DNA from: Rufibacter sp. LB8
GTDB taxonomy: Bacteria > Bacteroidota > Bacteroidia > Cytophagales > Hymenobacteraceae
Direction: 5' to 3'
Length of the DNA: 64,000 bases
Assembly (NCBI RefSeq): GCF_014876185.1
Contig: NZ_JADALJ010000001.1
Coordinates: forward strand, 3,453,501 to 3,517,500
How positions within the stretch are numbered: position 1 is the stretch's first letter; the number at the start of each line of letters is the position of its first letter. Below the pieces are notes generated by a model. That model was not told the origin of the DNA. It saw only the letters and a program-made list of their open reading frames with translations, and made no database searches. The position numbers were made by a program, and so were the translations under genes. This document shows, piece after piece, positions 1 to 64,000 of this stretch.

Positions 1-362
1 ACGGCGTCCAAAATCTTCTGGATGTAGTCGCGGTCTTTGGCCACAAAGCCATTCGCCTCAGCGGAGTTGCTATTGATGCGCACGGCGTAGCTGTCTTTGG
101 TGAAGTAGAGCCAAACACCACCCGCCAGGGCTAAGGCAATGCCCATGCCACGGGTGGCCTCAGAGAACAGCATTAAAATGCCTAACATGAGTAATAAAAT
201 GGCTCCTGCCCGGCTCTTCTTGATATGGAAGTTAGACACGGAGGAGATGTTGCGCATGGCAAAGGTTTGACCCCCTGAGATGAACCTTGACTGGGTCACG
301 GTCACGTTGGCGTCTTGAAAAAAGACAGTTTCTTGTTGCGGTTGGGTAATGGTGGTTTCCAT
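1..362 (-). CDS. DUF6232-like small membrane protein (3' end cut by window edge)
   Basis: The reading frame starts at an ATG (360-362) and stays open to the window edge, so the C-terminus is missing. About 120 residues are visible. The N-terminus has short beta-like stretches, then two adjacent hydrophobic segments (around residues 50-66 and 70-86) and a charged tail containing KDRDYIQKILDA. This order (N-terminal strands, hydrophobic hairpin, tail ending in a YIQKI-like helix) is what I recall for DUF6232 proteins, whose function is unknown. It is probably an inner-membrane protein. The family call is from memory of the pattern. Confidence 0.7.
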   Translation of the reverse strand, partial: METTITQPQQETVFFQDANVTVTQSRFISGGQTFAMRNISSVSNFHIKKSRAGAILLLMLGILMLFSEATRGMGIALALAGGVWLYFTKDSYAVRINSNSAEANGFVAKDRDYIQKILDA

Positions 363-400
363 GGGTAAGTATTTACTGGTTTGTTTAGTTGAAGAGATGG

Positions 401-438
401 CGTTTTCGGCTTTGTTTCAGAAAATGAGCCCTAAAACG
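401..438. repeat. Dispersed palindrome, copy 1 (imperfect)
   Basis: An imperfect inverted repeat with outer arms CGTTTTCGGC and GCCCTAAAACG around a TTTC..GAAA centre. It lies 13 bp beyond the stop of the next gene (452-1579, minus). The same palindrome family recurs near 2312, 56764, 57018 and 60121, always outside genes. It may act as a terminator or be a REP-like element. Confidence 0.55.
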
Positions 439-451
439 GAAAAGAATAAGG

Positions 452-1579
452 TTATTCACTCAGGAGGGGTATTTTCTTCGCGCTTATAATCGGGTCTTTG
501 AATATTTTCTTTACCGTGCGGGGGCTAATGGTTTGCTCTCTGTAAGGGATGTCTTGCCAAGTTTTGGATACCTGCACTACCACCATCTTGAGGCTCACAT
601 CTATACCTTCCCTGAAATTGTCATTGAAGAGATGGACTGAAAAGGCACCCTGCCTCACTTTTTCATTCCTGCCTGAGGCAGACACCACATTGCCTTGGTC
701 AATCACCACCTCTTGCCTGTCCCTGAGCCCTGAGAATTTGAAGTGAACATTATCACCCATGGAGGGTGGGGTAAACAAGGAGATGCCGGTAACCGCCAGT
801 GACGCCAGCGCCCCGTACCCGGTCAAGGAGCCTACCGCCTGCAAGCCAGAGCGTAATAGACGGTTAGCCTTTTCATATTCTTCGGTTGATTTCTGCCCCA
901 CTCCCAGCCAATAGGACCACGCCACCACTTCTGTTGTCTGGTAGGGGTTCACCTGGTTGGGGGCATAGGAATTTCTGGGTAGTTCTACTGTTGCGTAAGT
1001 ATGCTGGGTTTTCCCTGCCGCCGTTTCTGAGTGCACCCGTAAGATTTTGTCAAAAAGTGGTTTTGCTACGGTGTCTACTTTCACCAGTTCCTTTCTCACC
1101 TTCTGTGTGTATAGGGTATCATAGCCTATTACCACGTCTTTGGTATAAGAATGCCAGGTGGTGTCTTGCTTTGTGACCCAGGTTACCGCGGAATTGAAAT
1201 TTCTGGCCGCGTCATTTTTGGGTATTCTCTGGATTTTGATCTTGCACACCCTGGCCGCCATGGCCGTGTTCTTGAACCGGAAGACATATACCCCGGTCTT
1301 GCCCACGGTGATGGACTTGTTCTCAATCTGCTTTGATTTATAGTCGCTAAATTTGGAGTTGCTGGGGTACTCCGCTATTTCAATTTCCTTGAGTTCTTTG
1401 CCGCCCAACTCTTTATAATTGAAAATGATTTTGTCACCTTCAGAAAACCCGTAGAAGAGCTGTTCTTCTGCAAAACCACCAACTTTTATAGTCTGCTCAG
1501 ACACGTCTACTGGTTCTTGTGCATATACAACCATTGTGCAGGTTAATAGAAAGAAAAGAAGGCTGAACTTTGTAGACAT
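452..1579 (-). CDS. Secreted protein of unknown function
   Basis: This encodes 375 aa, starting at ATG 1577-1579. Residues 1-20 form a clear Sec signal peptide (hydrophobic core, cleavage near VYA-QEP). The mature protein is beta-rich in its first 100 residues, has a middle part with KDVVIGYDTLYTQKV, a short hydrophobic/glycine-rich helix (about 245-275, SLTGYGALASLAVTGISLF) and a further beta-rich segment. No catalytic motif is recognised and no T9SS tail is visible. It may be periplasmic or outer-membrane associated, with the hydrophobic stretch inserted. It stands alone, with a 97-bp gap to the P-loop gene upstream. The gene looks real from its signal peptide and codon use; the function is unknown. 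Confidence 0.75.
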   Translation of the reverse strand: MSTKFSLLFFLLTCTMVVYAQEPVDVSEQTIKVGGFAEEQLFYGFSEGDKIIFNYKELGGKELKEIEIAEYPSNSKFSDYKSKQIENKSITVGKTGVYVFRFKNTAMAARVCKIKIQRIPKNDAARNFNSAVTWVTKQDTTWHSYTKDVVIGYDTLYTQKVRKELVKVDTVAKPLFDKILRVHSETAAGKTQHTYATVELPRNSYAPNQVNPYQTTEVVAWSYWLGVGQKSTEEYEKANRLLRSGLQAVGSLTGYGALASLAVTGISLFTPPSMGDNVHFKFSGLRDRQEVVIDQGNVVSASGRNEKVRQGAFSVHLFNDNFREGIDVSLKMVVVQVSKTWQDIPYREQTISPRTVKKIFKDPIISAKKIPLLSE

Positions 1580-1676
1580 AAATTGGTGTAGGGTAAATTT
1601 CTTTAACCTCTTTTAAGTAATCTGTGGTTGCTGTTCAGAGGTCTGTATCTGGTATGTTTGGTGTTCTATTAGTACC

Positions 1677-2153
1677 CTATCTATAGACACAGTCTAATGT
1701 GGCTTTCACTACCTGTTCCACTACGGGTTTTTTAATGTCATGCTTCCGTTCATTTTTGTCACTGAATTTAGTGAAGACCTCCAAGGTAATTCTATGGGTT
1801 TTTGAAAAATCATCTAACAGCATTCTGTAGGTAGAGCCCCGTCTGTTCACGCTGCGCGCGCAGCATATAATCACCTCCACCTGAATGTTAATTAGTATGG
1901 TAATTTGCTCTTTTGTCTGCCATGCAACATCGCCTGCGCTCACAATACCTACTTTCTTGCCATTGATGGTCAGAATGGAGGTAAAGTCCCATATCTCTCC
2001 CTTGCTGCTGTACTTCAGGCTGTCTTTTGTGACCGTTTTGCTATTGAAGATGTGCTCCTTTTCTGCTACTTGTACTAGCTCATGGTAAACGAGCCCGGTA
2101 GTGGTGGTCTTGCCGCTGTTCTGGCCTCCTCTGATGATGATGAAATCTGCCAT
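1677..2153 (-). CDS. Small P-loop NTPase-like protein
   Basis: A 158-aa cytoplasmic protein starting at ATG 2151-2153. The Walker A motif is GGQNSGKTTT at residues 9-18, directly after the first beta strand (FIIIR), so the P-loop sits at the very N-terminus as in small kinase-like folds. A hydrophobic strand VGIVSAGD (about 67-74) could be the Walker B or sensor strand, and VEVIICCARS (about 92-101) another core strand. It resembles a decayed gene at about 22431-22900, which has GGAPSVGKSGT followed by similar strand blocks, so the two seem to be distant members of one family. Substrate and pathway are unknown. It could be a nucleotide-sensing partner of a mobile or defence system, but nothing nearby proves this. 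Confidence 0.7.
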   Translation of the reverse strand: MADFIIIRGGQNSGKTTTTGLVYHELVQVAEKEHIFNSKTVTKDSLKYSSKGEIWDFTSILTINGKKVGIVSAGDVAWQTKEQITILINIQVEVIICCARSVNRRGSTYRMLLDDFSKTHRITLEVFTKFSDKNERKHDIKKPVVEQVVKATLDCVYR

Positions 2154-2311
2154 TATCTGTCTGTTTTTAATTCAATGATTCAGCGAACCCGCCTAAATAG
2201 GTGGCTGGCCTGCGTGCTTGCCTAGGGTAATAAATTGGGTTTTGGAAGAGTGCTGTGTGATGGTTCCTGCTGTTGAGTTACCTCCTTATTCATCGCCAAA
2301 AATAGGTTTCG

Positions 2312-2349
2312 CGTTTTTGGCCTCATTTCCAGAAACAAGGCCAAAAACG
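2312..2349. repeat. Dispersed palindrome, copy 2
   Basis: Inverted repeat with perfect 11-bp arms CGTTTTTGGCC and GGCCAAAAACG around a TCATTTCCAGAAACAA centre. It ends one base before the stop codon of the 2351-2620 gene, so it may also work as its terminator. It belongs to the same family as copies near 401, 56764, 57018 and 60121. Confidence 0.75.
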
Positions 2350-2350
2350 G

Positions 2351-2620
2351 TTAGTAGCATTTCTTGCAGGGCCTTCTATCATGCCTGCTTTCGGCGTCTG
2401 CCTTGGTGACCGCTGAGATGGTGTGGCTGCACCGGTTGAGCCCGCTGCAGGAGGAAGAGCTGTGGAAGGCATAGGCGCTGCCACCCTTACAGATGTAAAC
2501 CTTGACGGCTTTGGCAGCAGCGGTCTTGGTAGTGGGTTGCTTGGCTGGTGCCTGGTTAGTCTGGGCGTAGCCGTACACGGTGAGCAGAGCCAGCAACAGG
2601 GTGAGCAGGTGCTTTTTCAT
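2351..2620 (-). CDS. Small secreted Cys/His-rich protein
   Basis: An 89-aa protein. I chose the ATG at 2618-2620 because the sequence from MKKHLLTLLLALLTVYGYA is a textbook signal peptide; an in-frame ATG 15 codons upstream would bury it. After a Thr/Ala/Lys-rich linker comes VYICKGGSAYAFHSSSSCSGLNRCSH, and the protein ends DRRPCKKCY. The spacing of Cys and His (C, H, C, C, H, then C-x2-C) suggests a small metal-binding or disulfide-stabilised domain exported to the periplasm. Proteins with this YxYHSSSSCSGL-type pattern are common, uncharacterised products in Bacteroidota. The dispersed palindrome follows the stop directly. Confidence 0.7.
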   Translation of the reverse strand: MKKHLLTLLLALLTVYGYAQTNQAPAKQPTTKTAAAKAVKVYICKGGSAYAFHSSSSCSGLNRCSHTISAVTKADAESRHDRRPCKKCY

Positions 2621-2779
2621 TTGTCTGAGTTTGGTGTCTAGGTACAATACTGCAGTAGGGCTCATCTGGCTTTTTAAGAAAGAGAGGATTTACTGCAGTG
2701 CCATGCATGGTAGGGGGAGGACGTACAGGCAGCTTTCAAAGATAGGGCAATTGGGACTGGAGCTAGCTTTGGGGCTTCA

Positions 2780-2812
2780 GTGATTTTTCACTTTTAAATT
2801 GTGGAAAATCAC
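2780..2812. promoter_or_regulatory. GTGA-N4-TCAC motif plus near-copy
   Basis: An exact GTGATTTTTCAC at 2780-2791 is followed 9 bp later by the near-match GTGGAAAATCAC (2801-2812). They lie about 160 bp upstream of the small secreted gene (start 2620). The same 12-mer recurs in other intergenic regions of the window. The half-site GTGA/TCAC with a 4-bp spacer resembles a CRP/FNR-family operator; the binding protein is unknown. Confidence 0.45.
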
Positions 2813-2872
2813 ATTTTTAGGTTAGGTTAAAACGTTTTTGGGATTACAGTGGGCGGAGGTCCATTTACAAAG

Positions 2873-2907
2873 ACAAAGGACTTCAATGATTCATTAAAGT
2901 CCTTTGT
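2873..2907 (-). terminator. Hairpin downstream of the subtilase operon
   Basis: Perfect 11-bp arms ACAAAGGACTT and AAGTCCTTTGT with a 13-nt loop, about 175 bp past the stop of the 3083-3316 gene on the minus strand. It fits a transcription terminator for the two-gene subtilase operon, although the following T-run is weak. Confidence 0.5.
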
Positions 2908-3082
2908 TAGAATGAAATTATAGAAGTCCAATAATCAATAAATTCAAATCTTCAAATGTTTGCTTATCGTAAGATTATCTTTTGCAACGGTTGATATAAA
3001 TACTTTAATTCTATGCTTATGATGCTTAGCGTTTTCCATTTTCTACGCATCATACGTTTGCAAAGAGGGTACTACCTTTGAG

Positions 3083-3316
3083 TTATTGTATTTCTGAATC
3101 TGGGGGAGAAATTTGAATTGATTGATCTTCCTTTAAAGAAAGAATCTCATCATAACTTCGGAGCTTTTCTATTGATTTATCCTCCACGTTACCTGTGATC
3201 ACCCCATACTCAAATATATTGGTTATTTGCAGGCCGTCCTGCTTTAATGTGCTTGCAATTATGTGCAAACGATCCAAACAATCTTCTGTGATGGTGATGA
3301 CAATGTTCTTGCGCAT
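3083..3316 (-). CDS. Small I9-propeptide-like partner of the subtilase
   Basis: A 77-aa protein starting at ATG 3314-3316, only 10 bp after the stop of the S8 peptidase gene, so the two are surely co-transcribed. The sequence alternates strand-helix-strand (KNIVITITED, a helix RLHIIASTLKQDG, then ITNIFEYGVITGNV, a helix KSIEKLRSYDEI, and LSLKEDQSIQI). This is the ferredoxin-like order of subtilisin propeptides and stand-alone I9 inhibitors, including the terminal xLxEDQ strand. No signal peptide is present. I infer that it binds the peptidase as an intramolecular-chaperone-like inhibitor supplied in trans; this is a fold-level inference, not a proven relation. Confidence 0.75.
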   Translation of the reverse strand: MRKNIVITITEDCLDRLHIIASTLKQDGLQITNIFEYGVITGNVEDKSIEKLRSYDEILSLKEDQSIQISPPDSEIQ

Positions 3317-3326
3317 GGTTCCTGGC

Positions 3327-4592
3327 TTATGGAGCCGTAGCCAAACCGGCCCCTACATCTTGGATGGATAACAACGGCAATTTCTGTGCAATAGTTTGCA
3401 AAGTAGAGATAATCTGACTAGGTGTAGCATGCGGATACTGCTCCCTCAAAAGGGCAATAATACCTGCTACGTGCGGAGTGGCCATACTAGTCCCAGAGAT
3501 GGTTCTATATCTGGCTGGCAAAGGCCAGGAAGAATAAACTTGTACCCCTGGAGCGGCAATATCTATTAAAGCCATCGGGTTTATGGCTCTGTTGGAGAAG
3601 TCAGCAATATTCAACCCAGAGTCAAGTGCTGCGATCGCTAAGACAGAGGGACAGTCTGCTGGACTTGATACGGGGTCATAATGATTCCAGGAACGTCTAC
3701 TGTCATTTCCCGCCGCCGCTATTACTACGGAACCTTTAGCCATAGCACTTTTGGAAGCTCTTTCATAAGCAATATCATGGCTCTGTCCCGGAAAGGTTCT
3801 TGAGCCTAAAGACATGGAAATGACATGGCATCCATTGTTGGCAGCCCATTCCATGCCAGCCAGAATCCAGGCCTGGGCACCACTGCCCTGATTGCTTAGG
3901 ACTTTGCCAACGTAGATAGAGGCTTCTTTTGCAACCCCATAGCGTTGGCCTGTCCTGTCCAAGTTGCCGCATGCCGTTCCAACGCAATGTGTGCCATGGC
4001 CGTGTTGGTCTTGTGCCGTCTCGTTGGGAACAAATGAGCTTGAGACTATATTTCTATTTGTAAAATCTGGATGGTGAAGGTCAAAACCTGTATCTAAAAC
4101 TGCTACTTTAATATCTTTCCCTGTAAACTGAGAATTTGCGGCACGTGTAGCCTGCAATCCCCAAGTGGTTGGGATATTAAGGCTGGCGGGAATAGATTCT
4201 GGGATGTATACCACCTTTTCAGGCACTACAATGTATTCTAAAGAAGTATCAGATTCTAGGAGCTGTACTTGGTCTTCTTCTCCCCCAACCAATGCAACAC
4301 CTAAATCCTCGAATATTAATGCATCAGCACCTTCAATTTGGCTTTCATCAAATGCCTGTAGGTCGAAATCTTTTGTGTTAGCTACTTGAATCCCCATCCT
4401 TGATTCAAAAAGGCGCTCTACTCTGGAAAAATCCCTGTTTCCATCCTTCAAAATTACAAAGTACCTTCCTGTATAAAGCGGGGAGGTGTCTTGAGGATGG
4501 TTGTAAACTTCATTTACAAATTTTTCAAATGACCTGAGCCGTTGATTGTTTTCGGCAAGAAAGGTGCGGGACCCAAGTATCGGCTTTTTCAT
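3327..4592 (-). CDS. S8 family serine peptidase (subtilase)
   Basis: A 421-aa protein starting at ATG 4590-4592. The catalytic triad is visible: Asp167 in VAVLDTGFD, His199 in HGHGTH, and Ser369 in SGTSMATPH, with oxyanion Asn296 in AAAGND. The catalytic domain therefore spans about residues 145-421. The first ~140 residues (FVILKDGNRDFSRVERLF...) could be a divergent propeptide or a separate N-terminal domain. No signal peptide is seen, so it may act inside the cell or leave by an unusual route. The downstream I9-like small gene probably controls it. Similar subtilase/small-protein pairs occur in Bacteroidota. The substrate is unknown. Confidence 0.93.
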   Translation of the reverse strand: MKKPILGSRTFLAENNQRLRSFEKFVNEVYNHPQDTSPLYTGRYFVILKDGNRDFSRVERLFESRMGIQVANTKDFDLQAFDESQIEGADALIFEDLGVALVGGEEDQVQLLESDTSLEYIVVPEKVVYIPESIPASLNIPTTWGLQATRAANSQFTGKDIKVAVLDTGFDLHHPDFTNRNIVSSSFVPNETAQDQHGHGTHCVGTACGNLDRTGQRYGVAKEASIYVGKVLSNQGSGAQAWILAGMEWAANNGCHVISMSLGSRTFPGQSHDIAYERASKSAMAKGSVVIAAAGNDSRRSWNHYDPVSSPADCPSVLAIAALDSGLNIADFSNRAINPMALIDIAAPGVQVYSSWPLPARYRTISGTSMATPHVAGIIALLREQYPHATPSQIISTLQTIAQKLPLLSIQDVGAGLATAP

Positions 4593-5158
4593 GGCTGGAA
4601 GTTGAGGTTGTTAAATATCCATATATGAATACTAATTTAAATTTAACCAGGAGTTGATGAGAGTATTTATCATGGGATTATTCACAAGTTAATACAGGTA
4701 TTTTCACCTTCTTGATTTTTATTAGCGCCATTCTACGGGAATGAAGCTTTCATCATAAGATATATGTTTAAGGAATAGTTGTCTTTATAAAAAGTAATCA
4801 AAGTGTATGCCCTCCTGATGATAAGTGCTATTTATAACTTCTAATATCTTTGATTACTATGAAAGTTGGCAGTAATCGTGTAGCCTAAAGGACCAACAAA
4901 AGCCCTAACATCTTGAAAGGATTAATGCGATGCTGAAATCAGTTATAAGTTCGGTAAGAGAGAATTGGGACGATAACAAATAGTATATACCAGTGAAAGT
5001 GAACAATGGGACCAAGGCGCATATTTGGTTGTTGAAGAGACTACAGAGCCATATCTGCGTTTCATTGTATAAGTATAACGGAGGTGCTTCCCTAAAACAG
5101 GAAACATATGGGGTGTACAATGGATTTAGGGGAGTTTTATTGAACTACTTCACTCAAT
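4593..5158. other. AT-rich intergenic stretch, no supported gene
   Basis: About 565 bp between the subtilase and the recombinase. It is AT-rich with frequent stops in all frames. One 71-codon minus-strand frame (4905-5120) has no recognisable protein character, so I do not call it. The promoter of the subtilase operon should lie just upstream of 4592. Confidence 0.5.
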
Positions 5159-5761
5159 TCATTGACCAATAGCCTGCTCCTTCACAAAAGAGGACACTGT
5201 CAATCTATGGACCCCTAATATTCTGCCTATAGCGCTGAAGGATATCTTTTTGCTGAGTAGTTGCTGTATTTCCTCTTCTTTTCCAGTGAGTTTCTTGGTC
5301 TGAGATTTACTGCCTTTTGGGCGTCCTAATATTTTTCCTTCTGCTTTGCGGCGTGCCAAGGCTTCTTTGGTTCGTTGAGAGATGAGGTTACGTTCAATTT
5401 CGGCAGATAGCCCAAAAGCAAAGGCTAATACTTTAGAGTTGATGTTGTTGCCCAACTCATAATTTTCTTTGACGGTGTATACCATAATGTCTTTCTCCAT
5501 GCAGTCATGGAGGATTTTCATGATTTGCATTAAGTTCCGGCCCAGGCGTGAAAGTTCTGAAACTACCAAAACATCACCTTTCTTCATCTTAAATAGGAGT
5601 GCGCCGAATTTTCGCACCTCTAGTTTTTTGGTAGAGCTGATGGTTTCTTCAATCCATTCATCTATAGTAAACTCCCGTTTTTGGGTGAATTTCTTGATTT
5701 CGAAGAGCTGGTTTTCTGTGGTTTGCTTGTCAGTGCTGATCCGGATGTAGCCGTAGTTCAT
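5159..5761 (-). CDS. Serine recombinase (resolvase/invertase family)
   Basis: A 200-aa protein starting at ATG 5759-5761. The catalytic domain is at residues 1-140: the nucleophile is Ser9 in GYIRIST, and the active-site loop SELSRLGRN spans about 68-76. The long E helix (AFGLSAEIERNLISQRTKEAL) follows. The C-terminus (about 155-195, ISFSAIGRILGVHRLTVSSFVK) is a helix-turn-helix DNA-binding domain. The length is that of Din/Hin-type invertases and Tn3 resolvases. It starts only 119 bp from the 270-bp repeat flanking the invertible specificity cassettes, so it is the obvious candidate for driving their inversion. It could instead be a resolvase left from a mobile element; no paired crossover site has been located. 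Confidence 0.92.
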   Translation of the reverse strand: MNYGYIRISTDKQTTENQLFEIKKFTQKREFTIDEWIEETISSTKKLEVRKFGALLFKMKKGDVLVVSELSRLGRNLMQIMKILHDCMEKDIMVYTVKENYELGNNINSKVLAFAFGLSAEIERNLISQRTKEALARRKAEGKILGRPKGSKSQTKKLTGKEEEIQQLLSKKISFSAIGRILGVHRLTVSSFVKEQAIGQ

Positions 5762-5880
5762 GGTATTGGTTAAAATTGTTTAACGCAAGAAATGAACTAG
5801 GATTGGAAACGTCAATGATTGCCTGTATAAGTTAAAGACTGCTCAAATAATTTTTCCGACAAATAAGAAGGTAGAATTTG

Positions 5881-6150
5881 GAGCGATTACGTTAGTCAGA
5901 ACAAGGCGCTGGCCACCAACTTTTCTGGCGAAAGTGGTTGGGTTATTCTGAGTGAGATTGAGACCCGCATTAAGCAAAAAGTTGAAGCTATCGGCACGCC
6001 GCTAAAGGAATGGGACATTCAAATCAATTATGGAATCAAAACTGGTTTCAATGAAGCTTTCATTATTGACGGTCAAAAACGCGCTGAATTACTAGAGAAA
6101 TGCCCTAAAGCTGATGAAATTATTCGTCCGATTTTACGTGGCAGGGATAT
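5881..6150. repeat. Left arm of a perfect 270-bp inverted repeat
   Basis: These 270 bp are identical, in reverse complement, to 7463-7732 inside the type IIG gene; I compared every base. Identity starts at GAGCGATTAC and stops at GGCAGGGATAT, after which the copies diverge to weak protein-level similarity. In the main gene the repeat encodes residues ~976-1066. The segment between the arms (6151-7462) is the predicted invertible part. Confidence 0.97.
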
Positions 6151-6184
6151 CAAGAAGTATAAAGCTGAGTTTGCAGATCAATGG

Positions 6185-6796
6185 ATGATATTTATCCCAT
6201 GGCATTTTCCTTTACAAAATGACATTTCCGTAAAAGGTTCTTCTAATGAAGCTGAAAAGGCTTTTAGAGATTCTTATCCGGATATTTATAACCACTTAAT
6301 TCAATTTAAAGAACCTCTATCTAAAAGGAACCCAGCTGAGACAGGCAAGCGATATGAGTGGTATGCTTTACAAAGATTCGGATCTAATTATTGGCCAGAT
6401 TTTAATAAAGAAAAAATAGTATGGATAGAGCTAACTAATTCTCCAAAATTCGCAATCGATACTAATGGTTACTACCTTAACAACACAATTTTCTTTATGA
6501 CTGGCAATCACTTAAAGTATTTACTTTCATATTTAAATTCGCGCTTATGTGAATGGCATTTTGATAAAATTGCAGCAACTTCTGGAGCTGGTACAAGAAG
6601 ATGGATAAAGATTTATATAGATCAAATATGTGCACCCAAACCGGATTTGAAAAACGAGAGTGATATTAATGATTTAATTGATAATGCGATTAAAAACCAA
6701 AGCAATGAGAATTTAGAAAAGATAGATGCTTATTTTTACAAAGTCTTTAACTTAGATGTATTAGAGATTGAAACAATAATAAGTGCAGAACTTTAA
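6185..6796 (+). CDS. Silent alternative specificity (TRD) cassette of the type IIG enzyme
   Basis: The open frame actually runs from 5881 to 6796; the ATG at 6185 is only the first in-frame Met. There is no upstream methyltransferase portion or start signal, so this is a promoterless 3' cassette. Its product aligns with the C-terminus of the 1288-aa enzyme: both have FIPWHFPLQ, an RNPxETGxRYEWYALQRFGSNY block and a central LNSx motif typical of TaqI-like C-terminal specificity domains. The distal parts differ (this copy ends DVLEIETIISAEL). Its TAA stop (6794-6796) overlaps the opposite-strand stop of the active gene within one TTAA. After inversion the main gene would read GRDIKKYKAEFADQW and continue in frame to give a predicted 1280-aa enzyme. 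It could also be expressed alone as a stump, but that seems unlikely. Confidence 0.85.
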   Translation: MIFIPWHFPLQNDISVKGSSNEAEKAFRDSYPDIYNHLIQFKEPLSKRNPAETGKRYEWYALQRFGSNYWPDFNKEKIVWIELTNSPKFAIDTNGYYLNNTIFFMTGNHLKYLLSYLNSRLCEWHFDKIAATSGAGTRRWIKIYIDQICAPKPDLKNESDINDLIDNAIKNQSNENLEKIDAYFYKVFNLDVLEIETIISAEL

Positions 6797-9700
6797 TTCT
6801 TGTCTATCAATTGTTTAAAACTTTCTATGCTTCTTTCATCCTTTGTTAAGTCATACAAATTAAATATTATCTCATCAAGTTCTATTTCTTCATTTGAAGA
6901 GTCTAAGCCAGACTCTTTCCGTTTTAGAACCTCATGTACTTTCTCTGAAATTAGTTCTTGTATTTCTTTAGATGGTTTAGGAATTGGTAGTTGTTCAACA
7001 TACATTGGCTTATATTCAAAATAACCGCCATTTCTAGTTACTCCAAGTTGTTTAATATAAAAATCTGCGATTTTAGAATTTAATATACCGAGAAGATAAA
7101 GGTTATCAGTTGCTATAAAAGGAGCAGGTGCATTAATTACAAAATGCTCTTTTGTAAATGAAAATTGAGGTTTAGTCGCGAGGTTCCCCCAAGTTATTTT
7201 TGGTTTAGTAAATTCTTTATAATAATTTGAGCCGAACCTTTGTAACGCGTACCATTCATATCTTATGCCTGTTTCTGTTGGGTTCCTATTTAATAAGGCA
7301 TCTTTGAATTGTGAGAGATATTGATAAATTTCAGGATAAGATTCTTTAAATGCTTGCTCTGCTACGCTAGAAGCTCCTCTAATTGAAGGATCTCCTTGCA
7401 AGGGAAAATGCCAAGGAATAAATAGTATCCAGGAGTCAACAGGCTCAATTAAATATCTTTTAATATCCCTGCCACGTAAAATCGGACGAATAATTTCATC
7501 AGCTTTAGGGCATTTCTCTAGTAATTCAGCGCGTTTTTGACCGTCAATAATGAAAGCTTCATTGAAACCAGTTTTGATTCCATAATTGATTTGAATGTCC
7601 CATTCCTTTAGCGGCGTGCCGATAGCTTCAACTTTTTGCTTAATGCGGGTCTCAATCTCACTCAGAATAACCCAACCACTTTCGCCAGAAAAGTTGGTGG
7701 CCAGCGCCTTGTTCTGACTAACGTAATCGCTCATTTTTTCTAGACTGCCTAGGGTTTTATCTAGCAGGCATGTCTGGGTTTGGCCAAGATATGGGGATTT
7801 TTGGGCTATAAGTAAGTTGGTGTCTACGGTGGCAGACTCAAACACTTGGTATCCCCCAAAGTCCACCAGAAGCAGCGGGTTGGTCTTCTCCAAGAAGAAC
7901 TTCCTGATTGCCTGCCCGTAATTGGCGCGCATCCACTTGTTGGAGGTGATAAACCCAAAGAAATAATCTTTCTTGAGCAGCCGGATGGCCTGCTCGTAAA
8001 ACAGGCAATAGATGTCACCGGTCCTTACGAACGTGTCATACTTCATTTTCTGGAGCGCGTCAGCGTCCGATCCCATTTTCTGAAGTTGTATATACGGTGG
8101 GTTGCCCAGAACTACCTCAAAGCCCTCAAAGTCTCCCTTGGAATTAAGTACCTCCGGAAACTCAAAGCGCCACTCAAAGGCGTTTCTATAGATGATATTA
8201 CTTTCAGCAGTATGGATTTCCATCTCCTGCTTCTCAATGTTGAGGGTGATCCGGCGCACCTCCAACTCCATGTCTTTCTCAGATCGCTTTTTCCCGAACA
8301 GATCAATGTTATTGTGGGCAAGGGCCAGCTGCCCGCGTTGATCCGCCAGTTTCTTGCGCCGTGGGTCTCGCCGGCTCACTGTCTCATGGAACTGCTTCTT
8401 AATTTTCTGAATGAACGCCTGTAACTCATTCTTCGCGCTCTTGCTATGTGCCTCCTTGTAGTCGTGCACTGCCTTTTGGTATTCCTGTGGTCCGAAGTCC
8501 TGCTTTTTGAAAACTTCAGATAGGTCTTCTTGAAGGGAGTATTTGCTCAGCAGGGAGTTCCCATGCTTGATGTTGATGTCAATGTTGGGCAGCGTCTCCA
8601 GTTCTCTATACTCTGTCTCTGTCTTGTAATAGGCATGCTTCAGAAGCTCTATCCACAGTCTCAATTGGCATATTTTAACTGAGTTGGGGTTGATGTCCAC
8701 TCCAAATAGGCAATTCTCAATAATTTTCCGCTTTTCATTGAACAGGGTCTGCTGAATACGCTGTACCGGCTGTGGGATCACATGGGTGCCTCCGGGTCCC
8801 TCTTTCACAGAGTATTCAAAGAAATTCCCGGAGTGGGCGTAGGTGATGACCAATTCATCTTGGGCAATCCCCACCTCTATCTCCGCGAGCCGGTTTCCGT
8901 TTGCGTCGGCTAGGATGCCTAGCTCCCCTTTTATGGCGATAAGTTCATTCAGACTGGAAACCAAGAAATGACCTGAGCCAACCGCTGGGTCTACTATTTT
9001 AACACTGTCTACTAGTTTATTGTCTGCCAGAACCTCTTCCGTTTTACGGCGGTCAGACAAGTAATTTTTGACATCGGCAATGGTGGAGCAGTTCCAGGTG
9101 TATTTGTCGTTGAATTTCTTCACCACCGCCTTCCTGATGGTTTCCTGGCAGAGGAACATGGTCACGGCACCTGGGGTGTAGATGGAGCCGTCACGGTAGC
9201 CGTTTATCTTCTCAAACACCAGGCCCAACACTGCGGCATTAATGATAGTCTTGTTTTCCTCCTGTACTTCCTCTTTCCCTACCGAGGCAAAGTCATAAGC
9301 CTCCAGGAACTGGAAAAAATAGTGCAGCGTATTTTGGGTTTGGCTTAATTCCCTTTGGTGTACCCGCTTGCGGAGAATGGAAGTGGCGTATATCTCCATG
9401 TCCATGTTTCCGTCCAAGCCATTGATTTTAATTGTGGCCTCCTCCAACGGGGAGATTTCAAACAGGGAACTGTTCAGGTAAGGGATATGGCCAAACTTCT
9501 GTTGTATGAGTGTTGACCGCTGTTCATTCTGGCGTGCCAGCACCTGGAAGAAAAGCTTGTATAACTCATCATAATCACTGATGGTTTGTGAGTTTAGAAA
9601 CCTGTATTTTTTGTCTTCTTGGTGGTATTTGATCAGCTGGGCCTCCAGCAGTTTCAGGAAAAGGATTCTGTTAACCCACGTAATGCACAGTTCCAGGCTT

Positions 9701-10659
9701 AGATGGAACAATTGTTCTTCCCTGGTCTTTCCGTACATTTGTGCGTGCGGAATGCGTGCTAGGGTGTTCTCCACCTCCAGGATATTGATGGTGTTCTCAA
9801 TCATGGAGCCGGGCTGCCGTTCCCGCTCCGGCATCCTGTCAATGAATTTTCTCCCCCCTTTTTCTCTGATTTCCTTTAAGCCTATGATATGGAGCAACTC
9901 AGAGAAAAAGCCTTTGTCTAAGGAGTTGCTGTCGTTCAGGAAGGAGAGTTTGAGTAAATGGACCGGTGTGAAGAACTTGAACAGGGGGATTAGTTTGTTG
10001 TCATCCTTGTCCTTGGTGCTGTCAAGTTGTTTCTTGAACGTGCGTATGTCAAAATACGTGAAGGTGATGGTTTCCTTAAGTTGATCGATAAAGGGCTTTG
10101 CTATCTCCTTGTAAAACAGGTCTGTCTTGTTGCTTACTTTCTGGCCGCTTGCCCAATCTTTGTAGGCTGTCTGGAGTTGCTTGCTCTCTCTGAAAACCCG
10201 TTCAAACAGCTGTGCGTCAAATACAAACCATTCATACACATTTGTAATGACCAGATGCGTAAGTGAGTTATTGTTGTTATTCAGACGTTCCCGCAGAAAG
10301 TAAAGGATCAGCTCATGCATTGCTTTTGCGTTGAGGTTATCCTTTGTGATCATATCCGCCTTATTGGTGGGTTTCTTCACCTCGAAAAGCACTCCGGCGG
10401 GGGCTTTGGAATCCTTGCCCAAATGAATGACAAAGTCTGTGAGCTCTTTGGTGTTGATGAGGTAGTCTGTTTGATAGAAAGTATCGCGCAGGAATGTCAT
10501 CAAATGGTTTTTCACATTCTCTTCTCTTTCCTTTTCATCTATATGGCTTAGCAGGGTTTTGAGATTAGCTTTGAAAGTGTTGAGATCCTGTCGTTTGGGT
10601 TTAATTAAGCGATAGGCTTTGTTCAGGCTGTCTTTCAGCTCAGTGTGGGTTATTACCAT
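6793..10659 (-). CDS. Type IIG restriction-modification enzyme (Eco57I-like fused nuclease-methyltransferase)
   Basis: A 1288-aa protein starting at ATG 10657-10659. N-terminal domain (about 1-200): a PD-(D/E)XK-type nuclease core with Asp75 in LTDFVIHL and Glu93-x-Lys95 in LFEVKKP. A helical linker runs to about 480. The N6-adenine methyltransferase domain spans about 490-870: motif I is DPAVGSGHFL beginning at Asp557, a second SAM-region motif is LFGVDINPNSVKICQLRLW, and the catalytic motif NPPY is at 853-856. The C-terminal part (about 930-1288) is a TaqI-like target-recognition domain. One polypeptide thus cuts and methylates the same site. Residues ~976-1066 are encoded by the 270-bp repeat, so the last 222 residues can be exchanged with the inverted cassette. 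No BREX or other R-M subunit genes are nearby. Family confidence is high; the recognition sequence is unknown. Confidence 0.95.
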   Translation of the reverse strand: MVITHTELKDSLNKAYRLIKPKRQDLNTFKANLKTLLSHIDEKEREENVKNHLMTFLRDTFYQTDYLINTKELTDFVIHLGKDSKAPAGVLFEVKKPTNKADMITKDNLNAKAMHELILYFLRERLNNNNNSLTHLVITNVYEWFVFDAQLFERVFRESKQLQTAYKDWASGQKVSNKTDLFYKEIAKPFIDQLKETITFTYFDIRTFKKQLDSTKDKDDNKLIPLFKFFTPVHLLKLSFLNDSNSLDKGFFSELLHIIGLKEIREKGGRKFIDRMPERERQPGSMIENTINILEVENTLARIPHAQMYGKTREEQLFHLSLELCITWVNRILFLKLLEAQLIKYHQEDKKYRFLNSQTISDYDELYKLFFQVLARQNEQRSTLIQQKFGHIPYLNSSLFEISPLEEATIKINGLDGNMDMEIYATSILRKRVHQRELSQTQNTLHYFFQFLEAYDFASVGKEEVQEENKTIINAAVLGLVFEKINGYRDGSIYTPGAVTMFLCQETIRKAVVKKFNDKYTWNCSTIADVKNYLSDRRKTEEVLADNKLVDSVKIVDPAVGSGHFLVSSLNELIAIKGELGILADANGNRLAEIEVGIAQDELVITYAHSGNFFEYSVKEGPGGTHVIPQPVQRIQQTLFNEKRKIIENCLFGVDINPNSVKICQLRLWIELLKHAYYKTETEYRELETLPNIDINIKHGNSLLSKYSLQEDLSEVFKKQDFGPQEYQKAVHDYKEAHSKSAKNELQAFIQKIKKQFHETVSRRDPRRKKLADQRGQLALAHNNIDLFGKKRSEKDMELEVRRITLNIEKQEMEIHTAESNIIYRNAFEWRFEFPEVLNSKGDFEGFEVVLGNPPYIQLQKMGSDADALQKMKYDTFVRTGDIYCLFYEQAIRLLKKDYFFGFITSNKWMRANYGQAIRKFFLEKTNPLLLVDFGGYQVFESATVDTNLLIAQKSPYLGQTQTCLLDKTLGSLEKMSDYVSQNKALATNFSGESGWVILSEIETRIKQKVEAIGTPLKEWDIQINYGIKTGFNEAFIIDGQKRAELLEKCPKADEIIRPILRGRDIKRYLIEPVDSWILFIPWHFPLQGDPSIRGASSVAEQAFKESYPEIYQYLSQFKDALLNRNPTETGIRYEWYALQRFGSNYYKEFTKPKITWGNLATKPQFSFTKEHFVINAPAPFIATDNLYLLGILNSKIADFYIKQLGVTRNGGYFEYKPMYVEQLPIPKPSKEIQELISEKVHEVLKRKESGLDSSNEEIELDEIIFNLYDLTKDERSIESFKQLIDKN
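7463..7732. repeat. Right arm of the perfect 270-bp inverted repeat
   Basis: Reverse-complement twin of 5881-6150, lying inside the active type IIG gene and encoding its residues ~976-1066. The last repeat base falls in the second position of codon 1066, and the cassette continues in the same phase, so recombination anywhere in the arm preserves the frame. Confidence 0.97.
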
Positions 10660-11090
10660 GTTGCGGAGAAGCGTAGAATCCAGTGACTAGCAAGATACAA
10701 AAAGTAGCGCGGATATGCATTCTCACAGGATGGGAGCAATAGAACAGCAGGGCAAGTAGTTACCCAAAAGGAACAGTTATAAGCAACAAGAAACATATAG
10801 AAGTATCTAGTTTATCCCTTGTTTGAATGGTGACAGTTTTTAAAAAATTGCTAAGTTCTAAGGGAAGTGAATGATGCCTTAAGCCATTATCAAAGATAGA
10901 AGGAAATACAGACCTCTCCCTTGCTCGCGGTCTGTGAAGTTTCACATAATGATATGTAATTTTTAGAAAAAGTTAGGCTAGAACATTTTATAACTCAGCT
11001 ACAAGTGGGTTTTTGAAAGCAAAAGAAAGGGTAGCGGTTATTGTGACCAATATGTGAGGAAGGAAATACTTGCTGGCATTGTCAAAGGGC
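10660..11090. other. Intergenic, no supported gene
   Basis: About 430 bp of AT-rich sequence upstream of the type IIG gene, where its promoter should lie. A 61-codon minus frame at 10760-10945 shows no protein-like character and is left out. Confidence 0.5.
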
Positions 11091-11447
11091 TTATGTATTT
11101 TGGAAAAGTAGATTTTTAAAACTGGAAGATTCCTGGTCCAAATCCATTCTGAATTTCACATTCACCAAGAACCCCTTCGCGCCACCAGATTCTAGCCGGT
11201 ATTTACCTTCCATCCCAAGCAAGCCTTCTATTTTCTCAACCCCGAATGGTTTGACAGCACCAATACCTAACGCCGTAATCTTAATAATAAGAGATTTGAT
11301 TTCTATGTCTTTTTTATCATACATCCGAGCACCAAAAAAATTCTTTATCAAATGGTTGTTTGAGTTGTCCTCAGAGCTTATCTCTTCCCTGAGAAAAGAT
11401 TCCACTTCCTTTTGTAAACCTTGCCCATTTAAAATCTTTAAATCCAT
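11091..11447 (-). CDS. Hypothetical cytoplasmic protein
   Basis: 118 aa from the ATG at 11445-11447 (MDLKILNGQGLQKEVESFL). A TTG seven codons upstream is less likely. The N-terminal ~60 residues are helical and charged (SFLREEISSEDNSNNHLIKNFF); the C-terminal half has beta-like stretches (KSLIIKITALGIGAV, KYRLESGGAKGFLVNVKFRMDL). There is no signal peptide or membrane segment. It stands alone, 180 bp from the next gene. I do not recognise the family. Confidence 0.55.
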   Translation of the reverse strand: MDLKILNGQGLQKEVESFLREEISSEDNSNNHLIKNFFGARMYDKKDIEIKSLIIKITALGIGAVKPFGVEKIEGLLGMEGKYRLESGGAKGFLVNVKFRMDLDQESSSFKNLLFQNT

Positions 11448-11627
11448 CTTGTAAATTGTAGAAGGCAACCTTTAAATCCATTAGTCACTTATAAACCAAA
11501 GTTTGTTTGGAAGCCCCTCAGTGACAAAAGCAGGGTAAATGATTCGTATTTGCTCAATTCCATAAATCCAGCAAAGTAAGCCTCTCAGAAAATCTGGCAA
11601 TGATGACTAAATAATCCCAATTTCACA

Positions 11628-12338
11628 TCATTTTGTAGCCATTGCCGCCAGCCTGTCAAAGTTCTCCATTTTCTCGCGTGCACTGATGATCCATTCAGTT
11701 ACCAGCTCCACATATTCTGAAAATTGCAGCTCTTCAAATACTAAACCTCTCTCTGAACAAAGAAGTGGAGCCTGGGCAAAAAAGAGTGTTAAACGTTCAA
11801 AGAGTATACTAGGACTAGGGATAAGCTTTCTTTCAACTGGAGGCGCCCGGTGCAATATCCAGTCCCGTACACATTTGATGGCTTCTTTGGGACTGTTGAA
11901 GTGAATACTTGGGTCTTCCCCGCCTAAATCTGTGATGTGTTCCTTATAGCGGTGAGGGACACTGTCTAAAACAAGGTATTCCTTTTCATAGTCATAGGCC
12001 GTGCCGAACTCCCGGCACCCAATAAAGACGCCAAGCTCCAGTGGCATGTTGTTCCGGGGCATAACGTTGGCCTCAAGGCTTATTCTAGACAGATCATGTA
12101 TGCCATAGCGGCATTCCCCTATAATATCCAGAATTCTTGAAAATCTGATGTTCTGTGAACTACCCTCCAAGGCACACCGGGCTATAAAGCCACAGTCATG
12201 AAGGGTGAAAACGATAGCGTGGAAAAGTGGTTTGAATTCATCATCAAAAGGACAATTGATGAACACATTGAAATCATAATCCCCATGTTTTTCACGCTTC
12301 CTGCGGGAGGACCTTTTAGTTTTTATTCCACTAGCCAT
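11628..12338 (-). CDS. TIR/nucleoside-deoxyribosyltransferase-like protein
   Basis: A 236-aa protein starting at ATG 12336-12338. After a basic N-terminus (KTKRSSRRKREKHG) come the blocks VFINCPFDDEFKPLF, HAIVFTLHDCGF, ILDIIGECRYGIHDLSRI and NMPLELGVFIG. This series is typical of a widespread uncharacterised family whose strand order and the E-L-G segment recall the nucleotide-cleaving fold shared by TIR domains and nucleoside 2-deoxyribosyltransferases. The C-terminal ~70 residues are helical. It follows a small lysine-rich gene by 4-6 bp, so they form an operon. Given the nearby restriction and PIN/ASCH genes, a nucleotide-degrading defence role is plausible, but that is inference. Confidence 0.65.
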   Translation of the reverse strand: MASGIKTKRSSRRKREKHGDYDFNVFINCPFDDEFKPLFHAIVFTLHDCGFIARCALEGSSQNIRFSRILDIIGECRYGIHDLSRISLEANVMPRNNMPLELGVFIGCREFGTAYDYEKEYLVLDSVPHRYKEHITDLGGEDPSIHFNSPKEAIKCVRDWILHRAPPVERKLIPSPSILFERLTLFFAQAPLLCSERGLVFEELQFSEYVELVTEWIISAREKMENFDRLAAMATK

Positions 12339-12344
12339 GATGAC

Positions 12345-12623
12345 CTACTTTTTGCGCTTTGGGGTTGCCTTTTTTGCGGACGGTGCCCCTTTAGGTTTCT
12401 TGGCTGCTGCTTTATTTTTAGCATTAACAGCTGTCTTGGGAGCGGTTTTGCTTTTACGCACCGGTGGGCCACCAAACTGCTGTTGGTACTCCTCTCTCAA
12501 CGTGCCGAGCTTCTTGTCACTTCTTGCATCTGAACCATCTGGATTCCTGATGGCTCCCTTGTCAAGCCCCAGTTTCTTCTCAAGGTTTCCAATGGTTATG
12601 TCTGATCTTATCTTGCGGGGCAT
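12345..12623 (-). CDS. Small lysine/alanine-rich protein, partner of the TIR-like gene
   Basis: A 92-aa protein starting at ATG 12621-12623. Residues 1-50 (RKIRSDITIGNLEKKLGLDKGAIRN, then ARSDKKLGTLREEYQQQFG) look folded and could be a small DNA- or protein-binding helical unit. Residues 55-92 are an Ala/Lys/Pro-rich tail (KTAPKTAVNAKNKAAAKKPKG...), like the basic tails of histone-H1-like bacterial proteins, and may bind nucleic acid. The stop lies 6 bp before the start of the TIR-like gene, so the pair is translated from one message. It may regulate or target the downstream protein; the family is not known to me. Confidence 0.65.
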   Translation of the reverse strand: MPRKIRSDITIGNLEKKLGLDKGAIRNPDGSDARSDKKLGTLREEYQQQFGGPPVRKSKTAPKTAVNAKNKAAAKKPKGAPSAKKATPKRKK

Positions 12624-12759
12624 TGTAACAGGCTTTTAGGACACAGTTTAAGAAGTAAGAGATTTTCTCTCAGACCATCAAAGATTAATTAACACTTATT
12701 CTTTTGGTTATGTTGTTCAACTCTAAACTTAGTGAAATAAGCTTTTTTACACCTTTTAT

Positions 12760-13143
12760 TCACCCTAGGTCATGCAAATAAAGAAAGGACTGCGGTGCAA
12801 AATGGATATTGAAGTCATCTTTCAGGCATTTTGGCTGCTTGTATTTCTTTACGCATTTAATCTCAATGGCATTGGCCTCATGTTTGCCTTCAAAGTATGT
12901 ATCAAAGAAGCATTTTGAGATACCTGAATGTTTTTTGGTCCTTTGCCATAGTTCTTCCTTGTCCCCTTTTAAAATTGTTTTGATTTCAAATTCACCAATC
13001 ACCTTTTGAACAGGTGAGGAGGCGTAAACGATAATGGTAGTGATGGAGGTGTTTTTAAAAAGAGTCTTCCGATACTCATACCGTTTTTCGCCTTCAAAAA
13101 TCTTATCTGCATATTCAGGTTTAATCGATAATAATACTTTCAT
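12760..13143 (-). CDS. ASCH-domain protein (PUA-like fold)
   Basis: A 127-aa protein starting at ATG 13141-13143. The opening MKVLLSIKPEYADKIFEGEKRYEYRK is the ASCH signature (SIKPxYxxxIxxGxKxxExRK), and VIVYASSPVQKVIGEFEI gives the following strands. ASCH domains are PUA-related and bind or process RNA; some are small ribonucleases or amidohydrolases. It overlaps the 3' end of the PIN-GNAT-EVE-like gene by 23 bp, so the two are translationally coupled. The two probably act together on RNA. Confidence in the domain is high, in the role low. Confidence 0.88.
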   Translation of the reverse strand: MKVLLSIKPEYADKIFEGEKRYEYRKTLFKNTSITTIIVYASSPVQKVIGEFEIKTILKGDKEELWQRTKKHSGISKCFFDTYFEGKHEANAIEIKCVKKYKQPKCLKDDFNIHFAPQSFLYLHDLG

Positions 13144-14644
13144 TACTTTCAGAGGCTTTTAATATGTGGTCAACCTTCTCCCAAGAAATTTGGGTGAAAG
13201 TGCGCGGTGCATCATCAACGCCCCCAAGCACACCTAAATCAATGAGCCTTGCCATGTTCGGCCTCTTTGGAAATGAGTAGGTATAGAGGAAGTTGACAAC
13301 AAACGGCCTGTTTTTGGGGTTTCGGTCCCAATATGCCATAAGTTCTGTTTCTGTAAGAACAGTCCTTTTTCGACAAATTTTAATTAAATCCGCCGCACTT
13401 GCAACTGGGGCTAGCACTTCCTCCACAATTGCGATTGTGGTCACCACACTTTTATGATATCCCCCGGTCCTATAAAAAATGATGACATCTCCTTTTTTGA
13501 AGTTCCTGATATAGGAATGGGAAATGTATGACTTGCTTAATGCATTTCTATGTGGCTCATTTTCAACAAAGTCTTGTCTTGATTCATTGTTTAGAATAGA
13601 GTCTGGGAAAAGTTCTGTATGGTATTCTGGGTAAATTGGAACAATGTAAGCTTTCCCTCTTCTTGAAATATAAGGGAAAGAAAATTTTGGATTGCTATGG
13701 TCTACGTGTGGCCGGAAATTGCGGACGTAAACGTTTTCTTCCTCCACTGTTTCTGCTGTCTTCGTTTTCTTAACACCCCATAATACAAACCCCCACTCAG
13801 ATAGGAGGTCTATCAACCTTTGCTGCTCCGGACGTTTTGGGAAAATAGTGACATAGATTTCATCTACTCCCCTTGAGAGAGCATTGTCAAAAATTATCTT
13901 AAGAAAACGTTCCCCCAGTTTAAAACCTGTTAAGGTCACTTTAAATGTGCCAATTTTCAGTCTTTTTTTAGGGGGTAGCGGAGGAGTCATATCAGAGTAA
14001 GGCTCATTTGTCCCTTCAGTCTTTAAGAAAAGGAATGCGCAAATTTTGCCGTCAGCATAACATACATAGGCTATCTCGTCTGCTTTTCTATTAAACCAAC
14101 CATCAAAGTTGTCATAGTCGCTTCTGAAAGAATCAAAGAATTCATCTTGCAATTCTATATGTCCAAAGAGCTCTTTTTTAACAGCCAGCACCTTATAGTC
14201 TGTCAGCTCAGGATGTTCTGCCAAACACTTTTCAATAAACTTCTCAATCTTGAAAACACGGTCTGAGATCCCTAATTCACTCGCTTTAAGATGTATTCTT
14301 TTGTCTTCAGAAATAAGTATATCTACCCTGCCCGTAAATACCTCATTAAGAATCTGGGAATCATTGATATCATTAGGCGTGTGGTCCAGCTTTTTAGAGA
14401 CCTTTGTCACCTCTGCATGGATTGGAGCAAGTGCTTTAATGAGGTGATAGCTGCTCAGTTTGATGGCAAAAGATTTTTTCACTTTTTCTTCCCCATGTCT
14501 ATTGATTTCTTCTACTGAAATGGGATGAATAACCTTCTGGAGGCGGAGTTTATCCAGCCAGCTGAATAATTGGCCTATATCTTCATTTCTTACAACGGCG
14601 GCCTCTCTATGGATAAGAATATTTGTGTCTAATAGTGCTTTCAT
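13121..14644 (-). CDS. Three-domain protein: PIN ribonuclease, GNAT-like, EVE/PUA-like
   Basis: A 507-aa protein starting at ATG 14642-14644. The N-terminus MKALLDTNILIHRE is the first PIN motif (Asp6); later acidic residues in NDINDSQILNEVF and DILISEDKRIH (about 110-135) complete a PIN metal site. Residues ~165-310 look like a GNAT acetyltransferase (AYVCYADGKICAFLFLK, then KIGTFKVTLTGFKLGERFLKI and DEIYVTIFPK). Residues ~325-500 have FKKGDVIIFYRTGGYHKSVVTTIAIVEEV, which resembles EVE/PUA-like modified-base readers. The downstream ASCH gene overlaps it. A nuclease, a possible acetyltransferase and a base reader in one chain suggest an RNA-targeting toxin or defence effector. The domain calls are by motif; the third is the least sure. 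Confidence 0.8.
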   Translation of the reverse strand: MKALLDTNILIHREAAVVRNEDIGQLFSWLDKLRLQKVIHPISVEEINRHGEEKVKKSFAIKLSSYHLIKALAPIHAEVTKVSKKLDHTPNDINDSQILNEVFTGRVDILISEDKRIHLKASELGISDRVFKIEKFIEKCLAEHPELTDYKVLAVKKELFGHIELQDEFFDSFRSDYDNFDGWFNRKADEIAYVCYADGKICAFLFLKTEGTNEPYSDMTPPLPPKKRLKIGTFKVTLTGFKLGERFLKIIFDNALSRGVDEIYVTIFPKRPEQQRLIDLLSEWGFVLWGVKKTKTAETVEEENVYVRNFRPHVDHSNPKFSFPYISRRGKAYIVPIYPEYHTELFPDSILNNESRQDFVENEPHRNALSKSYISHSYIRNFKKGDVIIFYRTGGYHKSVVTTIAIVEEVLAPVASAADLIKICRKRTVLTETELMAYWDRNPKNRPFVVNFLYTYSFPKRPNMARLIDLGVLGGVDDAPRTFTQISWEKVDHILKASESNESIIID

Positions 14645-14710
14645 AGCATTTCTGTAAATCCTGCCTAATAACTTTTTAAGGGAATAATAAAGACCTAAGC
14701 TTTCAACTTT

Positions 14711-14878
14711 CTATTTATTTGTTTCCAGCCATTCAAAGTACTCTCTTAAATACACCGTTAGAACTTCGGTGTATCTTCCCACGATATATTCTTTTATGAT
14801 TTGCCCTGGCTCCCCATTCCTATTCCACCAGGAAATTAAGAATACCACCCTGTCCTTAAAGGCATATGGCTTCGGCAT
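14711..14878 (-). CDS. Possible small protein (55 aa)
   Basis: A short frame with ATG at 14876-14878 and stop at 14711-14713. The product (MPKPYAFKDRVVFLISWWN ... YLREYFEWLETNK) has a balanced composition with aromatic-rich helices, unlike random frames nearby. An AAAAGG lies just before the ATG. It could be a genuine small protein or the tail of a lost gene. No family is recognised. Confidence 0.35.
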   Translation of the reverse strand: MPKPYAFKDRVVFLISWWNRNGEPGQIIKEYIVGRYTEVLTVYLREYFEWLETNK

Positions 14879-15130
14879 GGCCTTTTTATTACACTGCTCA
14901 GGAATATGTGTATATAAGTTTGCCTTCTTAACATTTCTGACAATCGCCAGGTCTTAAGCTTTCCATACGTTATTATTCTTTGCACTGCAGGAAGTGATAA
15001 AATGCTGTTTGTCTTTGTAAGTAGAACCAGAAGGGTTGCTTTAAGTGGTTGGAATAGTTGGGTAATGGGAATACAAGGTGAATTCCTTTTCCATTTTGCC
15101 CGTAGTTTCACTTTTGTAAGGGAAAGCTGA

Positions 15131-15673
15131 TTAAACCAATTTCGCCTTTGCCAGCTCCAACAGGGCCAGCACCTGCACCAGCTCCTCCGGGCTCATGAAC
15201 ACCATGGAGTTGGAGTCAAACTTTGACAGTTTCAGGTAGGCGGACCACTTTTTTTTGTCCTGGCTGTAATAGCAACCTGCCTCAAACCCTCCTCTGCTAG
15301 TAAAGGAGACCTCTGTGTAATTGGCCGGGGAGCTGGGCAGCAGGCTGGACTGGATCAACTTGATCGATTTGATGAGGCCTTCGAGTTCATCCGCATCCAC
15401 AGAGCCTATCTTTGTGCCTGCGGAGTAACCGCTGCCCGTCACGGCGGCGAACCTGACCGCGCTTGTCTTGGCGGCATGGATAAGATCTTTCAGAACGATT
15501 ACCTGCACCTCCACGCCCTTGACCTTCCCGACGTCCAGGAACTCTTTCTCGATCAGGGTCCCAGACTTAGCTGAAAATAGATCCGCCTTGCTTTGGTCAG
15601 TTTTCTTCTCCTGGGCATAAATACCGGAAAGGGTGAAAATGCATACTACAGCGATCAGTAAAAGTTTTTTCAT
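15131..15673 (-). CDS. Secreted protein of unknown function
   Basis: 180 aa from the ATG at 15671-15673, chosen because MKKLLLIAVVCIFTLSGIYAQEKK is a clean signal peptide; an upstream ATG adds 21 residues without character. The mature part has alternating strands and helices (GVEVQVIVLKDLI, TAVRFAAVTGSGYSAGTKIGSVDADELEGLIKSIKLI, TEVSFTSRGGFEAGCYYSQDKKKWSAYLKL) and ends with a helix (EELVQVLALLELAKAKL). This pattern is common among small Bacteroidota exported proteins with no known function. There is no T9SS tail or lipobox. It is monocistronic, with a GTGATTTTTCAC motif about 270 bp upstream. Confidence 0.75.
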   Translation of the reverse strand: MKKLLLIAVVCIFTLSGIYAQEKKTDQSKADLFSAKSGTLIEKEFLDVGKVKGVEVQVIVLKDLIHAAKTSAVRFAAVTGSGYSAGTKIGSVDADELEGLIKSIKLIQSSLLPSSPANYTEVSFTSRGGFEAGCYYSQDKKKWSAYLKLSKFDSNSMVFMSPEELVQVLALLELAKAKLV

Positions 15674-15945
15674 AAAAGGGTGTAAATGGTTTAACTCCAA
15701 CAGGAGGGCCTGGGCCTTCCTCCACAACAGTCGCATGTTCTCTCAGACAGAGGGCTTCCTAGGCAACCAGTAGCCAAGAACAGCCGAGACATCCGATCGT
15801 ATGGCAATAACTTTCCTGATTGCCAATAGACAGCGGTCCGCTGAGGGACTATGGTTTACTACAAATACCGGAACCGATAGGGAGGCGGAATGGGCAATTA
15901 CCAAAGATAGAAAGAATAGTAAGCGGACAGGCTCTAAGGCCTGCT

Positions 15946-15957
15946 GTGATTTTTCAC
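15946..15957. promoter_or_regulatory. GTGATTTTTCAC motif
   Basis: Exact copy of the dispersed 12-bp palindrome, about 273 bp upstream of the secreted-protein gene that starts at 15673. Flanks are not conserved between copies, which argues for a protein-binding site rather than a longer repeat. Confidence 0.45.
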
Positions 15958-16154
15958 GGGTCAATCAGGCCAAAAGCAGCATTTGATAGAGGGAGCATCA
16001 AGGCACTCAGAAGAGAGGGAGGAAGTGAGACTGGAACGGACTGACAGGCAAGGGATACCTTTAAGTAATGGCAGGGAATCGCTTATGGCCAAAAAGCATC
16101 AACAGTATCATATAGGGATACACGGGTTGAGAAACGCCCTAACCTTTGGAGAAA

Positions 16155-16170
16155 GTGTGAAAAATCACAC
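16155..16170. promoter_or_regulatory. Extended palindrome GTGTGAAAAATCACAC
   Basis: The best copy of the motif: a perfect 16-bp palindrome with 6-bp half-sites GTGTGA/TCACAC and AAAA spacer. It lies about 485 bp upstream of the 16656 gene and 198 bp from the copy at 15946. Confidence 0.5.
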
Positions 16171-16655
16171 CGCGGAAATGTTAAAGGAAAATTTACCTTT
16201 GGTGAAGGTGAGAACAGGCTCCGGTTAACTACCATTTGGACCCGTACAGTCTAGCCCCATGTGATCTTCTAATCCCAGAGCTAGAATTTATGGTACTCAA
16301 AGTCTATATCTGGATGGCTCATCATAGGAATCGATGATGAGCCTTTAACAAAATCATGCTAATAAGGAAACAGTTTCCCAGTAAGGGATGCGTCAAGAGT
16401 TTTTTTGGAGGATTTTAGCTTCCAAAGTAAATTTAATTGGAGTCCTGAAATACAATCCATAACTAGGTGTCCTAATTTGCTGACTTATAGTTATATATAA
16501 CAAATCATATATAATCCACCTAAAAAGATAGCTTATATTTTTTTGATTTACTCTATAGCCCTAAACACGCGACATTTCTGTTCTTCTCCTACTGGAATTC
16601 TGGTTTTTGCTGCAGTTGTCTCCGTGTCAAATTAATTTTTATTTAATCCCCCAGT

Positions 16656-18056
16656 ATGAAAATACGCTTGCTATTTCTATTGCTTCTCTCCCCATTTTTT
16701 GCCCAGGCCCAGAAGAGTTGGAACCGAGTTGTGCCGGAGAACCAATCAGCTATAAAATTACTGGCCACGAGGGACGGAGGCTTCATTGTACTGGGTTTGA
16801 AAGGAGAGGGAAATCCCCAAATGGCCTACATCTCCAAGTTCACAGGTCAAGGCCAGTTGCTTTGGTCACGTCCCACACAACCGCGGGCGGGCATGGTACA
16901 CAACAGTATCCAGGCTCTCAATGAAATGGGAAACGGGGATATTTGGGTTCTGGGGGGAGGCTATCAGGCGACCCAGGGCCCGAATTCGGAAGGGGTAGCC
17001 TTTGTACAGCGTTTGGGCATCCAGACAGGGGACTCAATTTATACCGAATATTTTCTGGGCACGCTCGGCTCCAACTTGAGATACCTGCATGGCAGTCCGG
17101 AGGGTGACCGTGTCTTTGGGATCAGACCAAACCAAGAGGAAGGAGCCCCTTTTCTATTGGAGGAATACGACGAACGGGGAAACTTCGTTCGGGAGAATGG
17201 CCTTGAGATTTTTACATGGTTCCCCCCCCATTTGGAATTCGTCTCTACCGCTGCGGGGGACCTTTTCCTGAACACTGGCTACGTCAAAGGTTCATCCCCG
17301 CTTGAATACCCCATCTTTCACAAAATCATAGACAGGAGCGGGATCACTATTCAAGGCCTTAAGGATCACGCCTTACTGTCAGCCATACCTAACGGGGAAA
17401 TCCTGACTGAGGGCATTGTAGATGGTGTGGGTGGGTTTTATATCTTTGCCGACACCCCAGACCCACTCGCGTTTATTCCGGAAAGCTTTTTCTCTCTGGC
17501 TTCTGGCGAGACCCGGAATGCACCTACGCCACAATCCCCAAAAATGCTGTTTGGGGGCGATATCCTAGTATCGGGCTCTTATCCGTCTGGCCCCTCTACC
17601 AGATCCCTTTTCCTATTGAGACTTGATAGAGTCGGTAACCAAGTCTGGAAACATTACTACCCAGAAATGGAAGGTGCGCAGCTAAAGGCACAAGAAGTAA
17701 CGCCGGATGGAAGCGTCGTGCTCTTACTGCAACGGGGTGATGAGGTTCGGTTGGTAAAGACAGACCCACAGGGTGTGATACTTAGCTCCACCAAGGACTC
17801 CGGCCATGCCAGTGCAGAAGCTTCCCTATATCCCAATCCAAGCAGTGACGGTAAAGCTGTCATGACTTTTGCCAAAGCTTTTTCTGGCAGGATTCAAATT
17901 TATGATCAGGTGGGTAAACTCTGTTATGAATCAAGCTTTAGGAATACCTCAGAAATCAAGATAGGGACGTTGCTTCCCTTACGCCACGGGGTATATTTAA
18001 TTAAAGTATCCAATACCGAAAATTATCTAAAAACTTATAGGCTTCTAATAAACTAG
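16656..18056 (+). CDS. Secreted protein with T9SS type A sorting domain
   Basis: A 466-aa protein starting at ATG 16656. Signal peptide at 1-18 (RLLFLLLLSPFFAQAQ). The body contains repeats of the kind GGFIVLGLKGEGNPQMAYISKFTGQGQLLWSR and GDIWVLGGGYQ, the pattern of Bacteroidota beta-propeller-like proteins (strands with D-G-G and L-W/V turns). The C-terminal ~80 residues (SLYPNPSSDGKAVMTF ... GVYLIKVSNTENYLKTYRLLIN) are a type A sorting domain, so it is exported by T9SS to the surface or medium. It is the first gene of a run with the metalloprotease (27-bp gap) and the tail-fibre-like gene. The ligand is unknown. Confidence 0.88.
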   Translation: MKIRLLFLLLLSPFFAQAQKSWNRVVPENQSAIKLLATRDGGFIVLGLKGEGNPQMAYISKFTGQGQLLWSRPTQPRAGMVHNSIQALNEMGNGDIWVLGGGYQATQGPNSEGVAFVQRLGIQTGDSIYTEYFLGTLGSNLRYLHGSPEGDRVFGIRPNQEEGAPFLLEEYDERGNFVRENGLEIFTWFPPHLEFVSTAAGDLFLNTGYVKGSSPLEYPIFHKIIDRSGITIQGLKDHALLSAIPNGEILTEGIVDGVGGFYIFADTPDPLAFIPESFFSLASGETRNAPTPQSPKMLFGGDILVSGSYPSGPSTRSLFLLRLDRVGNQVWKHYYPEMEGAQLKAQEVTPDGSVVLLLQRGDEVRLVKTDPQGVILSSTKDSGHASAEASLYPNPSSDGKAVMTFAKAFSGRIQIYDQVGKLCYESSFRNTSEIKIGTLLPLRHGVYLIKVSNTENYLKTYRLLIN

Positions 18057-18083
18057 GATAATACCCTGCAATAAATCGAAACT

Positions 18084-20984
18084 ATGAACCAAAGAAGCAT
18101 TTTAATTTTATGTTTTTTATTTCTAATATACTTAAATTCTTTGGCTCAGGAGATGGGGGGGCTTGTTTGTGGCTATAACGTTAACCCCGTCTCGCAATCC
18201 AACCAAATAGGGCTTTTGGCTAACCCTGATTCAAGGAATGGGAAAGTCTTCACCCCGAAAGGAGACATAAAATTCCTTATTATTTTCGCAGGGTTTGAGG
18301 GTTCTCAAGGAACGCAGCAAGCTGACCTTTGGCCAGCCTTCCCTGCTACCGCAATACCTAAAGATTTTGACAGCAGCAATGGAGGCGCATTGGATAATTT
18401 TTTCTTTTCCAGCAATTCCCAGTTTCCTAATAACAACGACCCCTCCAATACTTCAATATCTCGTTTTTTCTACGAAATGTCAAACGGGCAGTTTAGGGTC
18501 ACGGCAGACATACTCAAAGACCCGGGCTCCCAAACCCCTGTCCGGATTAATATAGATCCGACGGATCTCTCCGGGGGGTTCTCAGTGGCAAACAGGAGGG
18601 TTTTGGAAAAAGTGAAGCAGTTGTATGATGGCCAAATAGATTGGTCACAATATGACAAGAGAAAGAACCACCCTAATTTCGCTTCTGATAACAGCACCTC
18701 CTCTGCTGACTTAAAACCAGATTATGTCATAATCGTCTACAGATTAAAATCTGACTGGAGAAATCCCCCCCACCTAGGTTGGCCAATACCCTGGCTTGCT
18801 GATGGATATTCTATATTGGACACTGACCAACCTGTTACTATCCAAGGCACCAATTCAAGCAGTTATAGTTTTGATGGTGCCGGTTTTACTTTTATGACAG
18901 GTGCTCAGCAAGGCATGGCGCATTGGAAGCAGCTGTTCATCCATGAGCTAGCCCATGAGCTGTTCAGCAGCCCCCATTTCTCCGGTCAGAACGGGGTGAT
19001 CGGTAAACGCTTCTCAGTAAGTTCAATTTCCAGTCTTGTGAATTATGGGGAAATGACCTCCAGTGCCAATGCTTGGGAGTCATGGTACCTAGGCTGGTTG
19101 GATTTAGCACCTGACAAAGATATTGCTAAGTCCTCTACCACAAAAACAGTGACGATCCGTGACTTTCTCAGCTATAAGGAACCCGTTAGAATTGCCATCC
19201 CCCACACCAATCCTGTCCAATATCTTTGGGTGGAGAACAGGCAGATGATTAACATCTTTGATAAGCGCTCCTTGTTTTTGCACAACACCCATGGTCAAGC
19301 CATACCGGAGGCATTACCTGGACTGCATATGTTTATTTCAGATCTTGGCCCCTCCCGTTCCAACCCTGACATAAATTTAGTTTGGAACAAGGCTAATAGC
19401 ATAAGACAATTGCATGGCGCGGGTAATTTCGACTATTCATCCATTTTATATACTATCAGAGAAACTTCATTCTATGGTAGCTATGTGTCTACTTTGCCAC
19501 TGTTGCAAGTTCCAAACCCTGTCAGCGGGGCTTCAGACAATGGATGGTTTATTGGCAACCACGATGTAAGTACTGCTTACAATGAGAGTATTTTGTTTTA
19601 TAACCCTGAAGCAAATAAACCTTTTGGTGGTAGGGGGTTTGAAGGTGTTCCCATTATTAAAAAGGAAAATAGCTGGACCTACGGTTTTTACGGTGCTTAT
19701 GATCCCAATGTGCCCGGCTCTACCTCGATTAGCTTCAACCAAATAGGGCAAGGGGCGGGAATCACCCATAACACTGTCATTATACCATTCCAGACCTATG
19801 AAGCAAACACTTTCCGCCTTACCCCCGTCTACCTGAATGGACTATCGGTGAGGATTATTGCTAAAAGGCCTGATGCTGGCGGGAAGAATGCAGGGGAGGA
19901 ATATGACATCGAAATCAGTTACACAGATACGGACATCAAGAATAACCAGCGATTCACGGGAGACATAGTCCTTAACAATGTCGATGGAGCCCCTTCCGAT
20001 TACGACATCAATGTCAAATCGAACAACACATTAACTATAAATAAGAGCGGCACCCCTAATCGCCATACAAAGACAGGCGCAAATGATTTCATCAACCCAA
20101 CTGTCTTTACCTGTGCCACTGGAAGCATTTTTCACCAAGAGGCCAACTCCACTGTTTCCGTGCAGCAGGCAAGTGAGTTCCTGGTACACTCTGGTGCCAA
20201 GGTGCAACTAAAGGACAATGCTAAGTTTTTCCTCAAAGAAGGAAGCTTATTGACTTTGGCGGCTGGAAGTGAATTTTTGTTGAACTCCGGGGCGTTCCTG
20301 GAGATGGAGAACACAACCGTCAATTTGCTCTCCTCCAATGCGGGTGCATTGACATTGAATAATGGTCAAATTGCCATCAAGACCGGCGGCAAACTGATTT
20401 TAGGAGGAACCCTGTCAACTAGCCTTACTTCTCAGAACCAAGAAATTGTGGTTTACAATGGGGGGATTCTGGAGATAGGAAACTCCAATGTCTCCAATTA
20501 CCGCATTGTGGTCAAAAGCGGGGGGACGTTAGTCATGCCGCCCAACGCGGTAGTCAGCGTCACCGGCAATGGGCGCATTTCAGTAGAGAGCGGCGGTTTT
20601 CTTTGTGTCAGCAGCACCGCCCAGATTACCCTGCAAGATGAAGTCAACGTCATTAACCTGCACACGGGAAGCTTGTTGGGGGTGAATACCACCGCCATCC
20701 CCAATCCGAATTATTGCCTCACCTCTGCGAATGCCATTGCTTTCACCGGTAACGGCAAGGTGAACAGCGGCACGCTCTACATCCAGAACGAGCTGTTCAC
20801 GGTCAACTCCGCTTTCTCCAGCCTTATCATTAAAGCAGGGGAGGCGGTGACCACCGCCAGACCACAGGGCCCTGTGATAGTGAATCCCAATGCCACGCTT
20901 GTCTTGAAAGCGGTGGAAGAGGTTGTCTTGGAGGGTGGCTTTGAGGTGAAGGCCGGGGCAGGATTGGAAATCAAGAAACAATAA
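18084..20984 (+). CDS. Secreted M6-like zinc metalloprotease with C-terminal beta-stack
   Basis: A 966-aa protein starting at ATG 18084. Signal peptide at 1-21 (ILILCFLFLIYLNSLAQ). The zinc site is HELAHELFSSPH at residues 287-298 (His287, Glu288, His291, His298), preceded by a long N-terminal part containing FLIIFAGFEGSQG and RFFYEMSNGQF, as in M6 (immune inhibitor A-like) peptidases. Residues ~690-930 consist of repeated short strands (GAKVQLKDNAKFFLKEGS, GSEFLLNSGAFLEMEN, GGILEIGNSNV), suggesting a beta-helix. The final residues (EEVVLEGGFEVKAGAGLEI) match the coathanger-type terminal stack of Bacteroidota surface proteins. A classical sorting domain is absent. It lies between two T9SS proteins in one operon; the substrate is unknown. 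Confidence 0.85.
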   Translation: MNQRSILILCFLFLIYLNSLAQEMGGLVCGYNVNPVSQSNQIGLLANPDSRNGKVFTPKGDIKFLIIFAGFEGSQGTQQADLWPAFPATAIPKDFDSSNGGALDNFFFSSNSQFPNNNDPSNTSISRFFYEMSNGQFRVTADILKDPGSQTPVRINIDPTDLSGGFSVANRRVLEKVKQLYDGQIDWSQYDKRKNHPNFASDNSTSSADLKPDYVIIVYRLKSDWRNPPHLGWPIPWLADGYSILDTDQPVTIQGTNSSSYSFDGAGFTFMTGAQQGMAHWKQLFIHELAHELFSSPHFSGQNGVIGKRFSVSSISSLVNYGEMTSSANAWESWYLGWLDLAPDKDIAKSSTTKTVTIRDFLSYKEPVRIAIPHTNPVQYLWVENRQMINIFDKRSLFLHNTHGQAIPEALPGLHMFISDLGPSRSNPDINLVWNKANSIRQLHGAGNFDYSSILYTIRETSFYGSYVSTLPLLQVPNPVSGASDNGWFIGNHDVSTAYNESILFYNPEANKPFGGRGFEGVPIIKKENSWTYGFYGAYDPNVPGSTSISFNQIGQGAGITHNTVIIPFQTYEANTFRLTPVYLNGLSVRIIAKRPDAGGKNAGEEYDIEISYTDTDIKNNQRFTGDIVLNNVDGAPSDYDINVKSNNTLTINKSGTPNRHTKTGANDFINPTVFTCATGSIFHQEANSTVSVQQASEFLVHSGAKVQLKDNAKFFLKEGSLLTLAAGSEFLLNSGAFLEMENTTVNLLSSNAGALTLNNGQIAIKTGGKLILGGTLSTSLTSQNQEIVVYNGGILEIGNSNVSNYRIVVKSGGTLVMPPNAVVSVTGNGRISVESGGFLCVSSTAQITLQDEVNVINLHTGSLLGVNTTAIPNPNYCLTSANAIAFTGNGKVNSGTLYIQNELFTVNSAFSSLIIKAGEAVTTARPQGPVIVNPNATLVLKAVEEVVLEGGFEVKAGAGLEIKKQ

Positions 20985-21021
20985 TCATAACAAAACCATA
21001 AACAGAACATCAACTTAATTT

Positions 21022-22185
21022 ATGAAGAAACTATACACGCTGGCAACTGCGATTTTGCTCTCTGGCCTGGCTTTTGAGGCAACGGCGCAACTTAAGGTAA
21101 AGACCGCCTCGGGCAAGTTGATACTCGGGCCAGAGCCTAACTTGGTGTCAGATCCATCAGATTTATTATCAGGTCATGTCTTCGGTAAACTCGGAGACTA
21201 TCGGGCAGGGGCCAAATTGGCGTTCGGTGACTTCGGTTCATTCAATTTTGGGATGAATGTTTTTGTAGGGGAGTATGAGTATGAGACAGACCCGGACACT
21301 GACAAGCTGTGGTTGCATGGCAAGAACGGGGTATTTCTCACCTACGGCAGTGGCGGGGCAATCCAAACGATTGGGTCATACAACCTTGCCAACGGAAACA
21401 AGTTCGAATTCAGCTGCCCAGTGTATGCCCAAGGGCTTTTGCTCCAGTCAGACGGGCGCTACAAATCCAATGTGACTCGGCTGAACGGTGCGATGGGGTT
21501 ACTCAGAAAGCTCGAGGGCGTCAGCTATGATTTCAATTCCTCCCTGGTATCCTCCTCGGCTGAAAAGCCATCAGCAGCCACAGGCGTCATGGGTGGCAGC
21601 CCATCCGGTAAGGAGATAAAGGATAAAGCCAACTTAGAGGCATTTGAGCAGCAGAAGAAACAAGCAAAGAAGCAGTTGGGCTTTATCGCTCAAGACATGC
21701 AGAAAATATTGCCAGACCTTGTGGAAGCGGACGCCGATGGCTACCTGAGCGTTAACTACATTGGCATCATCCCGGTGCTAGTGGAGGGGCTGAAAGAGCA
21801 GCAGGCTCAGATAGAGACGTTACAGAAGACCGTGGCCAAGCTAGAGGGCAAGCTTTCCAGCACCAGTACTCTGAGAACAGGAAGCCCCAGCGCCGGCCAG
21901 GACATTCAGGCGGTAGACCAGTCGGTGGCTTTCCTATCCCAGAACGCCCCCAATCCCTTCTCCCAGAGCACGGTCATTAATTTCTTCCTGCCGCAGGAGT
22001 ACAGGAACGCCCTGCTCTACATCTTTGACATGCAGGGCGGCCTGAAGAAAACCCTGCCACTTTCCGCAAGGGGGCAGGGGAGCGTCACCATCCACGGCTC
22101 AGAGCTGGCCGCGGGCATGTACATCTATAGTTTATATGCAGATGGCAAAGAGGTGGACACCAAACGCATGATCCTCACCAAGTAA
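21022..22185 (+). CDS. Secreted tail-fibre-chaperone (peptidase S74) protein with T9SS tail
   Basis: A 387-aa protein starting at ATG 21022. Signal peptide at 1-22 (LYTLATAILLSGLAFEATAQ). The middle part contains RYKSNVTRLNGAMGLLRKLEGVSYDF and QLGFIAQDMQKILPDLV, then YLSVNYIGIIPVLVEGLKEQQAQIETLQ. This is the intramolecular chaperone of endosialidase (S74) seen at phage tail-fibre ends, here in a bacterial exported protein, and includes a coiled coil. The last ~85 residues (NAPNPFSQSTVINFFLP ... GMYIYSLYADGKEVDTKRMILTK) are a type A sorting domain. A truncated paralogue lies at 37856-38496. It may trimerise as a surface fibre; no partner is known. Confidence 0.9.
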   Translation: MKKLYTLATAILLSGLAFEATAQLKVKTASGKLILGPEPNLVSDPSDLLSGHVFGKLGDYRAGAKLAFGDFGSFNFGMNVFVGEYEYETDPDTDKLWLHGKNGVFLTYGSGGAIQTIGSYNLANGNKFEFSCPVYAQGLLLQSDGRYKSNVTRLNGAMGLLRKLEGVSYDFNSSLVSSSAEKPSAATGVMGGSPSGKEIKDKANLEAFEQQKKQAKKQLGFIAQDMQKILPDLVEADADGYLSVNYIGIIPVLVEGLKEQQAQIETLQKTVAKLEGKLSSTSTLRTGSPSAGQDIQAVDQSVAFLSQNAPNPFSQSTVINFFLPQEYRNALLYIFDMQGGLKKTLPLSARGQGSVTIHGSELAAGMYIYSLYADGKEVDTKRMILTK

Positions 22186-22230
22186 ACCACTCGAGCTACC
22201 TCTATTTAAAAATTCAAACAGGAGCATCCG

Positions 22231-22268
22231 AAGCCCTGGGGAGGGAGAGTATTCTTCCCAGGGGGCTT
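22231..22268 (+). terminator. GC-rich hairpin after the 16656-22185 operon
   Basis: Arms AAGCCCTGGG and CCCAGGGGGCTT with a small bulge, starting 46 bp after the stop of the tail-fibre-like gene. The T-run is weak, so termination strength is uncertain. Confidence 0.55.
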
Positions 22269-22430
22269 TGGGTATTCCTCTTGCAGCGTGCAGGTACGGG
22301 TGAGGGACGCCGTGCATGACGAGTGAGGCAATCACTCAATATATTCTCTGGAATTGATGCTTACCCTTAAGATAAAAGGGTGATGGTCCGATTGACCAGT
22401 CTTCCCCCTTTCAACCATTCTCTTAATTAA

Positions 22431-22900
22431 TCACAAGTCGAAGGGACTGCTTTTAAAGACCTGGTCCAGCAGGGCATCTAATTTGTCTTCATACCAGCGG
22501 AGGCCAGTGATTACTTTGGCCCTTCTGCGCGTGACTTTCGCCAACGGGACTTCAATGATGGTATGGCCGGCATTGCTCAGCCCCATAATGGAGAAGAATT
22601 CTCCCCTCAGCCAGGAGCCCCCGTCCCGCATGGAGCTGATTAGGATATCAGAGGTACCTCTTGGAATCGCTTGAAGCCTTTGATGATGGGCACCGAGTCG
22701 GTAGCTGAATTCACCACAATCCTGACTTTCCTGCCATTTGCATCCACTCCTTCCAGGACAGTTCTGAAGTCATCGAAAGTTGCAGGCGCATGCCCTAACG
22801 TGTCAACAAAGCCTTTCGAGATTAGGTGAAACGCAAGCCTGAAGATGGTCCCACTTTTACCTACTGACGGGGCGCCCCCTAATAATAAACAGTCGTTATA
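22431..22900 (-). pseudogene. Decayed P-loop NTPase gene (frameshift, no start)
   Basis: On the minus strand a frame with DCLLLGGAPSVGKSGTIFRL (a Walker A P-loop) runs to about 22660 and stops soon after with a TAA. A shift of one base at about 22655-22660 continues naturally as GTSDILISSMRDGGSWLRGEFF and ends KSSPFDL at 22431. No start codon is found upstream of the P-loop, where a TAG closes the frame. The order (P-loop, GRKVRIVV strand, SDILISSMRDGG segment) parallels the intact small P-loop gene at 1677-2153. I read this as a dead distant relative. A sequencing error could explain the frameshift but not the missing start. Confidence 0.6.
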
Positions 22901-23058
22901 ATAACGTGTTAAGAATGCTGTTAATTGAATTTTCCCGCAAGTTCCTGTAGGGAAACCACGATTGTGAAATAGAGATATAATGCTTTGCTAGACAGTGTTT
23001 TATAAGAGAGCCTTTGGGTATTCAGGCTTTACACAGAAAAGTGATCGTTGCTGTTGAT

Positions 23059-23325
23059 TCATTCCGTGTTGCTGTCCTTGATATGAAATACAACCAGAAA
23101 GCTTGCCTTGGCCAGCGCCGCGCCCATGCTCAAAGCTGCCTCTGTGAAGAACCTTTTGATTCCTGAAAGCTGCAGATAACTCAAGCTTGTCTTCCTGCTG
23201 AACATATCTGCCATGCATAGAGTCACGAAAGGCACAAAGGCAATCAATGAAGTGCAATCGACCAGACGCCATCCCCTACAATTCCATTAATCAAGAGTGC
23301 TTTAGAGGCATTTCCCTAATTCAAC
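23059..23325 (-). pseudogene. Possible remnant of a small membrane protein
   Basis: Two minus-strand frames could be joined by one base change: LLINGIVGDGVWSIALH, then LIAFVPFVTLCMADMFSRKT and a hydrophobic stretch AALSMGAALAKASFLVVFHI. The combined piece would look like a small membrane protein of the phage-holin size class. This is a weak call based only on hydrophobicity; the region is full of stops. Confidence 0.2.
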
Positions 23326-23521
23326 CCTTCAGCGTTTAAGCGTAGGCGACGGTTCCTTTTTCAAAGAAAGGCCTGCTTCCTAATCTGAGTGAAAGCGGAA
23401 ACCCTGAAGACCTTCCTGTGTGCCACATGTTTACAGGTAATTGTTCAAACAGTCCAATCCGCCCTCAGCAGGAGCTATAGACAGAGTTGCCAATGAAACC
23501 ATCACAAATGCCGCGTAGCAG

Positions 23522-23570
23522 AATTGTCCCTGGCGTAACCTATTTAGGCTACGCCAGGGACAATTTTTTT
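23522..23570 (+). terminator. Strong intrinsic terminator
   Basis: Perfect 16-bp arms AATTGTCCCTGGCGTA and TACGCCAGGGACAATT with a 12-nt loop, followed by a run of T on the plus strand. It touches the stop codon of the convergent YegP-like gene (minus). No intact plus-strand gene lies upstream, so it probably ended a gene that has decayed, or works for the minus gene. Confidence 0.75.
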
Positions 23571-23910
23571 AGGTCAAGTCTTCTATCGGCGCACTGGGGG
23601 CATCCCGCTTTACCGCCTCTATCCCATTCTCACGGTTTGAGGAAGTGGTGTAGTTCTCACTGCGTCCAATAATCTCCCCATTTGGAGCCTTCAGATTGAA
23701 AGTGAAATTACTCAACCCATTCCGGCGGTCATACCGGCTATCATATGGCGCATTAACTCTGACCGCGGCGATACCGCCTAGACATGACTGCTTAGTTGTA
23801 TACCCTTCTCCGCTGAGGATGATTTCCCCATTCCCCTTGGCCCTTAGGCGATAGTAATATTGGTTGTTGGAGGTGCTTTTTGAGATTTGAAACTTTGGGA
23901 AAATTGACAT
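23569..23910 (-). CDS. YegP family protein (DUF1508 tandem repeat)
   Basis: 113 aa from the ATG at 23908-23910 (MSIFPKFQISKSTSNNQYYYRL). A longer frame adds 20 residues without family character. Two copies of the DUF1508 motif are visible: FQISKSTSNNQYYYRLRAKGNGEIILSGEGYTTKQSCLGGI at 7-47, and FNLKAPNGEIIGRSENYTTSSNRENGIEAVK at about 72-102. This double repeat is the YegP architecture: short beta hairpins followed by a helix (xxNGIxxV). The proteins are small and cytoplasmic with no settled function. It is monocistronic, with a GTGATTTTTCAC motif about 255 bp upstream. Confidence 0.92.
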   Translation of the reverse strand: MSIFPKFQISKSTSNNQYYYRLRAKGNGEIILSGEGYTTKQSCLGGIAAVRVNAPYDSRYDRRNGLSNFTFNLKAPNGEIIGRSENYTTSSNRENGIEAVKRDAPSAPIEDLT

Positions 23911-24164
23911 GGTACGAAATAGTGAAATGGTGGAAAAATATGTGAAGCTTCCGCACGCGGGGCTTTGCAACCAAGAATAAAGCCTTTAATTACAATCAGG
24001 GGTAAGGAAGCAATACCTCGGTTTGACAGCCTTCCATGAACCAACCCGTAAAAATAGGATTTCACTGCTATTGGGTTCGTCTCCAACCCATGGGAATTTC
24101 CACATGCCAGTGGTGTGATTTTCAGCAGAAAGGATATAGTGGGAACGGAGGGTTCTGGGATGCC

Positions 24165-24176
24165 GTGATTTTTCAC
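24165..24176. promoter_or_regulatory. GTGATTTTTCAC motif
   Basis: Exact copy of the dispersed 12-mer in the divergent space between the YegP-like gene (start 23910) and the membrane-anchored gene (start 24389), 255 and 213 bp away respectively. Confidence 0.45.
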
Positions 24177-24388
24177 AGGGTCCTGTGGGGAAACCTATCA
24201 GGGAGAGGTCCATTATCCTTATTTCTGGGCCATGGGCAGCCTTCCTGCAGGTGATTGCCTTCCTTTCACCGGCTGGCCCTTTCTTCAGGGCCGGTGACTT
24301 GATGGATGACGCATGGTCATTCTGCCCAGGGAATCACATAAACCCTTAATTTAGACAGTATTTTACCTGTCCTCCTAAATTTCTTCCC

Positions 24389-26164
24389 ATGACTGTGTTC
24401 TTATTTATTCTCCTTGGATTGGTGGTGCTCTATTTCCTTGGCAAGAAGAAGGCTTCCACAAAGGCGCCTTTCCAGCCGGGCGCCGCCAAGCATGAAGAAG
24501 GCAAGGCACAGGCTTCCAAGGCTGGGGTAACAAACGGAAGGTACCACCCGGAGGTGGTGCACCGGGTGGGGGTGCAGGCCTTGGAGACGGTGAGCATCAT
24601 AGGCACTTCCAAAGCCCTTGATACTATCAAGGGCCGGTATGCCTTGCTGCGGGAGCTTTGCCAGGACCTAGCCTCCATTCACAGACACCCCCGCTACGTC
24701 ACTGATGTACAGGTGGCCATAGATAGGTACAAAGCCATGTACTATGACCGCCTTCCCAATGCCCATGAGCTAGCCTTGCTCCTGAAGCCCCAGGAATTCA
24801 ATCTCCCGGAGTTTTATTGCCAAGCTCTGTCCCATGGGTTGCGCAGAGGCTTAGAGGACCAGGCAGAGGAAATAAAGCTCCTCAAACGGGAGGATGCTAA
24901 AACCCGGAGGAAAGCGAAGATGATGGAGTCAATTTCCACCGCCAGGCAGGAGCTGCAGGCGCAGTGTGCGGCTGCCCCTTCCTTTGAAGCTGTCATGGCT
25001 CAGGTAGAGGAACTGGAGGCTGCCCTGGCAGAAAGTGGCATGGGGGTAGGCGCGGCAGGGCCAGCCTTGGCCTCAAGTAAGATTCAAGCCCAGGCACCTG
25101 AACCATGGCCTGCAAGGGCGGGGGACAAAGGGACACAAGCAGGGAAGGAATATGTGCTGAACCCGGGTAAGCCTTTTGCCCTGACGTTGGTACACGGCAG
25201 TGATCAGGTGGCCCGCACCGTTAGGAAGCTGCTGGAGGAGGAGGAAGGGCAGTACACCGGTGGAAACAAATTGACCCAGCTTGCCTCCCTTTTCGCGGAG
25301 CATAACCTTCGGGTGAAAGAAGTGGAAACCTATAAAGCCAAATACGGTCCTGTCTATCTTCAAAAACTGGAGGAACTCAGGCGCAACTCAGCGGAGTGGC
25401 AACAGGCGGGCCCACGTGACAGGGAAGACTTAGAGGAGGAATTTCGGCAGGTTGCCTTGGGGGCCGTCTATGAGCAGGCCGACTGTGATTTGCGTACATT
25501 GTTTGAAAAGGAGCCGCATGACATCACCTTCGATGACGAACTCATCAAAGAGTTTGGGTTTGACAACATGAGAACCTACCTTAGGTTCGCCGATAACCTG
25601 CAGAAAGTGCGCGTGCTTCAGAGCGATAATTATAACCGGCCCAAATTTGAGAAGCTGGTGGAGCTGGGGTTGGCCGTGCGGGGGAGCGCCATTCCGGTGG
25701 CGGAGATCCTCAGTACCCTTACCCTGAAAGACCTCAACCAACTGGCGCAGCCTGCCGGGAAGGAATTCAAAAGGAAGAACTTGGCCATTGACCATATCTG
25801 CACCTTGCCGAACCTGGAGGAGCTGGTTGGGGAGCAAGTGTCTTTGCGGGAGCTGTTCAAGTTACAGCCCCTCCCAGAGAAATACCGGCACCTGAACCTT
25901 CAGGAACTGGCGGACTCTTGGGCCTATACGTTTGTGGTGGTGGAATTACTGGTCCAAACGTTTAGGAACAGCAATTTCGCTGTCCAGACCTTGCAGGACA
26001 AAGCCTATGTGAAGCATTACCTGGTGCACAACTGGAAACGGGAGGACGCCCTGTGCCCCCGCGCCAGGGAACTGCGCTCTCAGATATTCCCCAAGGCCAG
26101 CCCACCCATGCTTCCCTGCCATGTCGGATGCAATTGCGTCCTGAAGAAAGAGTACACCTTTTGA
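24389..26164 (+). CDS. Membrane-anchored protein of unknown function
   Basis: A 591-aa protein starting at ATG 24389. Residues 2-18 (TVFLFILLGLVVLYFLG) form one transmembrane anchor followed by KKK, so the rest should be cytoplasmic. Residues ~60-230 are mostly helical with a coiled coil (LEDQAEEIKLLKREDAKTRRKAKMMESI). A Pro/Ala-rich linker follows, then a second helical domain (about 290-560) with many charged residues and repeated L-x-E-L patterns (LTLKDLNQLAQP, LPNLEELVGEQVSLRELFKLQPL). The C-terminus ends PCHVGCNCVLKKEYTF, a compact C-H-x2-C-x-C group that could bind metal. I do not recognise the family; it resembles a scaffold more than an enzyme. It stands alone. Confidence 0.75.
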   Translation: MTVFLFILLGLVVLYFLGKKKASTKAPFQPGAAKHEEGKAQASKAGVTNGRYHPEVVHRVGVQALETVSIIGTSKALDTIKGRYALLRELCQDLASIHRHPRYVTDVQVAIDRYKAMYYDRLPNAHELALLLKPQEFNLPEFYCQALSHGLRRGLEDQAEEIKLLKREDAKTRRKAKMMESISTARQELQAQCAAAPSFEAVMAQVEELEAALAESGMGVGAAGPALASSKIQAQAPEPWPARAGDKGTQAGKEYVLNPGKPFALTLVHGSDQVARTVRKLLEEEEGQYTGGNKLTQLASLFAEHNLRVKEVETYKAKYGPVYLQKLEELRRNSAEWQQAGPRDREDLEEEFRQVALGAVYEQADCDLRTLFEKEPHDITFDDELIKEFGFDNMRTYLRFADNLQKVRVLQSDNYNRPKFEKLVELGLAVRGSAIPVAEILSTLTLKDLNQLAQPAGKEFKRKNLAIDHICTLPNLEELVGEQVSLRELFKLQPLPEKYRHLNLQELADSWAYTFVVVELLVQTFRNSNFAVQTLQDKAYVKHYLVHNWKREDALCPRARELRSQIFPKASPPMLPCHVGCNCVLKKEYTF

Positions 26165-26715
26165 GTTTGGGCACATGGCAATGCCCACCCTTACCACCCA
26201 AGGAGAGTCATTCCTGGAACGGGAAATCCATTTCAAACCTCTTTTTTTCTATGGGCCACTGGGTATAGGGCAGGCTTGGGTAGATTTCTTGAAACACCTA
26301 GCAAAGGCCTGAAAAGGTCAGACTTGGGGGGTTGACTGATGGCCTTTTCTGAGAATACACTAATAAAAGTGGTTTGTGACTCAGGAAAACCCTTCAGGTA
26401 TATGGCCTTGGAATATTTGAGCTTAAGGCCACCCCTGCTTTGCAAGCCAAATTCTAACTTATTTAAGGGCTACCATGGTTTATACAATTACTGAGTATTT
26501 GTATCTCCCTTAATGGATTGTTTAAGATTCTAATTTCAGATAATTCGAACTGGTAAGTAATAGTACGGTCCTTTTCTGGATGAGATGGATTTTCAAATTT
26601 ACCCTGACGCTCAAGTCGCTGTAGAATCCCATATTCTATTAATAAAGTAGGTCTGTGGTAGTATGCGAGACCAAGAAACTACCCATCCCGGTGCATGATG
26701 AGATGTTTGATTGCT
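26165..26715. other. Convergent intergenic region, nothing recognised
   Basis: About 550 bp between two convergent genes. Short frames exist (for example 26233-26445, minus) but have no protein character. No convincing hairpin terminator was found by eye. Confidence 0.5.
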
Positions 26716-29700
26716 TCAATTGATTGTTTTTAAGTTCTTGATGTTGTTAAAGTAGGAGGATTTCTTGACTTTCAGCCATTTGTCAATATGGGGGCTTGCA
26801 GCCCCCCAATCTTTTAGTGTGTCCGCTATCATAATCAATTGCTCCTGTACGAATGGTTTTTCGTGCTCTGATAGCTCATGCGTCAGGTACTGCCGCAGAA
26901 TCAGTATCATCTTTGGGATAAAAGGGGTAAGCCCTGTCTTTAATGAGCTTTCCTGCAACCAAACCGCTAAAAAGTAGAGGCTTTCCTCCAACCCTTCGCC
27001 TGATTGAAGCAAAACTTTGTTTAAAAGGATATCCAACGGTAATTCAGCCTCTCTAAAGTCTTCATGCATGATTTTGTCAAGCTCTCCCAACGCCCAAACT
27101 ACTTGGGAGCGGTCTGGGGAGATGATGCCTTCCGTTACAGTGCCGTATCCTTTGTGCTGTTCGTAAAGCTGATTGATTTTTACTTTTAGGCTTGTGAAAT
27201 TGTGGACGGTATGTAATAAAGGTTCCTGACGCTCAAGAAAGTATTTCATTTCTTCCAGTATCGATTGGAAATGAAGTCCGCCCTTTGTCGAGAGCCAATT
27301 CTCAATCTTATGGACCTCTGCCACCAATTTGTTGAAAATTTCCTCTGCCTCTTTTTTGGACCAGGAAATGCCGTTAGGGGAATAGGGTGTTTTCTCTAAA
27401 TTAATCAATCGTATGAATGAATGTTGGGATGATAAGCCTTTTGCGGTGAAACCCGCATCCCAAAGTCGCACGCTATCAAGAATCGATTTCTTTATTTTGT
27501 TTTTTATTCTGGGGTCCTGCTCGCCGAAGACTAAGAAGATTTTCCATATCCTTTCAGTTGTAATTGTGTCAGTGTTGATGGTTTGGATCTTTTTAACGAC
27601 TGACTCCTTTTGGTCGCTGGTTAGCATCGGGGTTAAATTACCAATTAAGAACCAAGCGTTTTTCTCAGTCCCAAGGTCCTGGATGAGCCGGTTAAGATGG
27701 TCGGCCAATTCTGCATCCTGTAAGCTTTGTCCTTCCTGTTCAAATATTGGGTTTTGTGAAAGGCCATAAGTATAGCTGATGGATTGGTCATGGCCAGAAT
27801 GATGGTTTAAAATTTCTTTTAGAATAAACCGGAGTACGTCACGGCTTTTAATAAATGGGAGGGCTTCCATGAGAAGCTCCACCTCAGGAAGGTGCCTGTT
27901 CGCGAAAAGGGATCTCCTGAAGTCTTTATCCTTGACTACCTCTAAGAGATTGTCCTCCCATAAAGGAGGATCAACGGCAATGAACAGGCTTGCCATAAAA
28001 GATACCATGCTCCTCTTGTATTGGGCGGGAGTCTCCTTCTGTAGCAATTTTTCTAGGAGCAGGGGTAAAATAATAGCATTGTCATCCTGTAGATGGTCTG
28101 AGTACGCGTAATCTTGCCCGATCCTCCTCAGAATCTCACGGTTGGAGTATTGGAGGGTGAAAAATAATGAGGGGAATGGGTAGTGTTCAAAAATAAGCTG
28201 TTGCACCTTATACCAAGCCTCCGGATTCTTGAGATGTACATTGCTAAGGGAGGCGGGCAACCCGGATTCTAGCAAGAGCTGTAAATATTGCAAGCCTTTC
28301 TGAGGAGCCGTGAAATCGTTCGATAGGGAGATGTTTTGAGTGGTGACACGCAAGCGGTTTTTCCCATAATGTTCCAGCTTTTTGGGCGCTTCGGAAACGT
28401 CCTTTATGATAGATTCCAAATTCTCCTTCACGCCCTTCAAATCCAGATTCTTAAATTGGCTTATATGGTTGCTTAGAACCTTGTTGAATCCGTAATGATG
28501 GTTTTGTTCCAGGTACTGGAGGAGTTCTAGGGCATATAGGTGCTCCTGCGGGTGTTCATACCGGACGTTGTTTATATATTCATTGACCAGCAGAATTGCT
28601 GCCTCTTCTTGGAAAAAAGACAGTAATCCGGCTTTTTTCAGAAGCCAATGGGAAGTTGGCCTCCAATCTGATAATTGTTCTTTTAAGGTTCTGAAATCAA
28701 ACGAGAAAGCGGAGTATAGGATTGACTCATACGTTAGGGCATCCTCACCCCCATTTATTAATTTTGCTCTAATTGCCTCATGAAGGCTTTCAAAAGATGT
28801 CCTGTTTACCGCAAGCGTACACTCCCTCAACTTAAAAAAGTCAAAACACAGCCTTAGTTCCCTGTCATCAGGCAAATTAGCATAAATTGAATCTTCCGTT
28901 GCCTTCTCCAACGAGAAACGGAAGGTGAGGAAAGTGTCACTGAGTGCAATGAATATGGATTTGAGCACGTCTTTTAAGACAGCTTCGTCTTGAGCGGCAC
29001 CTTCAATAAACACTCCCGCCCAAGCTAGTAGTTTGATTTTATTGTTTGCATAAGCAAAATGCACTGAAGGGATTCTATTATGCGATTTTAATTTGGCGAT
29101 ATCTTTGACAATTTTAAAGATATCCTTCACGTCCGCCTTAGAAGTAGGTAGCAAGTCAAGCTTATCCCAGAGTTTTCTATACTTATTCTGATGAATAACT
29201 TCAATAGCTGCATTGGGCAAGCTTATTGGGGTGCTTTTTGCCAGATATTTAAAGAAAAGGCCTAGGACTTCTCTTGGTGCGTTTCTGTCAACCACCACAG
29301 TAGACGTTTCCGCCTCTAGGAAATCAATGATTGCGCCCTCCATGATTTGTAGTTGAAGGACTCTGTGGTTTTCAAAGAATAGTTCTTTGTCCGCATCTAA
29401 CGGGTTTGGGTTTAAGGAGACATCTATAAAATAAATTTTATAGTCTGCGGTTGGTTTGGCTCCCTTTCCTCTCTCAACTATGTCTCTTACCCATTTGATC
29501 CACCCGATAAAATTTGTGTCTACCCCAGAGAACCCAATAAGGCAGTAGGACTCCTGAAGCAATGATATCCTCATTAGTTGGGTGAAAGCCTCATGTTTTG
29601 CAGGGTAGGATTCATAATCTTCCCTCGCAATTACATATTGTTTCCTATTATCTCCGTCAAAACCATAAGCATCCTCTTTTTTCCTTATGGTGCCATGGAG

Positions 29701-30456
29701 CTTGATGATATTTTTGTTTCTTTTTAAACCCAGTTGCGATGAGTCTGTTACCACCGAGAGGCATTCAGTCAGAGCACTTAGCAATAAAGAATAATCCCTC
29801 TCCTTATCCTCAAGACGCTTTATAATGGACTTCCTTCCTATCTCTTCAGTAGCGGCTTTTTGTTCTTCCAATAAGTTTTCAATTTCCGCTTGGATAACCC
29901 TAATCTCTTTTTCGATGATTTTCATTGTGGTGGCATCATAGGCCTCTTCCAGCATCTCATCGTAATTAGTGGTATATATATTGTTCCATGGGAGATAGAG
30001 GAGAGACCGGTGTAAAGCCAGCATTGCATCCGTGAGAACTACTCTGTTCTCTACACCTGTAATGCTGTTTACAAGAAACCTGCTTTTACCGGACCTGATG
30101 ATTTTAGGGGTTTTTTCTTCTATATAAGCGGAAATCGCTTCTTGGTAGCCTTTCCTGGCAATAAACTCCGAGACGATATCGAGGTATCCAATCTTGGTTA
30201 TGTAATAGCCAACTTTATTTTCGTAAAACTTTGTGGTGTCAAGTACAGAGCCTGCGGTAAGTTTAGAGAGGGTATCCTCGTAAGCTTCATCGATTTCAGC
30301 CTTATACAGGTATAAGGTCATATCGTACAAGAGTTGCCACCATGAGGGAAAAATAGGGCTTACATTCTTGCTGAATCCCGCTCCCACAAGAACTGACATT
30401 CTTTGGTTGTCAATCTTTAGTTTGATGTTTTTTATATAGTCTATCTTTGTCGTCAT
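26716..30456 (-). CDS. Large SIR2-domain protein (putative NAD-consuming defence effector)
   Basis: A 1246-aa protein starting at ATG 30454-30456. The N-terminal ~390 residues are a SIR2-like domain: nucleotide loop VGAGFSKN (24-31), IYTTNYDEM (158-166, with Asn162 and Asp164), catalytic His252 in IIKLHGTI, and LIGFSGVDTNF (304-314). A charged coiled-coil insertion (about 180-220) splits the domain. The remaining ~850 residues are helical-repeat-like with no known motif. This SIR2-plus-long-C-terminus layout is that of defence-associated sirtuins (DSR1/DSR2-like), which deplete NAD+ when they sense phage proteins. It is a single gene, as such systems often are. Subfamily assignment is uncertain; the sensing role of the C-terminus is inference. 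Confidence 0.88.
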   Translation of the reverse strand: MTTKIDYIKNIKLKIDNQRMSVLVGAGFSKNVSPIFPSWWQLLYDMTLYLYKAEIDEAYEDTLSKLTAGSVLDTTKFYENKVGYYITKIGYLDIVSEFIARKGYQEAISAYIEEKTPKIIRSGKSRFLVNSITGVENRVVLTDAMLALHRSLLYLPWNNIYTTNYDEMLEEAYDATTMKIIEKEIRVIQAEIENLLEEQKAATEEIGRKSIIKRLEDKERDYSLLLSALTECLSVVTDSSQLGLKRNKNIIKLHGTIRKKEDAYGFDGDNRKQYVIAREDYESYPAKHEAFTQLMRISLLQESYCLIGFSGVDTNFIGWIKWVRDIVERGKGAKPTADYKIYFIDVSLNPNPLDADKELFFENHRVLQLQIMEGAIIDFLEAETSTVVVDRNAPREVLGLFFKYLAKSTPISLPNAAIEVIHQNKYRKLWDKLDLLPTSKADVKDIFKIVKDIAKLKSHNRIPSVHFAYANNKIKLLAWAGVFIEGAAQDEAVLKDVLKSIFIALSDTFLTFRFSLEKATEDSIYANLPDDRELRLCFDFFKLRECTLAVNRTSFESLHEAIRAKLINGGEDALTYESILYSAFSFDFRTLKEQLSDWRPTSHWLLKKAGLLSFFQEEAAILLVNEYINNVRYEHPQEHLYALELLQYLEQNHHYGFNKVLSNHISQFKNLDLKGVKENLESIIKDVSEAPKKLEHYGKNRLRVTTQNISLSNDFTAPQKGLQYLQLLLESGLPASLSNVHLKNPEAWYKVQQLIFEHYPFPSLFFTLQYSNREILRRIGQDYAYSDHLQDDNAIILPLLLEKLLQKETPAQYKRSMVSFMASLFIAVDPPLWEDNLLEVVKDKDFRRSLFANRHLPEVELLMEALPFIKSRDVLRFILKEILNHHSGHDQSISYTYGLSQNPIFEQEGQSLQDAELADHLNRLIQDLGTEKNAWFLIGNLTPMLTSDQKESVVKKIQTINTDTITTERIWKIFLVFGEQDPRIKNKIKKSILDSVRLWDAGFTAKGLSSQHSFIRLINLEKTPYSPNGISWSKKEAEEIFNKLVAEVHKIENWLSTKGGLHFQSILEEMKYFLERQEPLLHTVHNFTSLKVKINQLYEQHKGYGTVTEGIISPDRSQVVWALGELDKIMHEDFREAELPLDILLNKVLLQSGEGLEESLYFLAVWLQESSLKTGLTPFIPKMILILRQYLTHELSEHEKPFVQEQLIMIADTLKDWGAASPHIDKWLKVKKSSYFNNIKNLKTIN

Positions 30457-30655
30457 TGCACAGCTTCAGTAAGATAAGTATTCTTAGGGTCCCGTGGAAA
30501 GTCCCTGTCGGAAGTCCGGATAGAATGGGTGATATTCGAAAAAGCCATCGGGGCTTTTCAGTGGCGTGCTCCCAACCTCACTCTCCAAGCGTACCGAAGG
30601 CCCATGCCAAAGAGGGTTACCATCCTGTTCTCCGTCCGGAATGTACGCCTTGGTG

Positions 30656-30703
30656 CACGGGCAGTTCTCCCGGGGTGGGTCTTACCATGGGGAACTGCCC
30701 GTG
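30656..30703. repeat. Inverted repeat / hairpin
   Basis: Arms CACGGGCAGTTC and GAACTGCCCGTG (extended by CCC/GGG with one bulge) around an 18-nt loop. It lies between the KTSC gene's stop (30795) and the start of the SIR2 gene (30456). There is no T-run on either strand, so terminator or regulatory function is open. Confidence 0.5.
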
Positions 30704-30794
30704 ATAGGCCCCTTTTAGGGAAACCCAGCCTAGGAGGGGGCTGCCTCTGTACGGCCCTGTGTTTTCTTAAGGCGCAGTCCCTAGGCGCCCGGAT

Positions 30795-31022
30795 TCAATC
30801 CTCCACGCGGGCGTGCTTGCCCTCTACCTGTTTCCTGATGAAGCTCCGGAGGCCTTCCCCGCGCAAGGCCAGGGCCTTCATGGTCTCGATGTTGTTGCGC
30901 CCCGCACTGGCAAACGTGTAGAGGTACCTGGCCCCGCTGTCATATTCGACGGAAATGGAATCCTGTCCGATCTCATAGGCGAAAACGGAGGACACCCAGC
31001 TTAGATTTCTGTAATATTTCAT
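30795..31022 (-). CDS. KTSC-like domain protein
   Basis: A 75-aa protein starting at ATG 31020-31022. The pattern SSVFAYEIGQDSISVEYDSGARYLYTFASAG fits the KTSC fold (S-x-I-x-x-I-x-Y-D, then L-x-V-x-F, then a Y-x-Y strand), although the Lys-Thr-Ser-Cys tetrad itself is not present in order. KTSC domains are small beta-rich modules, sometimes fused to RNA-handling enzymes. The second half is helical (IETMKALALRGEGLRSFIRKQV). It is monocistronic, with a GTGATTTTTCAC motif 164 bp upstream. Confidence 0.6.
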   Translation of the reverse strand: MKYYRNLSWVSSVFAYEIGQDSISVEYDSGARYLYTFASAGRNNIETMKALALRGEGLRSFIRKQVEGKHARVED

Positions 31023-31185
31023 TCTATTTCTGGTTAAAAGCCAGCCCTGTTTGGGCCCGGGCAGATAAATTTGATTGGAATCGTTCCTGAAAACACTGGG
31101 CGGTGCACCGGGAGGCCAAGCCTCGATGGGACGGGGCTTCGATTATCGGTGATAAATATACTGGTTCCTTAGTTTTCAGGCACTT

Positions 31186-31197
31186 GTGATTTTTCAC
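31186..31197. promoter_or_regulatory. GTGATTTTTCAC motif
   Basis: Exact copy of the dispersed 12-mer, 164 bp upstream of the KTSC-like gene (start 31022) and downstream of the hydrolase gene's stop (31402). Confidence 0.45.
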
Positions 31198-31401
31198 ATG
31201 AGCCCCTTCCTCCCGTAAAACACACGCGGCTCCCCCGACATGGTAGGTCAGGTGCAGCCCGGCAAGCCATGTCACGATCTCTCTCTGGGGATGCGGGCGG
31301 AGGGGCGTCCGGCCCGTGGAAATGAAGAAGGCCCTGCTGTGGGCATCGGAGCAAAGTAGGGACACGGTGGGAACGAACCCACGAAGGAGAGCCCATGTCC
31401 G

Positions 31402-32310
31402 CTAAGGCCGCGCAGCCACGTTCCTCTCATCGATATGCCGGGCCCCGGCAACTGTGCGGAAGGCGGCCGCCTGCCGGGAGGCGGTGGCTCTCGGGGCAAG
31501 GGAGTCCAGGGACAAAAAGCTCTTCACGGCGGTAGCGGCGAACCCTTTGCTGTTTGCGTTTTTCCCATCCCCCCAATAGTCGGAGTGGCCGGCCCCTGGG
31601 TTGCGGGCCTGCCGCAGGCCGGGGAAGAGCCGGTTTCCCCTAGTCCATTCCTGCCGCCCCAAAGCTGTCGGGAAGAACCTTTCCCCCACTAGGGACTGGC
31701 CCACCGGGAAGGCATACCGGAGAACGGTGTCATTTTCAGAGTACAGGCTTAGTGACCCCTCGAAAGAACCTAAGGCGGCTTTCAGCCTGGCGATATCATC
31801 CAGATACGCGGTGGGGACCGCCCCCGCCATGAAGACGACTTTGCCGACCACCAGGCAGGCAGGCAGAATATGTCGCTCTCCGTCCCGCCTCCGTAACGCC
31901 AGAATCTCACGCACGGTCTCCAGCGTGAGCCGACACCCCAGGGAATGCGCCACTATGTCCACCTTGAGGTAGCCCCGGTTTCTGGCTTGGGTGTAAAGGT
32001 CCTGGGCGAGCTTGGGAGCCACCTCCTTGGCCTTGCCGATGGCCTGCATGTAGAATAAGGCGCCCTCCCAGTTATGGCCCGGCCAGTACACCCCCACCAC
32101 CCTGGCGTTCGGACCGGCGGGGGAGCCCAGTAGGCCCATAAACCGCGTGTACGCGGCGGAGGCGTCCCGCTGGTCGTTGTTATAGCCATGTATGAAAAGA
32201 ACCGGATTGGACTGGTTCAAGGCGGAGGACGGCTTTAGCAACCCGTTGTCCCTCACCCGGGTGCCCCGCCCATCCCAATAGGAGACGGAAGGCGCGTAGT
32301 AGCTCTCCAT
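31402..32310 (-). CDS. Alpha/beta-hydrolase (DUF900-like)
   Basis: A 302-aa protein starting at ATG 32308-32310. The oxyanion segment is LFIHGYNNDQRDA (about 33-45), the strand VVGVYWPGHNWEG follows, and the nucleophile elbow is VDIVAHSLGCRL with the catalytic Ser in A-H-S-L-G. Later SLYSENDTVLRY could carry the catalytic Asp, and GHSDYWGD the His. No signal peptide is present, so it is probably cytoplasmic. The gene begins 3 bp after the stop of the upstream membrane-protein gene, so they are one operon. It may be an esterase or lipase acting on a membrane lipid; the substrate is unknown. The GC is high compared with the SIR2 gene. Confidence 0.85.
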   Translation of the reverse strand: MESYYAPSVSYWDGRGTRVRDNGLLKPSSALNQSNPVLFIHGYNNDQRDASAAYTRFMGLLGSPAGPNARVVGVYWPGHNWEGALFYMQAIGKAKEVAPKLAQDLYTQARNRGYLKVDIVAHSLGCRLTLETVREILALRRRDGERHILPACLVVGKVVFMAGAVPTAYLDDIARLKAALGSFEGSLSLYSENDTVLRYAFPVGQSLVGERFFPTALGRQEWTRGNRLFPGLRQARNPGAGHSDYWGDGKNANSKGFAATAVKSFLSLDSLAPRATASRQAAAFRTVAGARHIDERNVAARP

Positions 32311-32313
32311 AAC

Positions 32314-33072
32314 CTATTTGGTGCGTAAGCCGGACAAAGCGGCAACGACATCCTTCGCCAAGGGGGACATCATTCCCCCGAATAGGGCCAGGATGGTGGC
32401 GGGGATGGGCGGGACGCCTATATAGAAAAGGAGGGCCCACAGGAAAAGGGCCGCGGTGCCGACAGCCCAGTATTGGTTTCTCCGGGCCCACTCATATTCC
32501 GCCTTCGTCTGGAAAGCGTCCAGCTTGCGGGCAACGAAATGATCGATTCGCGCCCGGGCACGGGTCGCCTCCTGGATCTCCGCCTCAGAATAAGAGGCTT
32601 GTCTGTCATGGGCGGGTTTAGTGATGAACCTTTCCCAAACTGTCGCATCCGAGGGATCGTCCATGGGCCTGGACGTGCCATCTCTCCCTGTCTCCCTGGC
32701 AGCGGCTACTGAAGTGGGCATTTTCGTGAGGAATCGGAATAGGTGCGGGTACACGTCTGGGAAATCGATCGCGACATTGGTGGCCGCCTGAATCTGCCCC
32801 ATCATCTTGTCGGTGGGCTGGTCAAGCAGGGCATCCGCCGAATCCACTTCGGCCACTGTCAACAGGAGCAGTTCCTCTCGGCACGCCGCATGTTGGATCC
32901 AATTCCAGAGTTTGCGCCGGTGGTATTTTAGGCGCAGTTCCAGCACTACCTTTAGAAGTTCCAGGAAGGTCATGGTGATAGTGGCGACAGTGGCCAGGAT
33001 GAGGGCGTAGGCCAGGATGTTCGCGATAAAGGAATCAAGGATTTCGGGAAGCTCCAATCTCAGATAGTCCAT
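32314..33072 (-). CDS. Membrane protein partnered with the hydrolase
   Basis: A 252-aa protein starting at ATG 33070-33072. There is one transmembrane segment near the N-terminus (about 17-40, IANILAYALILATVATITMTFLELL) and a hydrophobic pair near the C-terminus (YWAVGTAALFLWALLFYIGV and IPATILALFGGMMSPLAKDVV). Between them lies a ~150-residue soluble region with charged helices. No motif is recognised. It sits 3 bp upstream of the hydrolase gene, so the two proteins probably act together at the inner membrane. A membrane protein with a lipase-like hydrolase can be a membrane-damage defence pair, but nothing here proves that. Confidence 0.75.
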   Translation of the reverse strand: MDYLRLELPEILDSFIANILAYALILATVATITMTFLELLKVVLELRLKYHRRKLWNWIQHAACREELLLLTVAEVDSADALLDQPTDKMMGQIQAATNVAIDFPDVYPHLFRFLTKMPTSVAAARETGRDGTSRPMDDPSDATVWERFITKPAHDRQASYSEAEIQEATRARARIDHFVARKLDAFQTKAEYEWARRNQYWAVGTAALFLWALLFYIGVPPIPATILALFGGMMSPLAKDVVAALSGLRTK

Positions 33073-33222
33073 GGGTTTAGGTTTGAGGGTGGCATAGGAT
33101 AAATTGTGTTACGTTTCTGGGTAAGGCGTTTGCCTTACCGGTAAGTTATCGCGCATATGTTCCGTGGCTGGGCTTCTCCTCCATTTGACTCTAGGACGCA
33201 GCCCCGGGTGCAGGCCTGGGTT

Positions 33223-33879
33223 TTACCCCTCCGTCACCTTGAAAATCCCTTTCTTGATGGCATAGACGACCAACCCCGTCCTAGAGGAAACCTCGAGTTT
33301 CTTGAAGAGGGCTTCGCGGGTGGACTCCACCAGCCTGTCGGAGATGCTCAGGATGGGCCCGAAGGATTTGTAGGGCAATTCCGTGCACGCCAGCCGCAGG
33401 AACTCCACCTCCCGGGCGGTGAGGAGGAGCTTTTCATTGGCCGGGGCCACCAAGTCCTTCTTCAATATCTCACTGATGCCGCCGGTGTAATAGCTGCCAT
33501 TTGCCTCCAAGGCCTCTAGGGCCATTCTGAGTTCATAGGGATCTGCGTTCTTGAGGATGTACCCGTCCACCCCTGACTTGATCATCCTCAGCACGGTATC
33601 CTCCTCATTGCTCATGGTCAGGGCCAAAATCTTCACCGAAGGGTGGTTCTCCTGCAGCCAGGCGGCAGTCTCAAAGCCGTTCATGACCGGCATCCCGATG
33701 TCCAGCAGCACGATATCCGGGGCCTCGACGAAGGCGAGTTTGTTGATGAGGTCCCGGCCATGGTCCGCCTCCAGCGATACGCAGTACCCGCTGAACCCCG
33801 TGATAAGTTCAAGCATTCCCTTCCTGAACAGTTTATGGTCATCGACCAGCGCGATTTTAGTGGTGTTCCCTGGTTGCAT
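33223..33879 (-). CDS. NarL/LuxR-type response regulator
   Basis: 218 aa from the ATG at 33877-33879 (MQPGNTTKIALVDDHKLFRKG). An upstream ATG (33912) would overlap the kinase gene by 29 bp and adds 11 residues before the receiver domain. Receiver domain: acidic pocket D13-D14, phosphoacceptor Asp60 in VLLDIGMPVMNG, then LALTMSNEE and YILKNADPYEL. The C-terminal HTH (about 155-218, LLTAREVEFLRLACTELPYKSFGPILSISDRLVES) is the LuxR type. The start is 5 bp past the kinase stop, so they are co-translated. It should be phosphorylated by the upstream kinase and control transcription; the targets are unknown. Confidence 0.93.
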   Translation of the reverse strand: MQPGNTTKIALVDDHKLFRKGMLELITGFSGYCVSLEADHGRDLINKLAFVEAPDIVLLDIGMPVMNGFETAAWLQENHPSVKILALTMSNEEDTVLRMIKSGVDGYILKNADPYELRMALEALEANGSYYTGGISEILKKDLVAPANEKLLLTAREVEFLRLACTELPYKSFGPILSISDRLVESTREALFKKLEVSSRTGLVVYAIKKGIFKVTEG

Positions 33880-33883
33880 ATTT

Positions 33884-34669
33884 TTAAGTAAGCGGTAACT
33901 GTAAAATGACATCCGTGCCGTTGGCCGGTTTCCCCACGAGCTCGAGCGTGGCCCCGATCAGCTTCGCCCTGTATTGCATGTTGTAGGTTCCCGTGCCCGG
34001 GGAAAGGGCGCCCCCCCCTGACTTTTCGACCGCCGTGAACCCAATGCCGTCGTCTGTGACTTTCAAGGTCATCCTGTCTTTCGAGAAAAACAACTGGACA
34101 TCCACGCGGCTTGCCGTCGCATGCCGCAGCACATTGTTCAATGATTCTTGGACGATCCTGAAGATAATCAGCTTCTTGTCCGGTTCTATCCCTACCTCCT
34201 CCCCGGAGATTTTCAGGGAGGTTTGGAGCACGCCGGTCCTTTCCATCAGCAGAAGCTGGAACGCCAGAAGGGCGGAGATGCTCTGCTGGGAGGCATAATT
34301 GCTGTTTAGCCTTTTGGAGAGACTGCGGAGGTCCTCGATGGCCTGGTCGATCAGCTCTTTGCTGTCGGTCAGCTTCTGCCTCGCCTCCGGCAGGACTTTT
34401 GCCTCCATGAGGCTCATGTTCAGGCGGGCCAGGGAAAGGATCTGTCCGACGTTGTCATGGATTTCCTGGGAGATGGCCAGGAACGTCTGTTCCTGCATCT
34501 CCAGCTGGGCGTTCAGTATCTCCTTCTGGTAGCTCTCCTCCAAATCCTTGAGCTGCTGCTGCTGCTCCAGCCGCCGGCTCTGGTAGCTCATGGTCATGAA
34601 CGCGATGAAGACCGCCAGCAGAAGTAGCAAGCCTGTCCCCACCAGGATGATCAACTCTACGTCATGCAT
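33884..34669 (-). CDS. Sensor histidine kinase (HisKA_3, NarX-like)
   Basis: A 261-aa protein starting at ATG 34667-34669. One transmembrane segment at 6-27 (LIILVGTGLLLLLAVFIAFMT), then a coiled coil, then the dimerisation/phosphoacceptor helix with His71 in SQEIHDNVGQIL. The ATP-binding domain follows: N-box in IVQESLNNVLRHA, G1 box VTDDGIGF, and the late GTGTYNMQYRAKLIGATLEL. It has no periplasmic sensor domain, so sensing probably comes from a partner, most likely the 7-TM protein encoded just upstream (12-bp gap). It phosphorylates the downstream regulator. Confidence 0.94.
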   Translation of the reverse strand: MHDVELIILVGTGLLLLLAVFIAFMTMSYQSRRLEQQQQLKDLEESYQKEILNAQLEMQEQTFLAISQEIHDNVGQILSLARLNMSLMEAKVLPEARQKLTDSKELIDQAIEDLRSLSKRLNSNYASQQSISALLAFQLLLMERTGVLQTSLKISGEEVGIEPDKKLIIFRIVQESLNNVLRHATASRVDVQLFFSKDRMTLKVTDDGIGFTAVEKSGGGALSPGTGTYNMQYRAKLIGATLELVGKPANGTDVILQLPLT

Positions 34670-34681
34670 CAGGCCGGGAAT

Positions 34682-35347
34682 TTAATGAGAGGTGCGGAAC
34701 AGGCCGTTGCTGAAACCCGGCTTTCCCCCGGAGACCCAGAACGCAACCACGAACAGCAAGTGGAGTAGTAGCCCCAACAGGACATTCACATAGTATATCG
34801 TCTCGGCCCATCTGCTGGACTGGCTCAACAGGTGGTTCATGAGGCCTTCCACAAAGACGTTGCCCAGAGAATAGAACCAAAGGCCGGTGCTTATCCAAAA
34901 CATGGGTTCCTCCACCAGCCGTTTCACTTTCAGCCCCAGGAACACCTCCTTGTAGTATAGGAGGGCCCAGCAGGTGATCAGCACGTTCTTCCCTACCCTC
35001 GTGTAGGAGTTGAACTCACTGGAGGACTGAAAACCGATTAGGACCAGGAAGGCGAACCCCACATAAAGGGGCATGGCATAGAAGATGGCTTTTTTGATGT
35101 TGGAGCCGGTCAGCTCCCGCGCGTACACGTAGGAATAGAAGAGGAACTGGGCGGGGATCAGGACATGGTAGATATGGAGGTTGACCGTCTTCCGCACCAT
35201 GAGGTACGCCGCGTACCCTTCAAACACCAGGGTAATCAGTTGGATCACGCCCAAAGCCCTTACCCCAGGGGACAAGCCCCTGTATTTCAAGGCCCAGATG
35301 ACAACGCTTGCCGCGATCAGGAAAAAATAGACGTATACATCCCACAT
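34682..35347 (-). CDS. Seven-transmembrane protein, likely sensor of the two-component system
   Basis: 221 aa from the ATG at 35345-35347 (MWDVYVYFFLIAAS). A GTG at 35368 is also in frame but lies inside the hairpin of the upstream gene, so I reject it. Seven hydrophobic segments are visible: about 1-19, 37-57, 67-86, 93-113, 127-146, 153-174 and 185-208. The protein is almost entirely membrane embedded, with short loops. The histidine kinase gene begins 12 bp after its stop, and the kinase lacks its own input domain, so this protein probably supplies the signal. No ligand-binding motif is recognised. Confidence 0.75.
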   Translation of the reverse strand: MWDVYVYFFLIAASVVIWALKYRGLSPGVRALGVIQLITLVFEGYAAYLMVRKTVNLHIYHVLIPAQFLFYSYVYARELTGSNIKKAIFYAMPLYVGFAFLVLIGFQSSSEFNSYTRVGKNVLITCWALLYYKEVFLGLKVKRLVEEPMFWISTGLWFYSLGNVFVEGLMNHLLSQSSRWAETIYYVNVLLGLLLHLLFVVAFWVSGGKPGFSNGLFRTSH

Positions 35348-35355
35348 AACCGAAT

Positions 35356-35392
35356 GAAATTGAGGCACAGTTTTAAACTGTGCCTCAATTTC
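35356..35392 (-). terminator. Perfect 18-bp-arm hairpin
   Basis: Arms GAAATTGAGGCACAGTTT and AAACTGTGCCTCAATTTC with a single T between them. It lies 11 bp beyond the stop of the 35404-35880 gene and 9 bp before the start of the 7-TM gene. It probably terminates the former and insulates the latter; it could also bind a protein. Confidence 0.7.
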
Positions 35393-35403
35393 AGTAAATT
35401 ATT

Positions 35404-35880
35404 CTAAGGTTCCCAAGTAATCAGCGGATCATCTTGGCAACCTCCCCTCGGTGGGCAGGAGCAGCAATCATCAATGTAGGTGGGATCCCCCGGTGTCTCC
35501 CCTCCTGTGTCCGTGCTCTCAACGGAGGACACAGAAGTGTCCTGGGTAAGGAGGCTGGTGCTGTCCTCCACCGCGCCCATGAAGAATACGTGCTGCCCAT
35601 CCTCCTTGATGCCGTAATACACCCGGATAAACGCACTTCCAGGATTAGCCTGTATCAGCTGCAGCACGGAATCGGTGGTGAAGTTGGAGGCTCGGATCAT
35701 GAGGTTGTCCTGAGGGGGTTGCAGGGCGGCCAGGTAGTCCTTGTACCTGTCACACCGGAGCTTTAAATCCTCGATGGGTATCTGCTGCTCCACCATCACA
35801 TTCGCGGTGGGCTCGCTGAAATTGCAGGGATCTGCTTGCTTTTGGGAATCCTCCAGCCTTCTTGTTACTAAAATCGCCAT
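35404..35880 (-). CDS. Hypothetical protein with Cys-rich tail
   Basis: 158 aa from the ATG at 35878-35880 (MAILVTRRLEDSQKQADPCNF); an in-frame ATG 22 codons upstream seems too far. The core (about 35-100) has a helix (LKLRCDRYKDYLAALQ) and strands (NLMIRASNFTTDSVLQLI, AFIRVYYGIKEDGQHVFFMGAV). It ends with a Ser/Thr/Gly-rich stretch and a cysteine cluster DDCCSCPPRGGCQDD, which could bind metal or form disulfides. No signal peptide is visible. Small proteins with this ending are common in Bacteroidota without known function. It sits upstream of the two-component operon but is separated from it by a hairpin. Confidence 0.6.
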   Translation of the reverse strand: MAILVTRRLEDSQKQADPCNFSEPTANVMVEQQIPIEDLKLRCDRYKDYLAALQPPQDNLMIRASNFTTDSVLQLIQANPGSAFIRVYYGIKEDGQHVFFMGAVEDSTSLLTQDTSVSSVESTDTGGETPGDPTYIDDCCSCPPRGGCQDDPLITWEP

Positions 35881-36636
35881 ATGTTTTAGATAGGTTAGTG
35901 AATAATACTGACCCAAGTGAAGGGGAATGGAGGGGGGAAGCAACATACTGCTGGAAAGGCCAATGTTATGTTAACTGCAAATATTTGGTAGAGAATGGGT
36001 TGTAAACCCATTCCGGGTGAAATTCCCGCAAAATGTGTGCATATTCACGGTTGAAGAACGGGTTTTTTTATGACGTTCGGCGTGAATAATCCCATCGGTG
36101 ACATGGGTAAAAACAGCGGAGAGGGATTGCAAAGGTTAAACATAATTGCTTTTAAGGGAACGGGTGGCTATTTCTTGGGTTATATCCCTCGTGGCCTGTT
36201 ATGACTCCGACTATATAGTGGGCTTGGGTTTCTTAACAGAGCATCACCTATTCCCAGCTAGGATGCCAGGCGTGGATGGGCTGTGCGAAGTTCAGCTGCC
36301 TGCAATGGCCCCAGGGAAGTTTGAAGATGCCTTATGGAAAGCCAGATGCTTCAGACACGTAGTAACCTGTAGTAACCTGTGAAAAATCACGGCTTTCTAC
36401 GTGCGAGGGAAATGCTATATTTAGGAAAAGGCATTCTTTCGAGGCGGCTCCATCCACGTTGAACATGGTTTTTGTGCTTGTTTCCAGCGCTTGAATTCGA
36501 AGGCAGTTTCTCTTTTTGCCTCTCCAGACCTTAATTGTGAAAATCACTTTAGTGGTGCATCCTTTAATTCCTGATGACTAAAAGTGTGTTTGGTGTTTGT
36601 CTGTACGGCAGGTGCATTATCCTAACCGATTGTAAT
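35881..36636. other. Divergent intergenic region with regulatory-like repeats
   Basis: About 755 bp with no supported gene. It contains a tandem 10-mer (AGTAACCTGT twice, 36361-36380) running into the GTGA-N4-TCAC motif, and a second, shortened motif at 36537-36547, just 90 bp before the 36637 start. Confidence 0.5.
36379..36390. promoter_or_regulatory. GTGAAAAATCAC motif (with shortened copy at 36537-36547)
   Basis: Exact dispersed 12-mer in complement orientation, abutting the tandem AGTAACCTGT repeat. A variant GTGAAAATCAC with a 3-bp spacer follows at 36537-36547. Both lie upstream of the secreted-protein gene at 36637. Confidence 0.45.
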
Positions 36637-37566
36637 ATGAGAAACCTCCCCCCTCTGTCTTCCCTCCTTCACCCATTGCCGGTACTAAGTGCTATCCTAT
36701 GCCTGCTGCTGTCAGTGGGAACAGCCGTTGGCCAGCAACCACCTTACAAGTCCATCTTTGGTGAGGCCTCCACGGAATGGAACATGATTCCAAGGGCTGA
36801 GTGTGATTTGACTACAACTTTTACTTTAATTCCATCAGGGACAGTTACCAAAAAGGGGAAAGAGTACCTTGACTTCCCCATCTTAGCTTTTGGGTACGGT
36901 ATAGGGCCAGTACGGGAGGAAAGACAGACCGGACGCGTATGGGTGTTTGACAGCGATAAGGATGCGGAAGTGCTCCTTATGGATTTGACTCTGGCGGTTG
37001 GTGACAAATTCAATGTGTCAAACGAGTATACTGCCACTGAGTTCACCGTAGAGGAGGTGTATTACAAAAACAGCTTGAAACACATAAAGTTCAAGAAGTT
37101 ATTCAACAGAAACCCGAACTGCGGTCTAAATGGTGACTACACCCTAGAGTTCATTGAGGGCACTGGGCCAAACGTGGGGCTGTTTTATCCACAATCACTG
37201 TTTGGTGACGTGGTGGGCTCTTACCTGTTATGCCATTTTAAGGACGGTCAGAGGGTGTATAGCGGTGAGCTGGCTAAGGGAGAGTGTGACATCAATACCT
37301 TAAGTGTGGAAAATGAAAAAAATCGTCTGGCTTTAAAGGTTTTCCCAAACCCAGCCAAGGAGGTGGTGCAAGTGACTTTTGATAACCCCAGAAATGAAAC
37401 AGCGGAATTATGGCTATTTGACTAACTCCAGCTGCCTTTGTTTCATACAAATGTTACTGGCGCCAGCTTTTACCTTCCTATGGAAAGCCTACCATCTGGT
37501 GTCTATTATTTTAAGATTCGGGTAGGGGCTAGAAAGCAGGTATCACAAAAAATCATTAAATTATGA
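36637..37566 (+). pseudogene. Secreted T9SS protein interrupted by an in-frame stop
   Basis: I start at the ATG at 36637 (MRNLPPLSSLLHPLPVLSAILCLLLSVGTAVGQQ, a signal peptide); a longer frame from 36574 is less likely. The body (about 30-225) is beta-rich, without a known catalytic motif. A TAA at 37423-37425 follows AELWLFD, in the middle of the sorting domain (KVFPNPAKEVVQVTFDNP). The same frame continues after it as LQLPLFHTNVTGASFYLPMESLPSGVYYFKIRV ... KIIKL and stops at 37564-37566. A CAA-to-TAA change explains this. The product to 37425 (262 aa) would be exported across the inner membrane but lack the T9SS signal. The next gene's ATG overlaps the ancestral stop. Confidence 0.8.
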
Positions 37567-37862
37567 GAAAGTTCTATTTCCTGCCTTTGTGTTGGATTGG
37601 ATTTATGCCAGTCTTGGCCCAGACTGAGGCTCCTTTCTGTGCTACACCCTCTACTAACCCAGATACTTCACCAATACCCTTAGGGACTATCTGTGGCCCT
37701 TCTTCATTTGGAACTTATGACTTCTATAACACTTTAACAACTTGGATTCCAAAGGGTGGCGTGAGTCCTTTGCACCATTCGCCAGTGAAAGTCATTGAAA
37801 TTAATTTCAATATTTTCCAGCGTATTAATGGGTCTGAGGATTATCAGGATACACAGCTATGA
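37563..37862 (+). pseudogene. 5' remnant of a secreted protein (possible metallopeptidase N-terminus)
   Basis: The frame starts at an ATG overlapping the ancestral stop of the preceding gene (ATGA), a sign of old translational coupling. The product has a signal peptide (KFYFLPLCWIGFMPVLAQ) and ends PVKVIEINFNIFQRINGSEDYQD. This is the N-terminal segment I recall from long Bacteroidota exported proteins, several of them putative zinc peptidases. From about 37855 the DNA switches to the 3' part of another gene in another frame, and this frame stops at 37862. So it is the 5' stump of a gene cut by a deletion. The parent family assignment is tentative. Confidence 0.6.
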
Positions 37863-38496
37863 CTTCGCTCCGAGGGGACACGCCGCAGGGAACTCAGCTG
37901 AACCAGCCGGAGGCTCTGTCAGTGAGAAGGAAGCCAAATCAGAGGCTCAGCTGCGTGCATGGCAACAAAGGGACCAGGTACAGCAAAAGCAGATTGGTTT
38001 CATCGCCCAGGAGTTGGAGAAAGTATTGCCGGAACTAGTGGCGAAAGACGCCGAGGGCTATCTAAGTATCAATTACATTGGCCTCATCCCCGTGTTGGTG
38101 GAGGCGTTGAAAGAGCAGCAGACGCAGATTGAGGCGCTGCGAACGGCACTCAGCGGACAGAAGGGCACCGGCAGCGGCACACCGGACATCACCAGCGGTA
38201 GTTCCGCCCAGGACCTCTTGGCCCAAGACCAATCCGCGGGCTCCCTTGGGCAGAATATCCCCAACCCCTTTTCCCAGACCACCACCGTTCAATACTTCCT
38301 GCCCCTGGAGACGAAGAATGCCTTGCTCTATATTTTCGATATGCAGGGCGGCCTTAAGAAGACCATGCCGCTTTCCGGTCGGGGCGAGGGCAGCGTCACC
38401 ATCTATGGTTCAGAGTTAAGTGCCGGCATGTATATCTACAGCCTCTATGCGGACGGGAAAGAGGTGGACACCAAACGGATGATCCTGACCAAATAA
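37856..38496 (+). pseudogene. 3' remnant of a tail-fibre-chaperone T9SS gene
   Basis: The sequence from SYDFAPRGHAAGNSAEPAGG onwards matches the second half of the intact gene at 21022-22185: QIGFIAQELEKVLPELV, YLSINYIGLIPVLVEALKEQQTQIEALR, then a Gly/Ser linker and the sorting domain (NIPNPFSQTTTVQYFLP ... DTKRMILTK). Signal peptide and N-terminal half are missing. The join to the upstream stump lies in CAGCTATGA, a string also found at the equivalent position of the 21022 gene (GTCAGCTATGAT), suggesting deletion at or near that point. A start at 37795 would give a 233-aa protein without a signal peptide, so it is unlikely to be functional. Confidence 0.75.
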
Positions 38497-38733
38497 ATAC
38501 CAACCTTACAAGGCTCCTGATTGTCAGGCCCCTTGGGTAGGATATATTCCTGTCCATAGGGTCTTACTGTTGCGTTAGGCTGTAAATGGAATGATTGCCC
38601 ACGATGGGCCATCTCCATTGTTTTGACGTCTTCCCCTTATTTCCCTTGTTGTTTTATGCTTAGCGCAAGAGTGACTTCGGTTCCTATACTTGCACCTGTC
38701 TCTAGGAAGAGGCATGTCCGCTGATTTGACTAT

Positions 38734-40749
38734 TCAGAAAGATAACGGTTGACCAGGGCTCTCCGCGTCTTTTTTCTTGGGTTGACCCTCGGCAGGTATT
38801 TTCTCTGAGCTGGCTTGCAGCTTCTGGAGTTCTTCCTGTACCAAGGTTCTGATATCCTCCCTGATCATGTCATAGGTGCTCAGCACTTCCTCTTGGGATA
38901 TATCCCTGATGGCAGGCAGGGGGGAGTAGCTGGCTTCCTCCCGCTTCAGGGCCTCATGGTTGTTCTGGATCTCACAATGGAAAGCTTTCAAATTGATTTT
39001 CGTATCTGGGTTGTCCGCCACCATTCCCACGAATTCGCCGGAGGAGAGGGCAGACACTTTGGAGGCCGGTACTGCAAAATCCAGCTGGGTGGATTTGCTG
39101 AACGAGGTGTCAGAACTGTTGACACTGACACTTTTGCGTTCCTGAAGGATCTTCCCCAGTCGCTCAGACAGCAGTTTGGCCGTGTCGCCCGTCACTTGGC
39201 CACTGATGATGTTTCCCACCGTGTTCATGATTACCTCCGCCTGTTCCCGCCCGTAGTCCTTCCTCAGCTGGCTGATGTCCTGTACACCCAGAGTGGTGGC
39301 CACCTTGTTGGACCGGGCGGTGGCGATCAAACTATCTATGCCATTGAAGTAGATGGTGGGGAACTCATCGAACACCAAACTGCTCTTGAGTTGTCCTTTC
39401 CTGTTCACCAGTTTCACCACCCGGGAGACGTACAGGGACAGCACCGCCCCATACACCTGCAGTTTCTGAGGGTTGTTCCCCATGCAGACAACTTTAGGTG
39501 CTACGGGATTGTTGATGTCCAGGGTGAAGTCATTGCCAGACAATACGTAGTATAATTGCGGGGATACCAAGCGGGCAAGGCTTATCTTTGCGCTGGCAAT
39601 CTGGCCCTCCAGCTGCTCCCGGGCTTTGTTAAGATAGGCGGAGATGAAAGGATTGATCAGAGCCTCTATTTCTTTCTGTGTCCGAAGGACCGGGAAGAGG
39701 TGGTCATATTCCACCTGCATCAGCTCAATCACGTGCGGCAGGGTGCAGAAGCGCCCGTCCCGGTACCGTCGGAGAAACCAGATCACGGCCGTGAGGAAGT
39801 TGATCGGGGACTCCACGAAGAAATCCCCCTGTTTCTTGATCCACTCCCTGTTCAGGCCTAGCATGATGGTGCGGGACGCCTCCGTGGCATCGGTGATGTC
39901 CTCCATGCCGTCAGGTGCCAGGGGATTGCACCGGTGCGTTCTGGATAGGTCGTCAAAGTTGATGACGTAGAAGGAGGGCTTCTTTTGAAAGCTCCCTATG
40001 TTCCTTAATAATGTGTTATAGGCGATAAGGGAGAGGTCATCGAACTTGAAATCATACAGGAACATGGAGAATCCCTTGCGCAGGTGCTGGGTGATGACAT
40101 GTCTGATCACAAAATACGATTTGCCGGCCCCAGGCGTCCCTAATACAAGGAGCGCCCGGAACGGGTTGATGATATTGATCCAGCTTGACCGCACTCTGTC
40201 CTGCAACCGGTACTTAGCCGGGAGATTGACCGAGAATTCATTTTCCAGCAGCCTTTCCTCTTGGGGGAACGTCTCGTTGGCCATATTGAAGATATCACCT
40301 TGGAGGTTGATGGAAATGAGCCGGGAAAGGAGGGTTCCCCCTGCCAGCAACAGCAGGTACCCTGCCGCAGAACCGACCAGGTACAGGAGGGTGGCTATCT
40401 CGGAATGGGGCAGTGGTAGGAGGTGACTCCCAAAATAGAAGAGTATCCCGGAAAGAAGATACAGGAGGACGGTGGAACCTCTGATTTTTTCCTCTTTCTT
40501 CCCCTTCACCCCTAAGAGAGATACACATAGCAGGAGAAGAGCCATCAGTTTTGGCTTCAAGCGGGAGGTGAACAAGCCGGTTTGGGAGAAAGGGGTAAGG
40601 ATATGGTCTACTTCCACTGACGTCAACCCCCAGTGCCTGAATGCATCATGGCTGGAAAGGTAGAAATGTAGGAGGACCACACAGATGCTGACGAATCTGG
40701 TGAAGTCGGATACATTCCTTAGCCCCTGTAAATTCTCCCCGGTTTGCAT
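38734..40749 (-). CDS. Type IV coupling protein (VirD4/TraG-like, mobilization)
   Basis: 671 aa from the ATG at 40747-40749 (MQTGENLQGLRNVSDF); the longer frame from 40848 overlaps the relaxase gene by 68 bp. About four hydrophobic segments lie in residues 17-150. The ATPase domain has Walker A GTPGAGKSY (204-212) and a Walker B-like SLVFDEFPTIYF (about 430-441), followed by ATARSNKVATTLGVQDISQL, the usual TraG/VirD4 block. The C-terminal ~60 residues are charged. It docks relaxase-bound DNA to a conjugation channel. It lies 31 bp after the relaxase gene, forming a Mob operon; no own channel genes are present, so it would need a helper element. Confidence 0.92.
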   Translation of the reverse strand: MQTGENLQGLRNVSDFTRFVSICVVLLHFYLSSHDAFRHWGLTSVEVDHILTPFSQTGLFTSRLKPKLMALLLLCVSLLGVKGKKEEKIRGSTVLLYLLSGILFYFGSHLLPLPHSEIATLLYLVGSAAGYLLLLAGGTLLSRLISINLQGDIFNMANETFPQEERLLENEFSVNLPAKYRLQDRVRSSWINIINPFRALLVLGTPGAGKSYFVIRHVITQHLRKGFSMFLYDFKFDDLSLIAYNTLLRNIGSFQKKPSFYVINFDDLSRTHRCNPLAPDGMEDITDATEASRTIMLGLNREWIKKQGDFFVESPINFLTAVIWFLRRYRDGRFCTLPHVIELMQVEYDHLFPVLRTQKEIEALINPFISAYLNKAREQLEGQIASAKISLARLVSPQLYYVLSGNDFTLDINNPVAPKVVCMGNNPQKLQVYGAVLSLYVSRVVKLVNRKGQLKSSLVFDEFPTIYFNGIDSLIATARSNKVATTLGVQDISQLRKDYGREQAEVIMNTVGNIISGQVTGDTAKLLSERLGKILQERKSVSVNSSDTSFSKSTQLDFAVPASKVSALSSGEFVGMVADNPDTKINLKAFHCEIQNNHEALKREEASYSPLPAIRDISQEEVLSTYDMIREDIRTLVQEELQKLQASSEKIPAEGQPKKKDAESPGQPLSF

Positions 40750-40780
40750 GCGGTATTTTTTTAAGCGCGCTGTAATAAGT

Positions 40781-42019
40781 TTACAGCCCGAATCTCCTTT
40801 TCCTTTTTTTTCCTTTCTTCTTGCCCAGAAGAGGGGATTGGCTGTCAACGGGTGATGTAAAGAGGCGCTCCAGGAGCCTGTTGCCGCTTTCTGTCTGATG
40901 AGGAGGTCGTGCAGATTTCACTGTCTGCTGATCGGTCTGTAAGCCAATGGAAGGAGCTACATCCGTTATTTGCGTTTCCTCGGTAGTCTTGAATCGTTTC
41001 ATGAGGGAGTATGCGCTGAAGGCCTTTCCCAAGGAGCTTCCGTTGAAAACGGTCTTGTGCCGGTGGTCAATATAAGTGACACCATAGGTGATGCCCTGCT
41101 TATTCTCCCTGAACACCGTGCCAATGCCAAGGGTCTCCAACCGGTGGGCGAATGCTTTTTTGGATACCCCAAAGGCCACCGCGCCGGTGATGGCGGTCGC
41201 CAGGCTTTCTTTGAATGGCTGTCTTTTGGCCTTGTTGCGGTCCATCCTCTTTTCCAGAAGGGATAGCGTGGGTTTGCCAGGCAGGGCGCTTGCCTTGAAG
41301 GGGACGCCTACCCGGGTACCTTTTTCGTCCAATATGGCATACACCAACCCTTTCTTTTTTCGCATTTCGGAGCCTTCCGAACCGGGGTCTGCCGTCACAC
41401 GGTACAGGCCGAGTACAGCGTTCAATTCAGCCAGGGAGGTAAAGGCATAGTGTGTTGTCACGAAAGTGACGATGTTGGAGAGGGCCTGTCTGGTTGGCTC
41501 TTTGCCGTACTCTACCGGCTGCAGTTCTCTGAATTCCTGGCTTTGGCTTTTTCCTGCCGCCCTCTCCAGTTTGAACTCCCACTCTATTTCCTGGCGGGCT
41601 TTCTCTGACAGGGTGCTGCCGATGTTATGGAGGTCTATGCGGGAACCGTTTGCCCGGATATTCGTGGTCACGATATGGAGGTGGGCGTGGGCAGCGTCAA
41701 AGTGCCGGTATACCAGATAGGGCTGTTCCCCGAATCCGATCTTCTCCATATACGAGGAGGCTACCTGCTGCATCAGCCCCAGGCTGGGTTTCTCCGTGGG
41801 GGCGAAGTTCAACATCAGGTGGAGGGCATTCGTTTTGACGCGGGCATTGAGCAGGGTCAAGTACTCAAAACGCCGTAGCTTTTGGGGAAAGCCCAATGAA
41901 CCTACCTCCGCACCGAAGCGGGAGGCCAAGATCAATTGGGCTTTCCCCTGTGCCACCTTCCGCTCGTTGTAATGGAGCAGTCCCCTGATACTCTTTCGGC
42001 TTATGATTCGCGCAACCAT
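40781..42019 (-). CDS. Relaxase/mobilization nuclease (MobB-like)
   Basis: A 412-aa protein starting at ATG 42017-42019. The N-terminus MVARIISRKSIRGLLHYNERKV contains the probable catalytic Tyr17. The metal-binding triad is in YRHFDAAHAHLHIVTTNI (His111, His113, His115), as in MobA/VirD2 relaxases. The C-terminal ~150 residues include KKAFAHRLETLGIGTVFRENKQGITYGVTYIDHRHKTVFNGSSLG, a typical relaxase accessory region that occurs in Bacteroidetes mobilizable elements. It nicks at oriT and leads the strand into the recipient. It overlaps the MobC-like gene by 19 bp. The gene looks intact. Confidence 0.95.
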   Translation of the reverse strand: MVARIISRKSIRGLLHYNERKVAQGKAQLILASRFGAEVGSLGFPQKLRRFEYLTLLNARVKTNALHLMLNFAPTEKPSLGLMQQVASSYMEKIGFGEQPYLVYRHFDAAHAHLHIVTTNIRANGSRIDLHNIGSTLSEKARQEIEWEFKLERAAGKSQSQEFRELQPVEYGKEPTRQALSNIVTFVTTHYAFTSLAELNAVLGLYRVTADPGSEGSEMRKKKGLVYAILDEKGTRVGVPFKASALPGKPTLSLLEKRMDRNKAKRQPFKESLATAITGAVAFGVSKKAFAHRLETLGIGTVFRENKQGITYGVTYIDHRHKTVFNGSSLGKAFSAYSLMKRFKTTEETQITDVAPSIGLQTDQQTVKSARPPHQTESGNRLLERLFTSPVDSQSPLLGKKKGKKRKRRFGL

Positions 42020-42411
42020 TTCTCCGCCAACTGGCCCACTATTGAAAGCAGGCGGTTGACCTTCTCTTCCACCTGTTGGTATTGCCCCGCTATCTTTAAG
42101 GCATAAAACGATTGCTGGGTGTCTAGCTTACTCCCGTGGTGCTTGCGGGTCAATTGGTTGATATTGACCCCAATCGCTCTCAACTCCTTTCTTATTGACG
42201 CCAGTTCCTCCATGGGTCCGGAGAGCGAGATGTCCCGATGCAGCATCAGAATTTTCTCTTGGGAAAGTATCCTGCGCGCCACCTCTCCGATGGAGTGGCA
42301 ATTGCTTCCCTTCCGTATCTTCTCCAATTTCTGGAAGGCTGCCTCGGTCACCCTGGTGCGAATAGGATACTTCAACAGAAGTTCCTGATTCTTTTCTTTT
42401 CTTCTAGCCAT
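42001..42411 (-). CDS. Mobilization accessory protein (MobA/MobC-like, oriT binding)
   Basis: A 136-aa protein starting at ATG 42409-42411. The sequence YPIRTRVTEAAFQKLEKIRKGSNCHSIGEVARRILSQEKI is a ribbon-helix-helix-like DNA-binding unit. The helix MEELASIRKELRAIGVNINQLTRKHH matches the conserved core of plasmid mobilization relaxosome proteins (I-G-x-N-x-N-Q-L). It overlaps the relaxase gene (19 bp) and is the first gene of the Mob operon, close to the putative oriT. It opens or marks oriT for the relaxase. Confidence 0.93.
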   Translation of the reverse strand: MARRKEKNQELLLKYPIRTRVTEAAFQKLEKIRKGSNCHSIGEVARRILSQEKILMLHRDISLSGPMEELASIRKELRAIGVNINQLTRKHHGSKLDTQQSFYALKIAGQYQQVEEKVNRLLSIVGQLAEKWLRES

Positions 42412-42621
42412 CTGTTCCCTCTTTTAAAACATTAAATTCCACTGCACTTCCTGCGCGTTCAGGCTTTTAGGAGTAGTAGGCAAAGATTACATTGGATTCA
42501 GTAAGGGGATGACAACCACAAAGGGTGGTGAGAAAGAAAAAAGAGGGGCCTACCTGAACTGTTGTCATTCTGTCACTGAAAATGAACCGAACTTACCACT
42601 GCACCCGGATGAAAGAGCGCT
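42412..42621. other. Putative oriT region
   Basis: The 210 bp upstream of the MobC-like gene, the usual place for oriT in such modules. A short inverted repeat ACCAC/GTGGT (42515-42529) is followed by a purine-rich run and a GAACTGTTGTCATTCTGTCA stretch. No nick site is recognised. The call rests on position. Confidence 0.35.
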
Positions 42622-42783
42622 ATGAGCACCTACCCACAGATAGTAAGAAAGGTAACAGCTGAGAAAGCGGTAGAGGTACTGACCCGTAACGGAATTACGC
42701 TGGATGTGCGACAGGCACAGAGAGTCCTAGATTTCTTGTACTTTTTAGTCCAATTGGAAATGCGGGAAAACAAGAAGAATTAA
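42622..42783 (+). CDS. Small conserved protein of mobile elements (53 aa)
   Basis: ATG at 42622, TAA at 42781-42783. The product (MSTYPQIVRKVTAEKAVEVL, then NGITLDVRQAQRVLDFLYFLVQLEM) reads as helix, turn, two helices and resembles small helical proteins common in Bacteroidetes mobile elements (pattern E-x-A-V-x-x-L-x-x-x-G, then A-x-x-V-L-D-F-L-Y). It is divergent from the Mob operon and starts 210 bp from the MobC-like gene. Its role is unknown; it may be an accessory gene of the mobilizable element. Confidence 0.7.
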   Translation: MSTYPQIVRKVTAEKAVEVLTRNGITLDVRQAQRVLDFLYFLVQLEMRENKKN

Positions 42784-42824
42784 AATAGTCGGGTGTGCAG
42801 TAGGGTTAGCAGCAACTAAGAACG

Positions 42825-42971
42825 ATGAGAAAAAGGATTCAACTACAGGACATAAGCCGCTTTGGAAGGCGTTTTTTCACAATAGACTTGGTGAGGAATG
42901 AAATTACCAGCAGTTCCACTATTAAAGGCGGCAAATCCAAATCAACCTATGCCATCTTACGGATTCTCTAG
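42825..42971 (+). CDS. Possible very small protein (48 aa)
   Basis: ATG at 42825, TAG at 42969-42971, 41 bp after the preceding small gene. The product (MRKRIQLQDISRFGRRFFTI ... KSTYAILRIL) is basic, with a plausible strand-rich pattern, but the length is near chance. If real it is in an operon with the 53-aa gene. Confidence 0.3.
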   Translation: MRKRIQLQDISRFGRRFFTIDLVRNEITSSSTIKGGKSKSTYAILRIL

Positions 42972-43246
42972 AAGTAAAGCGTTGCCCAAATTTCCACAAC
43001 TATAGCTTCTGTAGGGCTAATTCTGAGGTATGGAATTTTCAGGTCTGTTCTATAGTAAAAGTACTTTCATACAGGTTGCCCATCGTCATTTACGCGTCAA
43101 CAGATGAGAGTATGTCAGGATTAAGTTTACCGAATGGAAAGAATACCTACCAGCCAGCTATTCCCGTTTTATCCACGGTTTCTAAAGTAGTTGCTTCTTA
43201 TTGAGCATAGAGCTGATGACAATCAGTAGTAAAGGCTTGGGTAAAA

Positions 43247-43274
43247 AATACCCCTAAGGCATCTTAGGGGTATT
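43247..43274 (-). terminator. Intrinsic terminator of the 43341-45615 operon
   Basis: Perfect 12-bp arms AATACCCCTAAG and CTTAGGGGTATT with a 4-nt loop. On the minus strand the stem is followed by a T-rich tail. It lies about 67 bp after the stop of the 43341-44864 gene. Confidence 0.8.
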
Positions 43275-43340
43275 GAAAGTTAAGTTGCGGATAGGACGAC
43301 AACCTGGCTCACCGGGAAAGGTAGAGAGCCGGGCCAGGCA

Positions 43341-44864
43341 TCATCGGCGCACCGCTATCCTCCGTTTCACCGTCTTCCTGCCATCATTGATGCTCAGCAC
43401 ATAGAGGTCAGGAGGCAGGTCAGCGGTAATCACCTCGATTGCAGGGCCCTTGGCCCGTACCTTCTTCTTCAGCTGCCCATAGAGGTTGTACACCTCCACC
43501 GTCACCCAGTCCTCGTTGGGAGCCGGCGTCTGCACTGTGAGCCTTTCATCAGAGGGGTTGGGGTGGACGGAGTAGCCCCACTCCTGGTCACCCAGCACCT
43601 GCACGGCGAACAGGTTGGAGTAGGCCGTCCCGCAGGAGGTGGGCACCTCCACGTACAGGTAGTACGAGCCGGGCGTGGCGGTGTAGTAGCGCATGTCCTT
43701 GGTGCCGTTGCCGTACATGACCACGTCCGGCGGTCCCGGCGCCCAGTACCAGTTGTAGGAGGTCGCCCCGGGCATCTCCTCGGCCGAGACGTAGATCCGG
43801 TAGGTATAGGCATACACCTCCGACTCGGCGTATATCTCCGGCGCAGCCGGGGTGGGTGGGGAGATGTACTTGGAAAGGACAAGGCAGCCCCCCACATTGG
43901 CGGTGAGAGTCCCGCTGGGCCCGGAGCCGGAGGTGGTGACCGTCACAGAAGTGCCCCCATTCGCGCCGGAGATGGACAGGTTGCCGGACACCGACCAGGT
44001 GACAGTGTTGCCGTAGGGCACGTTGGTGACCGAGTACGCCTGGCTCCCGCCACAGAAACTGGCGGGCCCGGAGAGGGCGACGCCCGGCGAGGAAGGGAAA
44101 CCCACCTGCACCTGCTTGGTGCGCACCAGGGTCTGGCAGGGGCCGGTGATGGTGGCGGTCAGGGTGCCGGCGGTGCCGTTGCCCGTTTTGGAGACCGTGA
44201 CGAACCCGCCGGTGGCGTTGGCCGGCACCGAGATGCCGCCTGTGGCCGACCAGGTGACGGTGAGCCCCTGCGGGAGGTCGGGGATGGAATATTGAGCGGG
44301 CGCACACAACTCGGAAGGGCCTGACACCTTGGGGTCCTTTATATAGTAGGCGTACCCGTCATTGTAAGGAGTGTCGTCCCGGTGGTGCTGCATCAAGGGG
44401 CCGTTGCCCCACTTAGAGATGAGTATATTCGTCTGCCCCGCCGATACGGCGGAATGATCGTCTGCGGTGTAGGATACCTTCGAGGGGAACGTCTCGGCGC
44501 ACCATGGGATGTAACTACCGTCCGTCATATAGGCGTTTTCAGCACTACTGTTGGCCACCCCGATCCAGACCGTCGAGCCACCCTCGGACATGTGCCAGGC
44601 ATATGCATGGCAGTTGTAGGTGTTGGTGGCCTCCCCGATGACGAAGGCGTTAGGGTAGGTGGCGGTGGCCATGTTGGCCAGGGCCGTTTTCTCACCGGGC
44701 GAGAGCTCGCAGGAGGCCGTGCCCGCCGAGATGGATGTCCCCATGGGGGTGGTGACCGAGACTCCGTTGTAGGAGACCTGGTTGAAGCCGCACTCTGTCA
44801 GCTGGCCGAAGCCCTCCAGCGCTGCCAGTAACAGCAGGGCGATGATGGTGGTATGTCTTTTCAT
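43341..44864 (-). CDS. Secreted PKD/Ig-like protein with T9SS type A sorting domain
   Basis: 507 aa from the ATG at 44862-44864 (MKRHTTIIALLLLAALEGFGQ, a signal peptide); the longer frame overlaps the upstream gene. Residues ~70-140 contain NTYNCHAYAWHMSEGG, a Cys-His-containing motif seen in uncharacterised Bacteroidota exported domains (possibly papain-like). Two tandem Ig/PKD-like repeats follow (GPSELCAPAQYSIPDLPQGLTVTWSATGG and GPASFCGGSQAYSVTNVPYGNTVTWSVSGN), with a third, diverged unit. The end (GYSVHPNPSDERLTVQTP ... INDGRKTVKRRIAVRR) is a sorting domain, so it is exported by T9SS. It is in operon with the 44875 gene (10-bp gap), near and divergent from the RHS genes. It may act on or display at the cell surface. 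Confidence 0.82.
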   Translation of the reverse strand: MKRHTTIIALLLLAALEGFGQLTECGFNQVSYNGVSVTTPMGTSISAGTASCELSPGEKTALANMATATYPNAFVIGEATNTYNCHAYAWHMSEGGSTVWIGVANSSAENAYMTDGSYIPWCAETFPSKVSYTADDHSAVSAGQTNILISKWGNGPLMQHHRDDTPYNDGYAYYIKDPKVSGPSELCAPAQYSIPDLPQGLTVTWSATGGISVPANATGGFVTVSKTGNGTAGTLTATITGPCQTLVRTKQVQVGFPSSPGVALSGPASFCGGSQAYSVTNVPYGNTVTWSVSGNLSISGANGGTSVTVTTSGSGPSGTLTANVGGCLVLSKYISPPTPAAPEIYAESEVYAYTYRIYVSAEEMPGATSYNWYWAPGPPDVVMYGNGTKDMRYYTATPGSYYLYVEVPTSCGTAYSNLFAVQVLGDQEWGYSVHPNPSDERLTVQTPAPNEDWVTVEVYNLYGQLKKKVRAKGPAIEVITADLPPDLYVLSINDGRKTVKRRIAVRR

Positions 44865-44874
44865 GGCGTTCCAG

Positions 44875-45615
44875 TTAAAGTGATTTGAGGTATTCCGCGG
44901 CTTCCCTGAACACCAGGTCCGGGATGGTCGGGTCCGCGGCTTCCATCCTGGCCACAAGCGCCTTCATCCTGGCGTACCCGGCGGCATCTGCCATCCTAGA
45001 CTGCGGCCGGGGAAGTGAGGTCAGCAGGCTCGCCGCGCAGTAGGCTGAGACGAGCCTGGCCCGTCCGCCGAACGTGGGGCCGCCTCTCTCTTTCTCGGCT
45101 TTCACCGCAAGCACCTCCCGTAGCAAGGCCTCCTTCTCCCGCTGTCCCACTTTGGACAGGATGCGGTCGTCCGCCACCGTCATCTCCATTGCCGTCAGCA
45201 GCAGGGCCTGGCGCCCCATCTCCTCCGGGGAGGCATTCTTGAAAATACTTGGCCGGTGACGGCGGTAGGCTTTCAGCAGGGCGGGGCCCAGGTCTTTCCG
45301 GCCCTGCAGCTCCTGGAAGCCGTTGAAGCGGGTCGTCATAGTAGTGAACCCCTCCCTGTACCCGTTGAAGAGGAACATGTCCACGAGCAGGGGATAGTCC
45401 AGCAGGGAGGCGATAAGGTCCGGGGTGGAGAGCCTCCGGAGCGCATGCTGGGGAATCTGGGAGACGGCCACTTTCTCCCTATGTGTCTTGAGCGTCTTCC
45501 AAGCCTCCGTCCCCGGCCTCACCGGGAACGCATAAGGGGTTTGGGCGGATAAGCCGACGGCCGTCAGCACCGTGAAGGCCACCGTCAGCGCGGCAGCCAA
45601 TGTAATTTTTTTCAT
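44875..45615 (-). CDS. Secreted helical protein of unknown function
   Basis: 246 aa from the ATG at 45613-45615, giving the signal peptide MKKITLAAALTVAFTVLTAVG; the longer frame adds 71 implausible residues. The mature protein is helical: HALRRLSTPDLIASLLDYPLLVDMFLFNGYREGF, ALLLTAMEMTVADDRIL, KEALLREVLAVKAEKERG. This pattern (STxxLIxxLLDYPLxxDMxxFN) is one I associate with exported Bacteroidota proteins of unknown function near T9SS proteins. It has no lipobox. It is co-transcribed with the PKD protein downstream (10 bp), so the two probably function together. Confidence 0.72.
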   Translation of the reverse strand: MKKITLAAALTVAFTVLTAVGLSAQTPYAFPVRPGTEAWKTLKTHREKVAVSQIPQHALRRLSTPDLIASLLDYPLLVDMFLFNGYREGFTTMTTRFNGFQELQGRKDLGPALLKAYRRHRPSIFKNASPEEMGRQALLLTAMEMTVADDRILSKVGQREKEALLREVLAVKAEKERGGPTFGGRARLVSAYCAASLLTSLPRPQSRMADAAGYARMKALVARMEAADPTIPDLVFREAAEYLKSL

Positions 45616-46253
45616 ATGCAGCGTGTATTTAAAATTGTAGGATATAATAAAAAGTGGAGGATATAATGAATGATGTTGGTTCAGGGGAGGGAGGTTCAGG
45701 GAGGCCTGAAATTGTGCACGGCTATTTCCTTGACAGGGCCTAAGTGGCTGGCAAGGATAACGGGAAGAAAAAGGGCATGGGGGATGTCCATTTCGCTGAC
45801 AGGTAAGCGGGTAAAATATGAATGGCAAAGCCGGGCCTTAAGCACGGAAATCCATTGTTTGTTTCTGTTGCCTGTCTAAGCAAAACCCGTAGTCGGCGGT
45901 AATGAGAGGTGAGTGGTATGCCTGGGTAAGCTACCGAATGTTTTAAATTTCCGCAAGCGCTTCCCCTGGTTACCATTTACCTTTTGACAATAGGCAAATT
46001 GCTCCCGCCAGTTTCCAGGGTGAAAAAGTAGGAGGCTAGGCATTGATATGTCCTTACCGTTATTTCTTCTTGATGCTCAATAAAATAAAAATCTAAAGGT
46101 AGTTATCGGGATTACTTTTTTCTTTACATTAGGACGACCTTTCTGGTAGCCTATCACAACCTCGGGCCGTCAAATGGTGATTACATAGCTTATTGAATAT
46201 CCTTGCCGAAATCCATACCGTTAACTGTCGGCCCTCCACTGCCGGCCCCCTCC
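45616..46253. other. Divergent intergenic region
   Basis: About 640 bp between the secreted-protein operon and the RHS operon, both of which should have promoters here. Frames at 45670-45976 and 46193-46447 have no protein character. No strong hairpin was seen. Confidence 0.5.
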
Positions 46254-49200
46254 ATGAAACACCGCTACCCCCTCCACCTCCTGCGTCTCGTTTTCCTGCT
46301 CACGCTGACGATGTCATTGTCCAACCGCTCCTCCGCACAGACCCCGGGCACTCCCATGGGCGTGCCGGTCACGCCCACCGGGTACGGCGCGGTCAAGTCC
46401 TTCACGCCGTCCAGCCCGGAGATGACGGCCATGCAGCGCTACGGTGACGTGCCGGTGAGCTACAACACGGGGGTGCCCAACATCCAAATCCCGCTGGGCG
46501 AGCTTGCCCTGAAGGGGTTCTCCTGGCCCATTGGCCTGAGCTACCACGCGGGGGGGAACAAAGTGGAGGACTTCGCCTCCTCGGTGGGCCTTGGCTGGAC
46601 GCTGGGCGCTGGCGGCTTCATCTCGACCAAGGTCGGTGGGGGAGGTGGGCAGTCGGTGGACCGCTTCATGAACCTCACTACGAAGGTGGATTACCGACAA
46701 GGGTTCGTCTCTGTCTGCGGACCCAACGGGGACAACTTCACCAACCTGGCAGACATCATGGAGGCCGAGAACCTAATCGCGACGGGGGGGCTGTCAAAAC
46801 CCGACATCTTCTACCTCAACACGCCCAGCCTGAGCGCCCGTTTCATGCAGAGGGACCAGCAGTACTTCACGGTGCCCGTTACCGACGCCAGGATCTGGTC
46901 CGAGAACGGCCCCGACGGCCATCTGGTGTTCTATGCGCTGGACACGCAGGGGAACCGCTACACCTTCGCCAAGCAGGCGGTCTCCTCCAGTAACATGCCC
47001 GGAGGGGCGCTGAGCCTCAACCCGACCTACGCCCTCACCCGGGTTGACACGTACCTGGGCGAGCACCTCACCTTTGCCTACGACACGGTCAGCCACCACT
47101 ACCGCACCCAAGGGCAGGAGATGCGGCAGCGGATGTCCGACGATAACTGCGAGCCCTGCAGGACTAAGCTCCCGAAGGAATACTCGCAGCTCAACGACCT
47201 CGGTTACGCCCACGCAGTAGAGCTAGTGATTACCGAGATAGTGGCCTCCAACGGCAAGAAGGTGGTCTTTCAATATGCTTCGCGTTTGGACGTGCAGGAG
47301 CGAGAGCGGCTGGAGAAGGTTATTTTCAAGGAGATGCGGGGAGGCTATTATGCCACTCTCCAGGAGTACGAGCTGCTCGCGGGCTATTTCGGCTCGGGGA
47401 CCGCACAGACTGGGAACCTGAGGCTCAAGCTCACCGGGCTGAAGAAGTCCGGAGCGCAGCTCCCTGGTCTGCGGCACGCTGCCCAGGAGGAATACCACCA
47501 GTTCGAGTACGATGCCACCCAACTGCCACCAAGGCTCTCCTATGACATCGATAGCATGGGTTTCTACAACGGGGGCAACGGCAACGCCTCACTGCTGCCA
47601 AGCCAGTCGTTCAGGAGTTCCTCCTTCCATAACACAAAGGCGTCTGTCCTTGAGAAGATCACCTACCCGACCGGTGGGAGCACCTCCTTCGCCTACGAGC
47701 TCAACACGGGGGGGTGGGGCGGCCTCCGGGTGCGGGAGATAAAGGACTTGGACGCCGACGGGACAGTTCTCAAGAGGAGATCCTTCGTCTACGAGGAGGG
47801 GAGCGTGAACTTCGTCCCCTTCACGGCCCACACCTATTTCAGCTTCATCTCCGAGACCGGGACCGATTGCAATTTAGAGACTACATGGAGCGGCGGCGGG
47901 CTGTACCGGTGCCCGGTCATCAAGGAGCAGTCCACGCCCACTTACTCCCTCTCCGCCTACTTCGAGAACTCGCTGGGTTACTGCCGGGTGACCGAGTACC
48001 TCGACGGGCCAGATGCCGGGGGGCAGGGGCTGGGCGGCAAGACCGTCTACCGCTACAACACGCACATCGACTACAAGGGCCGAACCGCGGTGCTCAACAT
48101 CCCCTCCACACTCACCTCCAAGGAGACTTTCCGCCGGCTGCCCGGCGGGGGGTACGCTCTCGTCCAGTCTGAGGACAGCTTCTACGAGGTCCCGGTTGAC
48201 TCGGGCCCCAATAACTCTGCGATCGACTCGGTTTACTTCAGCCAGCCCGACGGCCCGCGGGACGTCCGCCTCTTCTACAAGGAGATCGAGGAAGTGAGGC
48301 CCGACATGGAGTTGGTGTTCGAGGGTACCCCCGACGAACCCGGCCTGAAGTTCTTCGTCTGCTTCCCGCGGGTGTACCTTCAGCGGGACTACCGGCTGGA
48401 CCTGGTGCCCCTCTATCTGACCAAGACGGTCAGCAGGAGCTACCCGGACACCGCCACTGTGCCCATGAAGGCTGAGACGGTCTACGCCTACGAGCCGGAG
48501 CTGGTGCAGCCCTCCGCCGTGAGCAGGCTCCAGAGCGACAGCACGGTGGTGACGGAGTACACCAAGTACTCCAACTCCCCAGTGCTGCCGGCCGGGTACT
48601 CCCCGGCGGAACAGGCGGCGGTGCAGGGGCTGGTGGCGGCCAACGTCATCACCCCGCTCTGGCAGCGGACTGAGGTGGGCGGGGTGCCCACCTACGAGCG
48701 GCAGGTCTTCTACGGGGCCTTCCCCGTGCCCGGCCAGCCGAGCGAGAGCAAGTACCACGCGCGCCGGGAGACGCTCAGCCCCACGGGCGGGCCGGAGCGG
48801 CGGCAGATGGAGGTGGTGGCCTATGACGCCCAATGGAACCCCGTCGAGATCCTGGAGGACGGGGTCAAGCGGGTCTCCTCCGTTTACACCCCCCGGGGGG
48901 AGGTGGCGGCGCAGTGCGCGGACGCGTCCCACGGCGAGATCGCCTTCTCCTCCTTCAACGGGATAGGGGGCAGCGGCTTCACGGTGGGCGCCCAACCGAG
49001 CTACTCCACCGACGCCTTCGCCTCGGGCAGCTCCCTGAGCATGAACGGGCAGTCCCTCTCCAAGCAGGGGCTCACGGCGGGAAAGGCCTACGTGCTGGCC
49101 GGCTACCGCAAGGGCGGGGCCGTCTCCCTCTCAGGTGGCACCGCCACCGCGACGAGGGTCGGCCCGCCGCTGCCGGGGGGGTGGGAGTACTTCGAGACGG

Positions 49201-49457
49201 AGTTCACGGCGGGCGGCGCCTCCATGACGGTGACGGGCGCCGGGCTGTTGGACGAGCTGCGGCTCCACCCCAGGGGCACGCACATGGCCTCCTTCGTCTA
49301 CGGGGACGCCATAGGCATGGTGACCGCGAAGACTGACCCGAACGGGCTGACGGTGTTCTTCGAGTACGACGCGCAGGGCCGGCTCAAGCTGGCCAGGGAT
49401 CGGCAGGGCAACATCCTGAAACACTACGAATACCACCTGAAGGAGCAAGCGCAGTAA
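46254..49457 (+). CDS. RHS-family protein, N-terminal (shell) half
   Basis: 1067 aa from the ATG at 46254, chosen because MKHRYPLHLLRLVFLLTLTMSLSNRSSAQ is a signal peptide. It continues PSSPEMTAMQRYGDVPVSYNTGVPNIQIPLGEL ... GLSYHAGGNKVEDFASSVGLGWTLGAGG, the usual opening of Bacteroidota RHS proteins. There are many RHS-like strands and a galactose-binding-like segment near residues 900-1010 (HGEIAFSSFNGIG ... AGGASMTVTGAGLLDELRLHP). It ends with RHS repeats (FFEYDAQGRLKLARDRQGNILKHYEYH). It lacks a core or toxin. The second RHS gene begins 52 bp downstream, so the shell seems divided between two chains, like TcB/TcC toxins. GC is high (well above the window mean). Confidence 0.88.
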   Translation: MKHRYPLHLLRLVFLLTLTMSLSNRSSAQTPGTPMGVPVTPTGYGAVKSFTPSSPEMTAMQRYGDVPVSYNTGVPNIQIPLGELALKGFSWPIGLSYHAGGNKVEDFASSVGLGWTLGAGGFISTKVGGGGGQSVDRFMNLTTKVDYRQGFVSVCGPNGDNFTNLADIMEAENLIATGGLSKPDIFYLNTPSLSARFMQRDQQYFTVPVTDARIWSENGPDGHLVFYALDTQGNRYTFAKQAVSSSNMPGGALSLNPTYALTRVDTYLGEHLTFAYDTVSHHYRTQGQEMRQRMSDDNCEPCRTKLPKEYSQLNDLGYAHAVELVITEIVASNGKKVVFQYASRLDVQERERLEKVIFKEMRGGYYATLQEYELLAGYFGSGTAQTGNLRLKLTGLKKSGAQLPGLRHAAQEEYHQFEYDATQLPPRLSYDIDSMGFYNGGNGNASLLPSQSFRSSSFHNTKASVLEKITYPTGGSTSFAYELNTGGWGGLRVREIKDLDADGTVLKRRSFVYEEGSVNFVPFTAHTYFSFISETGTDCNLETTWSGGGLYRCPVIKEQSTPTYSLSAYFENSLGYCRVTEYLDGPDAGGQGLGGKTVYRYNTHIDYKGRTAVLNIPSTLTSKETFRRLPGGGYALVQSEDSFYEVPVDSGPNNSAIDSVYFSQPDGPRDVRLFYKEIEEVRPDMELVFEGTPDEPGLKFFVCFPRVYLQRDYRLDLVPLYLTKTVSRSYPDTATVPMKAETVYAYEPELVQPSAVSRLQSDSTVVTEYTKYSNSPVLPAGYSPAEQAAVQGLVAANVITPLWQRTEVGGVPTYERQVFYGAFPVPGQPSESKYHARRETLSPTGGPERRQMEVVAYDAQWNPVEILEDGVKRVSSVYTPRGEVAAQCADASHGEIAFSSFNGIGGSGFTVGAQPSYSTDAFASGSSLSMNGQSLSKQGLTAGKAYVLAGYRKGGAVSLSGGTATATRVGPPLPGGWEYFETEFTAGGASMTVTGAGLLDELRLHPRGTHMASFVYGDAIGMVTAKTDPNGLTVFFEYDAQGRLKLARDRQGNILKHYEYHLKEQAQ

Positions 49458-49509
49458 GGCCTGCGAACTTCCGATTCCCCATTTCCCCAACAGCCAGAAA
49501 CCACCCTCC

Positions 49510-52500
49510 ATGGAGAACAAATACCCCACCCATAGCCAGCCCAATACCAAGGGCGGGAAACCCAAGGCGCCGGGCCTACGCCTGCTGCTCACCCTTCTGA
49601 TCACAATGCTGCTCCCGGCGGCTTCCCTCGCCCAGGGGATACAGGGGCCGAGCTACGCCCAGGTGGGCGACGGGTCCCAGACTTACACCTTCTACGGGGA
49701 GCAGACCTGGCCGGCCTCGCTGCCCAGCGGCAGCTTCATGGTCTCCGGCGGCAGCGTGGTGGGCCAGGGCTACACCAATGACGGCACGGGGCAGTACGTG
49801 CAGGTGGAATGGACGACGGCTGGTAGCCACTCCGTGAACTACGATGACTACAACACCTCCCAGACCTACTACCACCCGGTGACGGTGGGCGTCCCCACCC
49901 CGACGGCCACCCCCTATATCTCCTCCAGCGGCTGCGGTTCCTCGGTGCTCGCCCACTCGGGCACGCCCCCCTCCGGGGTTGCCTGGTACTGGCAGAACTC
50001 CGGCACCTACACCACGGCCCTGGGGTCGGCGGCCACCCTTACGGTGACGGGCAGCGGCACCTATTTCCTGGTGGCGCGCAGCGGCACCTCCTGGAGCTCG
50101 GCCACAAGCGGCGTGGCGGTGACGGTGAAGCAGAACCCAACCGTCACCCTATCAGCCACCGCGACGACGGTGTGCCAGGGCACCTCCGTGACGCTGACCG
50201 CCGGGGGCGCGACCAGTTACAGCTGGTCCGGCCCGGGCATCACCACCCATACGGCCGGCACCCTGACCGTCACGCCCACGGCCACCGGCACCTACACCGT
50301 GACCGGCGCCACCACCGGCTGCTCCGCCACGGCCAGCGTCACCGTCACCGTCAACCCCCAGCCGACCGTTTACTCCATGACCGGCGGAGGCAGTATCTGC
50401 TCCGGCGGCTCGGGCGTGGCCGTGGGGCTCTCCGGCAGCCAGGCCGGCGTGAGCTACCAGCTCAGGAAAGACAACGTCAACACAGGCTCCCCGGTAGCCG
50501 GGACCGGCTCGGCCCTGAGCTTCGGCAGCCAGGCGGCGGCTGGCACCTACACCGTCACCGCCACGCACGGCACCGGGGGCTGCGCCAAGCCCATGGCCGG
50601 CTCCGTGGCCGTGACCGTGAACGCGCTACCCAATTTATATACCGTGACGGGCGGGGGCAGTATCTGCTCCGGCGGCTCGGGCGTGGCCGTGGGTCTCTCC
50701 GGCAGCCAGACCGGCGTCAGTTACCAGCTCAAGAGAAACAACGCCAACGTGGGCAGCCCCGTGGCGGGCACTGGCTCCTCGCTCAGCTTCGGCGGCCAGG
50801 CGACCGGCGGCACCTATACCGTCACCGCCACTGCCTCGGCCACCTCCTGCGCCCGGGCAATGACCGGCTCGGCCACGGTGACGGTTAACCCGCTGCCCGT
50901 AGCCTACGCCATGACAGGTGGGGGCGGCATCTGCGGCGAGGGAGCGGGCGTGGCCGTGGGGCTCAGCGGCAGCCAGACCGGCGTCAGCTACCAGCTCAGG
51001 AGGAACAATTCAAACGCGGGCGCCGCGCTGACCGGCAGCGGCGGGGCACTCTCCTTCGGGTCCCAGACGCAGGCGGGCACCTACACCGTGATGGCCACGG
51101 CCACGGGGACCGGCTGCGCCAGGCTGATGTCAGGCTCCGCCACCGTCACGGTGAACCCCGTCCCGACGGCGACCATAACCGCCAGCCGCTCCACCACGCT
51201 CTGCGCCGGGGAGACGGTGACCCTCACCGCCGGAGCGGCGAGCTCCTACCTCTGGAGCAACGGCGCGACCACGCAGAGCATCACCGTGGGCGCGTCTGGC
51301 GGTTACTCCGTCACGGTCTACAACGCCCAGGGCTGCCAGGCGACCTCGGCCGCCGTGCAGGTCACGGCCAACCCGAGGCCGGTGGACGCGGCCATCACCG
51401 CCAGCGCGACCCAGATATGCCTGGGGCAGGCGGTGACGATCTCCGTCTCCGGCGGCACCGGCACGCCTTACTTCTGGGGCGACAATATGGATACCCCTGA
51501 GGAGTGGGACGTCTTCCAGACGGCCTACGGGGGGCAGACCAGCTTCTCCCACACGCCCACCCAGCCTGGCACCTACCGCTACCACGTGCGCAACAGCAAC
51601 TCCTGCGGTTTCTGCTGGGACAATGGGGGCACGTGCCACACCTCCAACTTCGTGGACGTCACCGTCGTGGCGACCCCCACGGTGTCCGTCTCAACGCAGG
51701 GGGGCAGGGGGACGAAGCCCGGTGTTGAGTTGGTAGCCTCCGGTATCGGGGCCGCCTCCTTCCAGTGGTACCCGGCGCTTGGCCTCAGCTCCACCGTGGG
51801 CGCCTCCGTCAACGCCTCGCCCCTGCAGACCACCACCTACACCGTCACCGCCACCGGGGCGGGCGACTGCACCGCGCAGGCCACCGTGACGGTGCCGGGC
51901 AACGACTACAACTACGTCACCGAGACCACGGTGCTGCGGGAGGGCTACAGGTCCGCCGCGGGCCTGGCCGGCGCGGACGCTGACTCCGCCTCCCGGAAGG
52001 TCACCTACTTCAACGGGCTCGGCTGGGGCATGCAGACGGTGCTCGTGCAGGCGTCGCCCAATAAGAAGGACATCGTGACGCCCGTCACCTATGACGCCTT
52101 CGGAAGGCCCGACACGACCTACCTCCCCTACGTGAACGGCGCGGGCGGGCTCTTCCAGCAAGGTGCCGTTGCCGCGCAGGGCCTCTTCTACAGCCAGGCC
52201 GCCAACCCTGACCCCCTGACCATTAAGGACAGCCGCCCCTACGCGGTGGCCGTGTACGAGGCCTCGCCGCTGGGGAAGGTGACCAAGCAGGGCGCCCCGG
52301 GGCTGGCCTGGCAGCCGGACGCCGACCCTGCGCCCGTGAGCGATGACCACACGGTGAAGCCCCACCAGCGCGCGAACGCCGCCGGCGAGGTAAGGCTGTG
52401 GCGCCTGGACGCCGCCATCGGCCTCTTCTACACCCAGGGGCACTACGCCGCGGGCGAGCTGCTGGTGTCTGAGACCCGGGACGAGAACCACGCCTACACC

Positions 52501-55500
52501 GTGGAGTACAAGGACAAGGATGGGCGGGTGCTGATGAAGAAAGTGCAGGAGTACGGGGCTATCTCCAGCACCGTGCCTGAGCTGGGTTTCCTAGTCACAC
52601 AGTACCTATACGATATCTATGGTAACCTCAGGCTGGTGATCCAGCCGGAGGGCTACGCAACCCACCTGCCCGCTGCCGCGAATGGGCGCATCACGCTGGA
52701 AAGAACCTTCACCGACCTCTGGTGCTTTAGGTACGAGTACGATGCCTACCGCCGCCTCTCCGAGAAGCGGGTGCCGGGCGCGGGCGCGGTGGAGATGGTT
52801 TACAACAAGCTGGGGCAGCCGGTGCTGCAGCGCGACGCGGAGCAGGCGCTGAAGGGCCGCTGGTCCCTGACCAAGTACGACGCGCTGGGCCGGCCGGTGA
52901 TGGCGGGCGAGCTGGCCGACACCACCGGCAGGGCGGGCATGCAGGCCGCGGCCGACGCCTTCCCCAGCCAAACGGGCAAGCAGCTGCATGAGGAGCGGAA
53001 CACCACCGCGCTGGGCTACACGCTGGACAAATCCTTCCCGGCGGTGGGCGACACGGCCAAGCTGCTGAGCGTGACCTATTACGATGACTACACCCACGCG
53101 GCGCTTTCTGGACTGGCCTTCACGCCGGAGAGCGGCTACGCGTCAACTGACGCTATTGCGCAGGTGCGGGGGCAGGCCACGGGCTCAAAAGTAAGGGTGC
53201 TGGGCACCAGTACTTGGCTCACCTCGGTGACGTATTTTGACGAGGACTACCAGCCAATACAGGCTATCTCACAGAACTACCTGGGCGGCACTGACCGCGC
53301 CACCACCGTGTATGACTTCGCGGGCAAGGCACTCTCCTCCAAGGCCACCCACACGGCGCCCACGGGCACGGTGGTGACGGCGCAGCGCATGGCCTACGAC
53401 CACGCGGGGCGCCTGACGGAGGCCTGGCAAAAGATGGACGGTGACCCAGAGGTGCTGCTGGCCCGCCACCGCTACAACGCGCTGGGGCAGCTGGTGGACA
53501 AGGGGCTGCACAGCCGCGACAGCCTCACCTTCATCCAAAGCGTTGACTTCAGGTACAACATACGCGGCTGGCTCACCCACATCAATAACCGGGACCTGAA
53601 CAACGACGAAGTCACCAATGATGACGGGAACGACAAGTTCGGGATGGAGCTCAAGTACAACACAGACCTGGAAGTGGGCGGGGGGCAGGCGCAGTTCAAC
53701 GGGAACATTGCAGAGATGCTCTGGAAATCAGGCGGCGACGCCCAGCTCAGGGCCTATGCGTACACCTATGATGCGGCTAACCGCCTTAAGGACGGTCTCT
53801 ATAAAGCATTGGGTGGCAGCGGCTGGGACCAGGAAGTGGATCAGTTCTCCGTGACGGGCCTCACCTATGACGGCAACGGCAACATAAAGGGCATGCGGCG
53901 CAACGGTCTCACCAGCCATGATGCGTACGCGTCCGCCGGCAAGACCTTCGGGCAGGTGGACAGCCTCAGGTACGCCTACGCGGGCAACCGGCTGCGGGCG
54001 GTGGACGACGCGAGCACGGCGACGGGCGGCGCGGGCGACTTTAGGGACAACAACAGCAAGCAGTATAATACCGCGGTGTGGGAGTACGGCTACGATGCCA
54101 ACGGCAACATGACCTCAGACGCCAACAAGGGCATAGGCAAGGTGCGCTACAACCTGCTGAACCTGCCGGACTCGGTGCACATGGGCGCCACGAAAGGGTA
54201 CATCAAGTACACCTACGCGGCCGACGGGCGGAAGCTGAGGAAGGCGGTGTACGCCACGGGCAGTTCTGCTCCCGTGGTGACCGACTACGCGGGCGGCTAC
54301 GTGTACGAGCGGGACACGCTGCGCTTCGCCCACACGGGAGAGGGGCGCGCGCTGCACACCCCTGATAAAGATAACAAGTGGCGCTACGAGTACCACCTCA
54401 AGGACCATCTGGGTAACCTGCGGGTGAGCGTGGCCGAGGCGGCGAGCACCACCATGATGGCCTCCATGGAGCCGAGCCAGGCGCAGACCGAGGAGGCCAG
54501 CTTTGAGCAGGTGGGCGAGACAAGGCACCTGGACCGGGGGCGCTCGCGCTCGGGCAGCCACGCCGCGCTGCTGGGCCTGAACGGGCGGCAGCTGGGGCCC
54601 ACCACCCGCGTGACCTTGCAGCGGGGCGACAGCCTCAGGGCCGTGGCCCACGCCATGTACGCCAAACCAAATGACAAAACGAATGCCGCCTTCACGGCCG
54701 TGCCGCTGGCGGTGGGCAGCCTGGGCGCGGCCGGTGCCGCGGCCATAGGCGAGAGCGCAGGCGGAAAGCTGAGGAAGTACGCCCCGTACCTGGGCGTGGG
54801 GCTGGCGCTCGCGCCGGTGCTCAACGGCAGAAACAACAAGGAACCCAAGGCCTTCCTAGTGTACAGCGTGTATGACAGGGACTCGGTGCTGGTGGCCTCG
54901 GGCCGCAAGCCCGTGACGGAGGAGGCGAAAGAGGGCTGGGAGAAACTGGAGCTGGGCTACCTGGCCGAGCAGGACGGCTTCGCGGAGGTGAGCGTGGTGA
55001 GTTACGAGCCTATGGGCCTCTGGTTCGACGACATAGAGGTGACGGCCTCCGAGCCAGAGATTGTGCAGGAGAACCACTACGACCCGTGGGGGCTCAACCT
55101 GGCAGGCATTGAGAAAGCTAATGCGCCCGACCACAAGTTCCAGTACAACGGGAAGGAGAAACAGGAAGAGTTGGGACTTAACTGGCTCGACTACGGGGCC
55201 AGGATGTACGATGCGCAACTGGGAAGGTGGCACGCTATAGATCTGATGGCAGATATAGCTCCTAATAAATCTCCTTTTCATTTCGTGAGCAATAATCCCA
55301 TTAATAGAATCGACCCTACTGGTTTGACAGACTTTAAAATAAACGAAACGACCGGAGCTGTGGAACAGGTTGGTGATTCAAATAATGATGCAACAGATAG
55401 AGTTGTACAGACAGATAAGAACGGGAATGTCAAAAGGAAGGGAGAGGGATTTTTAGGTTTTTTAGTTAAGGATAAAAATGTAGGAAAAGCAAAAACAGCT

Positions 55501-55995
55501 TTTGGCGGTATTGAAAAAGGAATTCTCGAGAATGGCCGGAACTTTAAAAATGAAGACGAAGTAATAAGTGTAGGTGGAGAAGGTCAACCATCCGTTGATG
55601 GAGTTAAATCTTTTACATTGCAGTTATCAGAGTATTTAAGAAAGGAAATCAAAGGCTTTTCGTACTCATCTGATGGTTCTGGAAATGTTACAGATATGGT
55701 ATTAGGAAATTATAGTGACAACACATTTATGAAATCTTATGGTTCAGTTTCCGCACTTCAGAAAAAATATGGAGATAGTTTTTCATTTAATAATGTTTTG
55801 CAAGAATTTCACACTCATCCGGATGGTAAATTAGGGGCAACTCAATCTGCACCCCACCTTTCCGATGATGTTGATGGCCTGCAAAGAGATAAACCGCTAA
55901 TTCCTAACGCAAGTTTTATTATATTGTATAAAATTTCAGGTCAGAAGAGGCCAGAGGAATACAATTATACTCATGAATATATACCTAAAAAGTAA
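49510..55995 (+). CDS. RHS-repeat core protein with DUF6443-like segment and JAB-type toxin tip
   Basis: A 2161-aa protein starting at ATG 49510, with a signal peptide at about 20-42 (LRLLLTLLITMLLPAASLAQ). Ig-like domains follow, including three ~90-residue repeats at about 285-560 (each with GGGSICSGGSGVAVGLSGSQ or a variant). The DUF6443-like segment (NYVTETTVLREGYRSAAG ... KVTYFNGLGWGMQTVLVQ) is at about 800-850, and RHS repeats run to the core QYNGKEKQEELGLNWLDYGARMYDAQLGRWHAIDLMAD ... NRIDPTGL (about 1877-1937). The last ~220 residues are a variable toxin with EFHTHP (Glu2099, His2101, His2103) and SDDVD, matching JAB/JAMM metalloprotease toxins (Tox-JAB1). GC falls sharply at 55240, where core meets tip. 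It was probably acquired by tip exchange. Confidence 0.92.
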   Translation: MENKYPTHSQPNTKGGKPKAPGLRLLLTLLITMLLPAASLAQGIQGPSYAQVGDGSQTYTFYGEQTWPASLPSGSFMVSGGSVVGQGYTNDGTGQYVQVEWTTAGSHSVNYDDYNTSQTYYHPVTVGVPTPTATPYISSSGCGSSVLAHSGTPPSGVAWYWQNSGTYTTALGSAATLTVTGSGTYFLVARSGTSWSSATSGVAVTVKQNPTVTLSATATTVCQGTSVTLTAGGATSYSWSGPGITTHTAGTLTVTPTATGTYTVTGATTGCSATASVTVTVNPQPTVYSMTGGGSICSGGSGVAVGLSGSQAGVSYQLRKDNVNTGSPVAGTGSALSFGSQAAAGTYTVTATHGTGGCAKPMAGSVAVTVNALPNLYTVTGGGSICSGGSGVAVGLSGSQTGVSYQLKRNNANVGSPVAGTGSSLSFGGQATGGTYTVTATASATSCARAMTGSATVTVNPLPVAYAMTGGGGICGEGAGVAVGLSGSQTGVSYQLRRNNSNAGAALTGSGGALSFGSQTQAGTYTVMATATGTGCARLMSGSATVTVNPVPTATITASRSTTLCAGETVTLTAGAASSYLWSNGATTQSITVGASGGYSVTVYNAQGCQATSAAVQVTANPRPVDAAITASATQICLGQAVTISVSGGTGTPYFWGDNMDTPEEWDVFQTAYGGQTSFSHTPTQPGTYRYHVRNSNSCGFCWDNGGTCHTSNFVDVTVVATPTVSVSTQGGRGTKPGVELVASGIGAASFQWYPALGLSSTVGASVNASPLQTTTYTVTATGAGDCTAQATVTVPGNDYNYVTETTVLREGYRSAAGLAGADADSASRKVTYFNGLGWGMQTVLVQASPNKKDIVTPVTYDAFGRPDTTYLPYVNGAGGLFQQGAVAAQGLFYSQAANPDPLTIKDSRPYAVAVYEASPLGKVTKQGAPGLAWQPDADPAPVSDDHTVKPHQRANAAGEVRLWRLDAAIGLFYTQGHYAAGELLVSETRDENHAYTVEYKDKDGRVLMKKVQEYGAISSTVPELGFLVTQYLYDIYGNLRLVIQPEGYATHLPAAANGRITLERTFTDLWCFRYEYDAYRRLSEKRVPGAGAVEMVYNKLGQPVLQRDAEQALKGRWSLTKYDALGRPVMAGELADTTGRAGMQAAADAFPSQTGKQLHEERNTTALGYTLDKSFPAVGDTAKLLSVTYYDDYTHAALSGLAFTPESGYASTDAIAQVRGQATGSKVRVLGTSTWLTSVTYFDEDYQPIQAISQNYLGGTDRATTVYDFAGKALSSKATHTAPTGTVVTAQRMAYDHAGRLTEAWQKMDGDPEVLLARHRYNALGQLVDKGLHSRDSLTFIQSVDFRYNIRGWLTHINNRDLNNDEVTNDDGNDKFGMELKYNTDLEVGGGQAQFNGNIAEMLWKSGGDAQLRAYAYTYDAANRLKDGLYKALGGSGWDQEVDQFSVTGLTYDGNGNIKGMRRNGLTSHDAYASAGKTFGQVDSLRYAYAGNRLRAVDDASTATGGAGDFRDNNSKQYNTAVWEYGYDANGNMTSDANKGIGKVRYNLLNLPDSVHMGATKGYIKYTYAADGRKLRKAVYATGSSAPVVTDYAGGYVYERDTLRFAHTGEGRALHTPDKDNKWRYEYHLKDHLGNLRVSVAEAASTTMMASMEPSQAQTEEASFEQVGETRHLDRGRSRSGSHAALLGLNGRQLGPTTRVTLQRGDSLRAVAHAMYAKPNDKTNAAFTAVPLAVGSLGAAGAAAIGESAGGKLRKYAPYLGVGLALAPVLNGRNNKEPKAFLVYSVYDRDSVLVASGRKPVTEEAKEGWEKLELGYLAEQDGFAEVSVVSYEPMGLWFDDIEVTASEPEIVQENHYDPWGLNLAGIEKANAPDHKFQYNGKEKQEELGLNWLDYGARMYDAQLGRWHAIDLMADIAPNKSPFHFVSNNPINRIDPTGLTDFKINETTGAVEQVGDSNNDATDRVVQTDKNGNVKRKGEGFLGFLVKDKNVGKAKTAFGGIEKGILENGRNFKNEDEVISVGGEGQPSVDGVKSFTLQLSEYLRKEIKGFSYSSDGSGNVTDMVLGNYSDNTFMKSYGSVSALQKKYGDSFSFNNVLQEFHTHPDGKLGATQSAPHLSDDVDGLQRDKPLIPNASFIILYKISGQKRPEEYNYTHEYIPKK

Positions 55996-56002
55996 TACAA
56001 AA

Positions 56003-56479
56003 ATGAAGGAAATATTAATTTTATTCCTTGTGTTAGTTTTTTCTACAAGTAATATTTATTCTCAGAATAAAACAGTTAAAGGAAGAGTGATTGATAATCG
56101 TATGGTAACTTTGCCATACGTATCAATTGTGATCAATGACACAGTTAAAATTGGAAGGACAGATTTAAATGGTTTTTTTCAAATAGAGATACCTGATACC
56201 GTGAAAAAGATATCATTTATTACCGTTGGAATAGATTTAGCATCTGTAGAGCTTATAGATAAATGTAATGAAGTAGAGGTTGTTATGATGTTAAGCGGTA
56301 CTTATGATTTTATTTCTCTAAAAAAAGTTGATAAACTTCGAATGAAAAGTTTTAAGAAGCTACCAGAAATTCATAAAGGAGCATTTGAGAAAGGTCTTTT
56401 TAAAACAGATAAAGCTTGTTATACGCGAGACTTTATAAATAATTATAAGAAAAAAAGCGATATTAAAACAAAGCTGTAA
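56003..56479 (+). CDS. Secreted carboxypeptidase-regulatory-like protein (candidate immunity)
   Basis: 158 aa from the ATG at 56003 (MKEILILFLVLVFSTSNIYSQNK, a signal peptide); an ATG 30 bp upstream would overlap the toxin gene by 23 bp. The core TVKGRVIDNRMVTLPYVSIVINDTVKIGRTDLNGFFQIEIPDTVKKISFITVGI is a carboxypeptidase-regulatory-like (Ig-type) domain (about 24-90), found in many Bacteroidota envelope proteins. A helical lysine-rich tail follows. The low GC matches the toxin tip, and the gene begins 7 bp after its stop. Position and composition suggest immunity to the JAB toxin, exported to the periplasm. It could instead be an unrelated surface adaptor. Confidence 0.75.
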   Translation: MKEILILFLVLVFSTSNIYSQNKTVKGRVIDNRMVTLPYVSIVINDTVKIGRTDLNGFFQIEIPDTVKKISFITVGIDLASVELIDKCNEVEVVMMLSGTYDFISLKKVDKLRMKSFKKLPEIHKGAFEKGLFKTDKACYTRDFINNYKKKSDIKTKL

Positions 56480-56763
56480 GCTGGTACCCTGCCAAGGGTA
56501 TAGTTTTCTAGATGGAGGTTGTAAACTTTAAAATTATGACTGAAAAGATTTCGGTTCCGGTCTATAATTCTGAAAAGTGGTCAGAGACAATCGCCTTCCC
56601 CAGTTCTAAACCCAATGCTCCCGCTTTCTTGAGTCTCCCAAAGGTGACTACTGTCATTGAATGTACTCAAGAGGAACTCCGTTCCGATGAAGCTGTATTC
56701 CCATTTCAAAGTAGCAAAAAGTGACTTACTCAGCGGGTTTGGCTTTTTTTTACAGGAGATGCT

Positions 56764-56800
56764 GTTTTTGGCTTCGTTTTGGGAAATGCGCCCGAAAACG
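56764..56800. repeat. Dispersed palindrome, copy 3 (imperfect)
   Basis: TTTTTGGCTTCGTTTT...GGGAAATGCGCCCGAAAACG, an imperfect member of the same palindrome family. It lies about 285 bp after the immunity candidate, in an otherwise empty stretch (56480-57010). A 70-codon frame at 56512-56724 is not convincing as a gene. Confidence 0.5.
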
Positions 56801-57017
56801 CATGCCTTTATTCGATAGCCAGAGCCATTACCACTTCACGAGTTTTAGGTAAGTTCAGCGGTGTTTGTGCGCTGCTCACTTAGTTCAGGCGGGTCACAAA
56901 ACAAGGCTGGCTTCTGGCTTATTTGTGTTGCGTTCTGCCCTACTTTGGCGCAGCCCATATTCTTCTTCACCAAAAGTTTATCCGGCGCACACCTTGAAAC
57001 AGGAAGAAAACCAATGC

Positions 57018-57053
57018 GTTTTTGGCTTCATTTCCGGAAATGAAGCCAAAAAC
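57018..57053. repeat. Dispersed palindrome, copy 4 (perfect)
   Basis: A perfect 36-bp palindrome: half-site GTTTTTGGCTTCATTTCC joined directly to its complement. Its end overlaps the start of the terminator stem of the XRE-regulator gene. Confidence 0.85.
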
Positions 57054-57087
57054 AGAAAGCCCGGCTTTTGGCTGGGCTTTCTGTTTT
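57049..57087 (-). terminator. Intrinsic terminator of the XRE regulator gene
   Basis: Arms AAAACAGAAAGCCC and GGGCTTTCTGTTTT (14 bp) with an 11-nt loop. On the minus strand the stem ends in TTTTT. It lies 19 bp after the stop of the regulator gene. Confidence 0.75.
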
Positions 57088-57105
57088 ATACGATGGCTTA
57101 TTAGT

Positions 57106-57489
57106 TTACTGTCCGCTCTTTTGCTTTAGCAAATCCGCCTTCTCCCGCTCACTTTTGAGCAGTTGGTCATAGAGCTCTATTATTTTGTCAATCGGGTTAA
57201 AGTTCAGGGTGCAGTAAGTGTTAATGGAGGCGTTATCATTAAACGTGCTGGAGATGATGTTGAACACCGCCTCCTCGCTGAAGTTCTTGATGGCCTCGGG
57301 GGAGACGCCCAGCGCCTTGGCCACCTTGCCCAACATCTCCTCGTCCATGGTCTCGCTGGCCTCCAGGCGGCTCACGGTCTGCTGGCTCAGGCCCAGCTCG
57401 TGGGCCAGGGCCTCCTGCTTGATGCCGCGCAGTTCGCGTATGCGGCTTATCTTCCTCCCAAGGTGCACGGGTCTGCTAGTGGTTTCCAT
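57106..57489 (-). CDS. XRE-family transcriptional regulator
   Basis: 127 aa from the ATG at 57487-57489 (METTSRPVHLGRKISRIRELRG); a longer frame has no HTH character. The HTH (about 12-65) reads KISRIRELRGIKQEALAHELGLSQQTVSRLEASETMDEEMLGKVAKALGVSPEAI, a classic XRE/Cro domain with the recognition helix QQTVSRLEA. The C-terminus (about 70-127) has FSEEAVFNIISSTFNDNASINTYCTLNFNPIDKIIELYDQLLKSEREKADLL, a segment common in a Bacteroidota XRE family, ending in a coiled coil likely used for dimerisation. It is transcribed divergently from the three-gene HEPN operon (122-bp gap), so it probably represses it. Confidence 0.9.
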   Translation of the reverse strand: METTSRPVHLGRKISRIRELRGIKQEALAHELGLSQQTVSRLEASETMDEEMLGKVAKALGVSPEAIKNFSEEAVFNIISSTFNDNASINTYCTLNFNPIDKIIELYDQLLKSEREKADLLKQKSGQ

Positions 57490-57611
57490 GGCGCTAAGAT
57501 AGAATTTCTGCGCGAGTAAGAAAAACAGGGGCACCGGTATTTTACCCATGGCCCGGGTGGGGCACACGGGGCGGGCGGCCTACTTTCCCGCACCAGCATT
57601 GAAAAAGCGCC

Positions 57612-58331
57612 ATGGAGACAGACCCCCCAACCAATACCCCAGCCGAGCCCGCCCTGTGCCAGCTTACCGCCGCGGAGCAAGAGGCGCCGTATCAGGTGAT
57701 TACCTGGCTTTTTGACAAGAGCTCTGTGGAGAACCTGCGCGAAGACGTGTGGCAGTATTTTAAGGCAGCCACCTCTGAGCACGCCTGGTTCCAGCTAGAC
57801 CAGCCCTATGATGCTATTGCCGTAAAAGACTGGCTGGGCAGGCTGATGGAGGCCAGCTGGCTCCTGCTCCAGCGGCGGGAGCTCAGGCACGGCGAGGTCA
57901 CGCCCTTCCGCCTTCCCCCAGACTCCCTGGCCAGACTAGAGGACAACCGCGCCAAGCTACGGGAGTACCACTGGCTACAGGAAGCGCACGGGGGCCGCAT
58001 ACGGCTGCTTCGGCAACGAGAACTGGACAACCCTTACCTGGTGCTCAAAGACTTCTTCCTGGCGGGGTCACTCCCTGCCTGGCGGGAACTGCTCACCGCC
58101 TGGACCGAGTACGCCCTCTGCTACACCAGCCTTCTCCAGGACACCGATGACCCGAACCTGGTGCTGCGCTACGAGCACCTCCAGAAACTGCTGGAAGCAG
58201 CGTACTATATCTCCCATTCAATGGGCCGCAAGGAATTTGAGCTGCTACCCGCCCAACCCCAGATGGCCGCGCCGCAGCACCGCCCAGAAAACGGCGCAGT
58301 CCCCGCCGCCCCAGTGCAGCACCATGCCTGA
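57612..58331 (+). CDS. Hypothetical helical protein, first gene of the HEPN operon
   Basis: A 239-aa protein starting at ATG 57612. It is almost all helical: APYQVITWLFDKSSVENLREDVWQYFKAATSEHAWF, AIAVKDWLGRLMEASWLLLQRREL, LKDFFLAGSLPAWRELLTAWTEYALCYTSLL, LVLRYEHLQKLLEAAYYISHSMG. The last ~25 residues are a Pro/Ala/Gln-rich tail. No signal peptide or catalytic motif is present. Its TGA overlaps the ATG of the next small gene (8-bp overlap), so it is translationally coupled within the operon. I do not recognise the family. Its place in front of a HEPN/nucleotidyltransferase-like gene suggests a partner in a toxin-antitoxin or stress system. Confidence 0.7.
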   Translation: METDPPTNTPAEPALCQLTAAEQEAPYQVITWLFDKSSVENLREDVWQYFKAATSEHAWFQLDQPYDAIAVKDWLGRLMEASWLLLQRRELRHGEVTPFRLPPDSLARLEDNRAKLREYHWLQEAHGGRIRLLRQRELDNPYLVLKDFFLAGSLPAWRELLTAWTEYALCYTSLLQDTDDPNLVLRYEHLQKLLEAAYYISHSMGRKEFELLPAQPQMAAPQHRPENGAVPAAPVQHHA

Positions 58332-58512
58332 GCCCCGGAACCAAGCAGGCTGGGGAGTTGACCACGGCACACAGGAACCTTTGGAGCGCGGGCGCAGCAT
58401 TCTGCAGACCTATTCAACAGCTGACCTGCTCTGGGAACTCTACCGGGGCTGGGCCAGCGCCGCGCCAGGCAGTGCGCCAGGTGCGCCTGCCCGCATGCAC
58501 CGCTTTGTATAG
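58324..58512 (+). CDS. Small protein inside the HEPN operon (62 aa)
   Basis: ATG at 58324-58326 overlaps the end of the preceding gene; stop TAG at 58510-58512. The product (MPEPRNQAGWGVDHGTQEPL ... STADLLWELYRGWASAAPG) has one clear helix. An AGGAG right after the stop serves the next gene. The overlap and close spacing support a real, coupled gene, but the length is short and the family unknown. Confidence 0.45.
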   Translation: MPEPRNQAGWGVDHGTQEPLERGRSILQTYSTADLLWELYRGWASAAPGSAPGAPARMHRFV

Positions 58513-58527
58513 GAGCTTTCCCATTAT

Positions 58528-59403
58528 TTGGCGGGCGGTGGGCCAAAACCCGGGGGAGAGCAGCCGGAGCCTTGGGTTAGGCAGAAACAAATCCTGCCCG
58601 GCGATGTGCAGGCCATTGTGCGGCTCCTAGCTGAGGCGGTGCAACCGGAGAAAATCTACCTGCTGGGTTACCGAGGCACCGGAGGCACGGCCACCAGGTA
58701 TCTGGAGCTGCTAGTGGTATTGCCCACCCGTCACCCGCGGTCGTTCGCAGACCTGGAGCCACTGGCAGCCTTCGCCTGCCTGGGCAACCCGCGCGTGTCG
58801 TGCACCCTCTGCAAGGCAGACCATGTGCAGCAGATGCTCACAGTGGGGGACGTTTTCTACTCCCTCAGCTGCCTGCCCACTCACCTGGTGTACACAGACG
58901 GGAGCCCAGACTTTATTCCTACCCCGCCAGAAGTGCTTTTAAAGCTAACGGCAGACGCCTTGCAGGAGTTCAACGCCAACTTTTCCAGGGCCGTTGCTTT
59001 CTACGGCACCGCCCAACGGTTCTGGGCTGAGGGGAACAAGGATTTGGTGCCTTTTCTGCTGCACCAGGCCACGGAGCTCACGCTTCGGGCCATTCTGCTG
59101 TCGCTGCTGGGCCGTGAGAAGCGCACCCATTCCCTGAAAGTGCTCCTGCGCCACACCCGCGTGCTGGCCCCGGCGGTACAGGCGGTATTCCCCAGAGATA
59201 CAGACGCAGAGCGCCAGCTGGTGCACCTGCTGGAGGAAGCCTACCTCAAGAGCCGCTACGAGAGCAGTTTTAGGCTGGAGGATTCCATGATGGAAGAGTT
59301 GCTGACCAGGGTGAAGAAATTGATGGCGGTGGCGCAGGAGGTGTTTGAGGAGAGGATGCTAGTAATAGAGGGGCTCTTGGACATAAATGGAATCGTACCT
59401 TAA
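58528..59403 (+). CDS. HEPN-domain protein with degenerate nucleotidyltransferase-like N-terminus
   Basis: A 291-aa protein. The start is a TTG at 58528, 13 bp after AGGAG; no ATG lies near. N-terminal part (about 20-130): AIVRLLAEAVQPEKIYLLGYRGTGGTATRYLELLVVLP resembles the G-S-x-A-x-G-x-x-x-x-D-x-D-L-x-V core of minimal nucleotidyltransferases, but Gly-Ser is Gly-Tyr and the acidic pair is lost, so catalysis is unlikely. C-terminal part (about 145-265): NANFSRAVAFYGTAQRFWAEGNKDLVPFLLHQATELTLRAILLSLLGREKRTHSLKVLL is a HEPN domain with the E-x-x-L-R-A-x-L helix and the K-R-T-H-S-L loop; HEPN proteins often are RNases or bind them. It is third in the XRE-controlled operon. Confidence 0.8.
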   Translation: MAGGGPKPGGEQPEPWVRQKQILPGDVQAIVRLLAEAVQPEKIYLLGYRGTGGTATRYLELLVVLPTRHPRSFADLEPLAAFACLGNPRVSCTLCKADHVQQMLTVGDVFYSLSCLPTHLVYTDGSPDFIPTPPEVLLKLTADALQEFNANFSRAVAFYGTAQRFWAEGNKDLVPFLLHQATELTLRAILLSLLGREKRTHSLKVLLRHTRVLAPAVQAVFPRDTDAERQLVHLLEEAYLKSRYESSFRLEDSMMEELLTRVKKLMAVAQEVFEERMLVIEGLLDINGIVP

Positions 59404-59519
59404 AATCCCTTATTGATGATGTGAAAGCAGGGGCAGCATCACAAAAGGTCTGTTCCGTAGTCAGTAAGAATGTACAATTTGGGAGTCACCTATTTTCTAG
59501 GGAATTGTTTGGCTCCCCT

Positions 59520-59557
59520 GTGAATAATCACAGCTGCTTTCTTATGTGATTTTCCAC
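59520..59557. promoter_or_regulatory. Two GTGA-N4-TCAC-type motifs
   Basis: GTGAATAATCAC at 59520-59531 (exact half-sites, different spacer) and GTGATTTTCCAC at 59546-59557 (one change in the half-site), 14 bp apart. They lie 73-110 bp upstream of the HNH gene. This doublet is like the one at 2780-2812. Confidence 0.45.
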
Positions 59558-59589
59558 AGAACGCTTGACAAATCATACATAAGCTACCA

Positions 59590-59623
59590 CCTTTCTGTTT
59601 CTTAAAGCAATTAAACAGAAAGG
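59590..59623 (+). promoter_or_regulatory. Hairpin covering the HNH gene's ribosome-binding site
   Basis: Arms CCTTTCTGTTT (59590-59600) and AAACAGAAAGG (59613-59623), 11 bp each with a 12-nt loop. The right arm includes the AAAGGGA sequence that should serve as RBS for the ATG at 59630, so folding would hide it. It could also be a terminator for upstream transcription. Confidence 0.5.
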
Positions 59624-59629
59624 GAACGT

Positions 59630-59950
59630 ATGTACGGAATTTTTAATGAAAGTGCGCGTGGCGGGGCTTTTTCAGAGGCAACAAAACGTGCCGTTTGGAA
59701 CAAAGGCCAAATAGTACCTGGCTATCATCCAGACTTTATCAGGAAGGATGCCTGTAATGCCTGGATTGAGTGGGAAAAGTACGGGGATGTAACACATGGT
59801 GGCACTGGCTGGGAAATTGACCACATCAAGCCAGTGGCCGCAGGCGGGGGTGATGAACTGTCAAACCTACAGCCCCTCCAGTGGCAAAATAACAGGAATA
59901 AAGGAGATGCTTATCCGGCCTCTGGTTATTGTATAGTCACTACTAGATAA
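59630..59950 (+). CDS. HNH nuclease
   Basis: A 106-aa protein starting at ATG 59630. The HNH motif runs from Trp61: WEIDHIKPVAAGGGDELSNLQPLQWQNNRNKGD, with Asp64-His65 (first H), Asn79 (N), and the NNRNKGD block (87-93), where the usual final His is replaced by Asn (an HNN-type variant). The N-terminal half (AFSEATKRAVWNKGQIVPGYHPDFIRKDACNAWIEWEKYG) is the frequent companion region of this group, in which a short W-x-K-x-x-x-V helix precedes the core. It has no signal peptide. It is a single gene with a hairpin at its RBS. It may cut DNA as a defence or stress enzyme; the target is unknown. Confidence 0.88.
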   Translation: MYGIFNESARGGAFSEATKRAVWNKGQIVPGYHPDFIRKDACNAWIEWEKYGDVTHGGTGWEIDHIKPVAAGGGDELSNLQPLQWQNNRNKGDAYPASGYCIVTTR

Positions 59951-60120
59951 ACTAGCTACAATCAACCTACACTAAGTTTTTGGAGAAAGGGCAATGGCCA
60001 ATAGGCAGGCAGTATAGCCGTAACCAGATGCAGCACAGGTGCATTCCTGAACTGCCACGTAGCGCCTCTGATACCTTCTACACACGTTTTGGCAATTGGG
60101 TGCCACAGGCAAGGCCATTC

Positions 60121-60160
60121 CCGTTTTCGGGCTCGTTTCCAGAAACGAGCCCGAAAACGG
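60121..60160. repeat. Dispersed palindrome, copy 5 (near perfect)
   Basis: Perfect 18-bp arms CCGTTTTCGGGCTCGTTT and AAACGAGCCCGAAAACGG with a CCAG loop. It lies 170 bp after the HNH stop and 153 bp before the next gene. Confidence 0.85.
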
Positions 60161-60313
60161 GAACTTAGTGGTATTGTAACTTTTAAGGGGCTATTCCCAT
60201 TGTCTCACCTACATCAAGATGACCTCTCCAGAAGTTGGGCAGTATGTTTTTTTGACATTTGGTTAGTGCCCGTGCAGGCATAGTAACTGTTTAATTTGTA
60301 AGTTGCTGTTACT

Positions 60314-61483
60314 ATGGCCAGAACCCTTCTTTCCGGTGCCTTATTCTTGTCATTCTTTCTGCTCCTGGTAACTGCAGCCCGCGCGCAGGTGACCTTGGGC
60401 GCGCTGGAGTGGGTGCAGAAGCTGGAGGGCCTGAAACGCGAACTGACGCAGATAAAAGCCCAGCGAGACAGCCTCTTTGCCGCGCCGCCTGTGGTGCGGG
60501 ACTCACTCGCCTTAAAAACAACCTTAGACAGTCTTAATGCCAAAGGGCTAGACACGGCCATAGTCTCTCAGTACCGGGACAGCCTCACTATTGCTTTTGC
60601 CAAGCAACAGCTCGCCATGAGAGCCAACCAAGAGGCTGAACGGCTGTTGGCGGCTGAGCTGGCCAAGGCAAAGGAGGCCGCTATGGCCGGTCTTCTGCCA
60701 CGGGAGGCCCAGCTTCTGATAAGTGAGATCAGTTCTGCGCTTGACCCTGCCTCCCTGAAGTCAGCCGCCGCCACGGCGGTTAATGCCGCAGCCGGAAAAC
60801 CAATTGCCAAAGCCAAAGATGCTGCCAAGGAGGCGGTCAAATATGCAGGCCCCCTGGAGCGGCTGGAGCAGCTCAAAGATGCGCCCTGGCAATACCCTAA
60901 GCTGAATGAGTTCAAGGGCAGGCCTTGGCAGGAACGGGTCGTTATTGGTTCGCTCTGGCAGTTCAGTAAGCGCGAGCGGTTCAACGTGGACTTTACGCCC
61001 ACGGTGGCCTGGCGGCTCTACAGCCTGCTCTCCTTGGGCGTCGGTTTTCAGTACCGCCTCTCCATAGACCCCGGGGCCCGGCCCTGGGTAGGGGGCCCTG
61101 ACCGGGTGCTGGGCTACGTGCTCTTCGCTGACCACAAAATCAAGAAGGGCTTCTTCGGAAGGCTGCACTACGAGGACCTGCACTCGCCCGTCTCCCAAGA
61201 CGGGGCCGAGCCGCTGCAGGCTGGAAACAGGGAATGGGTGAAGGGGCTGGCGTTGGGGTTAGGCAAGACCTTTGATCTCTACGGACCGCTGCAGGGCTAC
61301 CTGCTTGCCCAGTACAACGTGTTACACCAAAGTGGTGAGACGCCATACCTGAGCCCGGTGCAGGTAAGGGTAGGGTTGTCAATACCCATCTCCCAGTTCA
61401 AAAGGGAAAACGTCAAAGTGAAAACACCTGCAGTGGAGGTGCCTAGTTTAGAGTTGCCTAAGGTGAAACACCTTGATCAGTAA
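60314..61483 (+). CDS. Exported coiled-coil protein with predicted outer-membrane beta-barrel
   Basis: A 389-aa protein starting at ATG 60314. The signal peptide is at 1-25 (LLSGALFLSFFLLLVTAARAQ). Residues 26-185 are a long coiled coil (LEWVQKLEGLKRELTQIKAQRDSL, AFAKQQLAMRANQEAERLLAAELAKAKEAA). Residues ~200-365 show alternating amphipathic strands with aromatic ends (RVVIGSLWQFSKRERFNVDFTPTVAWRLYSLLSLGVGFQYRLSI, VLGYVLFADHKIKKGFFGRLHYEDL, VKGLALGLGKTFDLYGPLQGYLLAQYNVL), consistent with a small outer-membrane barrel. It might anchor a periplasmic coiled coil to the outer membrane. No family is recognised. It is monocistronic and close to the RHS and HEPN loci, but no functional link is visible. 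Confidence 0.75.
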   Translation: MARTLLSGALFLSFFLLLVTAARAQVTLGALEWVQKLEGLKRELTQIKAQRDSLFAAPPVVRDSLALKTTLDSLNAKGLDTAIVSQYRDSLTIAFAKQQLAMRANQEAERLLAAELAKAKEAAMAGLLPREAQLLISEISSALDPASLKSAAATAVNAAAGKPIAKAKDAAKEAVKYAGPLERLEQLKDAPWQYPKLNEFKGRPWQERVVIGSLWQFSKRERFNVDFTPTVAWRLYSLLSLGVGFQYRLSIDPGARPWVGGPDRVLGYVLFADHKIKKGFFGRLHYEDLHSPVSQDGAEPLQAGNREWVKGLALGLGKTFDLYGPLQGYLLAQYNVLHQSGETPYLSPVQVRVGLSIPISQFKRENVKVKTPAVEVPSLELPKVKHLDQ

Positions 61484-62044
61484 AGCGAAAATGGATTATT
61501 ACCAGCCTTTAGCATTTGCCGAAAAATATCTATTTGCCCATAGTGTAGGAGGTAGCAGGGTTAATAGTGGGTTTTAGGCCTTGACTAATAAAATGGCCTT
61601 CTACTATTGTTGGAAATCTTTAGTAGGGAGATGGCTCCAACAGCTTCCATTTGTGCTGCTTTACCGTCTTGGTAAATATTGTGTATCTCAATTCCTGGTA
61701 CACGAGAGACTTAGTGTAATGCAGGCACATCTGGTGAGCGGTTGCTACTTTGGTGTTTACGCGCCAATCTTTGGGTGAAGCCTCACACGCCTGAAATTCT
61801 ATACACTTGATTGGGCTAGGATTCCCAAGTCTCCAACTGCACCTTCCACCCTCAGAACTCCCAAAACAAAATAGCGCAGTGCTTGTACCAATATCATAAC
61901 GGGATTTGGTCTTTCTTTCCGTGACACCACAACATTTATAGACAATTGAAAGTACACTGCGGGAGAAAATTATTCTAGCCTGACTTGGACTAATCTGGTA
62001 ACCTCATGAAAGGAAACCGCGTCTTCCGATTGACAACATTGCAT
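61484..62044. other. Intergenic, nothing recognised
   Basis: About 560 bp between two genes whose 3' ends face each other. A 65-codon plus frame at 61581-61778 is not protein-like enough to call. No clear terminator hairpin was found. Confidence 0.45.
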
Positions 62045-62506
62045 TTACCTTGTGACCTTCCTGATTACTCTTAACGGGGAGGCTAGTACTATCTCGGAGC
62101 ATTCGATGTTCTCCCAAGTTTCTACCGATGTTTTAAGCCCATATTCCCAGTATAGATTCGCTATTTGCCACATATTATAGGAGACACTAGACAAAGGCTC
62201 GATGGCATTGAAATCTCCTTTATGGACCGGTGCCGTATTATCCTCAATTGAAACTTCGTAAATGAAACCATCGGGATTATTCTTAGAGTGGTAACACTTC
62301 ATAGTCTCTAAATTATCACAGGCAAAGGTGGACTTCAACCTAGAAGGCTTATGCGGAAAGTGCCAAGCTCTTACCGCCTCTAAAGCCATTTCCCTATTCC
62401 AGCTTTGATGTTCAAGGCCGATTTTAAAAAGAAAATTCCCCCAATTACCAGTGGGTATGATAGAGTTATTTGGGTAATCTATAGTTGAAGAATGGTATAA
62501 TGTCAT
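62045..62506 (-). CDS. DUF2441-like protein
   Basis: A 153-aa protein starting at ATG 62504-62506. The opening MTLYHSSTIDYPNNSIIPTGNWG, then EMALEAVRAWHFPHKPSRLKSTFACDNLETMKCYHSKN and FIYEVSI, matches my memory of DUF2441 (Y-H-x, G-x-x-G, then E-x-x-R-x-x-x-F-P-x-K-P-S-R-x-x-S-x-F). This pattern (YHxT/S...RPSRxxSxF) recalls ADP-ribosyl-transferring folds (RES/DarT-like), so an NAD-dependent toxin-like activity is conceivable, but that is a fold-level guess. It has no signal peptide and no operon partner. The AbiE locus lies 390 bp upstream on the same strand. Confidence 0.7.
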   Translation of the reverse strand: MTLYHSSTIDYPNNSIIPTGNWGNFLFKIGLEHQSWNREMALEAVRAWHFPHKPSRLKSTFACDNLETMKCYHSKNNPDGFIYEVSIEDNTAPVHKGDFNAIEPLSSVSYNMWQIANLYWEYGLKTSVETWENIECSEIVLASPLRVIRKVTR

Positions 62507-62895
62507 ATTGCCTGCATGTACGCTGTCACTAAAATTTGTCTACTTCCATCTGAGTGCCAAGTAATCGGTCTGTCAATCAGGTTTACAAACTGCTCAATTT
62601 GTCAGGCTTCTTCAGATACGCTTCTAGCGCTGTGCAGTTCCCTAAAACTGAACCATGTCCATGTTGACAATATTTAATTTTATAGCCGGATTAAATGAAC
62701 TGTAGTAAGGTTGAACAGTGCAAAACCCAATACGTAATCCTGTTCCCGTGCTTAGAACATATGCTCAAGGGGTTATACCCACACGTTAGTAAAGGCCTCC
62801 CATCGAGAGCGTTGACACTGCATCTGGTGCTGGTCAAGCAGCTAGCCAACATAATTGCACCTGAAACGGGTCAACAACGCATAAGGCTTCATTCT
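62507..62895. other. Intergenic, no supported gene
   Basis: About 390 bp between the AbiEii-like toxin and the DUF2441-like gene. A 79-codon plus frame (62695-62934) runs into the toxin's 3' end on the opposite strand and has no recognisable character. Confidence 0.45.
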
Positions 62896-63918
62896 CTACT
62901 CAAACTTGAGGGAGAATACCCAGGAAAGCGATAGCAGTTTGTTTTTGAGTTGTTCAATATTTATAATCAGGTCTTCAAAAGTAGGTGGTGTCTGCTCGTA
63001 GATCATTTCGCTCTGCATTTTCTTGTAATCATTTTCCCACGCCTTTACAAAGTCGGGATGCGGCGTGGGATTCAGAGTTTTGGGATTATGCAAGTTATAG
63101 TCCACCCCGCCAACTTTGGCATATCTATGACGGTGGCCTACAATCGTCTCGTAAAGGTCTTGGTCTTCCATGGCGGTTAAAATATCTGCATTTTGTGACA
63201 AATGGTAAACGTCATACATATGGCGACTCAGCCTGTCTACCCGGATTTTCTCGGCGGGGCGGCTGAACTCCTCATGCAGGAGGAATAACTTCTCTAAGAA
63301 AGTTCTCTTCGCATCTACAGTTGGCACATGGATATATGGTGAGGCAAACGGACGGTCCTGGTATATTTCATCTACTAATGAACCAAACTCCTTAACGGAA
63401 AAGGGTTCTATCAACGAACGGCAGCCTATCTCAATTTGGACCCTTGGACGAACATAATCAGGGTGCTCCGTCACGTTAGGGTAGTGTACCTCAATGATTC
63501 TTGGATCCTGGTCGCTATCAATGGCAGCCACAGGGACCAGGTCAACATTAGCGAACCCCTTCTCTTGGAAACGCTCTTTCAATTCCTCAAGAAATTCTCC
63601 TGTTGTGTATTCGCCGGCAGTTTTCCTTAGCTTAGTGCGTTCTTTTTTGGAAAGCTCCCCTGCAAACCCCAAAAATTTTCGGTCAATTGCCAAATCTATG
63701 TCTTCTGAGAACCGGTCAATTAGTTTCCATGCTTTGCTTAGAGAAGTACCGCCTTTGAACACCAGATGCTTCCCAGCCTCCATTTCAAATATGATGGCAA
63801 GTGTCTGCGTGACCCACCAATCTTTTTCGACAGCAAAGGCAGGCATGCCTGTTTTGTTACTAATTGCGTTGAAAATATTTCTTTTCTCTTCGGGCTCTAT
63901 TCTGTGAAAGTCAGTCAT
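62896..63918 (-). CDS. abiEii: AbiEii/AbiGii-type nucleotidyltransferase toxin
   Basis: 340 aa from the ATG at 63916-63918 (MTDFHRIEPEEKRNIFNAIS), whose A is the last base of the upstream antitoxin stop codon (TAATG coupling); an earlier in-frame ATG would overlap that gene. The nucleotidyltransferase core reads HLVFKGGTSLSKAWKLIDRFSEDIDLAID: the GGTSLS loop at 56-61 and the metal-binding acids Glu72, Asp73 and Asp75. KRTFLEKLFLLHEEFSRP and RLSRHMYDVYHLS are the usual later AbiEii motifs. Such toxins add nucleotides to tRNA or other targets to arrest growth during phage infection. The partner antitoxin is encoded just upstream, partly outside the window. The symbol names the family. Confidence 0.93.
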   Translation of the reverse strand: MTDFHRIEPEEKRNIFNAISNKTGMPAFAVEKDWWVTQTLAIIFEMEAGKHLVFKGGTSLSKAWKLIDRFSEDIDLAIDRKFLGFAGELSKKERTKLRKTAGEYTTGEFLEELKERFQEKGFANVDLVPVAAIDSDQDPRIIEVHYPNVTEHPDYVRPRVQIEIGCRSLIEPFSVKEFGSLVDEIYQDRPFASPYIHVPTVDAKRTFLEKLFLLHEEFSRPAEKIRVDRLSRHMYDVYHLSQNADILTAMEDQDLYETIVGHRHRYAKVGGVDYNLHNPKTLNPTPHPDFVKAWENDYKKMQSEMIYEQTPPTFEDLIINIEQLKNKLLSLSWVFSLKFE

Positions 63919-64000
63919 TATAAAGCTTTCTTCATTATTTTTTGTATCCATGCTGGGGCTAGTGAGATGTCATGTTCCAAATCTTTCCTGTCTTCCTTCT
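63918..64000 (-). CDS. AbiEi-like antitoxin (DUF6088-like), 3' end only
   Basis: Only the last 27 codons are in the window (stop TAA at 63918-63920). The tail KEDRKDLEHDISLAPAWIQK resembles the end of DUF6088/AbiEi_4 antitoxins (x-x-D-x-x-L-A-P-x-W). Its stop overlaps the toxin's ATG by one base, the standard arrangement of a type IV AbiE pair, in which the antitoxin represses its own promoter. Confidence 0.6.
   Translation of the reverse strand, partial: KEDRKDLEHDISLAPAWIQKIMKKAL

Follow-up and report, generated by a model that had tools for sequence, protein, structure and literature searches.

Among the described systems closest to the locus analysed here, the inverting type I hsdS loci include SpnIII of S. 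pneumoniae and the four-way switch of Streptococcus suis, with repeats located before and between the TRDs (PMC7394358), and the title of another report terms PsrA a tyrosine recombinase (PMC7096588). Mpi of Bacteroides fragilis is described as a global promoter invertase of 13 regions (Coyne 2003, as cited in a passage of PMC4747536), and a phase-variable type IIG enzyme is mentioned for Campylobacter jejuni NCTC11168 (Anjum 2016, as cited in a passage of PMC5903667). In Helicobacter pylori, TRD movement (DoMo) proceeds by homologous recombination between loci, alleles or positions, chiefly in type I and type III systems (PMC3983042), while the relevant excerpt of the pan-plasmidome paper credits a 15.36-kb Lactococcus plasmid (CP016750, there pJM1D) with a complete Type II system and applies the term ‘shufflon’ to type I systems only (PMC6458302). 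For type I hsdS loci, changes of restriction or methylation specificity driven by inversion are already on record. We found no literature report of an inversion-switched type IIG enzyme, an absence that is weak evidence because most subscription journals lay outside the search. The compact type IIG form, which the first-pass annotation of the present locus set apart from the known type I inversion systems, is not a one-off: it belongs to a multi-phylum family, described below.

The locus lies in the window, i.e. the whole 64,000-nucleotide stretch of Rufibacter sp. LB8 DNA that was analysed, and consists of the following elements:

5159-5761, minus strand: serine recombinase of 200 aa, Mpi (master DNA invertase) family; Gin invertase structures matched.
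5881-6150, plus strand: left arm of the inverted repeat, heading the silent cassette.
6151-6796, plus strand: silent alternative recognition-domain end, startless and intact to its stop; TaqI_C at E 1.5e-13.
6793-10659, minus strand: active type IIG restriction-methylation gene of 1288 aa, with a DUF7149-DUF7814 N-terminus, an Eco57I methylase and a TaqI_C specificity domain.
6793-7462, minus strand: active variable end, the final ~221 recognition-domain residues and stop; TaqI_C at residues 1059-1226.
7463-7732, minus strand: right arm of the inverted repeat, within the active type IIG gene.

The two arms form a 270-bp inverted repeat of exact reverse complements (0 mismatches), for which a chance origin is ruled out, and weaker homology extends beyond them to about 6418/7195 (538 nt, 85%). 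The silent copy on the plus strand has an open frame of ~309 aa with its stop at 6794-6796, and the left arm offers no start codon for it; the frame runs tail-to-tail with the active gene, its end at 6796 overlapping the active stop. When 6151-7462 was inverted in silico, the frame was kept and an ORF of 1280 instead of 1288 aa resulted, which has 1067 residues in common with the 1288-aa form and then continues KYKAEFADQW. The recombinase gene is separated from the left arm by ~120 bp. On all these points, namely the perfect repeat around the type IIG end and its startless opposite-strand copy, the in-frame outcome with its two product lengths, and the adjoining recombinase, the first-pass annotation was exact.

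Pfam recognised DUF7149, DUF7814, the Eco57I methylase (Eco57I/MmeI_Mtase) and TaqI_C in the 1288-aa enzyme, and the PADLOC REase_MTase_IIG model matched residues 4-1276 (E 5e-261). Three motifs mark the constant part:

10375-10437, minus strand: PD-(D/E)XK-like motif D75...E93-V-K95 in the constant N-terminus, putatively a nuclease motif.
8965-8991, minus strand: methylase motif I, DPAVGSGHF, residues 557-565, in the Pfam Eco57I/MmeI_Mtase domain.
8092-8103, minus strand: methylase catalytic motif NPPY, residues 853-856, kept in 116/116 aligned relatives.

Methylase and recognition domain reside on one chain with N6-adenine motifs (DPxxGSGxF, NPPY), as in type IIG enzymes, whereas a type I system has its S subunit apart, beside HsdM and HsdR; the ORFs of window 1-16000 include neither an S subunit nor another methylase. 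The locus does not qualify as BREX either, with a BREX methylase score of 110.7 against a cut-off of 500 bits and no PglZ, BrxB or BrxC neighbours recognised in the ORF list of window 1-16000. The swapped end matched M.BseCI by profile, and an AlphaFold model (pLDDT 79.5, pTM 0.70) used for a fold search of the PDB matched CamA and M.BseCI with E about 1e-12 to 1e-9 and TM-scores of 0.45-0.5, and MmeI and BpuSI more weakly. In the predicted model the fold match to the target-recognition region is clear, with domains that are not rigidly superposed, and profile and fold together mark the exchanged end as the recognition region of the enzyme.

An enzyme that serves as a methylase alone, hardly restricting DNA if at all and thereby acting as an epigenetic switch, would be consistent with several observations: the predicted nuclease activity is read from the N-terminal D...EXK motif and from no other feature, the methylase parts resemble BREX PglX, and in most cassette relatives (about 43) the partner of the methylase is a PLD-SNF2 helicase, not an N-terminal nuclease. 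However, D75, E93 and K95 are invariant in 49/49 relatives with the same N-terminus and PADLOC types the full length as a type IIG REase-MTase, and we regard methylation without restriction as unlikely. The N-terminal motif suggests that the 1288-aa enzyme would also cut DNA.

The recombinase scored 325.6 bits against NCBIfam NF009949 (Mpi family; cut-off 272), a cut-off exceeded by 6/6 tested recombinases, and no close paralogue of it was found in the host genome. Weak palindromes in the arms were tried as the recombination site and yielded no convincing dyad; the site came from comparison of loci (labelled L below). The outer site of the family, ~20 bp with the consensus TGAGCGWTTTTGTTNRGCAR, encodes S-D/V-F/Y-V-x-Q and bounds the outer edge of both arms even in loci with otherwise diverged arms: identity in many loci is limited to 19-27 nt at this edge, the remainder of the arm having diverged, and in the window locus, L034 and L054 the repeat starts at the same codons despite distantly related enzymes. 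The outer site was matched (at most 4 mismatches of 19 positions) in 145/161 cassette copies in paired loci versus 9/48 copies in unpaired loci, with most of these 9 on contigs ending nearby, and random stretches of the same loci typically showed 6-7 mismatches. A second run of identity (at least 15 nt) between active and silent copies was present in 37/73 loci, mostly as a ~24-nt block, GGASGATTTTTMTAARCMRAAAAT, at the border of two recognition modules, in the same frame as the outer site and similar to it in shape. With two site pairs per locus, up to four enzymes are predicted. The corresponding sequences in the window are:

5881-5902, plus strand: predicted left recombination site, forming the outermost part of its arm; recognised through the family consensus.
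7711-7732, minus strand: predicted right recombination site, GAGCGATTACGTTAGTCAGAAC, likewise outermost in its arm; recognised through the family consensus.
6394-6420, plus strand: degenerate inner site of the silent copy, with 5 mismatches to the family inner consensus and differing from the active copy.
7193-7219, minus strand: degenerate inner site of the active copy, between modules 1 and 2, with 7 mismatches.

The window-locus site departs from the family consensus at 2 positions and occurs in the 4.75-Mb host genome (up to 3 mismatches allowed) in the two arms only. Only the outer pair is intact, and two states are predicted here because the inner block is degenerate. The locus thus combines paired inverted repeats, a conserved recombinase site and a linked recombinase, as inverting loci do, and crossover most likely takes place at the outer ~20-bp site, in 5881-5902 / 7711-7732. 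The segment 6151-7462 proposed at first pass gives the right sequence outcome, which does not depend on an inner or outer crossover because the arms are identical, but its boundaries at the inner edges of the arms are probably not where strands are exchanged.

Relatives were sought with the enzyme and its C-terminal end, and then with a profile of such ends against GTDB genomes and viral contigs. Four loci (L034, L035, L054 and L055) are likewise tail-to-tail, with perfect inverted repeats of 134, 284, 256 and 212+67 bp, respectively. In each of them a serine recombinase of ~200 aa, sharing 65-81% identity with that of the window, lies just outside the silent arm. Altogether, opposite-strand cassette pairs were found in 78 loci, and an Mpi-family serine invertase lies next to the repeat in 76/78 of these, compared with 0/33 relatives that have enough flank and no silent cassette (p about 3e-26 in a Fisher test without correction for kinship). 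In 72/76 loci the invertase is on the silent side, and its median distance to the site is 62 bp. Judged by record titles, most hosts belong to the Bacteroidota; the others include Treponema, Streptococcus, Lachnospiraceae, Ruminococcus and Chloroflexi (among them the isolate Longilinea arvoryzae), along with one MAG each of Akkermansia, Azovibrio and an archaeon. Such MAG assignments may conceal contamination. Two architectures recur: solo enzymes with a DUF7149 N-terminus (the window locus and 18 others) and a methylase beside a PLD-SNF2 helicase (about 43 loci). In the sampled Bacteroidota the switch is uncommon, being present in 3/204 genomes of the family and 3/395 of the class, the host genome counting in both. 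One active and one silent copy, both intact, are present in 63 loci, and homologous modules were found in the same versus the opposite state 526 versus 566 times for module 1 (at least 70% identity) and 136 versus 128 times for module 2 (at least 60% identity); judged from these sequences, such equal active and silent frequencies are as expected of cassettes that would change places freely and be selected in both states. Phage records gave distant matches only, and the 7 stretches returned by a site-pattern scan of viral contigs were unrelated, with neither a IIG tail nor an invertase.

Some loci depart from this arrangement. Inverted repeats in L037, L042, L052, L053, L069, L070 and L073 were rejected as unrelated because the IIG tails there are not paired on opposite strands. 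L037 (G000:C1:1668604-1671963) is a second IIG gene of the host genome, 60% identical in its N-terminal half and different at its end; no silent copy or invertase was found beside it, and it counts as a fixed relative. The Lactococcus plasmid loci L159 and L160 are near-identical to a switch locus and have the gene without silent copy or invertase, and we set them aside as locked derivatives. In L035 (genome G067) an IS4/IS5-type transposase gene at 9910-10698 sits in the silent cassette and truncates the alternative end, while L096 and L105 carry additional IIG tail pieces on the silent strand, perhaps forming more than two cassettes.

The host shows a single orientation, with no inverted form or further copy of the locus in the whole genome (4.75 Mb, 2 contigs). 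Recombined states occur in Lactococcus and Bacteroides relatives. On the Lactococcus plasmids pJM1F (L161) and pUCCL629A (L162), helicase and methylase are collinear (93%), and the active module 1 of L161 equals the silent module 1 of L162 (99.2% over 496 nt), with a switch in identity at the site; the reciprocal pair, silent in L161 and active in L162, is 85% identical. The module 2 segments all differ, and the two plasmids are therefore not a clean single inversion of one ancestor. The Bacteroides locus L154 and its counterpart L155/L164 (B. finegoldii NZ_OY725960) carry the same gene (99.0% over 5271 nt). The active end of L155 is composed of the silent module 1 of L154 in its first part (99.4%, 541 nt, from outer to inner site) and of the active-strand module 2 of L154 in its second (100%, 146 nt). 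This arrangement belongs to the predicted set of four, and its two joints coincide with the sites. Since the active copy of L154 is frameshifted and L155/L164 end early, we read this case as recombination and not as a functional pair. In the genus of the window host, L034 has the window's silent module-2 type in the active position and the window's active type in the silent one (silent type 74%). L164 itself is a 15.5-kb circular B. finegoldii element (NZ_OY725960) with two integrases; at the circle junction near base 1 the element ends inside the enzyme's recognition module, as if its attachment site were located in or beside the cassette.

These comparisons bear on three further readings of the silent cassettes. 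They might mainly supply sequence for gene conversion or for the horizontal exchange of modules, programmed inversion at the window locus being rare or dead, as could be argued from the module 2 differences between otherwise near-identical Lactococcus loci, from the homologous modules that distant loci have in common and from the degenerate inner site in the window; plain gene conversion, however, needs no dedicated invertase, no paired inverted sites and no exchange exactly at sites, and we hold this reading to be quite improbable. Inversion might instead proceed by RecA-dependent homologous recombination across the 270-bp arms, with the serine recombinase as a bystander. The arms are fully identical over 270, 284, 256 and 134 bp in the window locus, L035, L054 and L034, long enough for such exchange and beyond what a serine invertase needs, whereas in many loci identity at the outer edge is confined to 19-27 nt, the invertase tracks the cassette (76/78 versus 0/33) and the exchange boundaries fall on the two short sites. 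A bystander invertase is thus very improbable, and the excess of identity in the 270-bp arms suggests additional homologous exchange or gene conversion. Finally, a static partial duplication whose silent copy is a decaying, never-expressed remnant, the refutation envisaged at first pass, would explain the single orientation in the host genome, but merits next to no credence in view of a silent copy that reads through to its stop in the frame of the gene, 63 loci with both copies intact and homologous modules equally often active and silent, recombined states in other hosts, and arms that have been kept identical.

Taken together, the parallel loci, the conserved site, the dedicated invertase and the recombined states in two other hosts strongly support the invertible type IIG specificity switch first proposed for this locus, and we consider it very likely that the locus is a self-contained in-frame specificity switch run by the Mpi-family serine invertase. 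In the mechanism that we propose, the invertase (5159-5761) would recombine two ~20-bp sites in inverted orientation, one within the type IIG coding sequence (7711-7732) and the other heading a promoterless, startless alternative cassette (5881-5902). Inversion of 5881-7732 would preserve the frame and swap the last ~220 residues, turning the 1288-aa protein into one of 1280 aa and leaving its constant nuclease and methylase domains unmoved. Because nuclease and methylase share the exchanged recognition domain, both would be redirected to the new target at once. Where relatives have retained the inner site, two modules of the recognition domain would be exchanged to give up to four enzymes, and the window locus, with its inner site lost, would be a two-state switch. 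While the repeats, the frame, the site, the association with an invertase and the recombined states in two other hosts can be read from the sequences, we infer from them that the window invertase is active and that inversion takes place at this locus; a flip would then be expected to alter the methylation and cutting motif and may serve phage defence or epigenetic variation. The first-pass expectation that mismatch would cause no self-cutting holds insofar as nuclease and methylase remain matched to one another, but the genome would be unmethylated at the new motif right after inversion, so that some protection must be assumed; a slow nuclease, methylase-first kinetics and a two-site requirement are candidate safeguards.

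The surroundings look like mobile-element and defence-island DNA. Near the invertible enzyme, a two-gene module without Pfam hits (window 11628-12338 and 12345-12623, both minus strand) encodes two proteins, one of 92 aa with ‘MPRKxRSDIxIGNLEKKLG’ and one of ~236 aa with ‘YNVFINCPFDD’, and the same module is found in another genus (G320) near the invertible enzyme of L055 (3287-4087 and 4002-4448, both minus strand). A PIN-domain protein (window 13121-14644, minus strand) is a full-length match to the PADLOC candidate defence family PDC-M11A (E 2e-216), and an ASCH-domain gene (12760-13143, minus strand) overlaps its gene. Farther away, a gene at 26716-30456 (minus strand) for a SIR2-domain protein of 1246 aa, which matches Dsr2 and ThsA in part, is likely a further defence gene, and relaxase and coupling-protein genes and an AbiEii-type toxin gene are located at 38734-42019 and 62896-63951 (both minus strand).

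More broadly, the loci probably represent a widespread class, undescribed in the literature searched, in which an Mpi-type serine invertase and one or two in-frame ~20-24-bp coding sites would allow Eco57I/type IIG methylases with two half-recognition-domain cassettes to form two or four enzymes, the nuclease (or partner helicase-nuclease) and the methylase being retargeted together, in Bacteroidota, Bacillota, Spirochaetota, Chloroflexota and others. If such switches are common in type IIG/Eco57I-type enzymes, many genomes would harbour concealed phase-variable states of defence and methylation, displayed by standard annotation as a single fixed enzyme accompanied by a ‘TaqI-like C-terminal’ fragment; such states would help to account for methylation motifs without a matching gene and for mixed phage sensitivity in clonal cultures. 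Survival of the cell at the moment when its still unmethylated genome faces a freshly altered cutting specificity poses a puzzle. The in-frame sites between modules mark where nature recombines the recognition modules of such enzymes.

Compared with known systems, the predicted switch resembles B. fragilis Mpi in having a recombinase of the same NCBIfam family (NF009949) but differs from it as a local enzyme with two coding sites only, which alters a protein and not a promoter. With the C. jejuni NCTC11168 enzyme it would have in common the phase variation of a type IIG enzyme; that enzyme reportedly goes on and off through a homopolymer tract, its recognition domain unchanged by inversion. 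Phase variation of pglX with recombinases is said to be described in a BREX paper. Recognition-domain sequences also move by recombination in H. pylori DoMo, where methylation motifs change, but there without a silent inverted cassette and a dedicated invertase. MmeI, BpuSI, M.BseCI and CamA are alike in the fold of the recognition region, with a relation in sequence to M.BseCI, and none of them is known to be invertible. There is also a likeness to the inverting type I hsdS loci, in which recognition halves are likewise exchanged between an expressed and a silent copy at inverted repeats, with up to four specificities and a locus-encoded recombinase. Yet in hsdS loci a separate S subunit is switched, and the characterised loci have a recombinase of the tyrosine integrase type, whereas here it is a single-chain type IIG enzyme with in-frame coding sites of ~20 bp and an Mpi-family serine invertase. 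The window switch works like the hsdS switch, yet it is neither a type I nor a BREX system but one of another enzyme class with a serine recombinase.
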